Origin: Oscillospiraceae bacterium
GTDB taxonomy: Bacteria > Bacillota > Clostridia > Oscillospirales > Acutalibacteraceae
DNA length: 64,000 nt
Direction of reading: 5' to 3'
NCBI GenBank assembly: GCA_910574995.1
Contig: CAJTCS010000003.1
Coordinates: 1-64,000, forward strand
The notes under the pieces were generated by a model, which ran no database searches, was not told the DNA's origin, and saw only the letters and a list, made by a program, of their open reading frames with translations. Within the stretch, counting starts at the first letter, position 1, and each line of letters starts with the position of its first letter. Below, piece by piece: positions 1 to 64,000 of this stretch. A program made the position numbers and the translations under genes.

Positions 1-172
1 TCCACCCTTGCCGCCGGCTTTTGGCCAAGAGCGCGCCCTTCCTATGCAGGCCAGCGTTTATACAGCCGGCGCATGGTGCACAGCAGTCAAACTTCCAAAG
101 CCTGGGGCGCGCTTGTACCGTCATGTTTGAAAGATACGCCCTATCCCCCATCCCTACGGGGGTAAGCAAAAA

Positions 173-199
173 GGGAGGCGCAGGATACCTGCGCCTCCC
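173..199 (-). terminator. Intrinsic terminator of the SLH gene
   Basis: An 11-bp perfect stem (173-183 with 189-199, 5-nt loop) is followed on the minus strand by a run of five T. It lies about 30 bp past the stop of the SLH protein gene. The first 170 bp of the window show no gene I can support. Confidence 0.85.
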
Positions 200-230
200 C
201 TTTATTTATAGAACTATTGTGCCGGTCGTT

Positions 231-3200
231 TTACTTAGCAGAGTCCATCTGCATGAGGACGACAGCGGCCATGCCACGGTCGGTAGAGCCGGTGGGATCG
301 AAGTTCTTCCCATCGCCGGACAGGTAGCCGGCGTTCTTGCAGGCGTAGACAGCGTTGTAAGCCCAGTCTGCGATCTTGTCGTCATCCTCGAACTTCTCGG
401 TAACGGTCACGTTCTTGGTATCCAGCTTCAGGACCTTAGCCAGCACGATAGCCATCTCCTGACGGGTGATGGTGTCGTTGGGGCCGAACTTGGTGGTCCC
501 GCCGTAGCCGTTCATGTAACCCTTGCTTACGCAGTACCCAACAGCAGCCTTCAGGTCGCCATAGACATACTCCATGTCGCTGAAGTTCAGCTCGTAGGCG
601 GCGTCCTTGTCGAAGCCGTCCAGACGGGCCACGAACGCGGCGAACTGGGCGCGGGTCACGTTGTCAGCGGCATGGAAGTTGCCGTCGTCGTAGCCGAAGA
701 TATAGCCCTTGGCCGCGGCGTTCAGGACGGACTTGGCATACCACTGGTCGGGATCCTCAGGGTCGATGTCCTGGAAGGGGTTCTCTACAGGGGCCGCCTC
801 CACGGTCACGGTCAAGGTGTACTCGGCAACTGTGCCGTCCTCGGCGGTGACGGTGATGGTGTAAACGCCCTCGGTTTCGCCAGCCTTGACCTCAGCGGTG
901 GCCTTCTCGGAGGTGGTGGCAACCACGATGTCCTCGGCGGTGTACTCGGTGCCGGCGGGCAGGGTCACGGCATAAGCGTTCTCCTCGCCAGCCTCAGCGG
1001 CCACGTCCTTCACGGTGATGCCGGAAATGGATGCGTCGCTGTCCAGGACGGGCTCTTCCGTGGCAACGGTAACGGCCACAGTATAAGTGGCGGTCTTGGT
1101 CTCGTCGTTCACGTCGGTGACAGTGACGGTAACGGTAGCGGTGCCGTCCTCGTTGACAACAACGGCGCTCTCCACCTTCACAGCCTCGCCAGCCGCGGCA
1201 ATCGCCTCAACGGCCAGCGCCTCGGTCAGCTCGGTGCCATAGGGCAGCTCTACCGCCAACTCGGCAGCCTCCAGATCAACGGCCACGCCGCCGATGGTCA
1301 GGCTTTCCAGCTTCAGTTCCGCGGGGATAACGGGCTCGTCGTCTATCACGATGGTAACGGTATAGGTGACTTCTGTGCCCTTCTCGGTGGTAACGGTGAA
1401 CACGAAAGTGTTCTCCTCTTCGCCGGCGGTCACTTCGGAAACCTTGGTCACAGCACTTTCCGCCGTAACCTTCACGTCTTCAGCGGCAGGGGCCTCGCTG
1501 CCTGCGGGCAGGGTAGCCACGAAGGTGTTCTCGGCCTCGCCTGCAACCACTTCCGCGCCCTCGATGGCCACGGTAACGGCTGCGTTGTCGTCCACGGGAC
1601 GGGTCTTGATAGAAACGATGTAAGGAGTGGCGGTAGCGCCATCCTGGGCGGTCACAGTCAACCCAGTAATTGTGTTCGCGCCCTGTACCAGGCTGAGGGT
1701 GCCGTTGGTATCGACAACCTTTACGCCAGCCAAAGTGTCGCTATTGCCGGTCACAGAACCAGTAGTAGCAGCAAGAGTGGCAAACTCGCTCATCCCAGCA
1801 ACCAGGTCGAAGGTCTTTTCGGGGGTTGCGCCCACATAGGTCTCGGGTACGGTGATAACCACAGTGCCGTCGCCAACCTCAGCGGCCACAGCGTTGTCCG
1901 CGGTGCCCAGGGAGATAAGCTCCGCCTCGTTGCTGGCGGTGGCTTTCTCAGCCTTCAGATCGTAAACATATACGCCATTGATCGCGTCGGGAGTAATGTT
2001 ATAGTCAGGCTTATCCGTAAAGTTCGTGCTAGTGGTATTCCACTTTTCACTGGTGACGATAATTTTCTCAACATCAGCCAGAGCATCGGAAGTGATCTTA
2101 TTGGCCACAACCGGTGCGCCGTCCTCGTCAAAGCCCAACTCAATTTGCGTTGCCTTGCCAGAAGCCCCAGCGTACCAAATAGCGGCGCCCTCAGGGATGG
2201 TGAACTCGGCATAGAGATCCTCAGAAGCATAGGGCAGATTCTGATCGATTGTCAAGGTCTTCGGGGTGCTGGCGCCGTCCACCGTGGTGGTGTAGGTGTC
2301 AACAACCTCGCCGTCCTTCACTGTGTGGAACTTCACGTCGCCGGTGGTCAGGGCAGCGGCGGTGTTGGCCTCTTTTGTGTTGAAGTGCAGGCCGAAGGTA
2401 GCCTTGTTGGCGGTACCATTATCTACCACCAGGTTGAAGTTGGGGGTAGCAGGATCGGCGTCAAAGAAGTCGCCGCTAGCGCCGGCAGCCGCCGCGGTGG
2501 GAACCATCTTTACCGTAGAGTGGGCAGAACTCACCCAGGTGAAGGGGTCGGAAACCGTTGTACTGGTGGGGGCCGCAGCTTTAACACTCATGCGAGCACT
2601 AGGAGCTACATCTACATAATCAACAACGTTAATCGTATAGGTAACGACATTTGTATTCGCAGCAGTCTCTGTCACAGTAATGGTAATCTCACCATCGGCA
2701 GAAATATCAGCACCAGAGTCAGCACTTGCGGGCTTAGTAATCGCCACTGTTGTGCCGGCAGCACCGGTAGCGGCAATGGTAACACTGTTCAGAGTATTTA
2801 GTGCAGTACCGCTAGGCAGCATATAATCTCCGGTCTTGTCAACACTTGCATTTAAGGCAGCAAGGTCAAAAGATTCAGGGGTAATCGAAGAACTACTACT
2901 CGTAATCGTAAAAGACTTGAGGGCCATATCCTGTACGGCTTTCAAGGTGTATGTGTTTTCAATGTCACCCTTCTTCACAACAATTGTGTTGCCTGTTGTA
3001 GTAGACACTGTCACATCTACGCCAGTAGATTTAAGGGTAGCCAAATCGGCAGCAACCCCATCAATGGTCACGCTATCGGGATCCTGGCTAAAGGTCATAA
3101 TAACCTTCTTAGCAGCTGCAAGGTCGCCAGTATTGTTCACAAGCAGTTCATATTCTGTTGTGCTTTCAGCTTTAAGGACAGGAGTATCTCCACCTACAGT

Positions 3201-4724
3201 GAAGGTGGAAATGCTTACAGAAGAAGCGTCAACAACAGCACTCAGGTCAGTGTTCAACTCAGTCTTGAAGTCATTGATCACAGCCTCGGTGGCGCTCATG
3301 CTGAAGGTAACGGTCTTCTTGGTGGCGTCAATCTCGGCGGGGATTTCAGTCCCGTCGTCCAAGGTCACTTTGCCGCTGATGAGGGAAGGAGCGGCAGTAG
3401 AAGCAGCGTCCTTGGTCACCTTGAAAGCATAGGTTTTAATCTTGCTGGTGTCTTCAGCTGTAACAGTCAGGGTGTTGGATTCGTTCAGGGCAACATCATC
3501 GAAAGTAACAACACTTACACCCTCAGCGGTAGTAATCCCGCTGCCCTCAGTTTTAGCAGCAGCGCCATTCAAAGAAACACTGGTAACAACACCGTTCATG
3601 GTCAGCACAACATCAAAGGCGCCAGCCATGTCAGCGGTGCTTGCAACGGCAACGCTCAGGCTGCCATCCTCGGCCACAACGCCCTCTTCCGTGTAGGTGC
3701 CGTCATTCACAGTAAAGCTTTTTACGCCGGTATCGGTGTTCTTGATAAGTTCTACATCCACCGTATATACCTTTGCGTTGCTATCGGCGTCGGTGATGGT
3801 CAAGGTGTAGCCGTCAGCAGCAGCTTTGATATAGTACTTGCTATCAACTGTACTGACATTTGCGAGAGTGCTATGCGCAACAGCAACGGTGGGTTCCACC
3901 TTCGCAGCTGTTTCAACCTCTACCAACTCACCATCGGTGGTGTCAAGCTTGGTCAGCGCAACCTCATAATGGCCGTTCTCCTCGTTCAAGGTAGCCTCAA
4001 CGCCGCCAATGGTCAGCTTGGTCAGGCACTCGGCCTCGGTGAAGATCACATTGTATACAACGGTCTTGCCGTTCTGGGCAGTCACGCTGATGGTGCCCTT
4101 GCCGTTAGAATAATTGGCCAAATCAATGGGAGCCAGGTCAGCGGGGGCATTGTCCATCTCAACCGTGATATCAGTGCCGTCAGCCGGAGCGTTTACGCCA
4201 TCCAGCAGGCCCCAGGGCAGCTCGGCAAAGGTAATGGTCTTGGCAGCGTTGTCCACAACACCGGTGTAATCTACAGAGTTCAGATTAACCTTGGCGCTCT
4301 TCACCTCGGTGCTGGTGCTGGCCGCGGGCCGGACGATATCCACCACATAGGTAATGTCCTCGTTCACCCCGTTCGGGTCTTTCAGGACGAATTCCTTTGT
4401 GACGGTGGCGCCCGCCGCTACGGCAATAGTACCTGTGGTGTAGGTAACGTCTGTAGACTTCGCCACCCCGTCCTCATAAAAGGCGACAGTCGTGCCCGAC
4501 TCCATCCGGATCGTCAGCGTCTCGTCGACCTGGTTATAGGACAGAGTATCGGTCAAAGTGCCGTCTTCGTTCTGTACCAGCGTACCGTTTGTGGCGGTCA
4601 TGGTAATGCCGTCCCCGACAATTACCGGGCCAGCCGCAGCAGCGCTGAGCGGAATCATTGCGGCGACCATCAGGATGGCCAGGAGAGCCGCAAGTGATTT
4701 CTTCAGAAACTTGCTTTTGTTCAT
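231..4724 (-). CDS. SLH-domain surface protein with cadherin-like beta-sandwich repeats
   Basis: A 1,497-residue secreted protein. The N-terminus has a clear Sec signal peptide (KKSLAALLAILMVAAMIPL, then an AxA-type site). The long middle is Thr/Val/Ala-rich with repeated YTVT/YTLTVT strand motifs and Ala-Glu-rich linkers typical of cadherin-like/Ig-like beta-sandwich modules. The last ~190 residues hold three SLH modules (starting near NPFQDIDPEDPDQWYAKSVL, LNFSDMEYVYGDLKAAVGYC, KFEDDDKIADWAYNAVYAC), which in this family bind secondary cell-wall polymer. It therefore probably coats the cell surface. The start is set by an AGAGGG ribosome site 9 nt before ATG. Monocistronic, ending in a terminator. 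Specific function (adhesin or structural S-layer) cannot be told from sequence. Confidence 0.9.
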   Translation of the reverse strand: MNKSKFLKKSLAALLAILMVAAMIPLSAAAAGPVIVGDGITMTATNGTLVQNEDGTLTDTLSYNQVDETLTIRMESGTTVAFYEDGVAKSTDVTYTTGTIAVAAGATVTKEFVLKDPNGVNEDITYVVDIVRPAASTSTEVKSAKVNLNSVDYTGVVDNAAKTITFAELPWGLLDGVNAPADGTDITVEMDNAPADLAPIDLANYSNGKGTISVTAQNGKTVVYNVIFTEAECLTKLTIGGVEATLNEENGHYEVALTKLDTTDGELVEVETAAKVEPTVAVAHSTLANVSTVDSKYYIKAAADGYTLTITDADSNAKVYTVDVELIKNTDTGVKSFTVNDGTYTEEGVVAEDGSLSVAVASTADMAGAFDVVLTMNGVVTSVSLNGAAAKTEGSGITTAEGVSVVTFDDVALNESNTLTVTAEDTSKIKTYAFKVTKDAASTAAPSLISGKVTLDDGTEIPAEIDATKKTVTFSMSATEAVINDFKTELNTDLSAVVDASSVSISTFTVGGDTPVLKAESTTEYELLVNNTGDLAAAKKVIMTFSQDPDSVTIDGVAADLATLKSTGVDVTVSTTTGNTIVVKKGDIENTYTLKAVQDMALKSFTITSSSSSITPESFDLAALNASVDKTGDYMLPSGTALNTLNSVTIAATGAAGTTVAITKPASADSGADISADGEITITVTETAANTNVVTYTINVVDYVDVAPSARMSVKAAAPTSTTVSDPFTWVSSAHSTVKMVPTAAAAGASGDFFDADPATPNFNLVVDNGTANKATFGLHFNTKEANTAAALTTGDVKFHTVKDGEVVDTYTTTVDGASTPKTLTIDQNLPYASEDLYAEFTIPEGAAIWYAGASGKATQIELGFDEDGAPVVANKITSDALADVEKIIVTSEKWNTTSTNFTDKPDYNITPDAINGVYVYDLKAEKATASNEAELISLGTADNAVAAEVGDGTVVITVPETYVGATPEKTFDLVAGMSEFATLAATTGSVTGNSDTLAGVKVVDTNGTLSLVQGANTITGLTVTAQDGATATPYIVSIKTRPVDDNAAVTVAIEGAEVVAGEAENTFVATLPAGSEAPAAEDVKVTAESAVTKVSEVTAGEEENTFVFTVTTEKGTEVTYTVTIVIDDEPVIPAELKLESLTIGGVAVDLEAAELAVELPYGTELTEALAVEAIAAAGEAVKVESAVVVNEDGTATVTVTVTDVNDETKTATYTVAVTVATEEPVLDSDASISGITVKDVAAEAGEENAYAVTLPAGTEYTAEDIVVATTSEKATAEVKAGETEGVYTITVTAEDGTVAEYTLTVTVEAAPVENPFQDIDPEDPDQWYAKSVLNAAAKGYIFGYDDGNFHAADNVTRAQFAAFVARLDGFDKDAAYELNFSDMEYVYGDLKAAVGYCVSKGYMNGYGGTTKFGPNDTITRQEMAIVLAKVLKLDTKNVTVTEKFEDDDKIADWAYNAVYACKNAGYLSGDGKNFDPTGSTDRGMAAVVLMQMDSAK

Positions 4725-4819
4725 AATTTCAACCCTCTTAAAATTTTAGATTCTCGTCCCTTTGGCTGGCCGCGCGGCGTCCCGGGCGCGCTTCGGGCGC
4801 TTGCCGCGCCCCTTGCCGC

Positions 4820-4885
4820 CTTTCCCCGTTTTCCGCGCATTCCGCCCCGGACGAGTGGAAGTTATCTATAAACTTACACTTGCAC
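4820..4885 (-). repeat. 66-bp repeat, copy 1 (upstream of SLH gene)
   Basis: Identical by eye over 66 bp to 18229-18294, in the same orientation. One half is GC-rich and the other is AT-rich (TATCTATAAACTTACACTTG). On the minus strand it reads toward the SLH gene, whose ATG is about 95 bp away. It is not a tRNA. It could be an integrase attachment core, a duplicated upstream region, or an assembly join. The rest of the 4725-5106 gap holds the integrase-proximal repeats listed separately. Confidence 0.8.
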
Positions 4886-4958
4886 CCAGGATGGGAATGG
4901 TTAATCCGCATAATATCTTATCTTTTTTGTCCATTTGCAAAGCAAAAACAGGCTGGAA

Positions 4959-5098
4959 TTCAACTTTTATTCAACTAGATTGTGGAAAACATAAAAGTTT
5001 TTGAGGGGTTCAGGGGGGATTTTTTCAAAAAGCCCCCCTGGCGGGGTGGAGGGGCGGCGCCCCTCCCTGCCAGAGGCCACGTTCAACATTTATTCAAC
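4959..5098. repeat. Candidate integrase arm-type sites
   Basis: Two copies of TTCAAC-N5-TTCAAC occur here (4959-4975 and 5082-5098), each a pair of direct hexamers with an 11-bp period, about one helical turn. They flank the hairpins just past the integrase stop codon. Direct repeats of this kind beside an integrase gene commonly bind the N-terminal domain of tyrosine recombinases; that role is inferred here. Confidence 0.4.
5012..5073 (-). terminator. Tandem hairpins after the integrase gene
   Basis: Two adjacent stems: AGGGGGG pairing with CCCCCCT around an A/T-rich loop (5012-5039), and CTGGC...GCCAG enclosing GGAGGGGC/GCCCCTCC (5038-5073). On the minus strand a T-run falls inside the second stem rather than after it, so they may be a REP-like element that also ends integrase transcription. 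Confidence 0.5.
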
Positions 5099-5106
5099 CG
5101 GCCCTT

Positions 5107-6555
5107 TCAGCCCTTTTCCCCCTCCTTGGGTTGGCGCCCATCGTGGCAGGCCTCTTGGGCGCTGCGCCGGGCGGAATCCAGCAGTTCTTCCATCTTCCCG
5201 CTGATCTTATCCTCGGCTTGCTTCATCAGGTGCCCGTAGATGCTGGTGGTGGTGGCCACGCTGGAATGGCCCAGCCGGTGGCTGACGCTGATGCTGTCTA
5301 CGCCGCTGAAAAGCAGCAAGCTGGTCATGGTGTGGCGGAAAGCGTGGGGGTTTAGATGGGGCAAACCCCGCCGCTTCTCAAAACGGGTCAGCCAGTTGCC
5401 CAGCTGGGAAGGGTTCATGGGGCCGCCGTGCTTGCCTGTAAAGACATAAGGCGATTCCTTCCATTTCCCGCCTTCCTCCTTTTTATACTCCTCTTGCCAC
5501 CGATGGTATTCTTCCAACAAGACGAAAGCCTCCTCTGGCAGGCGCAGGGTACGCACCGACCCCTTTGTCTTAGGGGTACTCTCGTATACGCCCCTATCTA
5601 CAGCGTATTGCAAGGCGCAGTCGATATGGATAGAACCCTTTTCCCAGTCCACCTTGTCCCATTTCAGGCCCAGCAGTTCCCCACGTCGGCAGCCGGAAAC
5701 CAGCAGGATGTATACGGCGGCCCGCCATTTGACAGGCTCGCTTTCCAGCGCCTGTAAGATCAGCCCCACCTCGTCCTCCTGGAAATAGTTGGGGTCGCCG
5801 CCCTCCCGGCGGGGCGGGGTGGCCCGGCGGGCCGGGTTGAAAGGGATAAGCATCTCCTTCTCCGCCTGGCCCAGCACCGTGGACACCAACAGGTGGCAGT
5901 TCATCACCGTGCGGCTGCTAAGGGTGCGCTCCTTCCGCACAACAAGGAATAGGTCGCCCCAGGGCTTTCCCAAGGCCCCCGCAATGCGCTGGGCTGTGGC
6001 GGGCTTTACAGCCAGGCCCTTGCGAAGCCTGTCCAGGCTGATACGCTTCCCCTGGCCGTCCAGCAGGTCGCCAAAAATGCCTTTCCCTTCCAACAGGTTC
6101 CACAACTGGGGCTTTGCCTGGGCCATTTCGTTGTCAGCCCGCGCCTGGGGGCCGGAAAGGGTTTGATACAGCTTGTTCAAATGCTGGGGACGGATATCCC
6201 GCAGGCGCATAGGCCCCAGCACAGGCAGTACCCGGTCTAAGTTTTGCCTATAATGTACCTCTGTCAGGTGCTTCATCCCCATGCTGGTTTTCCAGCTGAG
6301 GACGTATTCGGCGTAATCCCCAAAGGTTTCCCGCCCGTCTGCCACACCTCCCTGGCGGCACCGCTGTTCAAACAGTACGGCTTGCCGCTCCGCCTCCCGG
6401 CGGGCCCGTTTCTCCCCCCAGCCCTCCGGGACCCTCCAGGTGCTGGCATAAGGGGTAAGCTGTTTCCCCGTGCCCGGATCCCGGCCCCGGTACACCCGTA
6501 TGCTATAGGAGATAACCCTTCCCTCTTTGTTTTTCCTTGCCTGTACGTTTGCCAT
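5107..6555 (-). CDS. Tyrosine recombinase/integrase
   Basis: A 482-residue phage- or ICE-type integrase. The N-terminus (1-65) has the arm-binding pattern (RKNKEGRVISYSIRVYRGRD). The core-binding domain carries a helix-turn-helix-like insert around residues 170-205 (RISLDRLRKGLAVKPATAQR), a feature of some clostridial integrases. The catalytic domain shows Arg in CRRGELLGLKW, Lys in TKGSVRTL, HAFRH (about 404-408), LGHSS (His ~430) and the nucleophile Tyr ~440 in SIYGHLMK, so it looks intact. Start supported by GGAAAGGAG 6 nt before ATG. No excisionase, relaxase or structural gene is adjacent, so it may be the residue of a small island. Confidence 0.93.
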   Translation of the reverse strand: MANVQARKNKEGRVISYSIRVYRGRDPGTGKQLTPYASTWRVPEGWGEKRARREAERQAVLFEQRCRQGGVADGRETFGDYAEYVLSWKTSMGMKHLTEVHYRQNLDRVLPVLGPMRLRDIRPQHLNKLYQTLSGPQARADNEMAQAKPQLWNLLEGKGIFGDLLDGQGKRISLDRLRKGLAVKPATAQRIAGALGKPWGDLFLVVRKERTLSSRTVMNCHLLVSTVLGQAEKEMLIPFNPARRATPPRREGGDPNYFQEDEVGLILQALESEPVKWRAAVYILLVSGCRRGELLGLKWDKVDWEKGSIHIDCALQYAVDRGVYESTPKTKGSVRTLRLPEEAFVLLEEYHRWQEEYKKEEGGKWKESPYVFTGKHGGPMNPSQLGNWLTRFEKRRGLPHLNPHAFRHTMTSLLLFSGVDSISVSHRLGHSSVATTTSIYGHLMKQAEDKISGKMEELLDSARRSAQEACHDGRQPKEGEKG

Positions 6556-6601
6556 TGCTTGACTCCTTTCCGCAGGCCCTGCCCGCCTTTTTCCCTTTTA
6601 T

Positions 6602-6759
6602 ATCTGCCGCAGTTGAAAAACGCGGCGGATACACAAGCGTCACCCAGGCTTACGTAAAACCGCGTAAGCCTGCCACTTACAAAATAACGTTTTGCAAGTG
6701 TGCTGGCTGTATAGGTTTAAGGATAGCAGAACTTGTCAAAAATTGTCAAAAAATGACAA
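6602..6759. promoter_or_regulatory. Cluster of inverted repeats upstream of the integrase
   Basis: The 500-bp gap 6556-7052 has no supported gene. Near the integrase it holds several dyads: ATCTGCCG/CGGCGGAT (6602-6630), a perfect AGGCTTACG/CGTAAGCCT (6646-6671), a near-perfect CACTTACAAAA/TTTTGCAAGTG (6674-6700), and TTGTCA twice followed by TGACAA (6733-6759). These are candidates for recombinase or repressor binding. The GCAAGTG heptamer also occurs inside the 66-bp repeat. Confidence 0.45.
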
Positions 6760-6961
6760 AGTCCCGTGTTATGTATGCCCTACGCCCAACGTGGAGGAAT
6801 ACTAAAGCGCATTACCATCTACTACAAATTTGTCGGGGCTATCCAATAATGCAAAAACGGCATCCCCTATGGATGCCGAAAAAAATAACTTGGCTTTACG
6901 TCTATTTGTCATATCATCCTCTGAAGGCGCATCCGGATACAGGGTAACGGCCAAATAAAAA

Positions 6962-6995
6962 AAGGACGGCACAGGCCCAAGGCCGTGCCGTCCTT
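6962..6995 (-). terminator. Terminator of the ABC/ABC_sub_bind operon
   Basis: An 11-bp stem (AAGGACGGCAC with GTGCCGTCCTT) followed on the minus strand by seven T. It would end transcription of the operon whose last stop codon is at 7217; a MITE now separates the two. Confidence 0.85.
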
Positions 6996-7052
6996 CTGCA
7001 ATTTTTGTATGCGCACCGTTAAAAAAGGTATTTTGAAACGTCCCAACCCGGC

Positions 7053-7217
7053 TAGGACTTGTTTGAAAATAGAGAAAGTGCCGGATTTTTGTCTCGGACG
7101 AGGAGGTTTCAAGGCGGAAACCGCAAGAAAGGCTGTCGCCTTTCGAGGATTTCCAACACAGAAATCCGCCCGGATTGGGCAAAAAGACGGTGTTTGCGTT
7201 TTTTCAAACAAGCCCTA
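7053..7217. mobile_element. TA-flanked MITE, copy 1
   Basis: A 161-bp core (7055-7215) flanked by TA dinucleotides. Terminal inverted repeats of about 15 bp begin GGACTTGTTTGAAAA on the left and GGGCTTGTTTGAAAA on the right. A second copy of the same length is at 24818-24982. No ORF of its own. TA duplication is characteristic of IS630/Tc1-mariner transposases, so this is inferred to be a non-autonomous relative. Inside are three small hairpins, described in the findings. The insertion falls on the TA of the adjacent gene's TAG stop codon and re-creates it. Confidence 0.75.
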
Positions 7218-8237
7218 AGGCTTTTTGACGTAATTTGCCCCGCTAAGCACTTCCTCTGGCAGCTCCAGCTCTTGGGATGCAATCGCTTCCGGATTCAGCC
7301 AGGTCTGCCAGGCGTCAAAGAAATATACTGGCACCTGGGATACGGACGTCCCGGTCATAATCTTCACCGCCATATCCGCCGCTTTGTTGCCCACCTCGCT
7401 GTAATCTGCGCACACACAGCCTACCGCGCCGTTTTGCACCATCTGGTCTGTGCCCGCCAACCAGGGCTTTTTTGCCTGGCTGGAAACCTCTGCCAGCTTC
7501 CCGGCAGCGGCGGCCACTACGCTGTCGCCTGGGGTAAACAGTATATCCGCCTGGGCGCACAACTCTTCGGCGGCTTTCTGCACGCTGTCGGCGTTTGTAG
7601 CCGTATCTACATAGGTGTCAATGCCGGCTTTGCCGCAATAGTCCTGCACAGCTTTGGCCGCGGCACTGGCATTGGCGTCCTCCGGGTCATACAACAGGCC
7701 TATACTTTGTAAATGGGGTACCACCTTCCGGGCAAACTCTACGGATTGCTCCCCGGCCACCCGGTCTGAAGCGCCGGTAATGCCCCTCTCCGGCGCGGAA
7801 AGGTTTTTAATGCCCAGGTCTGCTTTTGGGTTGTTCACCCCGACAAACACCACCTTGATGCCGCTGCTTCCTACAGCGTCCACGGCAACCTTGGCGGCGG
7901 GGGCCCCTACGGCCACGATCATATCTACGCCATCCCGGGTAAACTGCTTGCAAATCTCCCCCGCTTTTTTGCTGTCGGCCCCAGCGTTTTGATAGTCCAC
8001 AGCCACCCGGGCTTCATCGTACCCCCATTCGTCCAAGCGGCTCATAAAGGCTTCCCGCATCACGTCCAGCGGGGCGTATTCCCCGCACTGCACCAGGCCG
8101 ATCTTGTAAGGCCCCGCAGGCTCTTTTTCTTCCGCCATGGAGGAGGTTTCCACCGGCTCTACCGTATCCCGTTTGCAGCCCGCAAACAGGCTTGCCAGCA
8201 GCGCCGCCGCCAGCAGCAGACACACGAACCTTTTCAT
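7215..8237 (-). CDS. ABC_sub_bind-type solute-binding lipoprotein
   Basis: A 340-residue lipoprotein: signal peptide with lipobox LFAGC (Cys ~20), then the two-lobed periplasmic-binding fold of the ABC_sub_bind/TrpX-like family (KIGLVQCGEYAPLDVMREAF, VDMIVAVGAPAAKVAVDAV, DILFTPGDSVVAAAAGKLAE). It would capture a small ligand at the cell surface. Related proteins are usually beside a permease and an ATPase of the same importer, but here it is the last gene, 53 nt behind a Gld-type exporter operon, so the partner is not obvious. ATG with GGAAAGGAGAG upstream. Its TAG stop overlaps the end of the MITE; restoring the pre-insertion sequence also gives TAG, so the protein is probably full length. 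Ligand unknown. Confidence 0.85.
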   Translation of the reverse strand: MKRFVCLLLAAALLASLFAGCKRDTVEPVETSSMAEEKEPAGPYKIGLVQCGEYAPLDVMREAFMSRLDEWGYDEARVAVDYQNAGADSKKAGEICKQFTRDGVDMIVAVGAPAAKVAVDAVGSSGIKVVFVGVNNPKADLGIKNLSAPERGITGASDRVAGEQSVEFARKVVPHLQSIGLLYDPEDANASAAAKAVQDYCGKAGIDTYVDTATNADSVQKAAEELCAQADILFTPGDSVVAAAAGKLAEVSSQAKKPWLAGTDQMVQNGAVGCVCADYSEVGNKAADMAVKIMTGTSVSQVPVYFFDAWQTWLNPEAIASQELELPEEVLSGANYVKKP

Positions 8238-8290
8238 TCCTTTTCTCTCTCCTTTCCCACGGATGCCAAAGCAGTGCCCCGCGCCGCTTT

Positions 8291-9790
8291 TTATGCCTGG
8301 ATCTCTTCATTCCCGTTCAGATCCGGCAGAAGGGCCAGCAGCCTGTTTACATCCGCCCCCCGTACCAGGCCATTGAATTGCCCGTTTAATACAGCCGCGT
8401 AGCGGTCCTGCCCGTCTACCGGGTAAAATTCTACCGCGTCCGCGCCCTTCCCTTCTTCATAGGCATACTCCACGCGCAGGGTGGGGACGCCTCCATATGC
8501 GGGCTTGTCCATGGAAAATACGGACAGGCCGATCAGCTGTTTGTAGAAGGCCTGGTAATTTTCATAATCGATCTCCTCGCCCTGGCCGTTGGTAACCGTG
8601 CTGTCCGCCAGGTTTGTGGTTTCGGAAGGGGTGACAGTAAAAGCATACGCCATATCCCCCTCTTGTGTCAAGGAAAGTTTGCGAACATCCGCAATATTTG
8701 CCAGGCACACGGTGCCCATACGCAGGTCCATCAGGCTTGCCTCCGCCCAGGCGCTTATTTGGGCGTTGGTCACCCGGTATACCACGTCCTTGCCGTCCAT
8801 GGTAAGGTACCGGTACCCCTCGCTATCCTTGGCGCTGGCCCGCAAAGCCGCCTGCCCGCCGTTGAGATGGAATTCCACGCGCGCGTCCGGCTCTGCCAGG
8901 CCATATTCTGCCAGCATCTGTTCCGTCACCCCTACGGCCTCTACCTTGTTGGCAGTCAGGCTTTTCAAGGAGGCCACCAGGGCGTCGAAAGCATTGGTGC
9001 CAGACTCTGCCAAAACCGGGGCCGTAACCATGTGGCCGTTTAGGCGTTGGGTCTCCACATACTCCAGCTGGATGGGCTCTGGGAATGCTTTCCCGCTAAG
9101 CTTTGCGTCATATAGGGTATCGGGCAGGGCCGTTTGGGTATCGTTGCCCTCGCCGTCCGTGCCCTGGGCAAACTCGCTGTCAATGGCGTATACCTCCCGG
9201 CTGACCAGGTCCAGGGCCGGGCCCTTGAACTTTTCAGACAAGGGCCTTACGATGCAGACAGACCCGTTTTGCAGGATATATTGCCCGGCCGTACCGCCGC
9301 TGCTGGAGGCGTCCCCCACCAGGAACCGCGTCTCCCCGCCGCTTTTGTGTTTTACAGTGACAGCCACGGCTTGGCCCTCCGCCAGGCCGTATTTCTCCAG
9401 GTCTTCCTGTGCGCCTAGGTCCCGGTATACCGTCATATTGGCAAGGGAATCTACGGCAGAGGCAATGGAAGAGGTATCCAGGTCATAGCTTTCCAGCCCT
9501 TCCACGGTAAACGCCGGCTCTGGCTCTTCCGCCTGGGAAGAACTTCCCGTCTGGGCGGCGCTTGGGTCGGGCAAAAGGGTAAAGCCGCCCTCTTTATTCT
9601 CTACCATAATGGCGGAAATATTGTCCATATCCAGCTCTACCGTCTTTTTTTCTTCCTGGGATACGGCGGAAGAAACGCCGCTGTCCTCTCCGCCCCCACT
9701 GGGGCCGCTGTATACCAGCAAGGCGGCCGCGCCGCCTACCACCGCCAGCACCACCAGCATGATCAAAAGGTTCCGTACCGTTTTCTTCAT
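8291..9790 (-). CDS. DUF4340 membrane-anchored protein
   Basis: A 499-residue protein with one N-terminal membrane segment (LLIMLVVLAVVGGAAALLVY) and a large extracytoplasmic region containing repeated DUF4340-like beta modules (VDSLANMTVYRDLGAQEDLEKYGL, TRFLVGDASSSGGTAGQYIL). This family regularly accompanies GldG-type ABC auxiliary proteins, and here it starts 4 nt after that gene. A role in assembling or gating the exporter is inferred only. Acid-rich, no catalytic motif seen. ATG preceded by AGGAGG about 12 nt away. Confidence 0.85.
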   Translation of the reverse strand: MKKTVRNLLIMLVVLAVVGGAAALLVYSGPSGGGEDSGVSSAVSQEEKKTVELDMDNISAIMVENKEGGFTLLPDPSAAQTGSSSQAEEPEPAFTVEGLESYDLDTSSIASAVDSLANMTVYRDLGAQEDLEKYGLAEGQAVAVTVKHKSGGETRFLVGDASSSGGTAGQYILQNGSVCIVRPLSEKFKGPALDLVSREVYAIDSEFAQGTDGEGNDTQTALPDTLYDAKLSGKAFPEPIQLEYVETQRLNGHMVTAPVLAESGTNAFDALVASLKSLTANKVEAVGVTEQMLAEYGLAEPDARVEFHLNGGQAALRASAKDSEGYRYLTMDGKDVVYRVTNAQISAWAEASLMDLRMGTVCLANIADVRKLSLTQEGDMAYAFTVTPSETTNLADSTVTNGQGEEIDYENYQAFYKQLIGLSVFSMDKPAYGGVPTLRVEYAYEEGKGADAVEFYPVDGQDRYAAVLNGQFNGLVRGADVNRLLALLPDLNGNEEIQA

Positions 9791-9794
9791 GGGC

Positions 9795-11534
9795 TTATAG
9801 GCTCCTCCTCTTCAAGAAGATTACAAGCCCGGCCGCCAGGATCAGCAAGGGCAGGCCTATGGTGAACACACCCAGGCCCAAAATGAGGATTGTGCTGCGG
9901 GAAGCAGCCACATCCAGCACGTTGGTCTGTACAGACTGTGTGGCCACCGTAACGGCGCTGCTATCTGTACCGGTGGTCAGCTGCAGCAGGTCGGCGATAT
10001 AGTCCCGGTTGCCAAAGGCCGTGGTCTCTAAAAAGCTGTCTGTGAACACGAAGGAGGAACCGAAGACCACCACATGGCGCTGGATGCTTTTGCCATCCGC
10101 CTCCAAAGCCTTCGTGGCCATGGCCGCTACAACCTGCTGGGCGGTCTCAGGGTTTTCCGCCTCCTCCTGGGTGGCGTCCTCGGTAAGGACATAAGCGCCG
10201 CTGCCAGTAGCCCACAGGCTGCTGGTGGTGATACCGCCGTTGGATTCAAACAGCAGGGAAAGGGGGGAACTGCTGGGGGCCAGCAGGCGGTTATAGCTGT
10301 TTTCAGACAGGGTGCTCCCAGCCGGGTCTACCAGGATATAACTGGCGTTGGCAGCCGCCATGCGGGAGGTATCCGTCTCGGCCACAACACCCGGCAGCAC
10401 GCCGATGCCCCACTCCTCCAAAAAGCCGGTAAGCTTAGGAAGCTGCCCCTGGGAGGGGTAAAAGGTGGCCAGCAATGTCACCGGCTCTTCCCGGCTGGTA
10501 TCGTCCAGGAAAGCCCGCAGCTTTTGGATCTCTTCGTCGGTGTAATCGGTGGTAGGCGTGGGCAGCATCAGCACCTGCGTGTCGGCGGGGACATCCTCGG
10601 TAAGGATGTCCACCTGTTGGATGGAAAAGTTCTGCCCTTCCATCAGGGCGGTGAACTGCCCCATATTCTGGCTGGAAAGCAATTCGCTATGCCCGGTGCA
10701 GATGGTAAGCACCGGCACCTTATCCAAATTTACCGTCTCTAAAGCGCCTGCCAAGGCGCTGTCTACCTTAGTATAGGTCTCCGTGGCGCCGGTCATCTGG
10801 CTTTGCTGCAGGTCGAACATATCGGAGGCGGACAGGATCTTATACCGTTTATCCGTGCGCACCAATACCATGCCGTTTGCCAGGCTGTCGCCCGCATACT
10901 GGGACATGAACTCTGGGTTGGTGTCCGGGTCTAAAAACTGCACCTGTATTTTAGGGTTGGCCTCTTGCAGGCGGTCGGCCAGGTTGGCCACCTGGCTGTA
11001 CTGTATGCCATAATTCGCATACAAAAGGTTTTTACGGTACCCTTCCTCTGTGCCCACCAGGAAGACCTCTGTGTCCTCTTCCACACCTTTGGCGATTTCC
11101 AGGGCCTGGTCGGAGAGGGAATTCAGCTTCTGGGCGGTCAGGTCAATGTCCATGGAAGGGAACCGCTCTGACAAGGCGGATACCACAATATTCAGCGCCA
11201 CCACAATGCCGATGAATACCACGCTCATTAAAGTGGCAAGGCCCTGGCGCTTCCACTTATTCCCCCGGGGCGTCTTGGGCCCGGCCCCCGCCGGCTGCTG
11301 GGTATCCGCCGCTTTCTCCTCTGCATGGGTTCCCGCCAGCTCTTTGCCCGCCGCTTTTGCTTGGTGGGCGTCCTCCGTTTGGGCAGCCCTTTCCATGCCT
11401 GGGGCTTCTGGCCCGCCTGGCATGCTGTTTTTTTCCTCTATCTGCACGATGCTCCCATCTGCCTTTCTGTAAGAAATTTTTGGGCTTCTTGTGGGCCGGG
11501 GCTCCGCCCCAAACCCTGCGGGGCCCTGCCCCAT
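9795..11534 (-). CDS. GldG-family ABC transporter auxiliary protein
   Basis: Matches the Gldg/ABC_transp_aux pattern: a cytoplasmic charged N-terminus, a membrane segment (LATLMSVVFIGIVVALNIVV), a large extracytoplasmic domain (LNSLSDQALEIAKGVEEDTE, VPVLTICTGHSELLSSQNMG) and a C-terminal membrane anchor (STILILGLGVFTIGLPLLIL). I choose the ATG at 11534, 37 nt after the permease stop; the longer frame begins with TTG at 11618 inside the permease gene and lacks a good ribosome site. An ATG at 11423 is another possibility, since the first ~65 residues look weakly conserved. In flavobacteria this family serves gliding, but in Clostridia it is part of an ABC-2 exporter of unknown cargo. Confidence 0.8.
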   Translation of the reverse strand: MGQGPAGFGAEPRPTRSPKISYRKADGSIVQIEEKNSMPGGPEAPGMERAAQTEDAHQAKAAGKELAGTHAEEKAADTQQPAGAGPKTPRGNKWKRQGLATLMSVVFIGIVVALNIVVSALSERFPSMDIDLTAQKLNSLSDQALEIAKGVEEDTEVFLVGTEEGYRKNLLYANYGIQYSQVANLADRLQEANPKIQVQFLDPDTNPEFMSQYAGDSLANGMVLVRTDKRYKILSASDMFDLQQSQMTGATETYTKVDSALAGALETVNLDKVPVLTICTGHSELLSSQNMGQFTALMEGQNFSIQQVDILTEDVPADTQVLMLPTPTTDYTDEEIQKLRAFLDDTSREEPVTLLATFYPSQGQLPKLTGFLEEWGIGVLPGVVAETDTSRMAAANASYILVDPAGSTLSENSYNRLLAPSSSPLSLLFESNGGITTSSLWATGSGAYVLTEDATQEEAENPETAQQVVAAMATKALEADGKSIQRHVVVFGSSFVFTDSFLETTAFGNRDYIADLLQLTTGTDSSAVTVATQSVQTNVLDVAASRSTILILGLGVFTIGLPLLILAAGLVIFLKRRSL

Positions 11535-11571
11535 AAAGCGTTCCCGCGTCTTGGGTCCAGCGTCACACGGG

Positions 11572-12276
11572 TCAGCTCCAGCGGCGGCTTTCAATGCGCC
11601 TGGCTGTGAGGAATACAAACACCGCCACCACGCTTAGGAAAAACACGGCGCTGGACACGCTGAACATCCCCTGGGTAAAGGTAGTGTACCGGGTGTTGAA
11701 AGAAATCCATTCTACCAAAGTACTGAGCACCGGGTTGGACATAGAAGAAGCCAGCATGTCGATATACATCAGGAAAACGGACATGGCAAAGGTGCCGATG
11801 GCCGCGATGATCTGGCTGACCGTCAGGCTGGAGACAAACACCCCAATGGATATCATGGCCCCGCCATACAGCAAAGTACCCAGGTAGTTGCCAATAATCT
11901 CCCCCCAGGCCGGGCTTGCGAAAAAGTTCATGGCCGCGGCGGGCAGCAGCCCCAAGGTAGAGGCCACAAAATAGACGAAAAAGCAGGCCAGGAATTTCCC
12001 CAGCACAATGGCTGTCACCCCCACGGGGGCTGTGAGCAGGGCCTGGTCGGTCTTGTTTTTCTGGTCGTCTGCCATGCTGCGCATGGTGATGATGGGGATG
12101 ACCATCATGCAGAAGGTAAACATGGTGCTGTACACAGCGGAGATATAGCTGGTGGAGCCCAGCGCCATCACCTGGAAATAATAGAATCCATACAACGCCA
12201 GCAGGGCGGCTACGCACACATAGCCGATGGGCGAATTGAAATACGCGCGGATCTCCCGCTTGAATATGGCTTTCAT
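11572..12276 (-). CDS. ABC-2 type permease (GldF-like)
   Basis: A 234-residue integral membrane protein with six predicted membrane segments (e.g. IGYVCVAALLALYGFYYFQV, IIAAIGTFAMSVFLMYIDML). The start MKAIFKREIRAYFNSPIGY is the hallmark of GldF-like permeases. Its ATG overlaps the ATPase stop codon (ATGA), implying translational coupling. It forms the channel for the adjacent ATPase and the GldG/DUF4340 proteins. Substrate unknown. Confidence 0.9.
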   Translation of the reverse strand: MKAIFKREIRAYFNSPIGYVCVAALLALYGFYYFQVMALGSTSYISAVYSTMFTFCMMVIPIITMRSMADDQKNKTDQALLTAPVGVTAIVLGKFLACFFVYFVASTLGLLPAAAMNFFASPAWGEIIGNYLGTLLYGGAMISIGVFVSSLTVSQIIAAIGTFAMSVFLMYIDMLASSMSNPVLSTLVEWISFNTRYTTFTQGMFSVSSAVFFLSVVAVFVFLTARRIESRRWS

Positions 12277-13292
12277 TCGTCTTCTTCCTTTCTTTGCGGG
12301 GCCTGTTCTTCTGTATTGTCCAGGGCTTCCTCTGGCCCTTCCTGCGCCGCGTAGTCCTGGGCGGCCCCGCTGGTCAGCCGCAGGAACAGGTCCTCTAGGG
12401 TAAGGTCTGTGTTTTTCAGGGCCAGCATAGGCCAGCCTTTCTCTGCCAACAGCCTGAAAAGGGGCCGGCGTACGTCCGCATCCGGCTCTGCTTCTATGCT
12501 TATCTCGAACGCGCCGGGCTCTTTTTCACCCGTGGAATAGGCGTCTACCACATGCTCCAGGGATTGGATGGCCGCCACCAGTTCCTGTTCTGGCCCTTCG
12601 GCCCGCAGCAGCATCCGGTGCTCCGGGGAGAAATCGTGGGCCAAGGTGTCCGTGGCGCCGTCGGCTACCAGGCGGCCGTTGTTGACCACGATCACACGGT
12701 GGCAGACGGCCTGTATCTCCGACAAGATGTGGGAGCTGAGTATAACTGTATGGTTTTGCCCCAGGTTTTTAATAAGCGTGCGGATTTCAATGATCTGTTT
12801 GGGGTCCAGGCCCACAGTGGGCTCGTCTAGAATCAATACGGGCGGGTTGCCTATCAGCGCCTGGGCAATGCCCACCCGCTGCTTATATCCCTTGGAAAGG
12901 TTCCCTATCAGCCTTCCATACACGTCTTCAATACGCACTAGCTGGCAGATCTCCTGTATGTGCTTTTCCCGGGGCAGCCTGGTTTTCTTCAGTTCGTACA
13001 TGAAGTTAAGGTATTCCTTTACCGTCATGTCCTGGTACAGGGGCGGCTGCTCGGGCAAATAGCCGATCAGCTTCTTAACCTCCCCCGGCTCGTCCAGGAT
13101 ACTTTTCCCCGAAACCGTCACCTGCCCCGCGGTAGCGGAGAGATATCCGGTAATAATATTCATGGTGGTGGACTTCCCCGCGCCGTTTGGCCCCAGAAAA
13201 CCCACGACAGCGCCTTCTTCAATGGTAAAGCTTACATTGTCCAAGGCCAGGTTCTGCCCATACCGCTTGGTAAGCCCTTTTACCTCTACCAT
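12273..13292 (-). CDS. ABC transporter ATPase (GldA-like)
   Basis: A 339-residue nucleotide-binding subunit. Walker A GPNGAGKST (about 34-42), Q-loop region YLPEQPPLYQDM, signature LSKGYKQR, Walker B VLILDEP and the switch His in ILSSHIL are all present. The C-terminal ~110 residues are a DUF4162-like extension with an acidic tail. First gene of the five-gene exporter operon, with AGGAGG before ATG. Energises the ABC-2 permease encoded directly downstream. Confidence 0.95.
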   Translation of the reverse strand: MVEVKGLTKRYGQNLALDNVSFTIEEGAVVGFLGPNGAGKSTTMNIITGYLSATAGQVTVSGKSILDEPGEVKKLIGYLPEQPPLYQDMTVKEYLNFMYELKKTRLPREKHIQEICQLVRIEDVYGRLIGNLSKGYKQRVGIAQALIGNPPVLILDEPTVGLDPKQIIEIRTLIKNLGQNHTVILSSHILSEIQAVCHRVIVVNNGRLVADGATDTLAHDFSPEHRMLLRAEGPEQELVAAIQSLEHVVDAYSTGEKEPGAFEISIEAEPDADVRRPLFRLLAEKGWPMLALKNTDLTLEDLFLRLTSGAAQDYAAQEGPEEALDNTEEQAPQRKEEDE

Positions 13293-13332
13293 ATACTGTT
13301 ATTCCTCCTGTCTCTCTAAACTGCTGCCCTTT

Positions 13333-13361
13333 ATCCTATCGCAAAAACACCTGTTTTGCAA
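13333..13361 (-). promoter_or_regulatory. Promoter of the Gld-type ABC operon
   Basis: On the minus strand, TTGCAA (13361-13356) and TAGGAT (13338-13333) are separated by 17 bp, about 40 bp before the ATPase ATG. The element fits sigma-70 reasonably. Confidence 0.6.
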
Positions 13362-13467
13362 GCGCCGGGCCCACATTGGTTTTCCATTTTACCCCTTCAT
13401 TGTGAATTTTGCGTGAACGCCCGCTGATTCTTTTGCGCCCCCACGGCGGAAGCCGCGCTTCTTTCTC

Positions 13468-13496
13468 TTGACGGGAGCGCCCCCAACGCTTACAAT
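13468..13496 (+). promoter_or_regulatory. Promoter of the DUF1015-Nudix operon
   Basis: TTGACG and TACAAT with a 17-bp spacer, 50 bp before the DUF1015 ATG. Divergent from the ABC operon promoter. Confidence 0.8.
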
Positions 13497-13545
13497 ATAC
13501 CTGTAAGAAATTCGGCAGGCCAAATTATGAAAAGGGGGAATACCC

Positions 13546-14835
13546 ATGGCAGACATCCGGCCCTGGAGGGCTTTACGGTACGACCTGGAAAAGGCGGGGC
13601 AGATTGAAGAGCTTACCTGCCCGCCCTACGATATTATCAGCGAGGAGCAGCGCCAGGCATTCTTACGGCGCAACCCCTATAATGTGATACGCCTGGAGCT
13701 GCCTAAAAGCGGGGGGGAAGGGGACCCTTATGCCAGCGCCGGGCAGCTGGTGCGGGATTGGTGCACTTCCGGTATTTTGCGGCAGGACATGGACGAAGGC
13801 TTTTATATCTATGAAGAGGAATTCCTGTCCCAGGTAGACAAGGGGGAGAGGAAGGCGCTGCGTGGGCTTATCTGCCTGGTGCGGCTGGAGGAATTCTCCG
13901 CCGGGGTGGTGCTGCCCCATGAAGAGACCTTAAGCAAGGCCAAGGAGGACCGTTTCCGGCTGATGCAGGCCACCGGCTGCAACTTCAGCCAGATCTATTC
14001 CCTGTACCAGGACGAGAAGCATATAACCCGCCAGCGGCTGGATAACCTGGCGGCCTCATGCGCGCCCCGGTACAGCTTTTCAGACGGGCTGGTTACCCAC
14101 AGGCTGTGGGTAGTCAACGACCCGGTGGCCATTGCCGCCATACAGGAGGATTTTGCCGGGCGGAAGCTATACATTGCCGACGGGCACCACCGGTATGAAA
14201 CGGCGTTGAATTACCGCCGCTGGTGTAAAGAGGAAGGGAAGTATTGCCCCGGCTCGGAATTTGTCATGATGATGCTGGCAGATATGGCCGACCCCGGCCT
14301 GGTGGTGTTCCCCACCCACAGGCTGGTACGGGGATTGGACAGCTTCAACGGGCATGGGCTGCTGGCTTCCTGTGAAGACTATTTCTCCATTTCCCCCCAG
14401 GCCAGCCAGGCGGATACCCAGGCCGCGTTGGACCAGGCTTACGCAGAAGGGCGGCACGCCTTTGGCTTTTATGACGGCGTGAAATGGCACGCCCTTACCC
14501 TGCGGGATGAAGCCGCGCTGGATTCCCTGCTGCCTGGTATAAGCCTTGCCTCACGCCGGCTGGACGTGACCATCCTCCATTCCCTGGTGCTAGAGCGTGT
14601 GCTGGGCATCGACAAGGAAAACATGGCAAACCAAGTAAACTTAACCTATACCCGCTCTGTCCAAGAGGCCGTGTCCTCTGTAGACAGCGGGGCCAGCAAC
14701 GGCTGCTTCCTGCTGAATCCCACCCGGGTGGAAGAGATTGGCCAGGTAGCGGCAAACGGTGAAAAAATGCCCCAAAAATCTACGTATTTTTATCCCAAGC
14801 TGATTACGGGGCTTGTGATGAACAAGTTTGCTTAA
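13546..14835 (+). CDS. DUF1015 family protein
   Basis: A 429-residue cytoplasmic protein that is full length for DUF1015. Family landmarks are near the start (MADIRPWRALRYD, LTCPPYDIISEEQR), a DGHHRYETALNY motif around residue 207, and HSLVLERVLGI near the C-terminus. The biochemical function is not established; homologues often sit near serine biosynthesis genes, but none is present here. ATG preceded by AAGGGGG. First gene of an operon with a Nudix hydrolase 12 nt downstream. Confidence 0.93.
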   Translation: MADIRPWRALRYDLEKAGQIEELTCPPYDIISEEQRQAFLRRNPYNVIRLELPKSGGEGDPYASAGQLVRDWCTSGILRQDMDEGFYIYEEEFLSQVDKGERKALRGLICLVRLEEFSAGVVLPHEETLSKAKEDRFRLMQATGCNFSQIYSLYQDEKHITRQRLDNLAASCAPRYSFSDGLVTHRLWVVNDPVAIAAIQEDFAGRKLYIADGHHRYETALNYRRWCKEEGKYCPGSEFVMMMLADMADPGLVVFPTHRLVRGLDSFNGHGLLASCEDYFSISPQASQADTQAALDQAYAEGRHAFGFYDGVKWHALTLRDEAALDSLLPGISLASRRLDVTILHSLVLERVLGIDKENMANQVNLTYTRSVQEAVSSVDSGASNGCFLLNPTRVEEIGQVAANGEKMPQKSTYFYPKLITGLVMNKFA

Positions 14836-14847
14836 AAAGGAGCGCAT

Positions 14848-15396
14848 ATGGAATTTTTTGAAAAAACACTGCAGGAAAGGGTGCTTTATGATGGGAAGAT
14901 CATCCGGGTGCATGTGGACGACGTAGAGCTTGAAAACGGCAAGCCGGCCCTGCGGGAAGTGGTGGACCACCCTGGCGGCGTAAGCGTAGCCATCCTGACG
15001 GAAAATGAGGAATTGATTTTTGTGCGGCAATTCCGCTATCCTTATAAGCAAGTATTGTTAGAGCTACCCGCCGGGAAACTGGAACCAGGGGAAGATCCCT
15101 TTGAAGCCATGAAGCGGGAACAACGGGAAGAGACCGGCACCTTCAGCAGTCGGTATGTACCCCTGGGGGAAGTGTACCCTACCCCCGGATATTGCGGGGA
15201 GATTATCCGCATGTGGGCCTGTAGGGCGGAAGGGGAGGCGGTAGAGCTTTCCCTAGATGAGGACGAGCTTCTGTGCCCAGTGCGCATCCCCCTGCAAAAG
15301 GCCGTAGAAATGGTTTTGAACAACGAGATACACGACGCCAAAAGCCAAATAGGCGTTATGAAGGCTTCCCTCCTGGTAAAACAGGGCTTGCTGTAA
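14848..15396 (+). CDS. Nudix hydrolase, ADP-ribose pyrophosphatase type
   Basis: A 182-residue enzyme expected to split ADP-ribose or related nucleoside diphosphate sugars into AMP and a sugar phosphate. The Nudix box GX5EX7REX2EEXG is visible at about residues 76-98 (GKLEPGEDPFEAMKREQREE then TG). The usual hydrophobic residue after RE is replaced by Gln, a small departure. The preceding FVRQFRYPYKQVLLELPAG is typical of the ADP-ribose pyrophosphatase branch. ATG with AAAGGAG. Lies 12 nt after DUF1015 and 14 nt before a lipoprotein gene, so co-transcribed. Confidence 0.92.
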   Translation: MEFFEKTLQERVLYDGKIIRVHVDDVELENGKPALREVVDHPGGVSVAILTENEELIFVRQFRYPYKQVLLELPAGKLEPGEDPFEAMKREQREETGTFSSRYVPLGEVYPTPGYCGEIIRMWACRAEGEAVELSLDEDELLCPVRIPLQKAVEMVLNNEIHDAKSQIGVMKASLLVKQGLL

Positions 15397-15410
15397 AGAA
15401 AGGAGACGCC

Positions 15411-16058
15411 ATGAGAAAAAAAGCTTTTTTTGCTTTCCTTTCGGCCGGTATGCTGTGTGTATCCCTGGCAGCCTGCACAGGCCGTGTGGAGCCTGCCCCC
15501 AGCGCGGTACCAACCCCCACAGGCGCCGCTACGGCCGCCCCTACCAAGACCCCGGCCCCCACTGCTATGCCTACGCCCAGCCCTACCGCCGCGCCTACGG
15601 CTTCCCCCACGCCCGCGGGGGGATTTGACGAGGCATTCGAAACGGGGAATCCCATTAAAGGGCAGCTACAGGATGACCTTGACATGGCGGCTTCCACTTC
15701 CGCTATTGTCCGGGCCTACACGGACGCTACCCACCACTGGCAAAGTATGATAGGCATAGCCTATTACGAGGCCCTATCCGCGCTTTCCGGAGAAGAGGCG
15801 GCTTTCCTGGAGGCCAAGCAAACCCAATGGGAAGAGGAAATACAGGGGAGGATAGAGGCCATTAACGCCCAGGCAGCGGAGGATTATCCAGATGACGGGA
15901 CGGGCTCTATCACCGGGGAAGGACAGATTTGGGCTGCTTCCCAGATATGCGCCCTATATGAGGAACGCGCCCGGGTTCTATGCTGGGAAAAATTTGCGGC
16001 AGACGGCGTGATGCCCGATTTCTCAGAAGCTATGCCCAATACGGAAGCTATGGGCTGA
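15411..16058 (+). CDS. Lipoprotein with Pro/Thr/Ala-rich linker
   Basis: A 215-residue secreted lipoprotein. Signal peptide ends in lipobox LAAC (Cys ~21); residues ~28-65 are a low-complexity TPTGAATAAPTKTPAPTAMP-type linker; the rest is a helical domain with YYEALSALSGEEAAFLEAKQ and GEGQIWAASQICALYEERAR, faintly like DUF1311/LprI proteins. I do not recognise a function. The ATG at 15411 has AAAGGAG 6 nt upstream; a longer in-frame start at 15273 would lie inside the Nudix gene and is rejected. Confidence 0.8.
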   Translation: MRKKAFFAFLSAGMLCVSLAACTGRVEPAPSAVPTPTGAATAAPTKTPAPTAMPTPSPTAAPTASPTPAGGFDEAFETGNPIKGQLQDDLDMAASTSAIVRAYTDATHHWQSMIGIAYYEALSALSGEEAAFLEAKQTQWEEEIQGRIEAINAQAAEDYPDDGTGSITGEGQIWAASQICALYEERARVLCWEKFAADGVMPDFSEAMPNTEAMG

Positions 16059-16079
16059 CGGCCCAACCGCGGCCAAAAC

Positions 16080-16126
16080 AGGAAAACGCCCCAGGCGCCT
16101 ATTTTTGCGTCCTGGGGCGTTTTCCT
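16080..16126. terminator. Bidirectional terminator
   Basis: A 16-bp perfect stem (16080-16095 with 16111-16126) with a 15-nt loop between convergent genes. The stop codon of the methyltransferase gene (16127-16125) overlaps the outer end of the stem. Confidence 0.85.
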
Positions 16127-16946
16127 ATTTATTGCAGGGCTTGTGCGCCACGGCCAAGAAATGGGGGCTTAAACCCAGCAAGGAAGGCTCCTGCTCTGTC
16201 ATGCGCACCAGCTTTAACAGGCGTTCCTGGCAGGCTGGCTCTTCCCACTTTTCTTCCAGGGCCGGGGCCAGCCAAACGCAGCCTTCTACAGCATAGAGGG
16301 AATCCACCTGGAAGCCAGCCTCCACTATTTCCTCCCGGAAGCCTTCTGGCGTATGGAAAAAGGCGTCGCAAAGGCAATTGTACGTATCCGGTTTATTGTG
16401 TATGCCGGTATGTAACTCTTCCCAAAGCATCCCCATATAAACAGGGTCGTCGATATAATCGTTTTTCAGGCCGTATACAGATAGCGCCCAGGTGGCGGAA
16501 CTGAATTTTGATATACCTGCCGCAAAAAGCAGCCCGTCCGGGCGCAATATCCGGGCTGCCTCCGCCAAGGCCCGCATCCGTCCTTCCTTTTCTTGCAGGT
16601 GGTACAAGGGGCCCATCAAGAGTACCGCGTCCGCAACTAAGCTTTGTAAAGGAAGATGGCGGGCGTCGCCCGCCAAGGCCGTATACGGCGCGGACTGGTG
16701 AGCAGAAGCATAGGCCACCGCTTTGGCAGACAACTCTATCATGGTGACAGGATGCCCCAGGGAAGCCAGCCAATCCGCATAATACCCACAACCCCCGCCT
16801 ATATCGCATATGGCCATCCCCGGCTGCAAAAAGCGCAGCAGCAGCTCCTTTGTCCGGTAAGCCTCCACTTTCCCAAGGCCCCGCTCTAAACGGCCTACCT
16901 CGCCCCCATCTTCATAAAAAGCCCGTACCTTCCCTATGTCGTCCAT
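16125..16946 (-). CDS. Class I SAM-dependent methyltransferase
   Basis: A ~273-residue enzyme of the Methyltransf_11 type. SAM motif I is AICDIGGGCGYYADWLASLG (near residue 48), motif II region PVTMIELSAKAV, then DAVLLMGPLYHLQEK. Substrate unknown; the C-terminal half (IHNKPDTYNCLCDAFFHTPE) resembles small-molecule methyltransferases. Two adjacent ATGs exist; the second (16946) has the better distance to AGAGGGG. It is the last gene of a minus-strand unit with the NimA-like protein and a broken small gene. Confidence 0.88.
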   Translation of the reverse strand: MDDIGKVRAFYEDGGEVGRLERGLGKVEAYRTKELLLRFLQPGMAICDIGGGCGYYADWLASLGHPVTMIELSAKAVAYASAHQSAPYTALAGDARHLPLQSLVADAVLLMGPLYHLQEKEGRMRALAEAARILRPDGLLFAAGISKFSSATWALSVYGLKNDYIDDPVYMGMLWEELHTGIHNKPDTYNCLCDAFFHTPEGFREEIVEAGFQVDSLYAVEGCVWLAPALEEKWEEPACQERLLKLVRMTEQEPSLLGLSPHFLAVAHKPCNK

Positions 16947-16958
16947 CATATTCCCCTC

Positions 16959-17260
16959 TTAGGGTATGCTGATCCGATACCCCTCGGCAAATTGGTGGTT
17001 TATGTCGTCATATGTAAACAAAACTCCTCTTCAGAAAGCCACTCTACACCAAAATGCGCTGTCTCCATAAAGCCGCTGTCCGTATACTCAAAAACCTTCC
17101 CCTTCCACAGCAAGCACTTTTTATAGACAGTGGGACGGCATACATGGTCACAAGACATAACTATGGTATTGGGGCCCCGCAGGGAGCCGTACCCTATCTC
17201 TTCCGCCGTCAATACTCCATGGCAAAAACGGGAGAGGAAAAAGAACAAGCCTGCCAGCAA
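16959..17260 (-). pseudogene. Small membrane-anchored protein, frameshifted
   Basis: The frame from 17260 reads LAGLFFFLSRF (membrane anchor) then GYGSLRGPNTIVMSCDHVCR and ETAHFGVEWLSEEEF, and stops at 17000. In the next frame, starting about 17015, the sequence continues plausibly as TYDDINHQFAEGYRISIP and stops at 16959, just before the methyltransferase ribosome site. A single-base indel near 17010-17025 would join the two. There is no ATG; the frame is open back to the TGA of the upstream gene and only TTG codons are available. It looks like a decayed gene or a sequencing error. Family not recognised. Confidence 0.5.
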
Positions 17261-17299
17261 AAGAAGAAAAGCGCCTTTATGGGTATATTTTTTGCTGGA

Positions 17300-17803
17300 T
17301 CACTGGGCACTTTTCCGCATTTTTGCTAACTCAATTCCTTCTTTCCCCGTCATATGTTCTATCGTAAGCTTCAGAACAGTCGTCCGGCTAATTGACTTCT
17401 CAATTTCCTCTGCCAGCCGTTCCTCCGTTTCCCCGGGCGCGTACCTCTTCCCCAAGGCATACAAAGCCTTCTGGGTTTCCTGGGCATCTTCCAATATCTG
17501 CACACAGCCAAAAGCAATGACGCTGCGGAAAAAAGTGGTATATTTTTCCGGGACCACTTGATCTTGATCGATAACGCAGAAAGACGCCTTTGGGGAATTC
17601 TGTATAGCATCCAGCTTGTGGCCCTCTTTGGCGCAATGGAAGTAAACAGCGCCGTCCTGCCAGACGTAGCTTAATGGCACGCCATAGGGATAGCCCCCGT
17701 CCCCCAACAGGGAAAGCACACCGGCGGTATTCCTCTCCAAAATTGCAATGCATTCTTTTCCCTCTAACAATTGGCCAGCCCGTCGCATTTTCCGGAATTC
17801 CAT
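17300..17803 (-). CDS. NimA-like pyridoxamine 5'-phosphate oxidase family protein
   Basis: A 167-residue FMN-binding split-barrel protein. It follows the 5-nitroimidazole-reductase (Nim) pattern: MRRAGQLLEGKECIAILERN at the start, GGYPYGVPLSYVWQDGAVYF HCAKEGHK in the middle and FRSVIAFGCVQILED. Such proteins reduce or sequester small aromatic substrates; Nim members can give nitroimidazole resistance, but many homologues do not, so no resistance call is made. TTTTGGAGG before ATG. Transcribed from a strong promoter through a leader that contains an intrinsic terminator. Confidence 0.88.
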   Translation of the reverse strand: MEFRKMRRAGQLLEGKECIAILERNTAGVLSLLGDGGYPYGVPLSYVWQDGAVYFHCAKEGHKLDAIQNSPKASFCVIDQDQVVPEKYTTFFRSVIAFGCVQILEDAQETQKALYALGKRYAPGETEERLAEEIEKSISRTTVLKLTIEHMTGKEGIELAKMRKSAQ

Positions 17804-17835
17804 ACCTTTACCTCCAAAATAATCATCTCACCAGA

Positions 17836-17889
17836 TAAAAAAAGCATTCCCACACATCTTCCAAGACCTAACGATGTGTATGGAACGCT
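17836..17889 (-). promoter_or_regulatory. Leader terminator/attenuator before the NimA-like gene
   Basis: In the leader an imperfect 16-bp stem (17889-17873 with 17858-17843) is followed by seven T (17842-17836), 33 nt before the ATG. A palindrome CGCTATAGCG at the 5' flank could form an alternative pairing. The arrangement is that of transcription attenuation; no known riboswitch class is recognised. Confidence 0.6.
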
Positions 17890-17925
17890 ATAGCGTGTCC
17901 CTACCCGGTGGCAGTTTCCGTTTAC

Positions 17926-17954
17926 AATATAACACAAAAAAGAATAACTGTCAA
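17926..17954 (-). promoter_or_regulatory. Strong promoter of the NimA-like unit
   Basis: TTGACA (17954-17949) and TATATT (17931-17926), 17-bp spacer, minus strand. It begins directly after the T-tract of the rRNA-remnant terminator. Confidence 0.85.
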
Positions 17955-17957
17955 TAA

Positions 17958-17985
17958 AAAAACCTACTGAAAACAGTAGGTTTTT
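17958..17985 (-). terminator. Terminator downstream of the 23S rRNA remnant
   Basis: A 12-bp stem with a 4-nt loop (AAAAACCTACTG with CAGTAGGTTTTT), followed by a T-tract on the minus strand. It lies ~100 nt past the 23S 3' end, as expected for the end of an rrn operon, but no 5S or tRNA lies between. Confidence 0.85.
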
Positions 17986-18082
17986 CAATTTGTACCCTAA
18001 AAACTGAATAAAGGAAGAAGCGAAGATAGAAGAGATGTGTGGGGCACATCAAAGAGACACAAAGACTCAAGAAAGAGTACTT

Positions 18083-18232
18083 GGTCAAGCCCTCGGCCTA
18101 TTAGTACTGCCAAGCTGAACATGTTGCCATGCTTACACACGCAGCCTATCAACCTTGTAGTCTACAAGGGGCCTTACTAGCTTACGCTATGGGATATCTA
18201 ATCTTGGAGCCGGCTTCACGCTTAGATGCTTT
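18083..18232 (-). rRNA. 23S rRNA, 3'-terminal fragment only
   Basis: About 150 nt matching the 3' end of bacterial 23S rRNA on the minus strand. Recognisable parts are GAAAGCATCTAAGCGTGAAG at the 5' end of the fragment, TGTGTAAGCATGGCAACATG in the middle, and TACTAATAGGCCGAGGGCTT GACC at the 3' end. The remaining ~2.7 kb of 23S is absent: sequence to the right switches at 18229-18232 into the 66-bp repeat. A non-functional remnant or an assembly join. Confidence 0.88.
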
Positions 18233-18294
18233 CCCCGTTTTCCGCGCATTCCGCCCCGGACGAGTGGAAGTTATCTATAAACTTACACTTGCAC
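18229..18294 (-). repeat. 66-bp repeat, copy 2 (abuts the 23S fragment)
   Basis: Same 66 bp as 4820-4885, same orientation. Read on the minus strand, it runs straight into the truncated 23S 3' piece; the last four bases (GAAAG on that strand) are shared with the rRNA. From 18295 to 18443 only minor hairpins are seen, and no gene. Confidence 0.8.
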
Positions 18295-18443
18295 GGGAGC
18301 GGGCTGAAAAGGCCCTGTAAAGGGGGAGGGAAGGGGAAGGGGGTTGGGGATAAGAATGTGAGGAAAAGCGCCTTACGGGCCCTTGTAGGCTGCAAAGTGG
18401 GGATGGGAAGTATATAGGCAAAAGTACATACGCAAAAAAGAGC

Positions 18444-18465
18444 GGCAAGGCCGCAGCCTTGCCGT
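18444..18465 (-). terminator. Terminator of the aldo/keto reductase gene
   Basis: Stem CGGCAAGG/CCTTGCCG with a 6-nt loop, followed on the minus strand by CTCTTTTTT, 30 bp past the AKR stop codon. Confidence 0.85.
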
Positions 18466-18496
18466 TCCAGGTACTGTTGATTTTGCCTATACCGCC

Positions 18497-19618
18497 TTAT
18501 TCAAACTGGGCGGCGGCCTTTTTCAAGGTCTCGATGATGGCGATGTGCTGGGGGCAGTGGCTTTCGCAGCTGCCGCACTGGATACAGTCGGAAGCTTTGC
18601 CGCCGTCCTTGGTAACACGGCCGTATTCGCCCTTTGCACTCTCTAGGTTGTTATAAAGGGTTTGCTTATTCATGGCGGTGAAGATATCCGGGATGTTGAT
18701 CTTCTGGGGGCAGCCGTCCACACAGTATTTACAGCCGGTGCAGGGGATGGTGGGGATGCTGTCCAAAATCTCCACAGCTTTGCCGATAACCTCCCTTTCC
18801 TTGTCGTCCAGGGGCCGGAAATCTTCCATATACGAGACGTTATCGTTCAGTTGGGCTTCATCTGACATGCCGGACAGCACCGTTACCACGCCTTCCAGCG
18901 AGGCGCAGTAGCGCACAGCCCAGGAGGGGATGGAGCTTTCCGGGGCGGCGTCCTTGAACAGCTTCTGCACTTCGGGGGTCATGGTGGCCAGGGAACCGCC
19001 CTTGACAGGCTCCATGATGATAACCGGCACGTTGTGCTTACGGGCCGTCTCATAGCACAGGCGGGACTGGACGCTGTCGCTCTCCCAGTCGGCATAGTTG
19101 ATTTGCAGCTGGACGAACTCGGCCTCTGGGTGCTTAGTAAGGATATCCTCCAGCACGTCGGCGGTATCGTGGAAAGAGAAGCCGATGTGCCGGATCCTCC
19201 CCTCCTCCTTCATCTTCTGGATGAAGCCCCAGGCCCCCAGCTCTTCAGACTTTTTGGCTGTGTCCTTATTCAGGGCGTGGAGGAGGTAGAAATCATAATA
19301 GGCAAGCCCGGCCCGGTCCAAAGATTCCTGGAAAATGGGGGCCATGTCCTCGGGCCGCTTGATATCAAACATCGGCAGCTTGCTGGCGCACTGGAAGCTT
19401 TCACGGGGATAGCGGTCCACTACGGCCTCTTTCAGGGCAACCTCAGATTTGCCGCCGATATAGACATAGGCGGTGTCAAAATAAGTAAAGCCCTTTGCCA
19501 TAAAGGTATCTACCATTTTTTTGGTCTGCTCCATGTCGATCTCCTGGCCCTTCATGGGCAGGCGCATAAGCCCAAACCCCAGCTTTTTAATGCTTTCACC
19601 TAAATACTTGTCAGCCAT
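18497..19618 (-). CDS. Aldo/keto reductase with C-terminal 4Fe-4S domain
   Basis: A 373-residue oxidoreductase. The AKR barrel shows the expected catalytic residues: Asp and Tyr in YFDTAYVYIGGKSE, Lys in CASKLPMF and His in YLLHALN. After residue ~280 come two ferredoxin-type clusters, PCTGCKYCVDGCPQKI and CIQCGSCESHCPQHI, so electrons may come from ferredoxin as well as NAD(P)H, as in many Clostridia. Substrate unknown. The ATG at 19618 has AAAGGAG; the upstream in-frame ATG (19669) does not. Single-gene unit with its own promoter and terminator. Confidence 0.93.
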   Translation of the reverse strand: MADKYLGESIKKLGFGLMRLPMKGQEIDMEQTKKMVDTFMAKGFTYFDTAYVYIGGKSEVALKEAVVDRYPRESFQCASKLPMFDIKRPEDMAPIFQESLDRAGLAYYDFYLLHALNKDTAKKSEELGAWGFIQKMKEEGRIRHIGFSFHDTADVLEDILTKHPEAEFVQLQINYADWESDSVQSRLCYETARKHNVPVIIMEPVKGGSLATMTPEVQKLFKDAAPESSIPSWAVRYCASLEGVVTVLSGMSDEAQLNDNVSYMEDFRPLDDKEREVIGKAVEILDSIPTIPCTGCKYCVDGCPQKINIPDIFTAMNKQTLYNNLESAKGEYGRVTKDGGKASDCIQCGSCESHCPQHIAIIETLKKAAAQFE

Positions 19619-19680
19619 GGATATTCTCCTTTTTTTGATTTTCTTCCTGAAAAACAGTGCGGTTTCCAAACCTAGGACCT

Positions 19681-19711
19681 AGTATACAACGTAAAGCGCA
19701 CTTGAAGTCAA
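19681..19711 (-). promoter_or_regulatory. AKR promoter with a 19-bp spacer
   Basis: TTGACT (19711-19706) and TATACT (19686-19681) are separated by 19 bp, with a partial dyad (AAGTGCGCTT) in the spacer. Overlong spacers with a central dyad are typical of MerR-family activation; no MerR gene is next to it. Confidence 0.5.
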
Positions 19712-19816
19712 GACAGGTTTTCGTAAAAATTCCGTTGGGTTTTCCCCCTGGAATTCCTCCGGCCTGTCTGTTATACTGGATAAAGACAGAAAACGGGGGA
19801 CAGGGAGGTGCGGGCA

Positions 19817-20200
19817 ATGGGGAAAAAGCGTCTGCTGCAAAGCGCGGGCTTGCTGTTGGGGGTTATAGGGGGGGCCACGTTGGTCTATCTACTGCGCCCG
19901 CCCTGCCTGATCCTACGGCACACGGGGTTGTATTGCGCCGGATGCGGCACCCAGAGGATGGTTGCAGCCATGCTTTCCGGCGATATGCAGGGGGCTTTCT
20001 GGCAGAATCCATTTATGTTCGCAGCCTTGCCTTTGGCTGGGGGGTATCTGCTAGGGGAGCTTTGGCGGTATGCGGCGGAAAAGCCCCCCCTATACAGGGG
20101 GCGGTGGTTCCGGCCTGCGCTGCTGGGGGCTGGCCTGCTGGCGCTGGCTTTCACGGTGCTGCGCAACCTGCCCGGCTTTGCCTTTTTAGGGCCCCGCTGA
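19817..20200 (+). CDS. DUF2752 membrane protein
   Basis: A 127-residue protein with about three membrane segments. The DUF2752 signature is clear: TGLYCAGCGTQRMVAAMLSG D followed by AFWQNPFMF. Function unknown. The ATG at 19817 has GGGAGG 8 nt upstream; a GTG at 19808 is too close to it. Divergent from the AKR gene and convergent with degV. Confidence 0.88.
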   Translation: MGKKRLLQSAGLLLGVIGGATLVYLLRPPCLILRHTGLYCAGCGTQRMVAAMLSGDMQGAFWQNPFMFAALPLAGGYLLGELWRYAAEKPPLYRGRWFRPALLGAGLLALAFTVLRNLPGFAFLGPR

Positions 20201-20219
20201 CATCCAGCCCATGCCAACG

Positions 20220-21056
20220 TTATTTCTTGATGTAGGCCAGGCCGCAGGCGCCCGGGCCTGTGTGGGTGCCCACAATGCTGCCGATATCCAGCTTGTGTAC
20301 CTCCCGCTTTTTCAGCTCGCTTTCCATGAAATCCAAGAAGTCGTCCCGGGTTTGGGGGACGGCGGCGTGGCCTACCGTTACGCTGTAGTCTGCGGAGATG
20401 GGTTCCTTTTCGACAAGCCCCTGCATGAATTTGAACGCGGCCTTTTTGCCGCGGGCCTTGCCCACGACTTCTACCAGGCCGTCCTTCAGGGTGATGATGG
20501 GGCAGATGCCCAGGATACTGGCAACCAGGGCGCTGGTGGCGGAAAGCCGTCCCCCCATCTTCAGGTATTTCAGGTCGTCGATCAGGGCCCACAGGCGCAC
20601 CCGGGGCACCAGGCTTTCAATCTGCTGGGTAATTTCCAGGCCGGAAAGCCCCCGGTCGCGCATTTTTACGGCCTCTTCCACCAGCAGGCCCAAAGCAAAG
20701 GTGACGTTCAGCGTGTCCGGCAGGAAAATGTTTGCGGCCCCGATAATATCCTTTGCCACAACGGCGGACTGCAAAGTCCCGCTCATGCGGGAGGAGATGA
20801 ACAGGCATACCACCTCGTTCCCGCTGTCTTTGTATTCGGCAAATTTTTTCTCGAAAAAGGCCGGTGAGATTTGGGCGGTTTTGGGCAGTTCGCTTACCTT
20901 GCCCAGCTTCTCATAAAATTCGTCGTTGCTCATGTCTATATGCGCCCGGTAGCTCTCGTCCCCGAAATTCACGGTAATGGGCAGCATCTCCACGCCCAGC
21001 TCTTCGCAGCGGGCCGGGCTTAGGTCGCAGGAACTGTCAGTCAATATTTTTACCAT
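20220..21056 (-). CDS. DegV family fatty-acid-binding protein
   Basis: A 278-residue protein of the DegV/FakB fold. It starts with ILTDSSCDLSP, with SRMSGTLQSAVVAKDI at about 85-100 and GTHTGPGACGLAYI at the C-terminus, both typical lipid-contacting regions. Family members bind a fatty acid and present it to the kinase FakA; no fakA is seen here. Downstream of a sugar kinase by 41 nt and probably co-transcribed. The ribosome site is weak. Confidence 0.92.
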   Translation of the reverse strand: MVKILTDSSCDLSPARCEELGVEMLPITVNFGDESYRAHIDMSNDEFYEKLGKVSELPKTAQISPAFFEKKFAEYKDSGNEVVCLFISSRMSGTLQSAVVAKDIIGAANIFLPDTLNVTFALGLLVEEAVKMRDRGLSGLEITQQIESLVPRVRLWALIDDLKYLKMGGRLSATSALVASILGICPIITLKDGLVEVVGKARGKKAAFKFMQGLVEKEPISADYSVTVGHAAVPQTRDDFLDFMESELKKREVHKLDIGSIVGTHTGPGACGLAYIKK

Positions 21057-21097
21057 CTTTTCGTATACAGCCTTTCTATAATAAAATTTTTAGCGCG

Positions 21098-22069
21098 TTA
21101 CAGCTTTAAGAGGGGCACGTTTTTCTGGCACGCCTCGATAGCGGCTGTGTCTGGAAGGGCGGGGATGGCCCCGGTCTTGGTGGCGCAAACGGCCCCGGCG
21201 GCGTTGGCAAACTCTACAAACCCGGCCAGTTCATCCTCTGTCAATTCCCCCGGCTTTTTCCCGCTTTCCACTACCTTGGCCAGCAGCGCGCCGAAAAAGC
21301 TGTCGCCAGAACCTGTGGTATCCTTCACCAGGGTGTCATAGGTGCTCCGTTCCAGGCTGTAGCCTGGGGTAAACACGGCACAGCCCTTGGGGCCCCGGGT
21401 TACCACCACCACGAAGACGCCTTGGCTTAACAGGGCATTGGCCCCCGCGGCTAAGTCGGCTTCCCCTGTCAGCAGCTGCAGCTCCTCGTCTGAAACCTTC
21501 ATAATGTCCGCCTGGGGGATGAGGGAGCGCATACGCGCCACCCCTTCTTCTTGGCTGGGCCACAGGGGCGGCCGCCAGTTCGGGTCATAGGCGGTGATTT
21601 TCCCCAGTGACTTGGCGTGGGCCACCAGCTTTTCCACTGCTGACCGGGAAGGCTCCGCCGTCAGCAGTAAAGAGCCAAAGCACAGCAGCTGGCACTGGCC
21701 CACCAGGGCCAGCTCCCGCTCCCCAGCCTCCAAACGGGTGTCTGCGCCGGGGCTGCGGTAAAAGCTGAAATCCCGGTCGCCCTGCTGGTTCAGCTGTACG
21801 AAAGCCAGGGTAGTGGCATATTCAGGGTCTTGGATAAGGCCCTGGGTCTCCACGCCGCAGTCCCGCAGGGTTCCCACCAGGAAATCCCCGAACATGTCCT
21901 TGCCGACCCGGCCCAAAAAGCCCGCGGACGTCCCGGCACGCAACGCCTGCACTGCCACGTTGGCAGGCGCGCCGCCGGGGTTCCGGGCGAACAGCAGCCG
22001 GCCGTCTTCCGTCTCCCCTACGGGGGTGAAGTCGATCAAAAGCTCGCCCATACATAAAAGCTTTGCCAT
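21098..22069 (-). CDS. PfkB-family carbohydrate kinase (fructokinase-like)
   Basis: A 323-residue ribokinase-fold kinase. The start CMGELLIDFTPVGE, NPGGAPANVAVQALRAG (sugar site), VTRGPKGCAVF and DTTGSGDSFFGALL near residue 250 (anion hole and catalytic Asp) are those of fructokinases. It would phosphorylate a sugar, most likely fructose. ATG at 22069 has GGAGGG; the longer frame from 22099 lacks one. No sugar transporter adjoins. Confidence 0.92.
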   Translation of the reverse strand: MAKLLCMGELLIDFTPVGETEDGRLLFARNPGGAPANVAVQALRAGTSAGFLGRVGKDMFGDFLVGTLRDCGVETQGLIQDPEYATTLAFVQLNQQGDRDFSFYRSPGADTRLEAGERELALVGQCQLLCFGSLLLTAEPSRSAVEKLVAHAKSLGKITAYDPNWRPPLWPSQEEGVARMRSLIPQADIMKVSDEELQLLTGEADLAAGANALLSQGVFVVVVTRGPKGCAVFTPGYSLERSTYDTLVKDTTGSGDSFFGALLAKVVESGKKPGELTEDELAGFVEFANAAGAVCATKTGAIPALPDTAAIEACQKNVPLLKL

Positions 22070-22283
22070 ATAGCCATCCCTCCTGCATGATTTTTTCAAT
22101 ATGGTAGGCTGCCTGTCCAGGCAGTCGAAAATTATTCCTCTCTATTGTACCGCCTACCGCGCGGTTTGGCAAGCCTTTCCCAGAAGAAGCGGCGGGCGCG
22201 GGGCTTTTTTTGTAGGATGGGCGCGGCGCCCCCTATTTTTCCGTTATCCCATCGGGGGAATGGGGAAAACGGCAAAAGAAAAA

Positions 22284-22317
22284 CCCGGTACGGGGACACG
22301 CGCTCTACCGTACCGGG
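22284..22317 (-). terminator. Terminator of the ricin-type lectin gene
   Basis: A 10-bp stem (CCCGGTACGG/CCGTACCGGG) followed on the minus strand by TTTTTCTTTT, 18 bp past the stop codon. The rest of 22070-22283 shows no gene. Confidence 0.88.
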
Positions 22318-22335
22318 CACTGCCTGCGGGCAGTT

Positions 22336-22938
22336 TCACTTTTTCCCCTTGGCGGGGGCTTTCCTGGCGGCTGCTTTTGCCCCAGGTTTTTTGGAAGGCT
22401 CCTCCGCGCTTGCCTCCGCCAGGGGCGCAGCCTTCTCCGCCGCTTTCGCGGCGCGTTTGGCAGCGGGCTTGCGGACCGTTTTGGTGGCTGTTTTCGGGGC
22501 TTCGTCTTTCCTGGCAGGGACAAACTTCCACTGCTGGCCAACCCCGTCCACATCTTCCCAAATCTGGGCGGCGGCGCCCTCTTCATCGCTCATATGCACA
22601 ATATCCAGCACCTTGCCAGAGTGCACGTTCCACAGCTTTTTATAAGTGGCCGTCACTTTCACAATTTGCCATTGCTGGCTTTCGCCGCCCACATCATCCC
22701 AGGTCTGGGCCCAGGCGCCGTTCTCGGTGCCGCCCTGCATCACGTCCAATACCTTCTGGTTCCCTTTGTTCACCAGTTTCACGCTGTTTTCGCCGTCTTC
22801 CTGTGTCCATAGCTGGCTGTCTTCCCCTGTAGGGGCCGCCTGTACAACTGCCTGGCCGTTTTCCTGCCCGCTTGCCTGCAAGGCCTTGCCCGTCCTGCGG
22901 TTCACAATCATAAACTCTGCTATTTTTTTCGCAGCCAT
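22336..22938 (-). CDS. Ricin-type beta-trefoil protein with histone-H1-like tail
   Basis: A 200-residue protein. The first ~140 residues are a RICIN/beta-trefoil lectin-like domain with repeated QxW-type turns (EDSQLWTQED, ESQQWQIVKV, VGQQWKFVPA). The last ~60 residues are Lys/Ala/Pro-rich (KKPGAKAAARKAPAKGKK), like bacterial histone-H1-type tails that bind nucleic acid or polyanions. No signal peptide or membrane segment, so it appears cytoplasmic, which is unusual for ricin-type domains. ATG at 22938; an upstream TTG is less likely. Role unknown. Confidence 0.85.
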   Translation of the reverse strand: MAAKKIAEFMIVNRRTGKALQASGQENGQAVVQAAPTGEDSQLWTQEDGENSVKLVNKGNQKVLDVMQGGTENGAWAQTWDDVGGESQQWQIVKVTATYKKLWNVHSGKVLDIVHMSDEEGAAAQIWEDVDGVGQQWKFVPARKDEAPKTATKTVRKPAAKRAAKAAEKAAPLAEASAEEPSKKPGAKAAARKAPAKGKK

Positions 22939-23020
22939 ATCCAAATTACTCCCTTTGATGCGGCCAATCTTGCCGTTTTTTTACGCGGCTGCGCCCTTGC
23001 GGCCCTACCGCTCACAGTGC

Positions 23021-23049
23021 ATTATAGCGGTTTCCCGGCTTTCTGTCAA
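23021..23049 (-). promoter_or_regulatory. Promoter of the ricin-type lectin gene
   Basis: TTGACA (23049-23044) and TATAAT (23026-23021), 17-bp spacer: a full consensus. The gap 22939-23255 otherwise shows no gene. Confidence 0.9.
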
Positions 23050-23255
23050 ACGGCGCTGCTTTTCGAGAAATGGGCTTTTTTTCCGCAGAAAGACTATTTT
23101 TGGCGGTTTGTACCCGAAAGGCCATCCATTTTTGGCGATTATAGGTAATTCTTTCGGCGCATACGGTTTTAAATTCGGCGAAAATAAATTTCAGGGTTTT
23201 CCACAAAAAGGGCTGGAATCCCCTTTCCTACGGGCTTTTTCCCCATTATCCCTGT

Positions 23256-23284
23256 TTGACGGGGCTTTGGGAATTTGGTATAAT
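23256..23284 (+). promoter_or_regulatory. murF promoter
   Basis: TTGACG and TATAAT with a 17-bp spacer, 35 bp before the murF ATG. Confidence 0.9.
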
Positions 23285-23318
23285 CCCCTTAAGCAGGAAA
23301 AACTCTGGAGGGATAGCC

Positions 23319-24686
23319 ATGGAGGTAAAGCTTTGGGAAATCGTGCAGGCCGCGGGGGGCCGGCTGCTGCAGGGGGACGGGGGCGCCTGTATCTCCTCTT
23401 TTATAACGGACAGCCGTGAGGCTGGGCCCGGCGCCATGTTTGTGCCAATACGGGGCGAACGTACAGACGGCCATGCGTACGTCGGGGCGGCGTTGCGGCA
23501 AGGGGCGGCGGCGTCCTTTACAGACCATCCCCTGCCAGGGCTGGCAGGGGAGCCTATCGCTTTGGTGCTGGTGCCGGATTGCCGACGGGCCATGCAGCAG
23601 GCGGCGGCCTGGTACCGGGGGCGGTTTAGCCTGCCCATTGTGGGCATAACCGGCAGCGTGGGAAAAACCACGGCCAAGGAGATGGCTGCCCAAGCCCTTT
23701 CCGCCCGCTTCTCCGTGCACAAAACCCCCGGCAACCAGAACAGCCAGGTGGGGGTGCCCGCCACCATTTGCGGCCTGGGGCCTTGCCACACCGCGGCTGT
23801 GGTAGAAATGGGGATCAGCATGCCCGGGGAGATGGCCCGTATTGCAGAGGTGGTGAAACCCACCTGCGGGGCCATTACGAACATAGGCGTATCGCATATT
23901 GAGTTTTTGAAAACCCGGGAGAACATCCTAAAAGAAAAAACGCAGATTGCGGGATACCTGCCCCCAGAAGGCGTGCTTTTCGTCAACGGGGACGACGAGC
24001 TGTTGCCTGGCCTGAAGGAAACGGCGCTCTATCCGGTGCGTACGTTCGGCCTGGGCAGCGGCTGCGACTGGCAGGCGGCGGCCATTCAAGAGGCGGGGGG
24101 AAGCACCATGTTCGCCTGCCTGGGGCCAGACGGCCGGGAAACGCCGGTGGCTGTCCCAGTGGTGGGGACCCACAATGTGCGCAACGCCTTGATGGCTGTG
24201 GCGCTGGCCGACCACCTGGGTATCCCCCGGGAGGACGCGGCCCAGGCCCTGGCCGGCTACCAGCCCCCTACGGGCCGGCAGCAGATTTTGCAGGCCGGCG
24301 GGGTTACCCTGATCGACGACAGCTATAATGCCAGCCCCGATTCCATGCGCAGCGCCCTGGACGTACTGGCCTCCCGGCCCTGCGGGGGCAAACGTGTCGC
24401 TTTATTGGCAGACATGCTGGAATTGGGGGACCTGTCTCAAGAGGGCCATGCCCAGGTGGGGGCATACGCCCGGGAAAAGGGCATAGACCAGCTTGTGGCG
24501 TTAGGGCCCCTGGCAAAATACACGGCGGAATCCTTTGGGCCCGGGGCCAAATGGTTCGCGGATAAGGAAGAGGCCACAGCTTTCCTGTGCGGCGCCCTTT
24601 CCCAAGGCGACGTAGTGCTGGTCAAGGGTTCCCGGGGGATGGGGACGGAGACGGTTGTAAAGGCGTTGCGCAGCCGGGCAAGGTAA
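23319..24686 (+). CDS. murF: UDP-MurNAc-tripeptide-D-Ala-D-Ala ligase
   Basis: A 455-residue Mur ligase that adds D-Ala-D-Ala to the UDP-MurNAc-tripeptide, the last cytoplasmic step of precursor synthesis. N-terminal UDP-binding region (SSFITDSREAGPGAMFVPIR), ATP loop GITGSVGKTTAKEM near residue 110, NIGVSHIEFLKTRENILKEK in the central domain, and DDSYNASPDSMRSALDVL in the C-terminal domain. All are MurF-specific. ATG at 23319 with TGGAGGG; an upstream frame from 23256 overlaps the promoter. Monocistronic here, not in a dcw cluster. Confidence 0.97.
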   Translation: MEVKLWEIVQAAGGRLLQGDGGACISSFITDSREAGPGAMFVPIRGERTDGHAYVGAALRQGAAASFTDHPLPGLAGEPIALVLVPDCRRAMQQAAAWYRGRFSLPIVGITGSVGKTTAKEMAAQALSARFSVHKTPGNQNSQVGVPATICGLGPCHTAAVVEMGISMPGEMARIAEVVKPTCGAITNIGVSHIEFLKTRENILKEKTQIAGYLPPEGVLFVNGDDELLPGLKETALYPVRTFGLGSGCDWQAAAIQEAGGSTMFACLGPDGRETPVAVPVVGTHNVRNALMAVALADHLGIPREDAAQALAGYQPPTGRQQILQAGGVTLIDDSYNASPDSMRSALDVLASRPCGGKRVALLADMLELGDLSQEGHAQVGAYAREKGIDQLVALGPLAKYTAESFGPGAKWFADKEEATAFLCGALSQGDVVLVKGSRGMGTETVVKALRSRAR

Positions 24687-24817
24687 GGCAGGGATGGCTT
24701 TTGGAAGGAGAGCAAGGGGCTTTTCCTTTGCGGGAAGCCCTCTAGGGCGCGTACCTGCCTTATGTGAACACGCCCTAGGACGCGGCCCGTGATGGAAGCC
24801 CGGCAAACATGCGGGTT

Positions 24818-24982
24818 TAGGGCTTGTTTGAAAATAGAGAAAGTGCCGGAATTTTTATTCAAAACGGAGCGGTTTCAAGGCGGAAACCGCAAGAAAACCT
24901 TTCGGTTTTCGAGGATTTCCAACACAGGAAACGCCCGTTTTGGGCAAAAAGACGGTGTTTGCGATTTTTCAAACGAGCCCTA
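24818..24982. mobile_element. TA-flanked MITE, copy 2
   Basis: Second copy of the element at 7053-7217: 161-bp core (24820-24980), TA on each side, terminal repeats GGGCTTGTTTGAAAA and GGGCTCGTTTGAAAA. It lies between murF and the VOC gene, ending 22 bp before the latter's ATG. Two internal hairpins differ from copy 1 but keep their pairing. Between murF and the element (24687-24817) two GC-rich dyads are visible but no clear terminator. Confidence 0.75.
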
Positions 24983-25004
24983 AGAGAAAGGGAGAGGATA
25001 CATA

Positions 25005-25397
25005 ATGAAGCTGGGAGAATTTGCCAACGGTTTGCAGCACATTGGCCTGCCAACCAACGACATGGATGCGACCATTGCTTTTTATGAAAGCCTGGGCTTT
25101 GCGAACATATACGAAACTGTGAACCAGGCGGCAAAGGAACGGGTGGCGTTCCTACGCCTGGGGGGCCTTACCATCGAGGCCTACGAAAACCGCCAGGCCG
25201 CTATGCGGCCGGGCGCCATCGACCACATTGCTATCGACGTGAAGGACGTAGAGGGCTGCTATCAGGAAGCCCTGGGACAAGGGTATACGGTGGTCAGCAA
25301 CGGGATCGAGGCCCTGCCCTTCTGGGAAAAGGGGGTGAAGTTTTTTATCATCTTGGGGCCCAACCAAGAGCGCATCGAGTTTAACCAATACCTGTAG
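25005..25397 (+). CDS. VOC/glyoxalase-type protein
   Basis: A 130-residue vicinal-oxygen-chelate fold protein with two beta-alpha-beta modules. Putative metal ligands are His in LQHIGLP, Glu in TIEAYE, His in IDHIAIDVKDVE and Glu in RIEFNQ, the usual pattern for lyases or dioxygenases of this superfamily. The exact reaction cannot be assigned. ATG with GAGAGGA upstream; the leader begins in the end of the MITE. Confidence 0.88.
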   Translation: MKLGEFANGLQHIGLPTNDMDATIAFYESLGFANIYETVNQAAKERVAFLRLGGLTIEAYENRQAAMRPGAIDHIAIDVKDVEGCYQEALGQGYTVVSNGIEALPFWEKGVKFFIILGPNQERIEFNQYL

Positions 25398-25464
25398 ACC
25401 CGCCTACATCCCGGGTGCTTTTTTAGACGCAGGGAGTTTTAGATGCCAGGAAAGGGGCGTTTTT

Positions 25465-26514
25465 ATGGACAAGCAAGCGGCGGGGAACCTGGCCAAAGGC
25501 TGGGTGATGGCCCACCGGGACATGCCGGGGCTGCTGGGGGCGTACATTTCGGGGTCATACCTTTCCGCCCCTGCGGGCGTGGGCTGGCCAGAGAGCTCGG
25601 ATGTGGATGTGGTGCTGGTATTCCAGGCGGGGCTTTGCCCGCCAAAGCTGGGCAAGCTGCGGGAGCAAGGGCTGCTGTTGGAAATTACGTGCCTGGGGGA
25701 GGAAGAGCTGCAGGACCTGGGGCATGTGCTTTCCACCCACTACCTGGCCTTTGCCCTGCAGGCTGGGGAGATCCTCTATGACCCCCAGGGGCGGCTGGCC
25801 CGCCTTCATAAAGAGGTGGCGGGACAGTATGGCCAGCGCCGTTGGGTGGAGGCCCGGTGCGGGGGTTTTTACGGGCGCATGGAGAGGGGCGCGCAGGGGG
25901 ATATCCCAGAGGGCATGAGCCTGGCACAGGCCGTGAATGGCTGGGCTTTCACCACAGGCATTACCTGTTTCCCCATTTTGTTGGCGGCGCTGGAGAATTG
26001 CACGGTGCGCAAGCGTTACGCCGCCGCCCGCCAGGTGCTGGAGGCCTATGGCATGGGGGGATTCTATCCCCGGCTGCTGTCTCTGCTGGTACCAAAGCCT
26101 TTGGGGGCCCATCGCCTGGAAGGGCATATGGAGGAACTGGAACAGACCTTTTCCCTTGCCTGTGGGACCGCCGGCCCTTCGGCGGACTACCCCTTCCGAC
26201 AGGATATTACGCCGGGGGGGAAAGCCGTGGCCATCGGGGGCAGCTGGGAGCTGCTGGCCACGGCCTATCCAGAGGACGCTGTCTTCTGGATGCTGGCCAC
26301 CTTTGCGCGGTGCCATATCATCCTGGATATGGACGCCCCGGCCCTGGGCAAGGGGCGGGAACCGGCCCTTTGGGCCTTTTTGCGGGACCTGGGCATACAT
26401 AGCCGCGAGGATTTCCGCCCCCGCCTGCGGGCCCTGCAGGGCTTCCTGCCTGCCCTGCGGGAAGCGGCTGGGGAAGTTGCCAGCCGGAGGGAAGCCGGCA
26501 GCTGGAAAAAATAA
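25465..26514 (+). CDS. Nucleotidyltransferase-fold protein
   Basis: A 349-residue cytoplasmic protein. The N-terminus has a DNA polymerase beta-like nucleotidyltransferase signature: GAYISGSYLSAP (GS) and, 14 residues on, SSDVDVVLVF (DxD). The remaining ~250 residues are helical with no recognised domain; the layout resembles antibiotic nucleotidyltransferases, but the similarity is too general for a resistance call. Very GC-rich codon use. ATG preceded by AAAGGGG. A lone gene 67 nt after the VOC gene. Confidence 0.75.
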   Translation: MDKQAAGNLAKGWVMAHRDMPGLLGAYISGSYLSAPAGVGWPESSDVDVVLVFQAGLCPPKLGKLREQGLLLEITCLGEEELQDLGHVLSTHYLAFALQAGEILYDPQGRLARLHKEVAGQYGQRRWVEARCGGFYGRMERGAQGDIPEGMSLAQAVNGWAFTTGITCFPILLAALENCTVRKRYAAARQVLEAYGMGGFYPRLLSLLVPKPLGAHRLEGHMEELEQTFSLACGTAGPSADYPFRQDITPGGKAVAIGGSWELLATAYPEDAVFWMLATFARCHIILDMDAPALGKGREPALWAFLRDLGIHSREDFRPRLRALQGFLPALREAAGEVASRREAGSWKK

Positions 26515-26547
26515 TTTGCCATGGGGCCCAAAAAATCAGAAAGCGGC

Positions 26548-26576
26548 TTGACAAACCCTTTGGGCCGTGTTATAAT
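26548..26576 (+). promoter_or_regulatory. Consensus promoter of the cold-shock gene
   Basis: TTGACA and TATAAT with exactly 17 bp between: a perfect consensus. Confidence 0.93.
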
Positions 26577-26583
26577 CTAGGCG

Positions 26584-26763
26584 TATTCTGATAGCACGGA
26601 AGATGAACTCACAGTTTCTGTAAGTCGTTGGAGCGTCTGATGATTTACACAGGCTGTGAGCTTTTTGTTAGGCTCGGAGCACGGGCGTGTCCCTACCAGG
26701 CATCCCCGTTATCCGGCTCGGCTAGCCGGATACGATTATCAATCTTCTATGGAGGTGCCGAAC
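26584..26763 (+). ncRNA. Structured 5' leader of the cold-shock gene
   Basis: A ~180-nt leader precedes a 69-codon gene. It can form a long stem (CTCACAG 26608-26614 with CTGTGAG 26654-26660, plus inner CTGTAA/TTACAC pairing) followed by CTTTTTG, and a 9-bp stem TATCCGGCT/AGCCGGATA (26710-26732) before the ribosome site. Cold-shock mRNAs often carry long temperature-responsive leaders; the same is inferred here. The first stem plus T-tract could alternatively be an attenuator. Confidence 0.55.
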
Positions 26764-26973
26764 ATGAACGGTACAGTTAAGTGGTTCAACGCAGAAAAGG
26801 GTTATGGCTTCATTTCCAACGACGAGGGCGGCGAGGACGTTTTTGTACACTTCTCCGCTATCCAGTCCGAGGGCTTCAAGACCTTGGAAGAAGGCCAGAA
26901 GGTCACTTTTGAGACCGAGCCCGACCCCAAGAACAGCGAGAAGCTGCGCGCTGTAAACGTGGTTAAGCTGTAA
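26764..26973 (+). CDS. Cold-shock protein (CspA family)
   Basis: A 69-residue OB-fold RNA chaperone: [17 protein letters not shown] with RNP1 KGYGFI and RNP2 VFVHF, full length. It would melt mRNA structure and is likely abundant, given the consensus promoter, its own leader and the terminator. ATG with GGAGG 9 nt upstream; longer frames from 26656 fall within the leader. Confidence 0.97.
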
Positions 26974-26994
26974 ATAGCGCCTACTGTGTTGCAA

Positions 26995-27031
26995 AAGGCC
27001 CGGGATCTGCAGGAAGCGGATCCCGGGCCTT
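26995..27031. terminator. Bidirectional terminator after csp
   Basis: A 13-bp perfect stem (AAGGCCCGGGATC/GATCCCGGGCCTT) between the convergent csp and MATE genes. Confidence 0.88.
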
Positions 27032-27037
27032 TGTGTA

Positions 27038-28366
27038 TCAATAGTGGTATTTTTTCTTTTTGCAGGCCAGGAAAACGGCCGTTGCCGCCGCAGCCATGGC
27101 TTCCGCCGCCACGATAGATAACCAGACGCCCTCTATGCCCCACAGCAGTGGGAAGAGTAGCACCGCCGCCACCTGGAACACCAGTGTGCGCAGGAACGCG
27201 ATTAAGGCGGAGGTGAGGCCGTCGTTAAGGGCGGTGAAGAAGGAAGACCCAAAAATGGCAAGCCCTGCAAAGAGGAACGAGAAGGAGTATATGCCAAAGG
27301 CGTGTACGGTCATGTGGTAAAGCCCCTGGTCATAGCGGACGAACAGCGCCGACAGGGGCTGCGCCAATAGCTCCGCCAGGGCCAGCATGGCGGCGGAGGA
27401 AGCCAGGATGAGTACCAGGCTTTTCCGGTACAGGCTATGTAGCTCCCCCTGGTTGCCCGCGCCGAAATGGAATCCCACCACCGGGGCAATCCCGGTGGAA
27501 TAGCCGATGAAAATGGACAGGAAGACCAGGTTTACATACATCAAGACGCCATAGGCGGCTATACCGTCTTCCCCGGCGTACTGGATAAGCTGCGCATTGT
27601 ACAGCATGCTGACAATGGACATGGAGATGTTGCTCATCAGCTCGGAAGAGCCGTTGGTACAGGCCTTCCACAAGGCGCGCCCATCAAGGGGGGCCTTGCG
27701 CAAGCGAAGCAAGCTGGTATTTTTCCTGGCAAAATAGAATAAAGGTATGACGCCGCCGATGAATTGGCTGATGGACGTGGCCGCGGCCGCCCCAGCCAGC
27801 CCCCAAGGCAGCACGGCGGTGAACAGGGCGTCCAAAGCCATGTTGGTGAAGCCAGCCGCCAGCGTTACCGCCAGGCCCAGTTGGGGCTTGGCCGCCGTGA
27901 TGAAAAAGCTTTGGAACTCATATTGCAGCATAAGCATAGGCAGGGACAGCAGGATGACCCTGCCGTATAACACGCAGCCCTCCAGCATGGGTCCATCGGC
28001 CCCCAGCCAGACGGCTACGGGGCGGATGAACACGAACCCCAGTATCGCGATAACTACACCAGAGGCCCCGCTGGCGTACACAAACAAAGAAAAAAGCTGC
28101 TGGGCGCGCTTGTTGTCCCCCTCCCCCAGGGTTTTGGCGATCAGGGCGCTGCCCCCGGTGCCGAACATGAAGCCCACCGCACCCAAAATCATCAAGAACG
28201 GCATGATGAAATTGACAGCCGCAAAGGGCGTTTTTCCCACAAAGTTGGACACGAAAAAGCCGTCTACCACGCCGTAAATAGAGGTGAAGACCATCATCAC
28301 CACAGATGGCAGGGTGAAACGGAACAGTTTTTGGAAATTGAAATGGTCGGAAAGCCGTATTTTCAT
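27038..28366 (-). CDS. MATE family efflux transporter
   Basis: A 442-residue, ~12-helix multidrug/Na+ or H+ antiporter. MATE features: LPSVVMMVFTSIYGVVDGFF at helix 1, MFGTGGSALIAKTLGEGDNK after helix 2, and GFHFGAGNQGELHSLYRKSL in the second half. Closest to the MepA-like clostridial group by pattern. CAGGAGGGG before ATG. It is 46 nt after a MarR-type regulator gene, which probably controls it. Substrate unknown. Confidence 0.93.
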   Translation of the reverse strand: MKIRLSDHFNFQKLFRFTLPSVVMMVFTSIYGVVDGFFVSNFVGKTPFAAVNFIMPFLMILGAVGFMFGTGGSALIAKTLGEGDNKRAQQLFSLFVYASGASGVVIAILGFVFIRPVAVWLGADGPMLEGCVLYGRVILLSLPMLMLQYEFQSFFITAAKPQLGLAVTLAAGFTNMALDALFTAVLPWGLAGAAAATSISQFIGGVIPLFYFARKNTSLLRLRKAPLDGRALWKACTNGSSELMSNISMSIVSMLYNAQLIQYAGEDGIAAYGVLMYVNLVFLSIFIGYSTGIAPVVGFHFGAGNQGELHSLYRKSLVLILASSAAMLALAELLAQPLSALFVRYDQGLYHMTVHAFGIYSFSFLFAGLAIFGSSFFTALNDGLTSALIAFLRTLVFQVAAVLLFPLLWGIEGVWLSIVAAEAMAAAATAVFLACKKKKYHY

Positions 28367-28412
28367 AGTCCCCTCCTGGTTTGTAAAAAAATATGGCGCA
28401 AGGGAACGCCTG

Positions 28413-28850
28413 TCAAAGCCTTTTGCACTTTTCCCGGAACATGGCCAGATAGCGTTTGGTAAGCCGCATGTACAGTTCCCGCTCCTCTGGGGCCCATTCC
28501 GTGAATATCTCGTTTTCGATCTCCATTACCCGCAAGGCTGTGCCCTTGGCCAGCTCCCGCCCCTTCTCGGTTAGGCACACCTGTTTCTTCCGGCCCTGGC
28601 CCGCCTCTAGATAGACGGCGCCTTCCTTTTCCAGCTTTCGTATGGCTGAATTGACCGTCTGCTTGCGTAAGCCGGACAGGGAAATGATCCGGCTTAACAG
28701 GCAGGCCCCGTCGAACAGGCAGATGGTGTACAGGATGATCATGGCGCTGTCCGCAAGCCCCAGCTTGCGGGTGGCCTCGTGGTAGGCCGCGTCTATCTCC
28801 GAGGTCAGCAGGTTAAAACGTTTTACCGGGGCGTTCGCGTGGTCTTCCAT
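28413..28850 (-). CDS. MarR family transcriptional regulator
   Basis: A 145-residue winged-helix repressor. The helix-turn-helix is SRIISLSGLRKQTVNSAIRK and the wing LEKEGAVYLEAGQGRKKQVC LTEKGREL. First gene of a two-gene unit with a MATE exporter, so it likely derepresses efflux when it binds a ligand. TAGGAGG before ATG. A perfect inverted repeat overlies its own promoter, implying autoregulation. Confidence 0.93.
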   Translation of the reverse strand: MEDHANAPVKRFNLLTSEIDAAYHEATRKLGLADSAMIILYTICLFDGACLLSRIISLSGLRKQTVNSAIRKLEKEGAVYLEAGQGRKKQVCLTEKGRELAKGTALRVMEIENEIFTEWAPEERELYMRLTKRYLAMFREKCKRL

Positions 28851-28870
28851 AAAAAATCCCTCCTAATCAA

Positions 28871-28919
28871 GTCCGAAATCGTACCTGTAAAGTATAGTAC
28901 GATTTCGGACAAAAGTCAA
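28871..28919 (-). promoter_or_regulatory. MarR-MATE promoter with a perfect operator
   Basis: Minus-strand TTGACT (28919-28914) and TATACT (28896-28891), 17-bp spacer. A 14-bp perfect inverted repeat (GTCCGAAATCGTAC ... GTACGATTTCGGAC, 28871-28884 and 28897-28910) brackets the -10 box; one arm fills the spacer and the other covers the start region. Ideal for MarR repression. Confidence 0.85.
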
Positions 28920-29172
28920 GGGGGCCTTCCCCATCTGGTAGGGATTTCCCCATGGGGGGATTTGCAGGGGAGGCGTGTACAAGTTGCAAAAGGGCGGCTG
29001 GGATGGAGGCTGGGGGGAGGGTCAGGAAAAGCTGGATTTATTGGGCGGAACCGGTTTTTGCGGTGGTTACAAAACTGAAACAAATGAGAAAAAGCTGCAA
29101 CTTTTCGGGTGAAAATAGGCAAATGACACAAAAAGCCCGGGGCGCTGAAAGGGAATTTTTCAGGTTTGCCAG

Positions 29173-29201
29173 TTGTAAAAACGGATTTCATCGTGTAAAA
29201 T
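29173..29201 (+). promoter_or_regulatory. Candidate oppA promoter
   Basis: TTGTAA and TAAAAT with a 17-bp spacer, ~70 bp before the oppA ATG. The remainder of 28920-29172 shows no gene. Confidence 0.6.
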
Positions 29202-29273
29202 GTCCCTATTGTGAATTGTGCGTGAACAGCGTATGACCACAAAATCTCATACCCAATCTAGGGGGAATTACCA

Positions 29274-31010
29274 ATGAAACGCAATAAGATCCTGGCGTTG
29301 GTCCTGGCTCTGCTGCTGATTTGCGGCACATTTGCCGCCTGCGGCAACGACAGCGGCAGCAGTACTGCCAGCACCCCGGCCAGCAAAGCGGATGACGGCG
29401 CCAGCACGCCCGAAAGCGCACCGGCTGACGGCGGCAACGACGCGGCGCCCTCCAACACCACGTTGACCGTGAACGCGGCCATGGAGCCCACTGGCCTGAA
29501 CACCCTGAACGCTACCTATTCTATTGAGTTCTCTATCTTCCGCCACCTGTATGAGAACCTGTACGTCCTTAACGACGAAGACCAGCCCGTGCCCGGCGCT
29601 GCCGAGACGGTGGACATCAACGAGGACAAGAGCGTGTTCACTTTCCACCTGCGTGAGGACGGCAAGTGGACAAACGGCGACCCTGTTACCGCCAACGACT
29701 TCTCTTTCGCTTGGCAGCAAGCCCTGAACCCCGATGTGGCCGCCGACTACGGTTATTTCCTGTACTTCATCAAAAATGCCGAGCCTTTCTTTAAGGGCGA
29801 GTGCACCTGGGAAGAGGTGGGCGTAAAGGTCATCGACGACCTGACCCTGGAGGTTACCCTGGACCATCCCATCCCCTATGCCGAGTTCCTGTTCTCCTTC
29901 GGCACCCTTTGCCCCATCAACCAGAAGTTCTATGAGGAAGTAGGCGCTGACAAATACAGCACCGAGGCCGAGTACTTCTGCACCAACGGCCCCTTCCAGC
30001 TGACCGAGTGGAACCATGACAGCAACATCCTCATGGTGAAGAACAACGATTTCCACGGCGCTGATGAGGTACAGGTAGAGGAAATCAACTGGAAAATCAT
30101 TACTGACGCCCAGGCGGCCCTGACCGAGTTCCTGTCCGGCGGCCTTGATATGGTCAACCTGTCCAACGGCGAACTCATCTCCCAGGCTGAGGCCCAGGGC
30201 TATGAGATCCAGAGCTATTCTGACGGTTCCGCTTTCTACATCTACTTCAACCACAGCAACCAGTACCTGCAGAATGCCAACCTGCGCAAGGCCCTGGCCC
30301 TTGGCTTCGACAAGGAAGGCATGATCCAGGCTGTGTACCAGAACGCCAACCAGCCCATGACCAGCTTTACCTGCCCCGCCGTGACCGGCTATGACGGAAA
30401 CACCACCTTCCAGTCTGGCCTGGAGGCTTGGAATAACGGCGAGGCCCTCACTCCCAAGAACGGCGACCCCGAGGCTGCCAAGAAGTACCTGGAGACGGCC
30501 CTGTCCGAGCTGGGCTGCACGGTGGAGGACCTGTCCGCCAACCTGTCCATCGACTGCGGCGACAGCCAGATTGCCGGCAACGAGGCTGCCTACTATCAGG
30601 AGCAGTGGAGGCAGAATCTGGGCATCGAAGTGACAGTAAATCCCATGCCCACCAAGCAGGGCTCTGCCAACCGGAAGAACGGCAACTATGTCATGTCCCT
30701 CACCGGCTGGGGCCCCGACTATGACGACCCCATGAGCTTCCTGGACCTGTGGGTATCCGACGGCGGCAACAACCAGACCTTCTATGCCAGCGAGGCCTAT
30801 GACAAGTTGATTGCCGACGCGACTATGGAGACCGACTTTGCCAAGCGCCAGGAGATATTCTACGAAGCTGAGAAGCTCATCGTGGAAGACCTGCCCGTGG
30901 CCCCTTCTTACTGGCGGTTCCCCAGCTACGCCTTGAGCGAGCATGTGGCCGGCGGCGTACACCGTTCTGTGTTCCAGGGCATCGACCTGGTACATGTCAC
31001 GCTGAAGTAA
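29274..31010 (+). CDS. oppA: Oligopeptide ABC transporter, substrate-binding lipoprotein
   Basis: A 578-residue family-5 solute-binding protein. Lipobox TFAAC (Cys ~24) after the signal peptide, then a Ser/Thr/Ala linker. The family signature is near residue 115 (FTFHLREDGKWTNGDPVTAN DFSFAWQQ) with SYWRFPSYALSEHV at the end, the pattern of the OppA/DppA peptide-binding group. It is anchored outside the membrane and hands peptides to OppBC. GGGGG before ATG. Separated from oppB by a terminator and a new promoter, so it can be made in excess. Confidence 0.95.
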   Translation: MKRNKILALVLALLLICGTFAACGNDSGSSTASTPASKADDGASTPESAPADGGNDAAPSNTTLTVNAAMEPTGLNTLNATYSIEFSIFRHLYENLYVLNDEDQPVPGAAETVDINEDKSVFTFHLREDGKWTNGDPVTANDFSFAWQQALNPDVAADYGYFLYFIKNAEPFFKGECTWEEVGVKVIDDLTLEVTLDHPIPYAEFLFSFGTLCPINQKFYEEVGADKYSTEAEYFCTNGPFQLTEWNHDSNILMVKNNDFHGADEVQVEEINWKIITDAQAALTEFLSGGLDMVNLSNGELISQAEAQGYEIQSYSDGSAFYIYFNHSNQYLQNANLRKALALGFDKEGMIQAVYQNANQPMTSFTCPAVTGYDGNTTFQSGLEAWNNGEALTPKNGDPEAAKKYLETALSELGCTVEDLSANLSIDCGDSQIAGNEAAYYQEQWRQNLGIEVTVNPMPTKQGSANRKNGNYVMSLTGWGPDYDDPMSFLDLWVSDGGNNQTFYASEAYDKLIADATMETDFAKRQEIFYEAEKLIVEDLPVAPSYWRFPSYALSEHVAGGVHRSVFQGIDLVHVTLK

Positions 31011-31039
31011 GCATGCGGCTGGTTTAAAACGACGAATTT

Positions 31040-31100
31040 AATACCGTGTAAGGCAGCGAGGGCATTCAGACCATTCCGGATGCTCTCGCCCTGCGGTATT
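31040..31100 (+). terminator. Terminator between oppA and oppB
   Basis: A long interrupted stem (ATACCG/CGGTAT outer, GCGAGGGCAT/ATGCTCTCGC inner) followed by TTTATTGGTTTT. It would limit read-through into oppBCDF. Confidence 0.75.
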
Positions 31101-31145
31101 TATTGGTTTTATTGTGGGAAAGTTGTAAAGCGGGAAAATTCCCTA

Positions 31146-31174
31146 TTGAAAACCGTTGCAAAAAATACTATAAT
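31146..31174 (+). promoter_or_regulatory. Candidate promoter of oppBCDF
   Basis: TTGAAA and TATAAT with a 17-bp spacer. The ~250-nt leader that follows contains a 16-bp palindrome (31201-31216) and a 9-bp stem AGCTTTTCT/AGAAAAGCT (31225-31251), with no gene. Confidence 0.7.
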
Positions 31175-31430
31175 AAAGGCAGGACAACTGAAGATGCGCA
31201 AAACCGGGCCCGGTTTCCACGCACAGCTTTTCTAAAAAAACCAGAAAAGCTGAGGGGCCATTGCCTGGCAAAGCACTGATCATACGGAACATTCAATTTG
31301 TGCCAAGGGCGGCAGGTGGAAAGTCTCCTTTAGCACATTTTTTATATCCGTTCTTTTTGTGGGAAAACTAAAGCGGCTGGGCCGCTTGGAAATATAAAAT
31401 TCAAAAATGAGGAAAGGGGGAAATTGCCTT

Positions 31431-32375
31431 ATGGCTAAGTATATACTTAAGAGGATAGGCTACTCCATTGTCACGCTTTTCGTGCTCATCACGCTTACGT
31501 TCTTCATGATGCGCCTGCTGCCCGGCGACCCGTTTACAGGTGAAAAGCAGCTGCCCGAAAAGACCATGGAAGCCCTGAACGCCAAGTATGGCCTGGACAA
31601 GCCCTTGGTTACGCAGTATATCATGTACCTTGGCAATTGCCTGCACGGAGACCTGGGGCTTTCGTTGAACACGAACCGCCCTGTCACTACCATTATCAGC
31701 GAGTCCTTCGCCTATTCCTTCGACCTGGGTATCCGCGCCGTTATCATGGCTTTTGTCCTGGGCGTGCTGCTGGGCAGTATCGCGGCTATCAAACGAGGTA
31801 AGGCCACAGACACGGTGTGCATGCTTGTTGCCTTGATAGGCGTCTCGGTCCCCAGCTTTATTGTGGCGGCTGTGCTGCAATATTACCTGGGCCTGCAGCC
31901 CTACCTGGCCTCCAACAAGACCGTGCAGCTTTTCGCCGTAACAGGCTGGGGCCCGGCCAATTCTAAAATATTGCCCGTTTTTGCGTTGGCTTTCGGCTCT
32001 TTGGCGCAGATATCCCGGCTGATGCGTACCAGCATGCTGGACGTGCTGGGGCAGGACTATATTAAGACTGCCAAGGCAAAGGGGCTGTCCCAGGGCGCCA
32101 TTATTTGGAAGCATGCCATACGCAATGCCATTATGCCCGTGGTCACGGTATTGGGCCCCATTACGGCCAGCGTGCTGACAGGCGCCTTTGTAGTGGAGAA
32201 CGTGTTCGCTATCCCCGGCTTAGGCCGCTATTTCGTACAGGGTATCCAGAACTATGACTATACGATGATCTCAGGCACCACTATTTTCTATGGCGCGTTC
32301 CTTATCATCGCCAACCTGGTCGTGGACCTGGCTTATGGATTTATCGACCCGAGAGTCAAGCTGGAGGAGGGCTAA
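31431..32375 (+). CDS. oppB: Oligopeptide ABC transporter permease OppB
   Basis: A 314-residue BPD_transp_1 permease with six membrane helices. The OppB/DppB N-terminus YILKRIGYSIVTLFVLITLT FF is clear, and the ATPase-contacting EAA loop is DYIKTAKAKGLSQGAIIWKH A. ATG at 31431 preceded by AAAGGGGG; an ATG at 31407 would place that site inside the gene. Followed by oppC after 4 nt. Confidence 0.95.
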   Translation: MAKYILKRIGYSIVTLFVLITLTFFMMRLLPGDPFTGEKQLPEKTMEALNAKYGLDKPLVTQYIMYLGNCLHGDLGLSLNTNRPVTTIISESFAYSFDLGIRAVIMAFVLGVLLGSIAAIKRGKATDTVCMLVALIGVSVPSFIVAAVLQYYLGLQPYLASNKTVQLFAVTGWGPANSKILPVFALAFGSLAQISRLMRTSMLDVLGQDYIKTAKAKGLSQGAIIWKHAIRNAIMPVVTVLGPITASVLTGAFVVENVFAIPGLGRYFVQGIQNYDYTMISGTTIFYGAFLIIANLVVDLAYGFIDPRVKLEEG

Positions 32376-32379
32376 GGAT

Positions 32380-33342
32380 ATGGCGAATATAGGTAAAATT
32401 GACAAGAGCCGCTTTGGCTGGGTAGGGGCTGACCCGGAACACCGGGAAGGCCTTAGCCGCCCTAGCATCACCTATTGGCGGGACGCCATGAAGCGGCTGG
32501 CCAAAAACCGCGTGGCCCTGGTGTGCCTGATCATCATCGTCCTGCTCATCCTGGCCTGCGCCCTGCTGCCCCTGTTTTCTTCTTTCAGCAGCCGCGAGCA
32601 GCACCTGGCCGAAACCAACAAGGGCTTCTTTTTCCAGTGCCAGGACGACCGCTATGAGGGAAAGAACCTGGTGCATATTTTCGGCACGGACAAGCTGGGC
32701 CGGGATATGTGGACCCGTACCTTTGAAGGCGGGCGCGTCTCTTTGATGATCGCTTTTGCGGCGGTGTTCATCAACCTGATTATAGGTATGATCTATGGCG
32801 GCGTTTCCGGGTATTTCGGCGGCGTGGTGGATAATATCATGATGCGTATTGTGGAAGTTGTCAACGGCATCCCGTACCTGATCGTGGTGGTGCTGCTGAT
32901 GCTGGTGCTGCCCAAGGGCATCTTTACCATGGTGGTAGCCTATGCCACCGTAGGCTGGACGGGTATGGCCCGGCTGGTACGCGGGCAGGCGCTGTCCCTG
33001 AAAAACCAGGAATTTGTGGTGGCCGCGGAGGCCATGGGCGCGCGCCCGGCCCGTATCATTGCCCGGCATCTGCTTCCCAACGCCCTTTCGGTCATCATCA
33101 TCAATGTGACCCTGGCTGTGCCCAGCGCCATTTTTACAGAGGCTTTCCTGTCCTATATCGGTTTGGGCGTGCCGGTGCCCCAGCCGTCCTGGGGCATGCT
33201 GGCCCAGGAGGGGGCTGCTGTGTTCCAGGTGTACCCCAGCAAGCTATGGATACCGGCCATTGCCATCAGTATCACCATGCTTTCGTTCAACCTGTTGGGC
33301 GACGGCCTGCGGGACGCCTTTGACCCGCGCCTGAGACGCTGA
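32380..33342 (+). CDS. oppC: Oligopeptide ABC transporter permease OppC
   Basis: A 320-residue partner permease. A soluble N-terminal stretch precedes the first helix (VALVCLIIIVLLILACALLP), and there is a large extracytoplasmic insert (HIFGTDKLGRDMWTRTFEGG), the OppC_N feature. The EAA loop is EFVVAAEAMGARPARIIARH. The ATG at 32380 has GGAGGAGG. Forms a heterodimer with OppB. Confidence 0.95.
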   Translation: MANIGKIDKSRFGWVGADPEHREGLSRPSITYWRDAMKRLAKNRVALVCLIIIVLLILACALLPLFSSFSSREQHLAETNKGFFFQCQDDRYEGKNLVHIFGTDKLGRDMWTRTFEGGRVSLMIAFAAVFINLIIGMIYGGVSGYFGGVVDNIMMRIVEVVNGIPYLIVVVLLMLVLPKGIFTMVVAYATVGWTGMARLVRGQALSLKNQEFVVAAEAMGARPARIIARHLLPNALSVIIINVTLAVPSAIFTEAFLSYIGLGVPVPQPSWGMLAQEGAAVFQVYPSKLWIPAIAISITMLSFNLLGDGLRDAFDPRLRR

Positions 33343-33371
33343 CCCCTGATGGGTAGAAAGGATTGTTGCAT

Positions 33372-34397
33372 ATGCCAAAGAATTTGAACAACAAGGTGCT
33401 CAGCGTCAAGAACCTCCACGTGTCCTTTGACACCTATGCCGGCGAGGTCCAGGCTGTGCGCGGCGTTACCTTCGACCTGCATGAGGGTGAGGTGCTGGCC
33501 ATTGTGGGCGAGTCTGGCTGCGGCAAAAGCGTGACCGCCCAGACGATTATGAAGCTGAATCCCATGCCCCCGGCCCGTATCCCTGAAGGGGAAGTGGTTT
33601 TGGGCGAGCACGATATTGTAAACGCCACGGAGAAAGAGATGCAGAAGCTGCGGGGCAAGGATGTCTCTATGATATTCCAGGACCCGATGACTTGCCTGAA
33701 CCCCACCAAGAAGGTGGGGAAGCAGATTGTGGAGGCCATTGTACACCATACCCACATGTCCCGGGCAGAGGCTAAGGAGGAAGCCATCAAGTGCCTTACC
33801 CAGGTGAATATCCCAAACCCTGAGGAGCGGGCCCAGCAGTATCCCCACGAGTTTTCCGGCGGCATGCGCCAGCGTGCCATGATCGCCATGGCGCTGTCCT
33901 GCAACCCCAAGGTCCTTATAGCGGACGAGCCCACCACCGCCTTAGATGTGACTATCCAGGCGCAGATTATGGATTTGCTGGCGGAGATCAAGGAGCAGAT
34001 CAATACGGCCATCATCCTCATCACCCACGACCTGGGCGTGGTGGCCAGCATGGCAGACCGCGTAGCCGTTATGTACGCGGGCAAGATTGTGGAAACGGGC
34101 ACTTGCGAGGATATTTTTTACCGCAACGCCCATCCCTATACCCAGGCCCTGCTAAAGAGCCTGCCCTCTGTAGACGCGGACAAAAAGGACCGGCTGGTGT
34201 CCATTGCGGGCTCACCCCCAGACCTGTTAGACCCGCCCAAGGGCTGCGGCTTTGCGGCCCGGTGCACCCGCTGCATGCACATCTGCCGGGAAGAGCAGCC
34301 CCCGGAATTTACCGTAAGCGACGGCCATACGGCCTCCTGCTGGCTATTGCATGAAGACTGCCCCAGCCCGGAAGAAAGAGGTGAAAAGGATGTCTGA
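33372..34397 (+). CDS. oppD: Oligopeptide ABC transporter ATPase OppD
   Basis: A 341-residue ATPase. Walker [10 protein letters not shown] (~50), signature [15 protein letters not shown], Walker [13 protein letters not shown], switch His in THDLG. The C-terminal extension contains the Cys pattern of Opp/Dpp ATPases ([14 protein letters not shown]), which may hold an Fe-S cluster. ATG at 33372; its stop overlaps the oppF start. Confidence 0.96.
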
Positions 34398-35364
34398 TCG
34401 TAAAAAAGAGGTGCTCCTTTCCCTGGATGACATCTGCAAATACTTCAAGGTATCAGGCGGCACGCTGAAGGCTGTGGACCATGTTACCTTTGACATCCAC
34501 AAAGGCGAGACCATGGGCCTGGTGGGGGAGTCTGGCTGCGGCAAGTCTACCCTGGGGCGCGTGGCCATGGGTATCTATCCCGCTACCTCTGGCAAGCTCT
34601 CTTATAAAGGGGAGTCGGTAGACCTTTCCAAGTTTTCCGCCCGGTTTGCCTATGCCAAAAAAGCCCAGATTATTTTCCAGGACCCCTACGCCTCTTTGGA
34701 CCCCCGCATGACGGTTTCTTCTATCATCCAGGAAGGCATGGAGATTCACAAGATGTACGATGCCGGCCGCCGCAAGGAACGGGTTTACGAGCTGCTGGAA
34801 ATGGTGGGGCTGAACCGGGAACACGCCAACCGTTTCCCCCATGAGTTTTCCGGCGGCCAGCGCCAGCGCATTGGCATTGCCAGGGCTTTGGCCATCGAGC
34901 CGGAGTTCATCGTGTGCGATGAGCCCATCTCTGCCCTGGACGTTTCCATCCAGTCCCAGGTCATCAACCTGCTTCATGACCTGCAGGAAAAGCTGGGCTT
35001 GACCTATTTGTTCATTGCCCATGACCTGAACATCGTCAAGTATATCAGCGACCGTATCGCGGTCATGTATCTGGGCAACGTGGTAGAGTTGGCCTCCTCT
35101 GACGAGCTGTACGCCAACACCATGCACCCTTATTCTAAGGCGCTGCTTTCCGCGGTGCCTATCCCAGACCCCAGCGCGGAGGCCCAAAAAAAGCGCATCA
35201 TTATTTCCGGGGACGTGCCCAGCCCCATCAACACCCCAAAGGGCTGCAATTTTGCCGGACGCTGCCCCCAGGTGTGCGATAAGTGCCGGGAGTCGAAGCC
35301 TGTTCTGCAAGAGATCGTACCCGGGCATTTCGTGGCCTGCCACTTGGTAAAGCCCCAGGCCTGA
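34390..35364 (+). CDS. oppF: Oligopeptide ABC transporter ATPase OppF
   Basis: A 324-residue ATPase paired with OppD. Walker [10 protein letters not shown] (~50), signature [15 protein letters not shown], Walker [13 protein letters not shown], and a C-terminal [14 protein letters not shown] cysteine motif. Overlaps oppD by 8 nt, so translation is coupled. Last gene of the operon, ended by a strong terminator. Confidence 0.96.
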
Positions 35365-35389
35365 TAATAAACCGTATACAAAGGCCCCC

Positions 35390-35421
35390 AGCCAACCGGC
35401 TGGGGGCCTTTGCCATATATA
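35390..35421 (+). terminator. Terminator of the opp operon
   Basis: A 14-bp perfect stem (AAAGGCCCCCAGCC/GGCTGGGGGCCTTT) with a 4-nt loop. Confidence 0.9.
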
Positions 35422-35451
35422 GCCTCTTCACACAAAATTCACCAGTTTTTC

Positions 35452-35480
35452 TTGATTTTGCCATAGATAGCGGTTACAAT
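35452..35480 (+). promoter_or_regulatory. Promoter of the two-component operon
   Basis: TTGATT and TACAAT with a 17-bp spacer, about 250 nt before the response-regulator ATG. Confidence 0.7.
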
Positions 35481-35501
35481 AATACAGTATATAGGTAACG
35501 C

Positions 35502-35580
35502 GGTTCAAAAGAGGTATACTGCTTTTGAACCGGGCGGCTTTGCCGCCCAGCTTGAAAATCGGTAGATACCGATTTTCAAG
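35502..35580 (+). ncRNA. Three tandem hairpins in the two-component leader
   Basis: Three perfect hairpins stand end to end: GGTTCAAAAG/CTTTTGAACC (35502-35531), GGGCGGC/GCCGCCC (35532-35548), and CTTGAAAATCGGTA/TACCGATTTTCAAG (35551-35580). None has a T-tract, so they are not plain terminators. They could be a structured leader or a REP-like element. The rest of 35581-35730 has no gene. Confidence 0.55.
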
Positions 35581-35730
35581 TGCGTTTACTATTGTGGGAA
35601 AAAACCTGTCCTTTTGCAGGGGGCGGGTAGAAATTAGGCAAAAGACGGTAGTGCAGAAGAGGCGGCTTTGTTTTTTCTGTACTGCAAAACATAGGGCGGG
35701 ACAGCCGACGGAGAGAAAAAGGAGAAAGCC

Positions 35731-36426
35731 ATGGCATCCGGGAAAATTTTAATTGTAGACGATGACACCAATATATGCGAGCTGCTGCGTCTGTACATTG
35801 CGAAGGAAGGATTTGAAGCGTCCATTGCGAATGATGGGGAAACGGCCCTGAAAATGTTTGACAGTGTTTCCCCAGATTTGATCCTGCTGGATATTATGCT
35901 TCCCGGCCTGGATGGTTGGCAGGTTTGCCGGGAGTTGAGGAAGAAGTCTTCGGTGCCCATCATTATGCTGACAGCCAAAGGCGAGGTGTTCGACAAGGTG
36001 CTGGGCCTAGAGCTGGGCGCGGACGACTATGTGGTGAAGCCTTTTGAGACCAAAGAGGTCATCGCCCGCATCAATGCCGTGCTGCGCCGCAGCGGCAAAA
36101 ACAACGGGCGCTTGGACGACAGCAAAGAAGTTTCTTACGAAAACCTATCCATCAACTTGACCAATTATGAGTTGAAGGTAAAGGGCCAGCAGGTCGATAC
36201 GCCGCCCAAAGAGATGGAACTGATTTACCATCTGGCGTCTAACCCCAACCGGGTCTTTACCCGGGACCAGCTGCTGGACGAGGTGTGGGGCTTTGACTAC
36301 TACGGCGACAGCCGTACGGTTGACGTGCATGTGAAGCGCCTGCGGGAGAAGCTGGAAGGGGTATCGGACAAGTGGGCCCTGAAGACCGTGTGGGGCGTCG
36401 GGTACAAATTCGAGGTAAGGGACTGA
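35731..36426 (+). CDS. OmpR/PhoB-type response regulator
   Basis: A 231-residue regulator. The receiver domain has the acidic pocket IVDDD, phospho-acceptor Asp54 in LILLDIMLPG, Thr in MLTAKG and Lys in VVKPFE. The C-terminal winged helix ends RTVDVHVKRLREKLEG. It binds DNA on phosphorylation by the kinase encoded next to it. AAAAAGGAG before ATG. The downstream HtrA gene suggests envelope stress among its targets (inferred). Confidence 0.96.
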   Translation: MASGKILIVDDDTNICELLRLYIAKEGFEASIANDGETALKMFDSVSPDLILLDIMLPGLDGWQVCRELRKKSSVPIIMLTAKGEVFDKVLGLELGADDYVVKPFETKEVIARINAVLRRSGKNNGRLDDSKEVSYENLSINLTNYELKVKGQQVDTPPKEMELIYHLASNPNRVFTRDQLLDEVWGFDYYGDSRTVDVHVKRLREKLEGVSDKWALKTVWGVGYKFEVRD

Positions 36427-36481
36427 ACAGGCGCATGGGCAGCCTTGATAAAAGGCCCTTTTGCGGGGGGAGGCGAGGTCT

Positions 36482-38092
36482 GTGCAGAAAAGTATATTCA
36501 AGCGGTACATGGGTATCACAATGGGGATCATCCTGTTAAGCTTCATCATGATGGGAAGCGTGCTGATGCTGTTTTTTGGGCACTATTGGCGCAGCGAGAA
36601 AAAGGCCCTGCTTACCCAGAATGCCGCCTCTATATCGGGGATCGCCGGCCGGTTCTTATCGGAAAAAAGCCCGGGGAAGTACGAGCTGCAGACAGAAATG
36701 CTGAAGACCTTTATCTCCGGTTTTTCCGTAAGTATAGACGCGGATATTTTCATTACGGATTTGGAAGGGAAGATCTTGCTGGGCAATTACCCAAACAGCA
36801 GGCTGGAAGACCCGGCCGGCGTGCCGGCACAATTTGTGGCCCAGGCGGCCAAAGGCATGTTCGAAGGCAGGGGCAGCTTTGGCGGGCTGTATGCCAGCAG
36901 CTATTACATTATCGGCGTGCCCTTGTCGGTGCAGGAACACGATGCTTGCGTGGGGGCGGTATTCGCTGCCACCAGTTCTTCTTCTATGAACGAGGTGGAG
37001 GAAGAGGCGTTCAGGATCTTCCTGGCGTCCTCGGCGGCGGCCCTGTGCGTCACTTTCTGCGTGGTGGGGGTTTTTGCTTTCCGCCTGGTAAAGCCGCTGC
37101 GGCAGATGTCCGCGGCGGCCCGCAGCTTTGGCGCCGGCGACTTTTCCGTGCGGGTGCCGGTGACAAGCGCGGACGAGCTGGGGCAGCTGGCAGTCTCTTT
37201 CAACAATATGGCCGATTCCCTTACCAATTCAGAGGGTATGCGCCGCAGCTTCATTGCCAATGTCTCTCATGAGCTGAAAACCCCCATGACCACCATCGCC
37301 GGGTTCATTGACGGTATCTTGGATGGAACGATCCCCCCAGAGGAGCAAAATAAGTACCTGCATATTGTCTCGGACGAGGTGAAACGGCTTTCCCGGCTCG
37401 TGAAATCTATGCTGGATCTGTCCCGCATAGACAGTGGAGAGATGAAGATACACCCCACAAGCTTTGACATTACCAGCACGATTGTTACCACCCTGCTGAC
37501 CTTTGAGAAAAGCATTGATGAAAAAGGTATTGAGATACAGGGCCTGGAAGGGGCATGCCCCCAGGCGGTTTACGGAGACCAGGACTTGCTGCATCAGGTG
37601 GTTTATAATTTACTGGAAAACGCTGTGAAGTTTACCAACCCTGGCGGTACGATTACCTTGCTGGTGACAGACGGTATCGACCGTACTACGGTGGTCGTTG
37701 AGAATACGGGGCCGGGCATCGCCCCAGAGGACCTTGCCATGGTGTTCGAGCGGTTTTATAAAGGGGATAAGTCCCGCAGCCGTGACAAGAACGGTATGGG
37801 CCTGGGGCTGTTCCTGGTGCGGACCATTTTAAAGCTGCATGGAGGGGATATCACAGTCAGCTCTACGCCCGAGGAGTTTTGCAGGTTCGAGTTCTACCTG
37901 CCCAAGCCTCCAGAAGCGCCTAAGCTAAAGGACGGGGTCCCCTTAAAATTGAAAGACAGCTCGTCACGGACAAAGGAATCCCGGCGGGAAAGCAGGCGCA
38001 AACAAGACAGGACGGAGAAAACAGAAAACCCGGAGAAGGAAGGCAGGCAACAGCCTGAAAGGAGTAAGGAACATGAAGGAACAAGAAAATAA
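36482..38092 (+). CDS. Sensor histidine kinase
   Basis: A 536-residue membrane kinase. TM1 (GIILLSFIMMGSVLMLFF), an extracytoplasmic sensor of ~140 residues, TM2 (ALCVTFCVVGVFAFRLV), HAMP, HisKA with His ~263 in ANVSHELKTP, and HATPase_c with VYNLLENAVKF and GMGLGLFLVRTIL. The last ~60 residues are a highly charged tail (RRESRRKQDRTEKTENPEKE), unusual for this class. Start is GTG at 36482 with GGGAGG upstream; a TTG at 36461 is less likely. Its 3' end overlaps the htrA start by 20 nt. Confidence 0.94.
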   Translation: MQKSIFKRYMGITMGIILLSFIMMGSVLMLFFGHYWRSEKKALLTQNAASISGIAGRFLSEKSPGKYELQTEMLKTFISGFSVSIDADIFITDLEGKILLGNYPNSRLEDPAGVPAQFVAQAAKGMFEGRGSFGGLYASSYYIIGVPLSVQEHDACVGAVFAATSSSSMNEVEEEAFRIFLASSAAALCVTFCVVGVFAFRLVKPLRQMSAAARSFGAGDFSVRVPVTSADELGQLAVSFNNMADSLTNSEGMRRSFIANVSHELKTPMTTIAGFIDGILDGTIPPEEQNKYLHIVSDEVKRLSRLVKSMLDLSRIDSGEMKIHPTSFDITSTIVTTLLTFEKSIDEKGIEIQGLEGACPQAVYGDQDLLHQVVYNLLENAVKFTNPGGTITLLVTDGIDRTTVVVENTGPGIAPEDLAMVFERFYKGDKSRSRDKNGMGLGLFLVRTILKLHGGDITVSSTPEEFCRFEFYLPKPPEAPKLKDGVPLKLKDSSSRTKESRRESRRKQDRTEKTENPEKEGRQQPERSKEHEGTRK

Positions 38093-39959
38093 CGGGATCC
38101 CCCAAGAGAATGAGGGCCAGGCCCAGGCCGCTTCGGCACTTCTGGAAACAGAAGGCGCAGCCGCCGGGCCGGAAGCCGATGTGCCGGAGGCAGTGGAAAG
38201 CCCAACGGAGCCCCCAGAGGCCTCTATACAGATAGAATCTACCCCAACAGCCGGCCCGGCCCTGGCCGGGGAAGCAGCCCAGGGCGCCCCGGAAGTGGCT
38301 GCAGCGCCGGCGGAGCCAGTGCCTCCGGAATCCCAGGAGCCGGTATATCCAGAGGAAATACCGGCGGCGCCTGCGCCTAACACCGCGGCGCCTGCGGGAA
38401 CCCCTGCCCCAGATGTAACGCCGGGCCCTGGCGGGGTCCCAATCCCTGGGGGGGCCCCTATGCCTAATGCGGGCACCTTCCCAGGCGCAGTGCCTATGCC
38501 TAACGGGGCTCCCGTTCCCGGTGCAGCCCCCATGCCGTATGCGGCCCCCACACCCTTTTATAGCCAGCCCTATCCCCCAGCCCCGTACCCGGTCCAGGGG
38601 GCAGCGGGGTATTACCCGCAACCAGCGCAGGGGCCCCAACCCCCAACGTATCCAGGGGGATATTACGCCCCTGTGCCCAATCCCCCCTATACGCCTTCAC
38701 AACCCCAGATGAAAAAGAAGAAACCATTGGCCTTGAAGGTGTTCTTGTGGTTGGCGTCGCTGCTGGCGGCAGGGGCGCTGCTGGGCTGCGCGTTTTATAT
38801 TGGCATGCAAATTGACAATACGCCTACAACGGATACCCCGCCAACCATCCCCCCCAGCCTCCGGGAGTATATCGAGGAGTATATCCCGCCGGAGGAAAGC
38901 ATGCCAGAAGAACCCGAGGAGCCTGTAACCCCAGAAATAACGCCGGTGCCCGGTGTAGATGTGACGCCCAACACAGAGGGCATCGCGATACGCCCAAGGC
39001 CCGCTGGCCAGCCCATGGACGCGCAGGAGGCATATGAGCGCGTTGTAAAGTCTACTGTGGCGGTCTCCGCTATCCTGGAACGCAATGGGCAGGAATCCAC
39101 CAGCAATGGCACGGGCATCATCGCCACCGCTGATGGGTATATCATCACCAATTCCCATGTGGTGCTCAATTCCAAAAGCGCCGCCGTAAGGGTGACAACC
39201 TACGACGGGCAGGAATATGACGCGGTGGTGGTGGGGGTAGACCGCACTACGGACCTGGCCGTTATCAAGACCAACGACCATGGCTTTACCCCGGCGGAAT
39301 TTGGGGACGCGGACGACCTGAGCATGGGGGAGTGGGTGTTGGCTGTAGGCAACCCTGGCGGCACGCGTTTTGCCAACTCGGTGACACGGGGCATCATTTC
39401 CGGCCTAGACCGGGAGGTAGGCCGGTATAGCGCCAACGGCATGACCTATATCCAGACAGACGCGGCCATCAACCCGGGCAATTCCGGCGGCCCCCTGGTG
39501 AACCTGTATGGCCAGGTGGTGGGCATCAATTCCTCGAAAATCATCACGGAAAACTATGAAAGCATGGGATTCGCCATCCCGGTCAGCCGGGCCAAGTCTA
39601 TTATTGACCAGCTGTTGGCTGGCGGGTATATCCAGGGCCGGACGCGCCTGGGCATCATGTGCGTAGAAGTGGCCCCCCAAGGAGGGATGCTGGCACAGGA
39701 TATCCCGGCAGGCCTGATGATTACAGAATTCAGTGAGGACAGCGCCTTTAAAGGCACAGAGGCCCGGGAGTATGACATTATCATCGCTTTGGACGGGGAA
39801 GCGGTGGCCAGCCTAAGCGACGTGTCCAACCTGTTGGCACAGCACGTGCCTGGGGACCAGGTGGAGGTAACGCTGTACCGGGCAGAGGATGGGGCCAGGG
39901 GCGAAGAGCTTACGGTGACAATCACTTTGCTGGAGGATAAGGGGGAGACGCAGAATTGA
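38073..39959 (+). CDS. HtrA/DegP-type membrane serine protease
   Basis: A 628-residue S1C protease. The first ~210 residues are an unusually long cytoplasmic Pro/Ala/Gly-rich region (repeats such as GAPMPNAGTFPGAVPMPNGA), then KKKKP and one membrane helix. The trypsin-like domain has His in TNSHVVLN, Asp in TTDLAVIK and Ser ~471 in NPGNSGGPL, followed by one PDZ domain. It degrades misfolded proteins outside the membrane. AAAGGAG before ATG; overlaps the kinase gene, so coupled to the stress-sensing pair. Confidence 0.95.
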   Translation: MKEQENNGIPQENEGQAQAASALLETEGAAAGPEADVPEAVESPTEPPEASIQIESTPTAGPALAGEAAQGAPEVAAAPAEPVPPESQEPVYPEEIPAAPAPNTAAPAGTPAPDVTPGPGGVPIPGGAPMPNAGTFPGAVPMPNGAPVPGAAPMPYAAPTPFYSQPYPPAPYPVQGAAGYYPQPAQGPQPPTYPGGYYAPVPNPPYTPSQPQMKKKKPLALKVFLWLASLLAAGALLGCAFYIGMQIDNTPTTDTPPTIPPSLREYIEEYIPPEESMPEEPEEPVTPEITPVPGVDVTPNTEGIAIRPRPAGQPMDAQEAYERVVKSTVAVSAILERNGQESTSNGTGIIATADGYIITNSHVVLNSKSAAVRVTTYDGQEYDAVVVGVDRTTDLAVIKTNDHGFTPAEFGDADDLSMGEWVLAVGNPGGTRFANSVTRGIISGLDREVGRYSANGMTYIQTDAAINPGNSGGPLVNLYGQVVGINSSKIITENYESMGFAIPVSRAKSIIDQLLAGGYIQGRTRLGIMCVEVAPQGGMLAQDIPAGLMITEFSEDSAFKGTEAREYDIIIALDGEAVASLSDVSNLLAQHVPGDQVEVTLYRAEDGARGEELTVTITLLEDKGETQN

Positions 39960-40002
39960 GGATGGCCCGCGCCAATGGGCCGGAAAGGAAGGATGAGGAT
40001 TT

Positions 40003-41607
40003 GTGGAAAAGCGGGAGATCCGGGAGGCCATCGTGCAGGGCCATACGGCCTTGGGGCTGGAACTGGGCTCTACACGGATAAAGGCTGTGCTCATTGGGCC
40101 CGGCCACGCGCCGGTATGCACGGGCGCTTATGAATGGGAAAACCGCCTGGAAAACGGCCTGTGGACATACCGCCTTGCAGATGTATGGGCGGGCATACAG
40201 GCCGCATATAAAGAACTGGCCGGGCAGGTGCAGGCTATGTTCGGCATTCCTTTGGATACGGTGGGGGCCATGGGCGTGTCTGCCATGATGCACGGGTATC
40301 TGCCATTTGACGGGGATGGGAAGCAGCTGGCGGAATTCCGCAGTTGGCGGAATACCGTGACAGAAGTGGAGGCGGCAGAGCTTACCGCCTTGTTTGGCTT
40401 CAATATCCCCCAGCGGTGGAGTATCGCCCACCTGTACCGGGCAATCCGCCTGGAAGAGGGGCATGTGCGCCGCCTGGGGTTCCTGACTACGTTGGCGGGC
40501 TATGTCCACTGGAAGCTTACGGGGGAGAAGGTGCTGGGCACAGGGGAGGCTTCCGGTATGTTCCCCTTAGACAGCCGCACCGGCGCCTATGACGCGGCGA
40601 TGCTGGAAAAGTTTGCGGCCCTTACCGCCTCTTACCAACTGCCCTGGCGGCTTCCAGATATCTTACCGCAAGTACGCACAGCGGGCGAAGACGGCGGCTC
40701 CCTTACCCCGGAAGGGGCCAGGCTGCTGGACCCAACAGGCCGTCTGCAGCCCGGTGTGCCCTTCTGCCCGCCGGAGGGTGACGCCGGCACCGGCATGGTG
40801 GCTACCAACAGCGTATCCCCCCGTACAGGGAATGTGTCAGCCGGTACATCCATTTTTGCTATGGTAGTGTTGGAGCAGCCCTTATCAAGGGTTTACCCGG
40901 AAATCGACATGGTCGCTACGCCTACAGGCAAGCCGGTTGCTATGGTGCACTGCAATACCTGTACCTCAGACTTGGATGCGTGGGTGGGCTTGTTCCAGGA
41001 GCTGTTGGGGCAGGCGGGGGCCTCTATTTCAAAAAGCGGCCTGTATTCCCTGCTGTACAGGCAGGCCTTGGCAGGCGGACCTGGCTGCGGCGGGGTGGTC
41101 AATTTTAACTGCTTTTCCGGCGAACCGGTTTTGGGCCTGGAAGAAGGCTGCCCCATGCTGATACGCAACCCCTCGGCGCCGCTTTCCTTGGGGGATTTCA
41201 TGCGGGCGCAGCTGTATGCGGCCATGGCCCCTTTGCGTTTGGGGATGGAATTGTTGGGGCAGGAGCAAGTGGCGCTGGATAAGCTCTATGGCCATGGGGG
41301 GCTGTTCAAGGTGCCGCAGGTCGCGCCTTTGTTAATGGCAAGCGCCCTGCATGTACCGGTGGCTGTGTTGGAAACAGCCGGGGAAGGGGGGCCCTGGGGT
41401 ATGGCTTTGTTAGCCATGTACAGGAAAGAGCGCCGGGAGGGGGATTCCTTGGAAGGATATCTTTCCCAGCGGGTATTTGCCCAAGCCCGGGAGGAGTGCG
41501 CCATGCCAGACCGCCAGTGCGCCGAAGGCTTTGCGGCGTACCTAGGGCGGTATAAGGCGGCGTTGCCTGCCCAACGGGCCGCTGCCAGCGTCTTTTCAAA
41601 GCCATAA
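40003..41607 (+). CDS. FGGY-family carbohydrate kinase
   Basis: A 534-residue sugar kinase of the FGGY class (xylulokinase/ribulokinase-like). The phosphate loop is [43 protein letters not shown] and [25 protein letters not shown] are typical of a clostridial group often found near arabinose genes. The sugar cannot be fixed from sequence. GTG start with GATGAGGA upstream, 43 nt after htrA. No aldolase or isomerase adjoins. Confidence 0.88.
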
Positions 41608-41656
41608 ACCCCTCGTAACTCATCCCAAAGAGAGTGGCCGGGAACCAGAATCACAA

Positions 41657-41692
41657 GACCCCCCGCAAGCTTTGTAAAGCCTGCGGGGGGTC
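41657..41692. terminator. Bidirectional terminator
   Basis: An 11-bp stem (GACCCCCCGCA/TGCGGGGGGTC) between the convergent kinase gene and second peptide transporter operon; ends in CTGCATTTTT on the plus strand. Confidence 0.85.
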
Positions 41693-41714
41693 TCTGCATT
41701 TTTATGATGCCTTC

Positions 41715-42692
41715 TTATTTCTTAGAGGTAAGGGGATGGTAACACAACACCTTGCGCTCATCGTTGAGGAAGGTCTCCTTGGGGCGGTCTTTGCGGCATT
41801 CGTCCGTAGCATAGGGGCAGCGGGGGGCGAACTTGCAATAGGAGATGGAGAATTCCTTGTCTTCCATGTCAGGCATGACCAGGTCTTCTTTCCACTTGTC
41901 ACCTACACGGGGGACAGCGTTCATCAGAAGCTCGGTGTAGGGGTGGGCGGGGTCATCCATGATCTCTTTGGCGGGTCCATACTCGATCAGACAACCGCGG
42001 TACAGGGTGGCGATGTAGTCGGACACATAGTATGCGGTAGACAGGTCATGGGTAATGTAGATGAACGAAACCTTATACTTGTCTTTCAAATCCTTGAACA
42101 GGTTCACGATGTTCATCTTCATAGAGGCGTCGATAGCCGCAACAGGCTCGTCGGCGATGATCAGCTTGGGCTGGGTGATCAGGGCACGGGCGATGGATAC
42201 GCGCTGCAGCTCGCCGCCAGAGAACTGGGTGGGGTACTTGCCCTTTACAACAGCCAGGGACATGCCCACGCTTTTCAGGGCGTCGTCTACCAGCTTGTCG
42301 GCCTCGCTGCGGTTTTTGGCAATGCCCAGCCGCAGGGCCGTGTTGTACAGGTAGGTGTCCACCGTCTTCCGGGCGGAAAAGGACTCATAAGGGTTCTGGA
42401 AAATAGGCTGTACGTCCAACCGGAACTGCTTGGGGTCATACCCCTTTTTGTCCTTATAGGATTTGCCCATCAGGGTGATGTCGCCTATATCGGGCTGGTG
42501 CAGGCGGAGGACCATCTTGCACAGGGTGGATTTTCCGCAGCCGGACTCGCCCACAACAGACAGGATGACCGGCTTATCGCTATCGATGGATAAGGAAACG
42601 TCATCGACAGCTACCAGCTTTTTGCCGCGGATCATGCCGCCAATACGGAAAATCTTGGTTACATTTTTGATTTCCAGCAATTTTTCAGCCAT
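41715..42692 (-). CDS. Peptide ABC transporter ATPase (DppF/OppF type)
   Basis: A 325-residue ATPase: Walker [10 protein letters not shown], signature FSGGELQRVSIARAL, Walker B LIIADEPVAAID, and the C-terminal cysteine motif CKFAPRCPYATDEC. Last gene of the second importer operon; its ATG overlaps the preceding stop (TAATG). Works as a pair with the ATPase upstream. Confidence 0.95.
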   Translation of the reverse strand: MAEKLLEIKNVTKIFRIGGMIRGKKLVAVDDVSLSIDSDKPVILSVVGESGCGKSTLCKMVLRLHQPDIGDITLMGKSYKDKKGYDPKQFRLDVQPIFQNPYESFSARKTVDTYLYNTALRLGIAKNRSEADKLVDDALKSVGMSLAVVKGKYPTQFSGGELQRVSIARALITQPKLIIADEPVAAIDASMKMNIVNLFKDLKDKYKVSFIYITHDLSTAYYVSDYIATLYRGCLIEYGPAKEIMDDPAHPYTELLMNAVPRVGDKWKEDLVMPDMEDKEFSISYCKFAPRCPYATDECRKDRPKETFLNDERKVLCYHPLTSKK

Positions 42693-43666
42693 TACTTGCC
42701 CACCTCCTCATTCAGCAAATGACAGGCAGCGAACCGCCCAGGCTTTACCTCGCGGAACACGGGAACCTCGCTGCGGCAGCGGTCGGTAGCATGGGGGCAG
42801 CGGGGAGCAAAACGGCAGCCCGGAGGCGGGTTTTTCAAGGCCGGGGGACGTCCCGGGATGCCCACCTTCTGGCTCTTGTCACCTACGCGGGGCAAAGAGC
42901 CTACCAGCATCTGGGTGTAAGGATGGACAGGGTCACTGAAAATGCCCTCTGTCTCGCCCAGTTCGATGATGCTGCCAGAGTACATGATGGCCATGCGGTC
43001 TGTGATTTGATAATGCACGCCCATGTCGTGGCTGACGATGACCAGCGTATTTTTGAACTGCTTCTGCAAACGCATCAGCATCATCAAGATGCCCCGCTGT
43101 ACCACAACGTCCAACGCCGTAGTGGGCTCGTCGGCCAACACCACGTTGGGGGACATGAAAGTGGCTAAGGCGATAATAACGCGCTGCCGCATACCGCCGG
43201 ACAACTGGAAAGGATAAGACTCCAACACGTCGGGGGAGAGGCTTAGATCCTCCAAATACTTGGCCACGCGGGCCAGGGTCTGCTCTTCCGTCTCGTTCTT
43301 CTTGTCCTCGGCTGGGATGGAATCGAGGAACTGCTTTTTCAAGCGCATGATAGGATTCAGTACGCTTTGGGCGGCCTGGGGCACATAGGAAATGTTGTTC
43401 CACCAGGTCTTCCGGATCTCACCGGAGCTAAAGGAGAAGGACTGCCCGTTCTTTTCGCCGCTGAGGACTACACGGCCCTGGTCGATGACCAGCGGGAATT
43501 CTACGATGTCATACAGGGTCTTCAGCAGGGTGGTCTTGCCGCAGCCAGATTCACCCGCAATGCCGAAAATCTCATTGTCTTTGATTTCGAAGTCCAGGTC
43601 TTTTATAACATGCACGTCACCGTCGATAGTCTGATAAGAAGCGGACAGATTTTCGATTTTTAACAT
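42692..43666 (-). CDS. Peptide ABC transporter ATPase (DppD/OppD type)
   Basis: A 324-residue ATPase: Walker A GESGCGKTT, signature LSGGMRQRVIIALA, Walker [13 protein letters not shown], and C-terminal CRFAPRCPHATDRC. Five nt after the permease gene. The N-terminus starts directly with LKIENLSASYQT. Confidence 0.95.
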   Translation of the reverse strand: MLKIENLSASYQTIDGDVHVIKDLDFEIKDNEIFGIAGESGCGKTTLLKTLYDIVEFPLVIDQGRVVLSGEKNGQSFSFSSGEIRKTWWNNISYVPQAAQSVLNPIMRLKKQFLDSIPAEDKKNETEEQTLARVAKYLEDLSLSPDVLESYPFQLSGGMRQRVIIALATFMSPNVVLADEPTTALDVVVQRGILMMLMRLQKQFKNTLVIVSHDMGVHYQITDRMAIMYSGSIIELGETEGIFSDPVHPYTQMLVGSLPRVGDKSQKVGIPGRPPALKNPPPGCRFAPRCPHATDRCRSEVPVFREVKPGRFAACHLLNEEVGK

Positions 43667-43671
43667 ATACG

Positions 43672-44508
43672 TTACCTGCCTCTCTTCATGGATAGATAGT
43701 CATTGTAGCCCGTGATCAGCAGGAAAAGCCCAATGAACAGGATCACGGTTGCCACAATGGGAGAGCCAATCCACAGCCACTGCTGCGCCAGGATGGCGTT
43801 GCGGTTCCGGGCCCACTGGATCATATTGCCCAAAGAGAGCAGGTTGGCAGGGGACAGGCCCAAAACAGCCAGGCTGGACTCAGAGCTGATGGCGGACAGG
43901 GTGGCGTTCATGAAATTGGACAGGGACCAGGTCAACGCGTAGGGTAAGATCTCCGTAGCGACAATCTGGAACGTGCCCTCGCCAGAGAACCGGGCGGTGT
44001 GGATAAAATCGCGCTCCTTGATGGTAAGCGCCATAGAACGGATCTGACGGCTGGGCCAAGCCCAGGCGAACAGCGCCAGTACCAAGGCCATCAGGAACAC
44101 AGTGGAAGACCCCTTCATCAAAGAGGTCATCAAAATCAGGATGGGCAGGGAGGGGATGACCACAAAGGTGTCTGTCACAACTGTAAGTACACGGTCCAGC
44201 GCGCCGCCGGCAAAGCCGGCCAGCAGGCCTACAAATACGCCCACCACAGTGCCCAGGGTGGCCACGATCAGGCCGATGGTTAAGGAGTTGTGGATGGCGT
44301 CGATCAGCTGCCACAGGATATCCTGGCCCATGCTGGTGGTGCCCAGCCAATGCTCGGCAGAGACGCCCAGCTTGGGGGGATAGGAGTTGTACAGGAAGGG
44401 GTCAACATGGGGAAACAGATACACGATAAAGCCAACGATAAAGAAGAAAGCAGTGATGATGAGGCCAGCTTTCAAACGGAAGTTGGCAACTTTCCAAAAC
44501 TTTTTCAT
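43672..44508 (-). CDS. Peptide ABC transporter permease (DppC type)
   Basis: A 278-residue permease with six helices. An OppC_N-like N-terminus (AGLIITAFFFIVGFIVYLFP) is followed by HWLGTTSMGQDILWQLIDAI; the EAA loop is RDFIHTARFSGEGTFQIVAT. A little shorter than OppC of the first system. Forms the channel with the DppB-type permease. Confidence 0.93.
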   Translation of the reverse strand: MKKFWKVANFRLKAGLIITAFFFIVGFIVYLFPHVDPFLYNSYPPKLGVSAEHWLGTTSMGQDILWQLIDAIHNSLTIGLIVATLGTVVGVFVGLLAGFAGGALDRVLTVVTDTFVVIPSLPILILMTSLMKGSSTVFLMALVLALFAWAWPSRQIRSMALTIKERDFIHTARFSGEGTFQIVATEILPYALTWSLSNFMNATLSAISSESSLAVLGLSPANLLSLGNMIQWARNRNAILAQQWLWIGSPIVATVILFIGLFLLITGYNDYLSMKRGR

Positions 44509-44528
44509 ACAGTACTGTTCCTCCTTTC

Positions 44529-45527
44529 TTATGCGTATCTGATACGGGGGTCGATAAACGGATAAATGATGTCGACAATCAGCGTGGCGGTAGAAACGGC
44601 CACAATAGAAATGGTGATGCAGCCCAGAATGGTGTTGTAGTCAGACTGCATGATGGCGCTCTGAATCAGGGTGCCGACACCAGGATAGCCGAAGATGATC
44701 TCAGTCATGATAGAGCCGCTGAACGCGCCGCCCAGGCTCATGGCCAAAGCCGTGATCTGGGTGAGGATGGAGTTACGGAATACATAGCTGAGGCCGATGG
44801 TCTTTTCGGAAAGGCCACGGTAACGGGCAAACAGCACGTAGTCCTCCTCGGCGGTGGTGCTGGCCAAAGACTTCATGGAGATGATCTGCCAGCCCATGCC
44901 CACCAGCAGCAGGCTGAAGAAAGGCAGGATAGAGCCTTGGATTACAGAAGAGAACCAAGGGCCAAAGCCAGCGCCTGTCAGGATGGTGGTCTGAATGGGG
45001 AACCAGCCCAGCACAAAGGCGAAGATGATCTGGAAGATCAAGGCAACCAGGAAGTAGGGGATGGGATAGATACAAATGGCGATGCCTTCCAAAATTTTGG
45101 AAGACCTGGCGTTTTTGCGGAAGCCTGCCAGCAGGCCTATGCCGTTGCCGATGATCCACCCTATAAACGTTGTGATAAGCGAAAGCCCCATGGTATAGGG
45201 CAGGTTCCGGCCGATGATCTCATTTACGGGCGTGGGGAAACTCATCAGGGAAGGGCCGAACTTGAACTGCAGAAGGCCTTCCCACAGGAACTTGCCATAC
45301 TGGGACAACAGGGAGCCTTCCAGGCCGAACTGCTGGCGAAGCTGGACGCGGAGGGCCTCTTTTTCTTCAGGGGCCATTGTACCAGAGCGGGCAGTGATCT
45401 GGCCGATCATGTTCTCAACGGGGTCAGAAGGGAACATGCGGGGGATAAAGAAGATGAAAGTTACGCCGATCCAGATCGTGATAGCCCAAGCTAAAACACG
45501 TGAAATAAAAAATTGACGGAATTTCAA
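44529..45527 (-). CDS. Peptide ABC transporter permease (DppB type)
   Basis: A 332-residue permease. N-terminal FISRVLAWAITIWIGVTFIF F is typical of the DppB group; the EAA loop is EDYVLFARYRGLSEKTIGLS. The start is TTG at 45527 with AAGGAAG upstream; no ATG is suitably placed. First permease gene, 166 nt after the binding-protein gene and beyond a hairpin terminator. Confidence 0.9.
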   Translation of the reverse strand: MKFRQFFISRVLAWAITIWIGVTFIFFIPRMFPSDPVENMIGQITARSGTMAPEEKEALRVQLRQQFGLEGSLLSQYGKFLWEGLLQFKFGPSLMSFPTPVNEIIGRNLPYTMGLSLITTFIGWIIGNGIGLLAGFRKNARSSKILEGIAICIYPIPYFLVALIFQIIFAFVLGWFPIQTTILTGAGFGPWFSSVIQGSILPFFSLLLVGMGWQIISMKSLASTTAEEDYVLFARYRGLSEKTIGLSYVFRNSILTQITALAMSLGGAFSGSIMTEIIFGYPGVGTLIQSAIMQSDYNTILGCITISIVAVSTATLIVDIIYPFIDPRIRYA

Positions 45528-45576
45528 CAGCTACACTTCCTTACCTCACAAAAGATTTGGATGCTTTTGTTTGATG

Positions 45577-45650
45577 CGCGCTTTTCAAAAAAGCGCGTGG
45601 AAAGAATAAGAAAAGGGAGGCGGGAACTTGTATACGGTTCGCCGCCTCCC
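45577..45650 (-). terminator. Attenuating terminator between SBP and permease genes
   Basis: On the minus strand a 9-bp stem (GGGAGGCGG/CCGCCTCCC, 45615-45650) is followed by TTTTCTTATT, and then a second stem (CGCGCTTTT/AAAAGCGCG, 45577-45597). Probably makes the binding protein more abundant than the permeases. Confidence 0.75.
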
Positions 45651-45693
45651 TCCTAATTATTCAAGATTGAATTTCAGATTCTAGCAGCTTCCC

Positions 45694-47715
45694 TTACGCA
45701 GCAGGGGTGATGTAGGGAGTCATGTACTTGAAGCAGCTCCACCACCACCAGGGGCCGTTGTAGGCATTGTCAGCAGTGGGATAGTTGGTCCAGTAGGTGT
45801 TGTTGGTGGGGCACAGCTTCACGCCGCTGTGGAAGGAGATAAAGATCATCTCTTCGGTAGCCAGCTTGATGAACTCCATGTTCTTCTTCTTGCACTCGGG
45901 ATCGTCCGGGCTCAGCTGCTCGATTTCCTGCAGCAGCTTGGAAGCCTCGTCGTTGTCCCAGCGGGTGCCCTGGCCAGAGCCGCGCTCGCCCATGGGGACA
46001 AGCAGGCGGTTATCCCAGCCGGAGAACTGGCTGAAGATATCCTCGGTGATGCCGCCGGTGGGCCAGATGGAAGCGATCTCATAGTTGCCGGTCTCGTTGT
46101 CGGTGCTCCAGGTAGAGGAAGCCTTGCTGGTCAGCGTGCAGTTGAAACCGAACTGCATCAGCTGGTTGTAGGCAGCCTCGGCGCCACGGGCCTGCTGGGC
46201 CTCGGAACCGTCGCCCAGATAGGAGATATCCATGGTGAAGGGCTGGCCGTTGAAGTACCAGCCGTCGTCCTTCTTCTCCAGGCCGGCCTTCTGGAACAGC
46301 TTGGTAGCAGCCTCGGGATCATGCTTCCACCAGCCGACGCCAAAGACGTCTTTCAGGTAGGCAGGATCGTCGGGGATGTCGATGCCGCGCTGCCGCATGG
46401 TCTCGGCCATCCGCTCGGCATAGCCGGGATCGAAGGGGCAGTAATCGGTGGTGCCGTCGCCCAAATCCAGCTTCAGCTCGTTGGTAGCCCACTCGGCCAG
46501 CTCGTCATAATAGAACGGATGCATGGCGGAGGTGCCGGTCAAAATGGTAAAGGGAGACGCACGGCCAACGCCGTCGAAAATGTTCAGGGAGATCTGGTCA
46601 AAGTCCAGAGCCAGCGCGATGCCCCAACGGAAGTCCTTGTTGTCATAGGGGGCGCCTTTGCCCATGGAGAAGCCGATGCCCTTGGAGCAGGGGTCGTCAG
46701 ATGTGGCATAGGGCCACTCGCTGTACCATGCGGCAACCTTATCGTTGGCGGAATGCATGGTGTCGAACATCTCGGGGGTAACCTCGCACATGATGTCCAC
46801 TTCGTTGTTGATCATCATCATCTGCTTGGTGTTGGCGTCGCCCAGATACCGGAACAGCACGTACTTGGCCTGGGGCATCTCGCCCAATACCTGGCCAACG
46901 TCAGTGTCTTCCCAGTCCTCGCGGCGCTCGTACAGCACCCAGTTGCCCAGCTCGTCATAGCTGTTCACAACATAAGGAGTGCAGGTGACAGGCTCGGAAT
47001 CCTTAAAGGTAGAGACGTCTTCCTGCTGCTCATAGATGTGCTTGGGGACGATGCGAAGGTCGTTGCCGTAAATGGTAACGCCGAAACGCAGGGCCAGGCG
47101 GGGGAAGGGGTTGTTGGTGACGATCTTCACGGTGTAGTCGTCCACAGCCTCGATGGACTTGAAGGTCTGCTGATAGAAACCAGAAGTGGAGATGCCGGGG
47201 TTATCCTTCATCTCGTTCATGGTGTAGGCCACGTCGTGGGCGGTCAGGGGCTCGCCGTCAGACCACTTGATGCCCTGCTTGATCTTCACGGTGTGCTCGG
47301 TGAAGTCAGCGTTGGACTCCGGGAAGCCGTCGGCGATATCGGGGAACTGCTCGCCCTTGGTGGTGTCCATTTCCCACAGGGAAGCCTTGATGAGCTGATG
47401 GACGCCGAAGCCAGTGGTGGTGCCCTGCATGAAAGTGTTGAACTGGCCGGGGGCGTCGGTAGAGCTCTGGCATTCTACGATCAGGGTCTCGTTACGAGGG
47501 GTGCCAACGTCGGTCATGGGGCCGTCGCTGGGGGTGTTGTTCTCTTCAGCAGGCTTGCTCTCGTCGGCGGGCTTGCTTTCACCGGCGGTAGAAGCGGTGC
47601 TGTTGCCGCCCTGCTGGGTAGGTGTGCTGGAATTGCTGTCCCCGCCGCACGCGCTCAGCATGCAGGTGAGGATCATTGCCAGTGCCAGCAGAACGGCTAC
47701 TGTCCTTTTCTTCAT
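45694..47715 (-). CDS. Family-5 extracellular solute-binding lipoprotein
   Basis: A 673-residue peptide/solute-binding protein, longer than the first OppA. Lipobox CMLSAC (Cys ~22), a Ser/Thr/Asn/Glu-rich linker, then the family signature HTVKIKQGIKWSDGEPLTAH DVAYTMNEM. The C-terminus (PTNNTYWTNYPTADNAYNGP WWWW) resembles oligosaccharide- and peptide-binding members of large size, so a non-peptide ligand is possible. AAAGGAGG before ATG. Confidence 0.93.
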   Translation of the reverse strand: MKKRTVAVLLALAMILTCMLSACGGDSNSSTPTQQGGNSTASTAGESKPADESKPAEENNTPSDGPMTDVGTPRNETLIVECQSSTDAPGQFNTFMQGTTTGFGVHQLIKASLWEMDTTKGEQFPDIADGFPESNADFTEHTVKIKQGIKWSDGEPLTAHDVAYTMNEMKDNPGISTSGFYQQTFKSIEAVDDYTVKIVTNNPFPRLALRFGVTIYGNDLRIVPKHIYEQQEDVSTFKDSEPVTCTPYVVNSYDELGNWVLYERREDWEDTDVGQVLGEMPQAKYVLFRYLGDANTKQMMMINNEVDIMCEVTPEMFDTMHSANDKVAAWYSEWPYATSDDPCSKGIGFSMGKGAPYDNKDFRWGIALALDFDQISLNIFDGVGRASPFTILTGTSAMHPFYYDELAEWATNELKLDLGDGTTDYCPFDPGYAERMAETMRQRGIDIPDDPAYLKDVFGVGWWKHDPEAATKLFQKAGLEKKDDGWYFNGQPFTMDISYLGDGSEAQQARGAEAAYNQLMQFGFNCTLTSKASSTWSTDNETGNYEIASIWPTGGITEDIFSQFSGWDNRLLVPMGERGSGQGTRWDNDEASKLLQEIEQLSPDDPECKKKNMEFIKLATEEMIFISFHSGVKLCPTNNTYWTNYPTADNAYNGPWWWWSCFKYMTPYITPAA

Positions 47716-47816
47716 GTGGTAATGCCTCCTTTTGAAATTGCGGCGGCTGGTTTCCCAAAAAGCCTGGACAGTTCTGGCCCGGGTCCCGCGGCGGCAACGC
47801 TAAAAGGAGCGGCGCG

Positions 47817-47860
47817 GATGCTCCACAAGTGGAGCATCGTGAAAGGGGCGTACCCCTTTC
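47817..47860 (-). repeat. Two tandem hairpins in the SBP leader
   Basis: Perfect stems GATGCTCCAC/GTGGAGCATC (47817-47838) and GAAAGGGG/CCCCTTTC (47841-47860) sit back to back, ~100 nt upstream of the SBP gene. No T-tract follows on the minus strand. Confidence 0.6.
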
Positions 47861-48112
47861 AAAATGAAAAATCGATAACATTATTCACTTTAATTTCCGC
47901 GCCGTAACTTTTTACAGCATTGCCATAGGGCGCGGGGCCCAGGGCCCATTTCGATGCCCGGTTTTTATGGTACAAGCCGCCTCCTCTCGGTCTGCCCTTG
48001 GGGCAGAATGTAATGATGTTGGGCGTGCGTATGGCATTCACAGCTCTCCAGAAGCCGGAACCGTCATACTTCACCAAAAACAGCAAATGCCCGTGCTGCT
48101 TTTTGTGGCATC

Positions 48113-48142
48113 ATTATAGCATGCAGGGAAAGCCGTTGTCAA
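48113..48142 (-). promoter_or_regulatory. Promoter of the second peptide importer operon
   Basis: TTGACA (48142-48137) and TATAAT (48118-48113) with an 18-bp spacer. It implies a leader of ~390 nt before the SBP ATG, with no supported gene inside. Confidence 0.8.
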
Positions 48143-48331
48143 TCGCATCTTTTGCAAATTCACAAAGCCGCCCTTCCTGGGAAGACAGGAAAGGCGGATG
48201 GGAAAACCGGGGAAGAAATGCAAAAAATGGCTGTGCCATGCGGAAAATGGGAGGTGGGAGGAAATACGGCACGGATAATTCGTGTGCAAAGTGTTGCGTA
48301 ATTGTTACAAAATTGTTATCTGCGGTTGCGG

Positions 48332-48371
48332 GACCCACTGTAGAAATTCCATAATTGACGGACAGTGGGTC
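48332..48371. promoter_or_regulatory. Inverted repeat upstream of the Dabb gene
   Basis: A 10-bp perfect inverted repeat, GACCCACTGT/ACAGTGGGTC, with a 20-bp centre. Operator or mRNA hairpin. Otherwise 48143-48503 shows no gene. Confidence 0.4.
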
Positions 48372-48503
48372 TCCATTGGGAAGACAGCCCTCTGTGAATT
48401 CCCCCAGGGATGCCGGCGGCGGCTTGCAATCCACCGGAAAAAGGAGTACAATACGGGAAGCACAATCCGGTACATTTATGGAAAAGGGAAAGGATGAGCA
48501 AGT

Positions 48504-48815
48504 ATGATCCGGCATATCGTCATGTTCAAATTCAAGGAATCCGCCGCGGGGAAAACAAAAGAGGAAAACCTGCGGGAGGCCAAGGCCCGCATGCTGGCGT
48601 TAAAGGACCAGATCCCCGAGCTGGGCGCCCTGGAGGTGCTCTTCGGGGCAGACGGCCAAGCCCCCGGTAATTACGACTATATATTGGTATCCGATTTCGA
48701 GTCCCTTCAGCAGCTGGAAGCGTACCAGGCCCACCCGGCCCATGTGGCTTTCGGGCAGTTTGTGAAAGAGCTGCGGGAGCCCGACGGCCGGGCTTGCATC
48801 GATTACGAGTTATGA
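48504..48815 (+). CDS. Dabb (stress-responsive A/B barrel) protein
   Basis: A 103-residue small dimeric barrel protein. It has the Dabb pattern MIRHIVMFKFKE at the start, NYDYILVSDFESLQQLEAYQ A, and HPAHVAFGQFV. Function of the family is poorly defined. Stop overlaps the next gene (ATGA), so coupled to the MATE pump. Confidence 0.9.
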   Translation: MIRHIVMFKFKESAAGKTKEENLREAKARMLALKDQIPELGALEVLFGADGQAPGNYDYILVSDFESLQQLEAYQAHPAHVAFGQFVKELREPDGRACIDYEL

Positions 48816-50227
48816 CGGCAGGGGATAAAATGGCCGGCCTGCTGCAAGCGGAGGGCACGCCCCGGCTGCGGGGGGCCATGTCGGCGGTGATGCTGTTGGC
48901 ATGGCCCGCCATTGTAGAGCAGCTGATGATCACCCTGGTGCAGTATGTGGATACGGCCATGGTAGGCTCGTTGGGCTCTGGCGCCACCGCCGCCGTGGGC
49001 CTGACTGCCAGCACCACTTGGCTGTTCGGCGGCATGTTCAACGCGGCGGCCATCGGCTTTTCGGTGCAGGTGGCCCAGCACCTGGGGGCGGGCCGGCAAA
49101 AGCGGGCCAAGGATGTGACTTGGCAGGCGCTGCGGTTTGTGGTGCTGTTTGGCCTGGTGATGGGCGGCGCCGCCTTTGCCCTGTCCTTCCCCCTGCCTGG
49201 CCTTTTGGGGGCCGAGGCGGCCGTGCGGCCGGAGGCTTCTCTGTATTTCCGCATAATTGCCTGCGCCATGCCTTTCACCCTGGGGGCCAACATGTTCAGT
49301 GCCATCGTGCGCTGCGCGGGCGATACCAAAACCCCTATGGTGCTGAACCTGATGATCAACGTCCTAAACGTGGCCTTGAACTTCCTGTTCATCTACCCTA
49401 CCCGGCCTGTCCGGCTTTTTGGCGCCCAGTTCACCATATGGGGCGCGGGCTGGGGCGTGGGGGGCGCGGCCTTTGCCTCCGGGTGTTCGCAGGCAGTGGT
49501 GGCGCTGCTGTTCATATTGGTACTGTTCCGCAGGCGTTCCCCTGTGCAAATTACCTGGGGCGGCCGCTGCGGCTTCCAGAGGGAGTGCCTTTCCGCCGCC
49601 TGGCGGCTGGGGCTGCCCGCCGCCTTAGAGCGGGCCACCCTGTGCGTGGCCCAGATCGTTATCACGGCTGTGATAACCGGCATAGGGACCGTGGCGGTGG
49701 CCGCCAACCATTTGGCTGTTACGGCGGAATCGATCAGCTACTTGCCGGCGTCCGGCGTGGCCGTGGCCGGCACCACGCTGGTGGGGCAGGCCATGGGCGC
49801 GGGCCGGAAGGACCTGGCCAAGCGGTTTGCACGCATGGTCTCCTGGATGGGCGTCGCCATCATGACCCTGGGCGGCGCGGTGCTATTCGCCTTCGCCCCC
49901 CAGCTGATCCGTATCTTTTCCACAGACCCGGCGGTCATCGGTCTGGGGGCCCAGGTACTGCGCATCGTGGCTTTTGCCGAGCCCCTCTTCGGCGCGTCCA
50001 TTGTGGCCTCCGGCGCTTTACGTGGGGCAGGGGACTCGAAAGGGCCGTTCTACATAAGCTTAGCGACCATGTGGGGCGTGCGCATAACCTTGTCTTTGGT
50101 GCTGGCAGGCTCTTTGGGCCTTATCGGCGTATGGCTGGCCATGGCGGCAGAGCTGGTGGCGCGGGGGCTTGTCTTTATGGTCCGCCTGTACCGGGGCCGC
50201 TGGCTGGATATCAAGCTGTTCCGCTGA
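48812..50227 (+). CDS. MATE family efflux transporter
   Basis: A ~471-residue, 12-helix antiporter of the NorM/DinF-like group: WPAIVEQLMITLVQYVDTAM VG at helix 1, QVAQHLGAGRQKRAKD after helix 2, and VGQAMGAGRKDLAKRFAR in the second half. It differs from the MATE protein at 27 kb. The ATG at 48812 overlaps the Dabb stop; an ATG at 48830 has a better ribosome site (AGGGG) and may be the true start. Confidence 0.92.
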   Translation: MTAGDKMAGLLQAEGTPRLRGAMSAVMLLAWPAIVEQLMITLVQYVDTAMVGSLGSGATAAVGLTASTTWLFGGMFNAAAIGFSVQVAQHLGAGRQKRAKDVTWQALRFVVLFGLVMGGAAFALSFPLPGLLGAEAAVRPEASLYFRIIACAMPFTLGANMFSAIVRCAGDTKTPMVLNLMINVLNVALNFLFIYPTRPVRLFGAQFTIWGAGWGVGGAAFASGCSQAVVALLFILVLFRRRSPVQITWGGRCGFQRECLSAAWRLGLPAALERATLCVAQIVITAVITGIGTVAVAANHLAVTAESISYLPASGVAVAGTTLVGQAMGAGRKDLAKRFARMVSWMGVAIMTLGGAVLFAFAPQLIRIFSTDPAVIGLGAQVLRIVAFAEPLFGASIVASGALRGAGDSKGPFYISLATMWGVRITLSLVLAGSLGLIGVWLAMAAELVARGLVFMVRLYRGRWLDIKLFR

Positions 50228-50313
50228 CATGGAAGCTGTTGTGCACATAATAACCGCCAAAAACAGGCAAAACCCAGGGGCATGCGGGCCCAAGCAGAAA
50301 GGAGGGCGGCAAC

Positions 50314-51369
50314 GTGGAATACCGATTGGATATGGGCATGTGGAACCAGGTCTTCGCAGTCCCCTGCGCCCTGGTGGACCGGCACCTGAAGCTGGCGGGC
50401 AAAGAGCAGCTGCAGGCGCTGCTATGGGCTTTGCGCCACGCCGGGGAAGGGTTTACCCCGGCCGGTATGGCCCAAAGCCTGGGCATGTCCGAGGAGAGCG
50501 CCCTGGAGGCGTTGGAATATTGGGCTGACCGGGGCCTGCTGGCTGAATCTGGTGGGGAGCTGCGCCCGGTCCCCCAGCCAGAGACGGCGAGGCCTATGGC
50601 CCCGGCCATAGCTTCCCCGCCCCCAGCGCAGGCCATTGCGGCGCAGGCCGCAGGGGCCCCTTCCCAGGAAAAGCCGGCCCTGCCGCCGAAGAAGCGCATG
50701 GTACGGCCGGACGGCGTCCAGCTGGCCGTACGGATGGAGGAGTCGGAAGGGGTGCGTTTCCTTATGCAGGAGGCGGAAACCCTTCTGGGGAAGACCCTTT
50801 CACCAGCCATGTCTTCCTTACTGTTGGCGGTTACCGACGACTATGGCTTGCCGCCAGAGGTGACGGTGATGCTGCTGCACTATGCCCAAGAGGTGGGCAA
50901 GACCGGGACTGCCTATATCGACTCTGTGGCGCGGGACTGGGCGGAGAGCGGGGTGTTTTCCCTGGAAGCGGCCGAGCAGAAGCTGCAGGACCTTAGCAAG
51001 CGCCGCCTGGCCTGGGGGAAGGTATCGGCGGCGGCGGGCCTTGCCAAGCGGGCCCCCGGTAAACGGGAGGAAGAGGCCGCCCTGCGCTGGGTAGAGGAAT
51101 GGGGCTTTTCCCAGGAGATGCTGGCCGCCGCCTATGACCGCTGTACATACAATATAGGGAAATTCAGTATCGCGTATATAAACAGCGTGCTGGAAAGCTG
51201 GCAGAGGGCCGGGGTGAAAAGCCCCGACGCGCTGGCGGAATATGAGCGGAAGAAAAAGGCCGGGCTGGACAAGCCCAAAGGGAAAGGGAGGAATGCCGGC
51301 GGGGAAAAAAGCTACGACATTGACGAGCTGGAGCGCATGAGTTTTTTCGACCTGCCAGAAAATTTATAG
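50314..51369 (+). CDS. DnaD-domain replication protein
   Basis: A 351-residue primosome-type protein. The N-terminal ~90 residues are a winged-helix DnaD_N-like domain (PAGMAQSLGMSEESALEALE YW); residues ~155-225 and ~250-300 are two DnaB_2/DnaD-type helical modules (PEVTVMLLHYAQEV, FSIAYINSVLESW). In Firmicutes such proteins help load the replicative helicase. GTG start with GGAGGG. Directly before a DnaC-type loader. Confidence 0.9.
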   Translation: MEYRLDMGMWNQVFAVPCALVDRHLKLAGKEQLQALLWALRHAGEGFTPAGMAQSLGMSEESALEALEYWADRGLLAESGGELRPVPQPETARPMAPAIASPPPAQAIAAQAAGAPSQEKPALPPKKRMVRPDGVQLAVRMEESEGVRFLMQEAETLLGKTLSPAMSSLLLAVTDDYGLPPEVTVMLLHYAQEVGKTGTAYIDSVARDWAESGVFSLEAAEQKLQDLSKRRLAWGKVSAAAGLAKRAPGKREEEAALRWVEEWGFSQEMLAAAYDRCTYNIGKFSIAYINSVLESWQRAGVKSPDALAEYERKKKAGLDKPKGKGRNAGGEKSYDIDELERMSFFDLPENL

Positions 51370-51453
51370 GCATGGGGGCCGGGCAGGCCGCAAACCCAGA
51401 ATCGGGGGTCCAGGGGCGCGCGGGACACAAAAGCAGGGAAGTTTTTGCAGGGT

Positions 51454-51508
51454 CCAGGGATGCTTTTTATAAAAAGCATCCCTGGTGGGGTTTGGGGCAA
51501 CGCCCCAA
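51454..51508. repeat. Tandem hairpins between dnaD-like and dnaC-like genes
   Basis: A perfect 32-bp palindrome (51454-51485, centre TTTTTATAAAAA) is followed by TTGGGGC/GCCCCAA (51492-51508), ending just before the next ribosome site. Same design as the hairpins at 5012, 35502 and 47817. Confidence 0.6.
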
Positions 51509-51520
51509 CAGGAGGAGGAT

Positions 51521-52507
51521 ATGGGATACGGAAAAAAGATTTACGACGAGGCAATGGCCCGGCTGGAAGGGCGCAGGCGGCAAGCCGAGGCCCAGGCGGG
51601 GCAGAGGCTGGAGGCGTTTTACCGCCAGTGCCCCCAGGCCCGGGAGGTGAAAGGGCAGATGGGCTCTAATGCCGCCAAGGCGGCCAAGGCCGTACTACAA
51701 GGGGGGGATGTGCGGGCCGAGCTGGAAAAGCTGCGGGACAGGGGCGTGGCGCTGCAAAACGAATATGAGGCCTTGTTGGCCGGGCACGGCCTGTCCCTGG
51801 CCAGTGTAAGCCCCCAGTACGCCTGCCAGGCCTGCCGGGATACAGGGTTTGTAGACGGGCGCATGTGCGGCTGCCTCAGGCAGCTGCAGCGGGCCCTGGC
51901 CTATGAAGGGCTGAGCATGCGGGTCCCTTTGGGGAAGAGCACCTTCGAGAATTTTTCCCTGGATTATTACCAGGACGACCCCCGTGCCTGCCAGCAGATG
52001 GGGAATGTACTGCGGGTATGCAAAGATTATGCCGCGCGCTTCCGTGGGGACTCTTCCAGCTTGCTGTTCAAGGGGGGCACGGGCCTGGGCAAGACCCACC
52101 TGTCCCTGGCCATTGCCGGGCAGGCCATTGAGAAAGGGTTCGGGGTGATCTATGGCTCGGCCCAAAGCTTTGCCGTGGCCCTGGAAAAGGAACGCTTCGA
52201 CCGCCCCTCCCCGGACGGCCCCGGGGACGCCAACTCCCAGCTGGTGGGGTGCGACCTGCTGATTTTGGACGACCTGGGTACCGAATTCCCCTCCCAGTAT
52301 GTGGCCGCCGCCCTGTATAACGTGGTCAACTCCCGGATGCTGGCGGCTAAGCCCACCATCATCAGCACAAACCTTTCCATGAAGGACCTGGAAGACCGGT
52401 ACAGCGAACGGTTCGCCTCCCGCATATCGGGCTATTATGGGAAGCTGGAATTCATTGGCACAGACGTGCGGGTGCAGATGCAGCAGCGCAGGCAGGCCCG
52501 CCAATAA
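51521..52507 (+). CDS. DnaC/DnaI-type helicase loader ATPase
   Basis: A 328-residue AAA+ protein. Residues ~95-125 hold a Cys cluster (YACQACRDTGFVDGRMCGCL) as in DnaI-type zinc domains. Walker A is KGGTGLGKTHLSLAIAG (~185) and Walker B LLILDDLGTE (~247). It should load the DnaB-type helicase together with the DnaD-like protein. GGAGGAGG before ATG at 51521; the longer frame from 51485 runs through the hairpins and is rejected. Confidence 0.93.
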   Translation: MGYGKKIYDEAMARLEGRRRQAEAQAGQRLEAFYRQCPQAREVKGQMGSNAAKAAKAVLQGGDVRAELEKLRDRGVALQNEYEALLAGHGLSLASVSPQYACQACRDTGFVDGRMCGCLRQLQRALAYEGLSMRVPLGKSTFENFSLDYYQDDPRACQQMGNVLRVCKDYAARFRGDSSSLLFKGGTGLGKTHLSLAIAGQAIEKGFGVIYGSAQSFAVALEKERFDRPSPDGPGDANSQLVGCDLLILDDLGTEFPSQYVAAALYNVVNSRMLAAKPTIISTNLSMKDLEDRYSERFASRISGYYGKLEFIGTDVRVQMQQRRQARQ

Positions 52508-52554
52508 GCCCGCTGAAATTATATACGCGGCCGGATTGCAATGTGGAAAACAAT

Positions 52555-52589
52555 AAGGTATAATAGCTATAGGATAGCTATTATACCTT
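52555..52589 (+). terminator. Terminator of the DnaD-DnaC unit
   Basis: A 15-bp perfect stem (AAGGTATAATAGCTA/TAGCTATTATACCTT) with a 5-nt loop, then GCTTTTTT. Confidence 0.92.
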
Positions 52590-52721
52590 GCTTTTTTGTT
52601 TGGTTACGCCTGCATAACAGGATTCAGGAAGGGAACGGCCCTCTGTTGTTTGCTATAGAGGTAATGTTTCAAGGCACGCAGGGGATGATAGAGAATACAG
52701 CCTGGAAAGGAACATCCCTAT

Positions 52722-54842
52722 ATGGATAATACTGTACAGACCAGCCGCCAAAGCCAGATAGCCCAGCTGAACCTGCCCCGCACCATCCACCTGGTGCCTA
52801 TGGACATCATCAGCGGGTTTGAGGTCCGCCCAGGGTTTTATGAGGTGAACGGGGCCACGGCCATCCCTGGCGGCGTGAACTTCACCGTGCATTCCTTCAA
52901 CGCCACAGCCATCGAGCTCTTGCTTTTCCGCCGGGGGGAGGCGGAGCCCTATGCGGTGCTGCCATTCCCGCCCCATTACCGCATCGGCAATGTGTATTCG
53001 ATGATCGTATTTAAGCTGAACATAGAGGAATTCGAATATGCCTACCGGGTAGACGGCCCTTACGACCCAGGCAAGGGGCTGATTTTCGACCGCACCAAAT
53101 ACCTGTTAGACCCCTATGCCAAGGCCGTGACCGGCCAGAGCGAATGGGGCAAGGGGGGCTTCCCGCTGGAAAACAGCTACCGGGCCCGGGTGGTGAAGGA
53201 CGACTTCGACTGGGGGGACATGGCTTCGCCCCTGATACCCATGGAGGACCTGGTCATCTACGAGCTGCATGTACGGGGCTTCACCCGGGACGCCTCCTCC
53301 GGGGTGCTGGCGCCTGGCACCTTCGAAGGCCTGGTGGAAAAGCTGCCCTACCTGAAGGAACTGGGCGTAAACGCCGTGGAGCTGATGCCTATTTTCGAGT
53401 TTGACGAGATGCAGGACTCCCGGGTGGTAGACGGGGAGATGCTCTATAATTATTGGGGCTACAGCACTGTCAGCTTCTTTGCCCCCAACACCAGCTATAC
53501 CGCCAGCCAAGAGTACAACCGGGAGGGCAACGAGCTGAAAAACCTGATCCGTATGTTCAACGAAAACGGCATCGAGGTATACCTGGACGTGGTGTTCAAC
53601 CACACCGCCGAGGGCAACGAGCAGGGCCCCTTCTTCTCCTTCAAGGGTTTTGACAACAACATCTATTATTTGCTGACCCCCGGCGGCAAGTACTACAACT
53701 TCAGCGGCTGCGGCAATACCCTGAACTGCAACCATCCCATCGTCCACCAGATGATCATGGACTGCCTGCGCTATTGGGTGACCACCTACCGGGTAGACGG
53801 CTTCCGGTTCGACCTGGCGTCTATTTTGGGCCGCAACGAGGACGGCAGCCCCATGGATAAGCCCCCGCTTTTGCAGGCCATGGCGTTTGACCCCATTTTG
53901 GGCGACGTGAAGCTCATTGCCGAGGCATGGGACGCGGACGGCCTGTACCAGGTGGGCACGTTCCCCTCTTGGAACCGCTGGGCCGAGTGGAACGGCCGCT
54001 ACCGGGACGACATGCGCCGGTATGTGAAGGGCGACCCGGGCATGGCCCAGGCGGCGGCGCTGCGCCTGGCGGGCTCGCGGGATATATACCAGGCGGATAC
54101 CCGGAAGAACGCCTCTGTCAATTTCTTCACCTGCCACGACGGCTTCACCCTTTACGACCTGTACGCCTATAATTATAAACACAACGAAAGGAACGGCTGG
54201 AACAACACCGATGGGGCCAACGACAACAATAGCTGGAATTGCGGCGCGGAAGGGGAAACCCAAGACCCAGAGGTGAACGCCCTGCGCAGGCGCATGATGC
54301 GCAACGCCTTTGCACTGCTGATGTGCAGCCGGGGCATCCCGATGTTTTTGGCCGGGGATGAATTCTGCAATACCCAGTTTGGCAACAACAATGCCTATTG
54401 CCAGGATAACGTCACTTCCTGGCTGGATTGGAGCCTGCTGGAGAGGAACCGGGACATGTTCGAGTTTTTCTCTTATATGATCCGTTTCCGCAAGGCCCAC
54501 AGGGTGCTGCGGGCCAACGTAAGCGATGGGGCCTGCGGTTTCCCAGACGTAAGCTTCCATGGGGTGAACCCTTGGCATGAAGGCCCCTTTGCCCCTGGCG
54601 ACCACTATATCGGCGTGGCCTTTGCCGGGTGGGAGAAGGGGGCGGGCCCCCAGCTGGTATATGTGGCCTCCAACGCCTATTGGGAAGACTTGCACGTGGC
54701 TTTGCCGGCCTTGCCCCAGGGCCTGGTTTGGGAGTTGGCCGTGGATACCTGGGAAAGCGGGCAACCCCCCAGGCCGCAGGCGGATAGCCGGTTTACCATC
54801 CGTAGGCGCAGTGTGATGGTGTTCGTGGCCAGGCAGGCCTGA
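52722..54842 (+). CDS. glgX: Glycogen debranching enzyme (GlgX/isoamylase type)
   Basis: A 706-residue GH13 enzyme. The N-terminal CBM48-like domain (GGVNFTVHSFNATAIELLLF) precedes the barrel with VVFNHTAEGN, nucleophile Asp ~364 in VDGFRFDLAS, acid Glu ~401 in LIAEAWDADG and FFTCHDGFTLYDL. It hydrolyses alpha-1,6 branches of glycogen or related glucans. GGAAAGGA before ATG. Lone gene; no other glycogen genes in view. Confidence 0.93.
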   Translation: MDNTVQTSRQSQIAQLNLPRTIHLVPMDIISGFEVRPGFYEVNGATAIPGGVNFTVHSFNATAIELLLFRRGEAEPYAVLPFPPHYRIGNVYSMIVFKLNIEEFEYAYRVDGPYDPGKGLIFDRTKYLLDPYAKAVTGQSEWGKGGFPLENSYRARVVKDDFDWGDMASPLIPMEDLVIYELHVRGFTRDASSGVLAPGTFEGLVEKLPYLKELGVNAVELMPIFEFDEMQDSRVVDGEMLYNYWGYSTVSFFAPNTSYTASQEYNREGNELKNLIRMFNENGIEVYLDVVFNHTAEGNEQGPFFSFKGFDNNIYYLLTPGGKYYNFSGCGNTLNCNHPIVHQMIMDCLRYWVTTYRVDGFRFDLASILGRNEDGSPMDKPPLLQAMAFDPILGDVKLIAEAWDADGLYQVGTFPSWNRWAEWNGRYRDDMRRYVKGDPGMAQAAALRLAGSRDIYQADTRKNASVNFFTCHDGFTLYDLYAYNYKHNERNGWNNTDGANDNNSWNCGAEGETQDPEVNALRRRMMRNAFALLMCSRGIPMFLAGDEFCNTQFGNNNAYCQDNVTSWLDWSLLERNRDMFEFFSYMIRFRKAHRVLRANVSDGACGFPDVSFHGVNPWHEGPFAPGDHYIGVAFAGWEKGAGPQLVYVASNAYWEDLHVALPALPQGLVWELAVDTWESGQPPRPQADSRFTIRRRSVMVFVARQA

Positions 54843-55007
54843 TAACGCGCCGTTGGTTAAGGACGTTGCCATAAGAAAACATGAGAAAACCCAGTAAAAT
54901 CAATGTTTTTAAGGGCAGCGGAAAACGGGGCGGCGCAAACAAGTGAATAACAGCACAGAAAGCGGGCGATGTCGGCAAGACACCGCCCGTTTCTGCGCCC
55001 CGGCGAA

Positions 55008-55042
55008 CGCCGCAGATTTTGAAAAAGTCTGCGGCGTTTTTT
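55008..55042 (+). terminator. Terminator/attenuator ahead of the ICE relic
   Basis: Stem CGCCGCAGA/TCTGCGGCG followed by six T. It precedes the broken rep gene by 32 nt; similar hairpins occur upstream of the first gene of Tn1549-like replication modules, so it may belong to the relic. Confidence 0.75.
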
Positions 55043-55073
55043 CATGTCCAGACACCGAAAGGAGCGGAGAACC

Positions 55074-55749
55074 ATGCCAGTATTCCGCGTGGAGAGGAAC
55101 AAAGGGTACACGGTGATGTCGAACCATCACCTGCGGAACAAAGACCTGACCCTGAAAGCCAAGGGCCTGCTGTCGCAAATGTTGTCACTCCCGGAAGATT
55201 GGGACTATTGTTGAGATCGCCAACGTCATAGACCGCAGCCCTATGACCGTGAAAAAATCATTGAACGAATTGGAAAGCGCCAGCCTGATCGAGCGCAAGC
55301 GGCGGGGCCAGTCTCTACCGAACCGCATCTATATCAAGATTCCTGATGGACAGGATATTGTCCGTTTGACGGATAAAAAATTGTCTGTCAGAAGGAAAGA
55401 AAATTGTCCTTCTGATGGACAGAAAACTATCCCTTTGACGGACAGAAAATTGTCCACTAATAACCTTACAAGTAAATTGAGAGAATCACTTGAAGGGAGT
55501 GAGAGTGTGTGCGCCCGCGCGCGAGGCCGCTATCAGAATGTTTTTCTTTCGGATACGGAGGTAGACGAACTGCAAGCGGAACTTCCCGGCCTTTGGCCGC
55601 AGTATGTGGAGAAGCTGTCCGAGTATATGGCCTCCACGGGCAAGACCTACCAGAACCACGCCGCCACTATTCGCCGCTGGGCGGCGGGGGACAGGCGGAA
55701 GGATACGAGCATACCCAATTACACTTACGAGGAGGGCGAGAGCCTATGA
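55074..55749 (+). pseudogene. Broken replication-initiator-like gene of a Tn1549-type ICE
   Basis: The first 46 codons read MPVFRVERNKGYTVMSNHHL ... LSLPEDWDY and stop at 55214, which is the start of the HTH/RepA_N-like protein of Tn1549-family elements. The sequence then continues in another frame (TIVEIANVIDRSPMTVKK, from ~55204) with an HTH segment, a degenerate repeat (DGQDIVRLTDKKL...PSDGQKTIPLTDRKL) and a conserved C-terminus (TYQNHAATIRRWAAGDRRKD). An internal deletion has fused two different genes or domains out of frame. Confidence 0.8.
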
Positions 55750-56023
55750 ATGATTTTGACAGCATTATCAAGCGCATGACCGTGACCCATGTAGGGCCGG
55801 AGGACTACACTGGCGAAGATGGAATTCTGTACTGCGGGAAAAGGACAAACCCGCTGCACCCAAGACCAGACGCCAGGATAAGCCCCGCTTCATTGTGACC
55901 CGTGAATACAGCGGTAGCCAGAGTATGAGGGCCGCTTTTGAGCAGGCCATTGAATCCCAGGCTTGCGGGCAGTTTGAATCCTGGCTTGAAAAGAGGGAGA
56001 GCGATCGCAAAAGTCAAGAGTAA
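55746..56023 (+). pseudogene. Fused remnants of ICE DnaC-like and TnpW-like genes
   Basis: Codons 1-32 (MNDFDSIIKRMTVTHVGPED YTGEDGILYCG) match the start of the Tn1549-type ATP-binding DnaC-like protein. At about 55838 this switches into another frame reading PAAPKTRRQDKPRFIVTREY and AFEQAIESQACGQFESWLEK, the pattern of the transposon protein TnpW, up to the stop at 56023. The ATPase domain and everything in between is missing, so neither gene is functional. Its start overlaps the end of the rep remnant, as in the intact element. Confidence 0.78.
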
Positions 56024-56059
56024 ATGCAGAAAAAATCAGAAAATTTTTTTGAAGGCGGA

Positions 56060-57097
56060 TCAAGCCGCTTCCGCAAGGTATCTTTCAAACAGCGATCCGG
56101 ACGTTTCAAAGCCTAAAATCTCGCGCGGATAGTTATTGATCCACGTTTCAACCCGCGCGACGTATTCGGCGGATACTTGCCGGAAGTCCGTTCCCTTCGG
56201 AAGAAAACGGCGGATCATCTTGTTTATATTCTCGTTTGTCCCGCGTTCGTATGCGCTGTACGGGTGGCAATAGTAAACGGTCGTGCGCTTCCGCTTGCCC
56301 CTGCCGAAGATCGAAGTTTCTATTCCGGCGCAATCCGCAAATTCCGAACCGTTATCCACGGTAATGCTTTTGAATATCTGCGGGAAGCGCCGCCCGTACT
56401 TCCGTTCAAGCCTGTTTAACGCCTTCACGACGCTGGCGGCTGTGTGATCCGGCATTTTGATTATAATTTCCTGCCGCGTCAACCGTTCCGAAAGAACAAG
56501 CAAGGTTTCCTTCGTTTTCTTCTTCCCCTCGACGCAATCCATTTCCCAATGTCCGAAGGTTTCCCGATCGTTTATTTCCTGCGGGCGGTTCTCTATGCTT
56601 TCGCCTTTCGGCGCGCGGGCTGGCTTCGACTTCACTTTTTCATATTTCCGCTTGCGCTTCCCCTTCTGCGGAAGGTTCTTCCGCTCCAGCCGAAGGAAAA
56701 CGCCCTTGTCTATGTAATTGTATATCGTCTTTTCGCTGATCTCTGTTTGGAAGGTCAGCCCCAGCCGCTTGATTTCTCCGACGACGGCGGCGGGGGAAAA
56801 GCCTTCGTCCGCGATCTTCTTTTCGATGAACTCCGCCAATTCGTGATCGTCGCCGATCTTTAGGTCGCCGCCCTTCGCCTTCAACTGTTCGTCGTACTTC
56901 TGCTGGGCGATTTCCGGCGAATAGCGTTCTTCGGTCGTTAGGTCGGAATTCAAATGCGTGTACGTTCCGCGCTTTAGCTCCCTGTAAATTGTTGTATTGT
57001 GAACGTGCAGCCGATCCGCAATCTGTAAGGGCTTCAAGCCCTCTTTCAACGCCTTCTCTATTTTTAGGCGGTCTGTCCACGTCAAGTGTTTGTGCAT
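56060..57097 (-). CDS. IS30-family transposase
   Basis: A 345-residue DDE transposase, full length. N-terminal HTH (KPLQIADRLHVHNTTIYREL KRG), and catalytic residues Asp in GHWEMDCVEGKKK, Asp in ITVDNGSEFAD and Glu in ERGTNENINKMIRRFLPKGT. ATG at 57097 with TTGGAGG. No matching IS30 terminal repeats are evident on either side. It lies at the left edge of the prophage next to a regulator and shares its codon use, so it may be the phage's own mobility gene rather than an inserted IS. Confidence 0.92.
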   Translation of the reverse strand: MHKHLTWTDRLKIEKALKEGLKPLQIADRLHVHNTTIYRELKRGTYTHLNSDLTTEERYSPEIAQQKYDEQLKAKGGDLKIGDDHELAEFIEKKIADEGFSPAAVVGEIKRLGLTFQTEISEKTIYNYIDKGVFLRLERKNLPQKGKRKRKYEKVKSKPARAPKGESIENRPQEINDRETFGHWEMDCVEGKKKTKETLLVLSERLTRQEIIIKMPDHTAASVVKALNRLERKYGRRFPQIFKSITVDNGSEFADCAGIETSIFGRGKRKRTTVYYCHPYSAYERGTNENINKMIRRFLPKGTDFRQVSAEYVARVETWINNYPREILGFETSGSLFERYLAEAA

Positions 57098-57150
57098 TGT
57101 TATTCCTCCAAAAAGAAAAAGGGCGGCATATCCTGCCGCCCTCCGTGAAA

Positions 57151-57417
57151 TCAATGTTTATTTCCGTATGCGTCTAATTGTTCGATCGTGTCCGGATCGC
57201 TCAATATATCCCGTAATGAACAGCCCAGCGCGTTGCAAAGTTTAAGAATTGTTACCAGCTTCGCCCCGTTCAGATCGCGCCCGCCGCGTTCATAGTCTTG
57301 CAGAATGCGGACGGAAATTCCCGCCGCGTTTGCAAGCTGCGATTGTGACATTCCCGCCGCTTTTCGTGCTGCTTGTAGCTTTTCGTTCCTGTACGCCACT
57401 TTTACGCTGATTTCCAT
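57151..57417 (-). CDS. Xre-family regulator
   Basis: An 88-residue HTH protein: ARKAAGMSQSQLANAAGISV RILQDYERGGRDLNG is a Cro/C1-type domain. Start at 57417 (MEISVKVAYRNEK); the longer frame from 57438 runs into promoter sequence. Probably a prophage repressor. Sits 53 nt before the transposase gene on the same strand and may co-regulate it. Confidence 0.85.
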   Translation of the reverse strand: MEISVKVAYRNEKLQAARKAAGMSQSQLANAAGISVRILQDYERGGRDLNGAKLVTILKLCNALGCSLRDILSDPDTIEQLDAYGNKH

Positions 57418-57431
57418 TTGCGCCCGCCCCC

Positions 57432-57461
57432 TTGACAAATTCTTGTTTTATCGGTTATAAT
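57432..57461 (+). promoter_or_regulatory. Plus-strand promoter antisense to the small ORF
   Basis: TTGACA and TATAAT with an 18-bp spacer, directed rightward. With the terminator at 57753-57771 it would give a ~300-nt RNA antisense to the 38-codon gene and its leader. No plus-strand gene is credible in this stretch. Confidence 0.5.
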
Positions 57462-57496
57462 AAAGACAACGGGCGGGGAAACCCGCTGTCCGGTGT

Positions 57497-57613
57497 TTAG
57501 GATTGCTTGTTCTTCTTGTTAGGCTTAATGCTGATTGTGATACGCTCCACCGTTTCACTCTCTAAAGCCTTTTTAAGAAGGTCAAGCAATTCTTTTATTT
57601 GCTCTTCGGTCAT
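57497..57613 (-). CDS. 38-residue small protein
   Basis: An ORF beginning MTEEQIKELLDLLKKALESE and ending ITISIKPNKKNKQS, with AAAGGGGGTG 4 nt before ATG. One amphipathic helix followed by a short beta/basic tail. It is located between a strong promoter (57684-57712) and the Xre gene on the same strand, so it is probably translated. Family not recognised. Confidence 0.6.
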   Translation of the reverse strand: MTEEQIKELLDLLKKALESETVERITISIKPNKKNKQS

Positions 57614-57683
57614 TTCTGCACCCCCTTTCCGGTGGTGTATTCTCCTTTCTTCGTTTACTCGGCTTCCCCTTGCCTGTGATTAT

Positions 57684-57712
57684 ATTATACTGCATTTGCC
57701 GTATAAAGTCAA
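57684..57712 (-). promoter_or_regulatory. Promoter of small ORF and Xre gene
   Basis: TTGACT (57712-57707) and TATAAT (57689-57684) with a 17-bp spacer on the minus strand. Confidence 0.8.
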
Positions 57713-57752
57713 TAGCTTTTCAAGAAAAAACCGGAAAAAGATAAAAAAATTA

Positions 57753-57771
57753 CGGCGGGACAACCCCGCCG
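57753..57771. terminator. Bidirectional terminator
   Basis: Stem CGGCGGG/CCCGCCG with CTTTTT on the plus side and seven T on the minus side. Ends the second Xre gene and the putative antisense RNA. Confidence 0.8.
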
Positions 57772-57776
57772 CTTTT

Positions 57777-58022
57777 TCATTCCTCCATATCTAAAAGCCA
57801 AAGCACCGAAACGCCCAGCACCTTTGCAAAGACTTTCAATTCAAAGTCGGAAACGAAGCGCGTTCCGATCTCAATTCTTGATATGCTGTCCCGCTCCATG
57901 TTTACGCCCGCAATTTGCAGCTTCGCGGCTAAATCCTCTTGCCGCATACGCTGAACAACGCGCGCTTGCCGGATACGGTCGCCGGAAATGTTCTTCTTCC
58001 CGTTATAGTCGTATATCTTCAC
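57777..58022 (-). CDS. Xre-family regulator
   Basis: An 81-residue HTH protein: DRIRQARVVQRMRQEDLAAK LQ and RDSISRIEIGTRFVSDFELK VFAKVLGVS. GTG start with GGGGGCGG upstream. The second Cro/C1-type regulator within 600 bp; probably the opposing partner in a lysogeny switch or a regulator of the divergent HIRAN gene. Confidence 0.85.
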   Translation of the reverse strand: MKIYDYNGKKNISGDRIRQARVVQRMRQEDLAAKLQIAGVNMERDSISRIEIGTRFVSDFELKVFAKVLGVSVLWLLDMEE

Positions 58023-58082
58023 CTTGCCGCCCCCTTTCGTGCGGAAGATTTCTGAACGGTGTGTAAATATTCCGCTTTATTC

Positions 58083-58111
58083 TTGATTTTACCGCTTCGA
58101 TCGTCTATAAT
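58083..58111 (+). promoter_or_regulatory. Promoter of the HIRAN gene
   Basis: TTGATT and TATAAT with a 17-bp spacer, plus strand, diverging from the Xre gene. Confidence 0.8.
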
Positions 58112-58176
58112 TGTGTTAAAGGTCAGAATGGCGCTTTGCAGCTAAATTTTTTCTACCTTGAAGGGAAGGTAACAGC

Positions 58177-58761
58177 ATGAAAAAATCTGTTATTGTTATG
58201 TGGATCGTCGCGGCGTTGTTCCTTGTTTCTGCTTTCCCGATGTTTGCCGAAGGGAACGTCGGCGCGGGCGTATCCGGAATTGCGATCGCCGCCGTTCTCG
58301 CGGCTTTCGGTTTCGTCAAAAGCAAGAAGGCGAAGGACGGCGCGCCCGCTGCTTCGGCGGAAAAGCGCGTTGAAGCTCCCGCCGCGCGCGGCGCGTCTGT
58401 AAATAGTACGCCAGCAGCCGAACCGGAACTTCCGTTTGAATTTCTCAAAACGAACATTGCTGGCGTTACGTTTAAGGACGGGCGGAAAAGCCGACAAACG
58501 ATTCTTCGCCGCCTGTATTGGAAGGACGCGCCCTTCGATCACGAAGAAGCGGAAGTAACCCTTGTCCGCGAAGAATTTGAAGGGAAGCCCGCTTTTGCCG
58601 TTATGCTCAACGGCGAAAAAGCCGGATACGTCCCCGCCGAACACGTACAATACATTGCGGATAATTACGAACGCTGCGACGGCGTAACGCGCATTGAAGC
58701 GCATTGCGGAAAAGAAGATATTTACGGCGCGGAAATAACAATTCGTTTTCGGAAAGTCTGA
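58177..58761 (+). CDS. HIRAN-domain membrane protein
   Basis: A 194-residue protein. Two N-terminal membrane segments (VIVMWIVAALFLVSAFPMFA, GIAIAAVLAAFGFV), an Ala/Lys linker, then a C-terminal HIRAN-like domain (EAEVTLVREEFEGKPAFAVM LNGEKAGYVPAEHVQYIA). HIRAN domains bind DNA ends or stalled-fork DNA in other proteins; membrane tethering is odd. It has its own promoter and terminator and opposes the lysis genes, like a phage moron expressed in the lysogen. GGGAAGG before ATG. Confidence 0.75.
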   Translation: MKKSVIVMWIVAALFLVSAFPMFAEGNVGAGVSGIAIAAVLAAFGFVKSKKAKDGAPAASAEKRVEAPAARGASVNSTPAAEPELPFEFLKTNIAGVTFKDGRKSRQTILRRLYWKDAPFDHEEAEVTLVREEFEGKPAFAVMLNGEKAGYVPAEHVQYIADNYERCDGVTRIEAHCGKEDIYGAEITIRFRKV

Positions 58762-58772
58762 ACCAAACAAAA

Positions 58773-58809
58773 AAATCCCCCGCAAGGCGTGAAGCCCTGC
58801 GGGGGATTT
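58773..58809. terminator. Bidirectional terminator
   Basis: A 12-bp stem (AAATCCCCCGCA/TGCGGGGGATTT) after the HIRAN gene and past the lysis genes, A-rich on one side and T-rich on the other. Confidence 0.85.
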
Positions 58810-58891
58810 CTCATATCAGCGGGCGGAATGCCCGCCGCCGTCAAGCCGCTTTGCTGAAAGAGGAAAAGCGCAATACGGCGCGATCGGTGGT

Positions 58892-59224
58892 TTAGTCGCC
58901 TTCCGGCTCGGTCGTGTCAAGAATGCCGATGTACGATGGAAGATTGAAAACGGCGGCTTCTATCAGCTTGTCCAAGCTGTCCGCGTCGATCTTGAAGCCC
59001 TTGTTTGCCAAAAATTCAATAACAAAGCGCTTTTTCTCTTCGCCCCTGCCGCTTCCGGTGTAAATCTGTTCGGCGGCTTCGACGGCGGCTTCCGCCCACA
59101 ATTTGATTTTCTCGAACTGTGCGACGGAAGTTTTGCTTTTGATCCACGGGATCACAAAAGCCGAAATGATAGCGGCAATCAGTGCCGCCAGCGCTTCAAT
59201 AATGGTAGTAATGTCAAAAGTCAT
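58892..59224 (-). CDS. Phage holin, LLH-type
   Basis: A 110-residue protein with one N-terminal membrane helix (IIEALAALIAAIISAFVIPW I) followed by a long amphipathic helix and a lactobacillus-holin-like C-terminus (EEKKRFVIEFLANKGFKIDA). It would open the membrane for the endolysin encoded upstream. ATG at 59224 with GAGG; longer frames to 59347 are not supported. Confidence 0.85.
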   Translation of the reverse strand: MTFDITTIIEALAALIAAIISAFVIPWIKSKTSVAQFEKIKLWAEAAVEAAEQIYTGSGRGEEKKRFVIEFLANKGFKIDADSLDKLIEAAVFNLPSYIGILDTTEPEGD

Positions 59225-59339
59225 GTTGAAAACCTCGCTTTCTTGTTCTGTGTTTATTGTGTATCCTCTTTCGATCGCACGGAAAACGCACGGGACGCGC
59301 TGAAGATCGTGCGCGTGTGTTCTTCGTGTAATTCGCGTG

Positions 59340-60350
59340 TTATGCAAGCGTCAGATCGTCCACGTTCACCGCCGCCACAACGATGTTTCCGAAGGTAATA
59401 ACGGCGCGCTTTCCGCTGATTTCCTTTACAACGTGTACGCGGTCGTACACATAGGAAGCAAGGCTTCCCCCTGTGTAGGTGGGCGCGCCCTGCTTCAAGC
59501 GGACGCGGCTTCCCTCTGTGATCTTCGCTGCTGCGGGCGCGCTGGGCGCTCCGTAGATGTCCGCCGCGTCAACCCAGCCATATACGTTTGATCCGCCGCC
59601 CTTTTCCGCGATAAGGTGGTAAGGGTGTTTTCCGTTGTGCGTCTGCGTGATTTTTGCTTTGCCCGCTTTGCACGGCTTCCCGCTCGAAGCGTTCGCGGAA
59701 ACATAGTGCTTTGTTCCTTTGAAGTCCACAATATCGCCGACGCTGAATTTCCCTTCGGAAGTGTTCGGCTTCGTAGTGCTGCTATTTCCCGCGGCGTTTC
59801 CGGTGTACTCGATATACGGCAATTTCCCGTGTTTCGTCCACGTGCGGGCGTTGTATCCGCTCTTTCTGCCGATGTTCGCAACGGCGGTAATCTGCACGTT
59901 ATTTTCCCAGCGCGGCGTACACTCAACGCCCAGCCCGTTCCCGATATAAACGCCGATATGCCCTTCGCACCAAAGCGCTTCGCCGATCTCAACGTGCGAA
60001 AAATCCGTCGATACGTTCGCGCATTTTGTAATCATTGTGTCCGCGCCGATGTCCGGAACGCCGTTGACGGCGTATTCTGCGCCGCCGTAGCAATCGGATT
60101 TATTGCCGTTCCAGCCCCACAAAACCCCTTTGATAAGGCAAACGCAATCAAAGCCGAATGTATCAGCGCTGGCGGCGTTTATCATTGCAACGCGGGAAGA
60201 TTGTTTGTTGTAGTCGTGATTGCTGGTATATCGCTTTTTGTTCGCCGCCGTCATAGGCGCGCCGAAGCACCCCATAACATAAAGCGTCTTGTAATTCTTC
60301 GCAATGTCGATCAGCTTTTCCACGAACTCGTTACTTTTCATTTTTGCCAT
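59340..60350 (-). CDS. Endolysin: NlpC/P60-like peptidase with SH3-like domains
   Basis: A 336-residue lysin. The N-terminal ~200 residues hold a Cys/His peptidase pattern: catalytic Cys in TFGFDCVCLIKGVLWG and His in EGHIGVYIGNGLGVECTPRW. The C-terminus has two SH3b-like wall-binding modules (GDIVDFKGTKHYVSANASSG, GSRVRLKQGAPTYTGGSLAS). It would cut peptidoglycan at lysis. AAAGGAGG before ATG at 60350. Upstream of the holin on the same strand. Confidence 0.88.
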   Translation of the reverse strand: MAKMKSNEFVEKLIDIAKNYKTLYVMGCFGAPMTAANKKRYTSNHDYNKQSSRVAMINAASADTFGFDCVCLIKGVLWGWNGNKSDCYGGAEYAVNGVPDIGADTMITKCANVSTDFSHVEIGEALWCEGHIGVYIGNGLGVECTPRWENNVQITAVANIGRKSGYNARTWTKHGKLPYIEYTGNAAGNSSTTKPNTSEGKFSVGDIVDFKGTKHYVSANASSGKPCKAGKAKITQTHNGKHPYHLIAEKGGGSNVYGWVDAADIYGAPSAPAAAKITEGSRVRLKQGAPTYTGGSLASYVYDRVHVVKEISGKRAVITFGNIVVAAVNVDDLTLA

Positions 60351-60387
60351 TGTGAAAACCTCCTTTGAAATGCGAAACGGGAACGGC

Positions 60388-60696
60388 TCATTCGTGCCGC
60401 TCCCGCTCCTGTACCTCTTCGATCCGGTCAATTCGTTTGTGTGCCTGTTTCGCGCTCTCTTCCACGGCGGTAAGGCGGGAAACGAATTCCGTATTCGTCT
60501 TTCGCTGTTCCCGCTGCTCGGCTTTAATATCGTCGATCCCGCCTTTGATATAGCCGATTTCCGTTAAAACGGTCGCGTCTGCCTTCGCGTCGCCTTCCTT
60601 GTCTTTGTCCCTGTTCCGGACGAAAGCAAGATAACCGAACACGATGGCGCAAACAGCGGATACAATCGAAAGCACGGTCATAAATGTTTCGTTCAT
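60388..60696 (-). CDS. Small membrane protein with coiled coil (lysis accessory?)
   Basis: A 102-residue protein: an N-terminal membrane helix (TVLSIVSAVCAIVFGYLAFV) then a charged coiled coil (IDDIKAEQREQRKTNTEFVS RLTAVEESAKQA). Like XhlA-type or spanin-like proteins in being a helix plus coiled coil beside holin and lysin, but with the order reversed relative to XhlA. GGGAGG before ATG at 60696. Confidence 0.75.
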   Translation of the reverse strand: MNETFMTVLSIVSAVCAIVFGYLAFVRNRDKDKEGDAKADATVLTEIGYIKGGIDDIKAEQREQRKTNTEFVSRLTAVEESAKQAHKRIDRIEEVQERERHE

Positions 60697-60701
60697 GCGG
60701 T

Positions 60702-61229
60702 TTACCTCCCTTCGACTTTTTCCCATTGCCACAAAGAAGGCGTGTCGGGCGGATATACGCAATCGGGCATATCTGCTTTTGCAAGATACACGCCGCCTTT
60801 GTAACTGTAATACAAGCCGGAAGCGACGTTTACGACGATCCCCGCCGTTTCCGGATAGGGGATCGGATCGTCAATCGTGCCGGAAGCTGCAAGCTCCACC
60901 AGCCTGTAATATGCGAAGGTCGTTTCGACGGGATACGCCGCCGCGTTTGATGTATGCGGCGCGACAACCTCGAAATAACGGTCGCCGTACTTGAAAATTT
61001 CGCCGATCGTGTTGTATGCGTGATTGTCCTTGAAGCTGTCGTATTCGATAAGCTCCGCCGATTGAAGGATCATGCCGTCGTCAATGATCTTCGTTCCCGC
61101 TGCGCGATCCTGCACGATCTGCGCCTTGAAGGACAATGCAAGAAGGGCGGCGGATTTCTCTTCCGCCGTCCTTAATTGTTGAACGTCTTTTTTCATCTGT
61201 GTATTGCCGTTTTTTCCCTTGATAATCAT
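60702..61229 (-). CDS. Phage tail-end protein with carbohydrate-binding-like C-terminus
   Basis: A 175-residue protein. The C-terminal ~50 residues (GLYYSYKGGVYLAKADMPDC and SLWQWEKVEG) have the aromatic pattern of type 5/12 carbohydrate-binding modules found on phage tail fibres. The N-terminus resembles XkdW/tail-associated small proteins only vaguely. Start overlaps the stop of the variable tail protein (ATGA). Confidence 0.7.
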   Translation of the reverse strand: MIIKGKNGNTQMKKDVQQLRTAEEKSAALLALSFKAQIVQDRAAGTKIIDDGMILQSAELIEYDSFKDNHAYNTIGEIFKYGDRYFEVVAPHTSNAAAYPVETTFAYYRLVELAASGTIDDPIPYPETAGIVVNVASGLYYSYKGGVYLAKADMPDCVYPPDTPSLWQWEKVEGR

Positions 61230-62965
61230 TCAAACGAACCCCCGATCCCCGATACCCAGCACGAAGTCAGCGCGTCGCCGCGCGCGACGGTTACGCGGAT
61301 ATTCAATCCGCATTGTGCCGAAGTATTCGTTTTATTTGTGAACACGTGCGCCACGCCCTGTATTACGGCGTTCGTGCAATCCTCCCAAACGGGCGAAGCG
61401 TCAAAAGGATTGTTGCATACCTCGACTTTGAATTCGCCGCCAGCGGGAATTTCTCTGTTCACGCTCACATTGCAGCGTGTCGGCTGCGTGTCCGCTTCCA
61501 GCGGTTCGGAAAGCACGATCACAAAGCCGGAAATCGACTTCGTAAACGTAAGCGTCCGTGTGGCGCTGTTTCCGACGTTATCCGTTGCCGTGATCGTCAG
61601 CGTATGCGCTCCGTTTGAAAGCGCCGTGAAATTGTTTCCGGTAACTGCTGCCGCAAGCGTCGCGCCCAGCGTGACGTTGTTTTTCGTCGCGGTCGTTTTG
61701 TTGTCCACCTTTTCAACGACGTTCACCACGTCATTGTCCGGATCGGTCACGCTGTAATTATAGGTGAAGCCCGCCGCCTTCGTCCCTAAATTCGCATTGC
61801 TTCCGGAAATCGCGGGCGGCTGATTGTGAATTACGGCAATATCGCCGCTGGTGGTGTACGCGGAATAATTGCCGTAACTGTCTTTCGCGCGGACGCGGTA
61901 TTTTAACGTATTCCACGCCGTCGATACCGCTTCCGTAAACGTCCGCGACGCGGACGCTTGAACTTGCGTCCACGCTCCGCTGTTGTATGAACGCTCGAAG
62001 CAGTACGTCAGCGCGTCGCCGTCCGGATCGGTCGCCGCCGCGCAAGAAATATTAATATTGTTTCCGCTGTACGCCGTGGCGGGCGCTGTAATTCCGGAAG
62101 GCGCTGTCGGCGCGGAATTGTAGATTATAGTATAATTGCCCGCGCTGTTCGTGGTATCAGATACCAAGATAGAAGATTTCAGATTACAAAGCGGGCGAAC
62201 GCCGCTGTTCCCGCCGCAAGCGCTGTAGTAGTTCAACGCGCCGTCCGTGTAGACGCGGCGGACGCTGCAGGCGTTCGAGAAATAAGGCGTTCTAAGCCAC
62301 CAATACCAGCCCTTCGTCGTTGCGAAGTTGCTGCTTGTGTATCCGTCCGCATTGCTCACGCATTCCGCCGTGGGATATGCGACGCGGGAAGCGTCGTTGC
62401 TGAACAATGCCAGCCGTGAACCTTCGGCGATACTGTTTTCGTTTGCAAGTCCCACTTCGGTGGTGGACGCAAGAAACATTTTCGCGTTAAAGGTTTCGTA
62501 ACTGCCGCCGTCCGTCGAAGATTTAACGACGGTCAGCGTTGTGGTTAAAAGCTCCGCAACGAACTTCGGATCAAGCATTGCAAGGAAGCCCGCCCACGCC
62601 GTGTACGGATTATATGTAACGTGTGTGCTTTTCGTCGTCGGCGCTTGATCTGCGCTGTGCTTTGCGCTGTACCAATTTCCCGCCGTCGCGTTGCTGTTCA
62701 GCCATTGCAAAAGGTTTGAATGAATGTGTCTGTTGTTGCCGTAGCTCTTCCGGTTACTGTCGCTGTTGTTCGGCTCTTTTGCGTCCGAAGCCATGATTTG
62801 AATAATCTTTTCAGCGATCAGCGTTACCGAATTCGCGGGGTAGCCGCTGTGGTTCATGTCTGCAACCTTGAAAACGATCTTCGCCCCGAACCGCGATTGA
62901 TACGCGGAAAGAACCGGAACTTCGATCTTGTCGCCCACCGACAAGCTGCTTAATGCTTTTGACAT
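61226..62965 (-). CDS. Tail/receptor-binding protein with DGR-like variable domain
   Basis: A 579-residue protein, likely displayed on the phage particle. The N-terminus starts VGDKIEVPVLSAYQSRFGAK; residues ~90-290 form a DUF6273/C-type-lectin-like domain ending GWYWWLRTPYFSNACSVRR and GNSGVRPLCNL, as in known DGR target proteins. After it come two Ig/fibronectin-like modules (from SAPTAPSGITAPATAYSG, and PPAISGSNANLGTKAAGFTY). The GVRP end is internal, not at the C-terminus. GGAGGAAAAG before ATG. Lies 20 nt after the reverse transcriptase gene. Confidence 0.82.
   Translation of the reverse strand: MSKALSSLSVGDKIEVPVLSAYQSRFGAKIVFKVADMNHSGYPANSVTLIAEKIIQIMASDAKEPNNSDSNRKSYGNNRHIHSNLLQWLNSNATAGNWYSAKHSADQAPTTKSTHVTYNPYTAWAGFLAMLDPKFVAELLTTTLTVVKSSTDGGSYETFNAKMFLASTTEVGLANENSIAEGSRLALFSNDASRVAYPTAECVSNADGYTSSNFATTKGWYWWLRTPYFSNACSVRRVYTDGALNYYSACGGNSGVRPLCNLKSSILVSDTTNSAGNYTIIYNSAPTAPSGITAPATAYSGNNINISCAAATDPDGDALTYCFERSYNSGAWTQVQASASRTFTEAVSTAWNTLKYRVRAKDSYGNYSAYTTSGDIAVIHNQPPAISGSNANLGTKAAGFTYNYSVTDPDNDVVNVVEKVDNKTTATKNNVTLGATLAAAVTGNNFTALSNGAHTLTITATDNVGNSATRTLTFTKSISGFVIVLSEPLEADTQPTRCNVSVNREIPAGGEFKVEVCNNPFDASPVWEDCTNAVIQGVAHVFTNKTNTSAQCGLNIRVTVARGDALTSCWVSGIGGSFE
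62204..62281 (-). other. Candidate DGR variable repeat (VR)
   Basis: About 26 codons in which some 15 positions are NNC (TTC, AAC, TGC, AGC, CGC, TAC, GGC), each reachable from AAC by changes at the first two bases only, interspersed with framework codons for V, T-D-G-A-L and A. This is what adenine-targeted mutagenesis of a template gives. No near-identical template copy was found in the window. Confidence 0.6.
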
Positions 62966-62985
62966 TTCTTTTCCTCCTTCGGTTT

Positions 62986-64000
62986 TTAGTGATTTTCAAA
63001 ACTGCCGAATACGTCGCAATACTCCGATATATACCCGCAAAAATAGCTTTTGTGGTAGTACGGGCATTCCCTGCACGGTATTTCGCCGCAAGGCAAGATC
63101 GGCGGCGCGTCGTTTTCCTTTTCTTCAATCCCGAAAAGGCTTTTGTAATATTGATCCGTTCGCCGTATCAAGTGATAGCAATTCCCCTTTGAAGCGTGTC
63201 CTCTCCAGCTTTGATAGGATTGTTCGATCGTCTTTTGGTCGATCTTTCCCGCCGCTTTCAGTCCGGCAAATTTCTTCAACTTCCGCTTCATGTTGTTTTT
63301 GCTGCGGCGGCGCACCTTCCGGATCACTTTTCCCGTTTCCGTCAAGTACGTGTGAAAGCCAAGAAAATCAATGCCGTTCTTCAATGGGTAGATATTTGTT
63401 TTCGCGTTCAGCGAAAGCCCGCGCGCTGCGACGAACGCTTCAATTTCCTTCCGGCAATGCCGCAAGTATTCTTTATCCTCATGGATCAAGAAGAAGTCGT
63501 CCATATAGCGCCCGTAATATTTGATACCCAGCTTTTCCTTGATGAAATGATCCAGCCCGTCAAGGTAGAGAAGGGCGAAAAGCTGTGAAGTTTGATTTCC
63601 GATCGGTATTCCGACGTTTCCTTCCGTGCTGTCGATGATAAGATCGACAAGCCACAAAACGTCCGGATCGGTTATCTTCTCGCGGATTAAGGTTTTCAGA
63701 ACGTCATGCCGGATCGAATAGAAGTATTTTGAAATATCGCCCTTCAAAATCCAGCCGTCAACGCCGTTCTTCCTGTAAAACCTCCGCAAGAACTCTTGAA
63801 GCCGCCCCAGCCCGTCGTGCGTACCTTTCCCCACCTGTGAAGCGTAATTGTCGCGTATGAACGATCGCGTCAAGATCGGTTCAAGCACATTGTCGCAAAG
63901 CGCGTGTTGAACCACTTTATCCTTGTAGCTGTTCGACATAACGACGCGCTTCTTCGGTTCGTAAACCTCGAACGTGTTATACGGGGACATGGTGTATTTC
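62986..64000 (-). CDS. Reverse transcriptase, DGR-type (5' end outside window)
   Basis: At least 338 residues, open to the right edge, so the N-terminus is missing. Palm motifs: VYEPKKRVVMSNSYKDKVVQ, GDISKYFYSIRHDVL, GIPIGNQTSQLFALLYLDGL and GRYMDDFFLIHED. The (I/L)GNxTSQ form of motif 4 is characteristic of diversity-generating retroelement enzymes, not of retrons or group II introns (QG). The C-terminus has an unusual Cys-rich tail (PCGEIPCRECPYYHKSYFCG), a possible metal site. It is followed on the same strand by the variable tail protein. Confidence 0.88.
   Translation of the reverse strand, partial: KYTMSPYNTFEVYEPKKRVVMSNSYKDKVVQHALCDNVLEPILTRSFIRDNYASQVGKGTHDGLGRLQEFLRRFYRKNGVDGWILKGDISKYFYSIRHDVLKTLIREKITDPDVLWLVDLIIDSTEGNVGIPIGNQTSQLFALLYLDGLDHFIKEKLGIKYYGRYMDDFFLIHEDKEYLRHCRKEIEAFVAARGLSLNAKTNIYPLKNGIDFLGFHTYLTETGKVIRKVRRRSKNNMKRKLKKFAGLKAAGKIDQKTIEQSYQSWRGHASKGNCYHLIRRTDQYYKSLFGIEEKENDAPPILPCGEIPCRECPYYHKSYFCGYISEYCDVFGSFENH

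What the first reader, a model, noticed from the sequence alone, without database searches (positions are those of the whole stretch)
61226..64000. Candidate diversity-generating retroelement in a Firmicute prophage
Seen: a reverse transcriptase with GIPIGNQTSQ and YMDD-type motifs stands 20 nt before a tail protein with a WWLR...GVRP domain. Known: DGRs pair an RT of this type with a target gene holding a variable repeat and need a template repeat and usually an Avd protein. Inferred: this is a DGR with gene order RT then target, so TR and Avd should lie upstream of the RT beyond position 64000.
Basis: partly seen in the sequence, partly recalled or inferred. Interest (0 to 1): 0.85.

Follow-up and report, generated by a model that had tools for sequence, protein, structure and literature searches.

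The report
Real phage mutation cassette, recently broken
This is a genuine phage system that rewrites one of its own surface-protein genes at chosen letters, of a kind already described, but in this bacterium a deletion has removed most of a helper gene that such systems normally need.

Summary
Beyond the window edge, about 170 nt upstream of the reverse transcriptase (RT) start, lies a 102-bp template repeat (TR, contig 64324-64425). It pairs with a variable repeat (VR, 62189-62290) in the target gene; all 15 mismatches fall on TR adenines (chance 9e-10). A metagenomic phage contig is identical over 8,589 bp except for 21 bases: 20 in the VR, all at TR adenines, and one in the TR. So the cassette was recently active in this lineage. 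A 4.39-kb deletion joins the tape-measure gene to the last 47 codons of avd; 82 of 83 scorable relatives keep an uninterrupted avd. A second deletion of about 2.0 kb joins capsid to tail-protein gene, and the early genes are absent nearby. The prophage is a remnant of a phage close to published phage nd12; the target is a 'tentaclin'. Most likely the DGR no longer works, since Avd was essential in a reconstituted DGR (PMC12875486). Help from a second DGR in this genome was not tested. New member of a known kind; modest interest.

The parts
62986..64000 (-). DGR reverse transcriptase, part inside the window; whole gene 62986-64152 on contig C3 (388 aa). Beyond the window edge on the same contig and strand follow TR 64324-64425, avd 3' fragment 64454-64594, truncated tape-measure gene 64595-66878, and the capsid/tail-protein fusion 67517-68637.
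   Evidence: RVT_1 E 5e-17; phrog_1423 E 1.2e-135; YMDD present; neighbours:
61226..62965 (-). Target gene, tentaclin: DUF6273 then Ig-like part, 579 aa
   Evidence: DUF6273 E 2.5e-32; 78.6% identical to the nd12 target over 579 of 579 residues
62189..62290 (-). Variable repeat, 102 bp, inside the target gene in its 5' half
   Evidence: 15 mismatches to the TR, 15 at TR adenines; 20 of 21 differences from phage contig L092 lie here
56006..64000 (-). Left part of the prophage remnant, which runs on to about C3 73479
   Evidence: L160 matches 64594-56006 at 99.76%

Best explanation
A phage DGR with a tentaclin target sits in a decayed prophage. In the intact ancestor the TR RNA was copied by the RT with its partner Avd, adenines were misread, and the copy replaced the VR in the target gene, changing a lectin-like, probably receptor-binding domain. 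Shown here: TR, VR, A-only differences, lineage-specific TR bases appearing in the matching VR, and VR change between otherwise identical phages. Inferred: the cDNA mechanism (known from Bordetella phage BPP-1) and the binding role. In this genome avd was then cut to its last 47 codons by a deletion, so the cassette has most likely stopped and the VR is frozen; that last step is inference from the gene loss plus the published need for Avd in another DGR.
For: TR/VR with 15 of 15 mismatches at adenines. Window against L092: 20 of 21 differences in the VR, all at TR adenines (21 in 8,589 bp). At non-adenine sites where TRs of two lineages differ, both VRs carry their own TR's base in 65 of 68 cases over ten pairs of five cassettes (pairs are not independent). 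avd cut in the window but uninterrupted over at least 90 residues in 82 of 83 scorable relatives. About 4.39 kb missing against L036, L037, L049, L054; the near-identical contig L156 runs on past the breakpoint; missing block and second avd not found in the own genome. In PMC12875486 (passages) loss of Avd cut DGR repair to about 1e-9.
Against: No reads, expression or activity data. The deletion could be an assembly error (disfavoured). A second DGR on contig C9 has an Avd-like ORF that might help. The need for Avd is shown for BPP-1, not for this family. dN/dS does not show decay of the cut genes.
Confidence: 0.84

Rival explanations
1. The deletions are assembly errors; the strain carries an intact prophage with a working DGR.
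For: The two sides of junction B match two different contigs of one metagenome sample that are 72% alike where they overlap, as a chimera would. The junction has no exact match in viral contigs.
Against: Two separate junctions, each with no more than about one shared base by eye, which assemblers that join by overlap would not make. The missing 4.39-kb block and an intact avd were not found elsewhere in the genome (one search had no positive control of its own).
Confidence: 0.1
2. The cassette still works, with the Avd-like protein of the second DGR on contig C9 acting in trans.
For: C9 has RT, TR, VR and an Avd-like ORF, 18 of 20 TR/VR mismatches at adenines. RT, TR and the region between them are intact here.
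Against: The C9 protein shows no significant similarity to seven Avd proteins of this family (best E 0.17) and the RTs are 36% identical.
Confidence: 0.04
3. The RT is a retron, group II intron or defence RT and the repeat is a coincidence.
For: Sub-threshold matches to group II intron, retron and Drt models, as most RTs would give.
Against: No model reaches its cut-off (best 122.8 bits against 300). TR/VR pairs in 68 of 83 scorable relatives and Avd in 82 of 83. Closest solved chain 8ub7_A, E 2.4e-45, against 2.8e-18 for the best intron RT; that 8ub7 is the BPP-1 DGR enzyme is recalled.
Confidence: 0.01

Closest known systems
Phage nd12 DGR (OR777946; PMC10743442)
   Same: Order avd, TR, RT, target; RT 88.7% identical over residues 1-344, target 78.6% over 579 of 579; TR and first VR with 14 of 14 mismatches at adenines.
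   Different: nd12 has a full-length avd match, complete head and tail genes and a second target gene; here avd is cut and those genes are deleted or absent. The paper reports no nd12-like prophage (section 2.1); this is a chromosomal remnant.
Faecalibacterium prophage DGRs with DUF6273 targets (Lelie, Roos, Pioen; PMC11792537)
   Same: DUF6273 target with the VR at the C-terminal end of that domain (passages); Lelie RT 45.8% identical.
   Different: More distant RT. I did not examine whether those prophages carry avd.
Bordetella phage BPP-1 DGR (features recalled, and passages)
   Same: RT, TR and VR with adenine-only differences; avd directly before the TR (avd here a remnant).
   Different: Target is DUF6273-type, not Mtd; VR in the 5' half of the gene; RT before the target; no conserved stem-loop after the VR in the 40 sequences compared.

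Membership tests
Diversity-generating retroelement | Near-identical TR and VR differing at TR adenines | tested here: met
   15 of 15 mismatches at adenines, chance 8.6e-10
Diversity-generating retroelement | RT gene next to the TR | tested here: met
   RT start about 170 nt after the TR; RVT_1 and phage RT families
Diversity-generating retroelement | VR inside a target gene | tested here: met
   VR in the DUF6273 part of the 579-aa target
Diversity-generating retroelement | TR-to-VR transfer of sequence | tested here: met
   65 of 68 lineage-specific non-A bases shared by own TR and VR, ten non-independent pairs; 20 of 21 differences from L092 in the VR
Diversity-generating retroelement | Accessory protein Avd or equivalent (usual, not universal; recalled) | tested here: not met
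   only 47 codons remain; no other copy of this avd in the genome. Membership rests on TR, VR and RT; this lowers the claim that it works now
Diversity-generating retroelement | Mutagenic homing observed in culture | not testable with these tools
   needs an experiment
Tentaclin (target protein) | N-terminal DUF6273 domain, VR within it, Ig-like domains after it | tested here: met
   DUF6273 aa 45-264; Ig models below cut-off; 78.6% identity over full length to the nd12 target
Tentaclin (target protein) | C-type lectin fold with the VR as a surface hairpin | not tested
   structure machine busy in nine tries; the paper modelled it for nd12 (passages)
Retron, group II intron or Drt defence RT | Match to the family's curated model at its cut-off | tested here: not met
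   best is group II RT at 122.8 bits against a cut-off of 300; the other seven models are also below theirs

The most novel reading that the evidence does not exclude
A DGR that keeps working after losing its own Avd, borrowing the distantly related Avd-like protein of a second DGR in the same chromosome, so that two retroelements share parts.
Probability: 0.04. Interest if true: 0.65.

Novelty: new member of a known kind. Interest (0 to 1): 0.36.

Why it matters
It confirms a DGR predicted from raw sequence alone, down to the position of the variable repeat. It gives a chromosomal home to an nd12-like phage, of which the describing paper reported no prophage. It offers a natural Avd-loss copy beside near-identical phage DNA with intact avd, which could show what Avd does outside Bordetella. 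It also warns that a DGR with intact RT, TR and VR may lack its helper gene, so screens for RT plus TR/VR alone would count it as functional.

Tried and rejected
Rejected: retron, intron or defence RT; intact cassette as first proposed (avd cut). The missing block gave no match elsewhere in the genome (the tool notes that an empty answer without a positive control shows nothing by itself), and this avd family gave only the fragment. The bAvd Pfam model found nothing in the own genome, but it scores the intact L036 Avd below its cut-off too (28 against 40 bits), so that search proved little.

Led nowhere: an inverted repeat after the VR as in BPP-1 was found in 17 of 40 sequences (96 of 800 shuffles), is absent in L037 and many others, and is not conserved as a stem. 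Junction sequence B has no exact match in viral contigs. The PDB search with the Avd alignment gave nothing. dN/dS against L036 or its sister contig L077 does not separate cut genes from whole ones (RT 0.080, target 0.225, terminase 0.078; capsid piece 0.192, tail-protein piece 0.048, tape-measure piece 0.161 and 0.173), which fits young deletions. In one search the rows named g6 and holin used a wrong frame and are not used. In one search the avd half failed through a wrong option of mine and was repeated. In one search the automatic VR pick landed on the TR; corrected.

Full report
What was claimed and what is there. The window is the first 64,000 bases of a 344-kb contig (C3) of a 3.45-Mb genome rated 99.98% complete, so I read on beyond the edge. 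The RT gene continues to a likely ATG at 64152. Blastn of the region against itself, with equal weight for all mismatches, gives a 102-bp repeat: 64324-64425 (TR) and 62189-62290 (VR). All 15 mismatches are at TR adenines: 10 to G, 4 to T, 1 to C. With 31 adenines in 102 bases the chance is 8.6e-10. The VR is the only other match of the TR in the genome at E up to 1.

A family of such cassettes. An RT search found 27 loci in genome contigs and 62 in viral contigs, 89 in all; 83 have at least 700 bp upstream of the RT and the other six were not scored. With a search that tolerates mismatches at adenines, 68 of these 83 have a TR/VR pair; over all 69 pairs found in the 89 loci, 968 of 988 mismatches are at TR adenines. 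That count is biased by the search; the window's own pair is not. Some of the 15 misses end before the target gene. An Avd-like match of at least 90 residues without a stop lies upstream in 82 of 83; the exception, L105, has a full-length match with a stop inside (longest piece 86 residues). Many of these loci are near copies of each other. Five further loci from the family or genus, taken from the 15 genomes with an RT match, all have RT, Avd match and a TR/VR pair (5 of 5).

Evidence that the cassette worked. Phage contig L160 (same contig as L092) matches the window from 64594 to 56006 with 21 mismatches in 8,589 bp. One search placed 21 over the first 7,606 bp: 20 in the VR, all at TR adenines, 1 in the TR at 64331, none elsewhere; so none lie in the remaining 983 bp. 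Two otherwise identical phages therefore differ in 20 of 102 VR bases. Where TRs of two lineages differ at non-adenine bases, both VRs carry their own TR's base in 65 of 68 cases over the ten pairs of five cassettes; for the window: L036 4 of 4, nd12 7 of 7, L049 9 of 9, L037 7 of 8. L037 and nd12 have TRs alike in 101 of 102 bases but VRs alike in 89 of 102, while the rest of the target gene is 95.7 and 98.2% identical on the two sides; 12 of these 13 VR differences are at an adenine of at least one of the two TRs. The authors of PMC10743442 had already compared VRs of nd12-like phages with one TR (passages), so this behaviour is known.

The TR change. The one TR difference from L092 makes an adenine at TR position 95, where L092, L093 and the eight other relatives compared have G, and the window VR also has G. 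So one of the 15 adenine mismatches is probably a later change in the TR rather than in the VR.

The broken helper gene. In L036, whose RT is 97% identical, a full avd lies before the TR; it matches the PHROG 'Avd protein of DGR' family (E 6.9e-29) and NCBI's Avd model below its cut-off (41.6 against 80 bits). In the window only its last 47 residues remain, all identical to L036. Directly before them stands a tape-measure gene, cut at the same point. Relatives carry about 4.39 kb between these points (4,387 bp in L036, 4,389 in L037). In L036 this block encodes the end of the tape measure, four further genes that match nd12 genes of the tail region, and the first part of avd. It has no match in the own genome, nor has a second copy of this avd. 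At the junction I see no base shared by both parents (by eye, relatives printed).

More decay. A second junction at C3 67900 joins the first 246 or so residues of the capsid protein to the later part of the major tail protein; about 2.0 kb is missing against L075, L076, L077 and L158. L158 matches the flanks with 2 mismatches in 5,580 bp and 2 in 3,306 bp. Similarity to these four relatives stops at C3 73478 to 73482. The early genes of nd12 (record 26504-32700 and 80-2593) have no match of their own on C3 40000-92499; the second DGR target gene, found in nd12 and L158, matches there only the first target gene, at 33%. The rest of the genome was not searched for them beyond the TR search. What is left is about 17.5 kb of a phage of which nd12's record holds 32.8 kb. 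The two sides of junction B match two contigs of one IMG sample (names 3300005461) that are only 72% alike where they overlap, so the parent was either a mosaic of the two or arose by their recombination.

The target. It belongs with the tentaclins: N-terminal DUF6273, which the describing paper modelled as a C-type lectin fold with the VR as a surface hairpin, then Ig-like domains (passages and one section of PMC10743442). In the window's protein the Ig models stay below cut-off; the closest PHROG is 'Hoc-like head decoration' (E 4.1e-186). PMC11792537 also places VRs at the C-terminal end of DUF6273 in Faecalibacterium phages (passages). [quoted passage not shown] I could not model the fold: the machine was busy in nine tries.

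What it probably does now. RT, TR, the region between them, the 3' end of avd next to the TR, and VR are intact; the Avd protein is not. In a reconstituted BPP-1 DGR, inactivating RT, Avd or TR cut activity to about 1e-9, lowest without avd (PMC12875486, passages). I therefore expect the VR to be frozen. The deletion is too young to show this in the sequence: dN/dS does not differ between cut and whole genes. A second DGR on contig C9 has its own RT, TR (18 of 20 mismatches at adenines), VR and Avd-like ORF; its Avd-like protein shows no significant similarity to seven Avd proteins of this family (best E 0.17), so help in trans seems unlikely.

Against my reading. No reads, culture or expression were available. 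Assembly error is disfavoured, not excluded. No second genome with the same junction was found: viral contigs 0 exact matches; of 29 genomes of the genus, own included, searched with 801 bp spanning the junction, 7 had a match at all and only the own genome matched along the whole length. One sister genome there, G308, has its tape-measure and avd-TR matches about 4.7 kb apart, as in intact phages.

Novelty. DGRs, tentaclin targets and this very phage group are in print. The new points are a chromosomal remnant of an nd12-like phage and a natural avd-loss copy next to near-identical phage DNA with avd. A search of the paper library for 'lacking avd' with DGRs listed one paper, the laboratory study above. 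That is too little to claim that Avd-loss copies have never been described.

Noticed in passing
Contig C9 64438-67669, minus strand (locus L010): A second DGR in the same genome: target with C-terminal VR 66446-66569, Avd-like ORF 65946-66365, TR 65784-65907, RT 64438-65619; 18 of 20 TR/VR mismatches at adenines.
   Followed up: partly
Contig C9 near 68636 (locus L010): In five relatives (L162, L163, L165, L166, L168) similarity to this second prophage starts just after its protease gene, and portal and protease have no match in the six loci searched: head and tail genes may be deleted here too.
   Followed up: partly
Contig C3 73522-75240, + strand: An ORF that reads like a large serine recombinase (by eye, no family search) starts some 40 bp beyond the point where prophage similarity ends; it may belong to the third deletion or to another element.
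   Followed up: no
Contig C3 64331: The single difference from phage contig L092 outside the VR is a new adenine in the TR itself.
   Followed up: partly
56060-57154, minus strand: An IS30-type transposase gene is shared with nd12 (82% identical) and L160. In L060 an RT fragment is joined to a similar gene.
   Followed up: partly
L049 (Oscillibacter sp. ER4 contig_40) and L036: nd12-like phage genomes with uninterrupted avd in named bacterial assemblies, a possible host lead for this phage group.
   Followed up: partly
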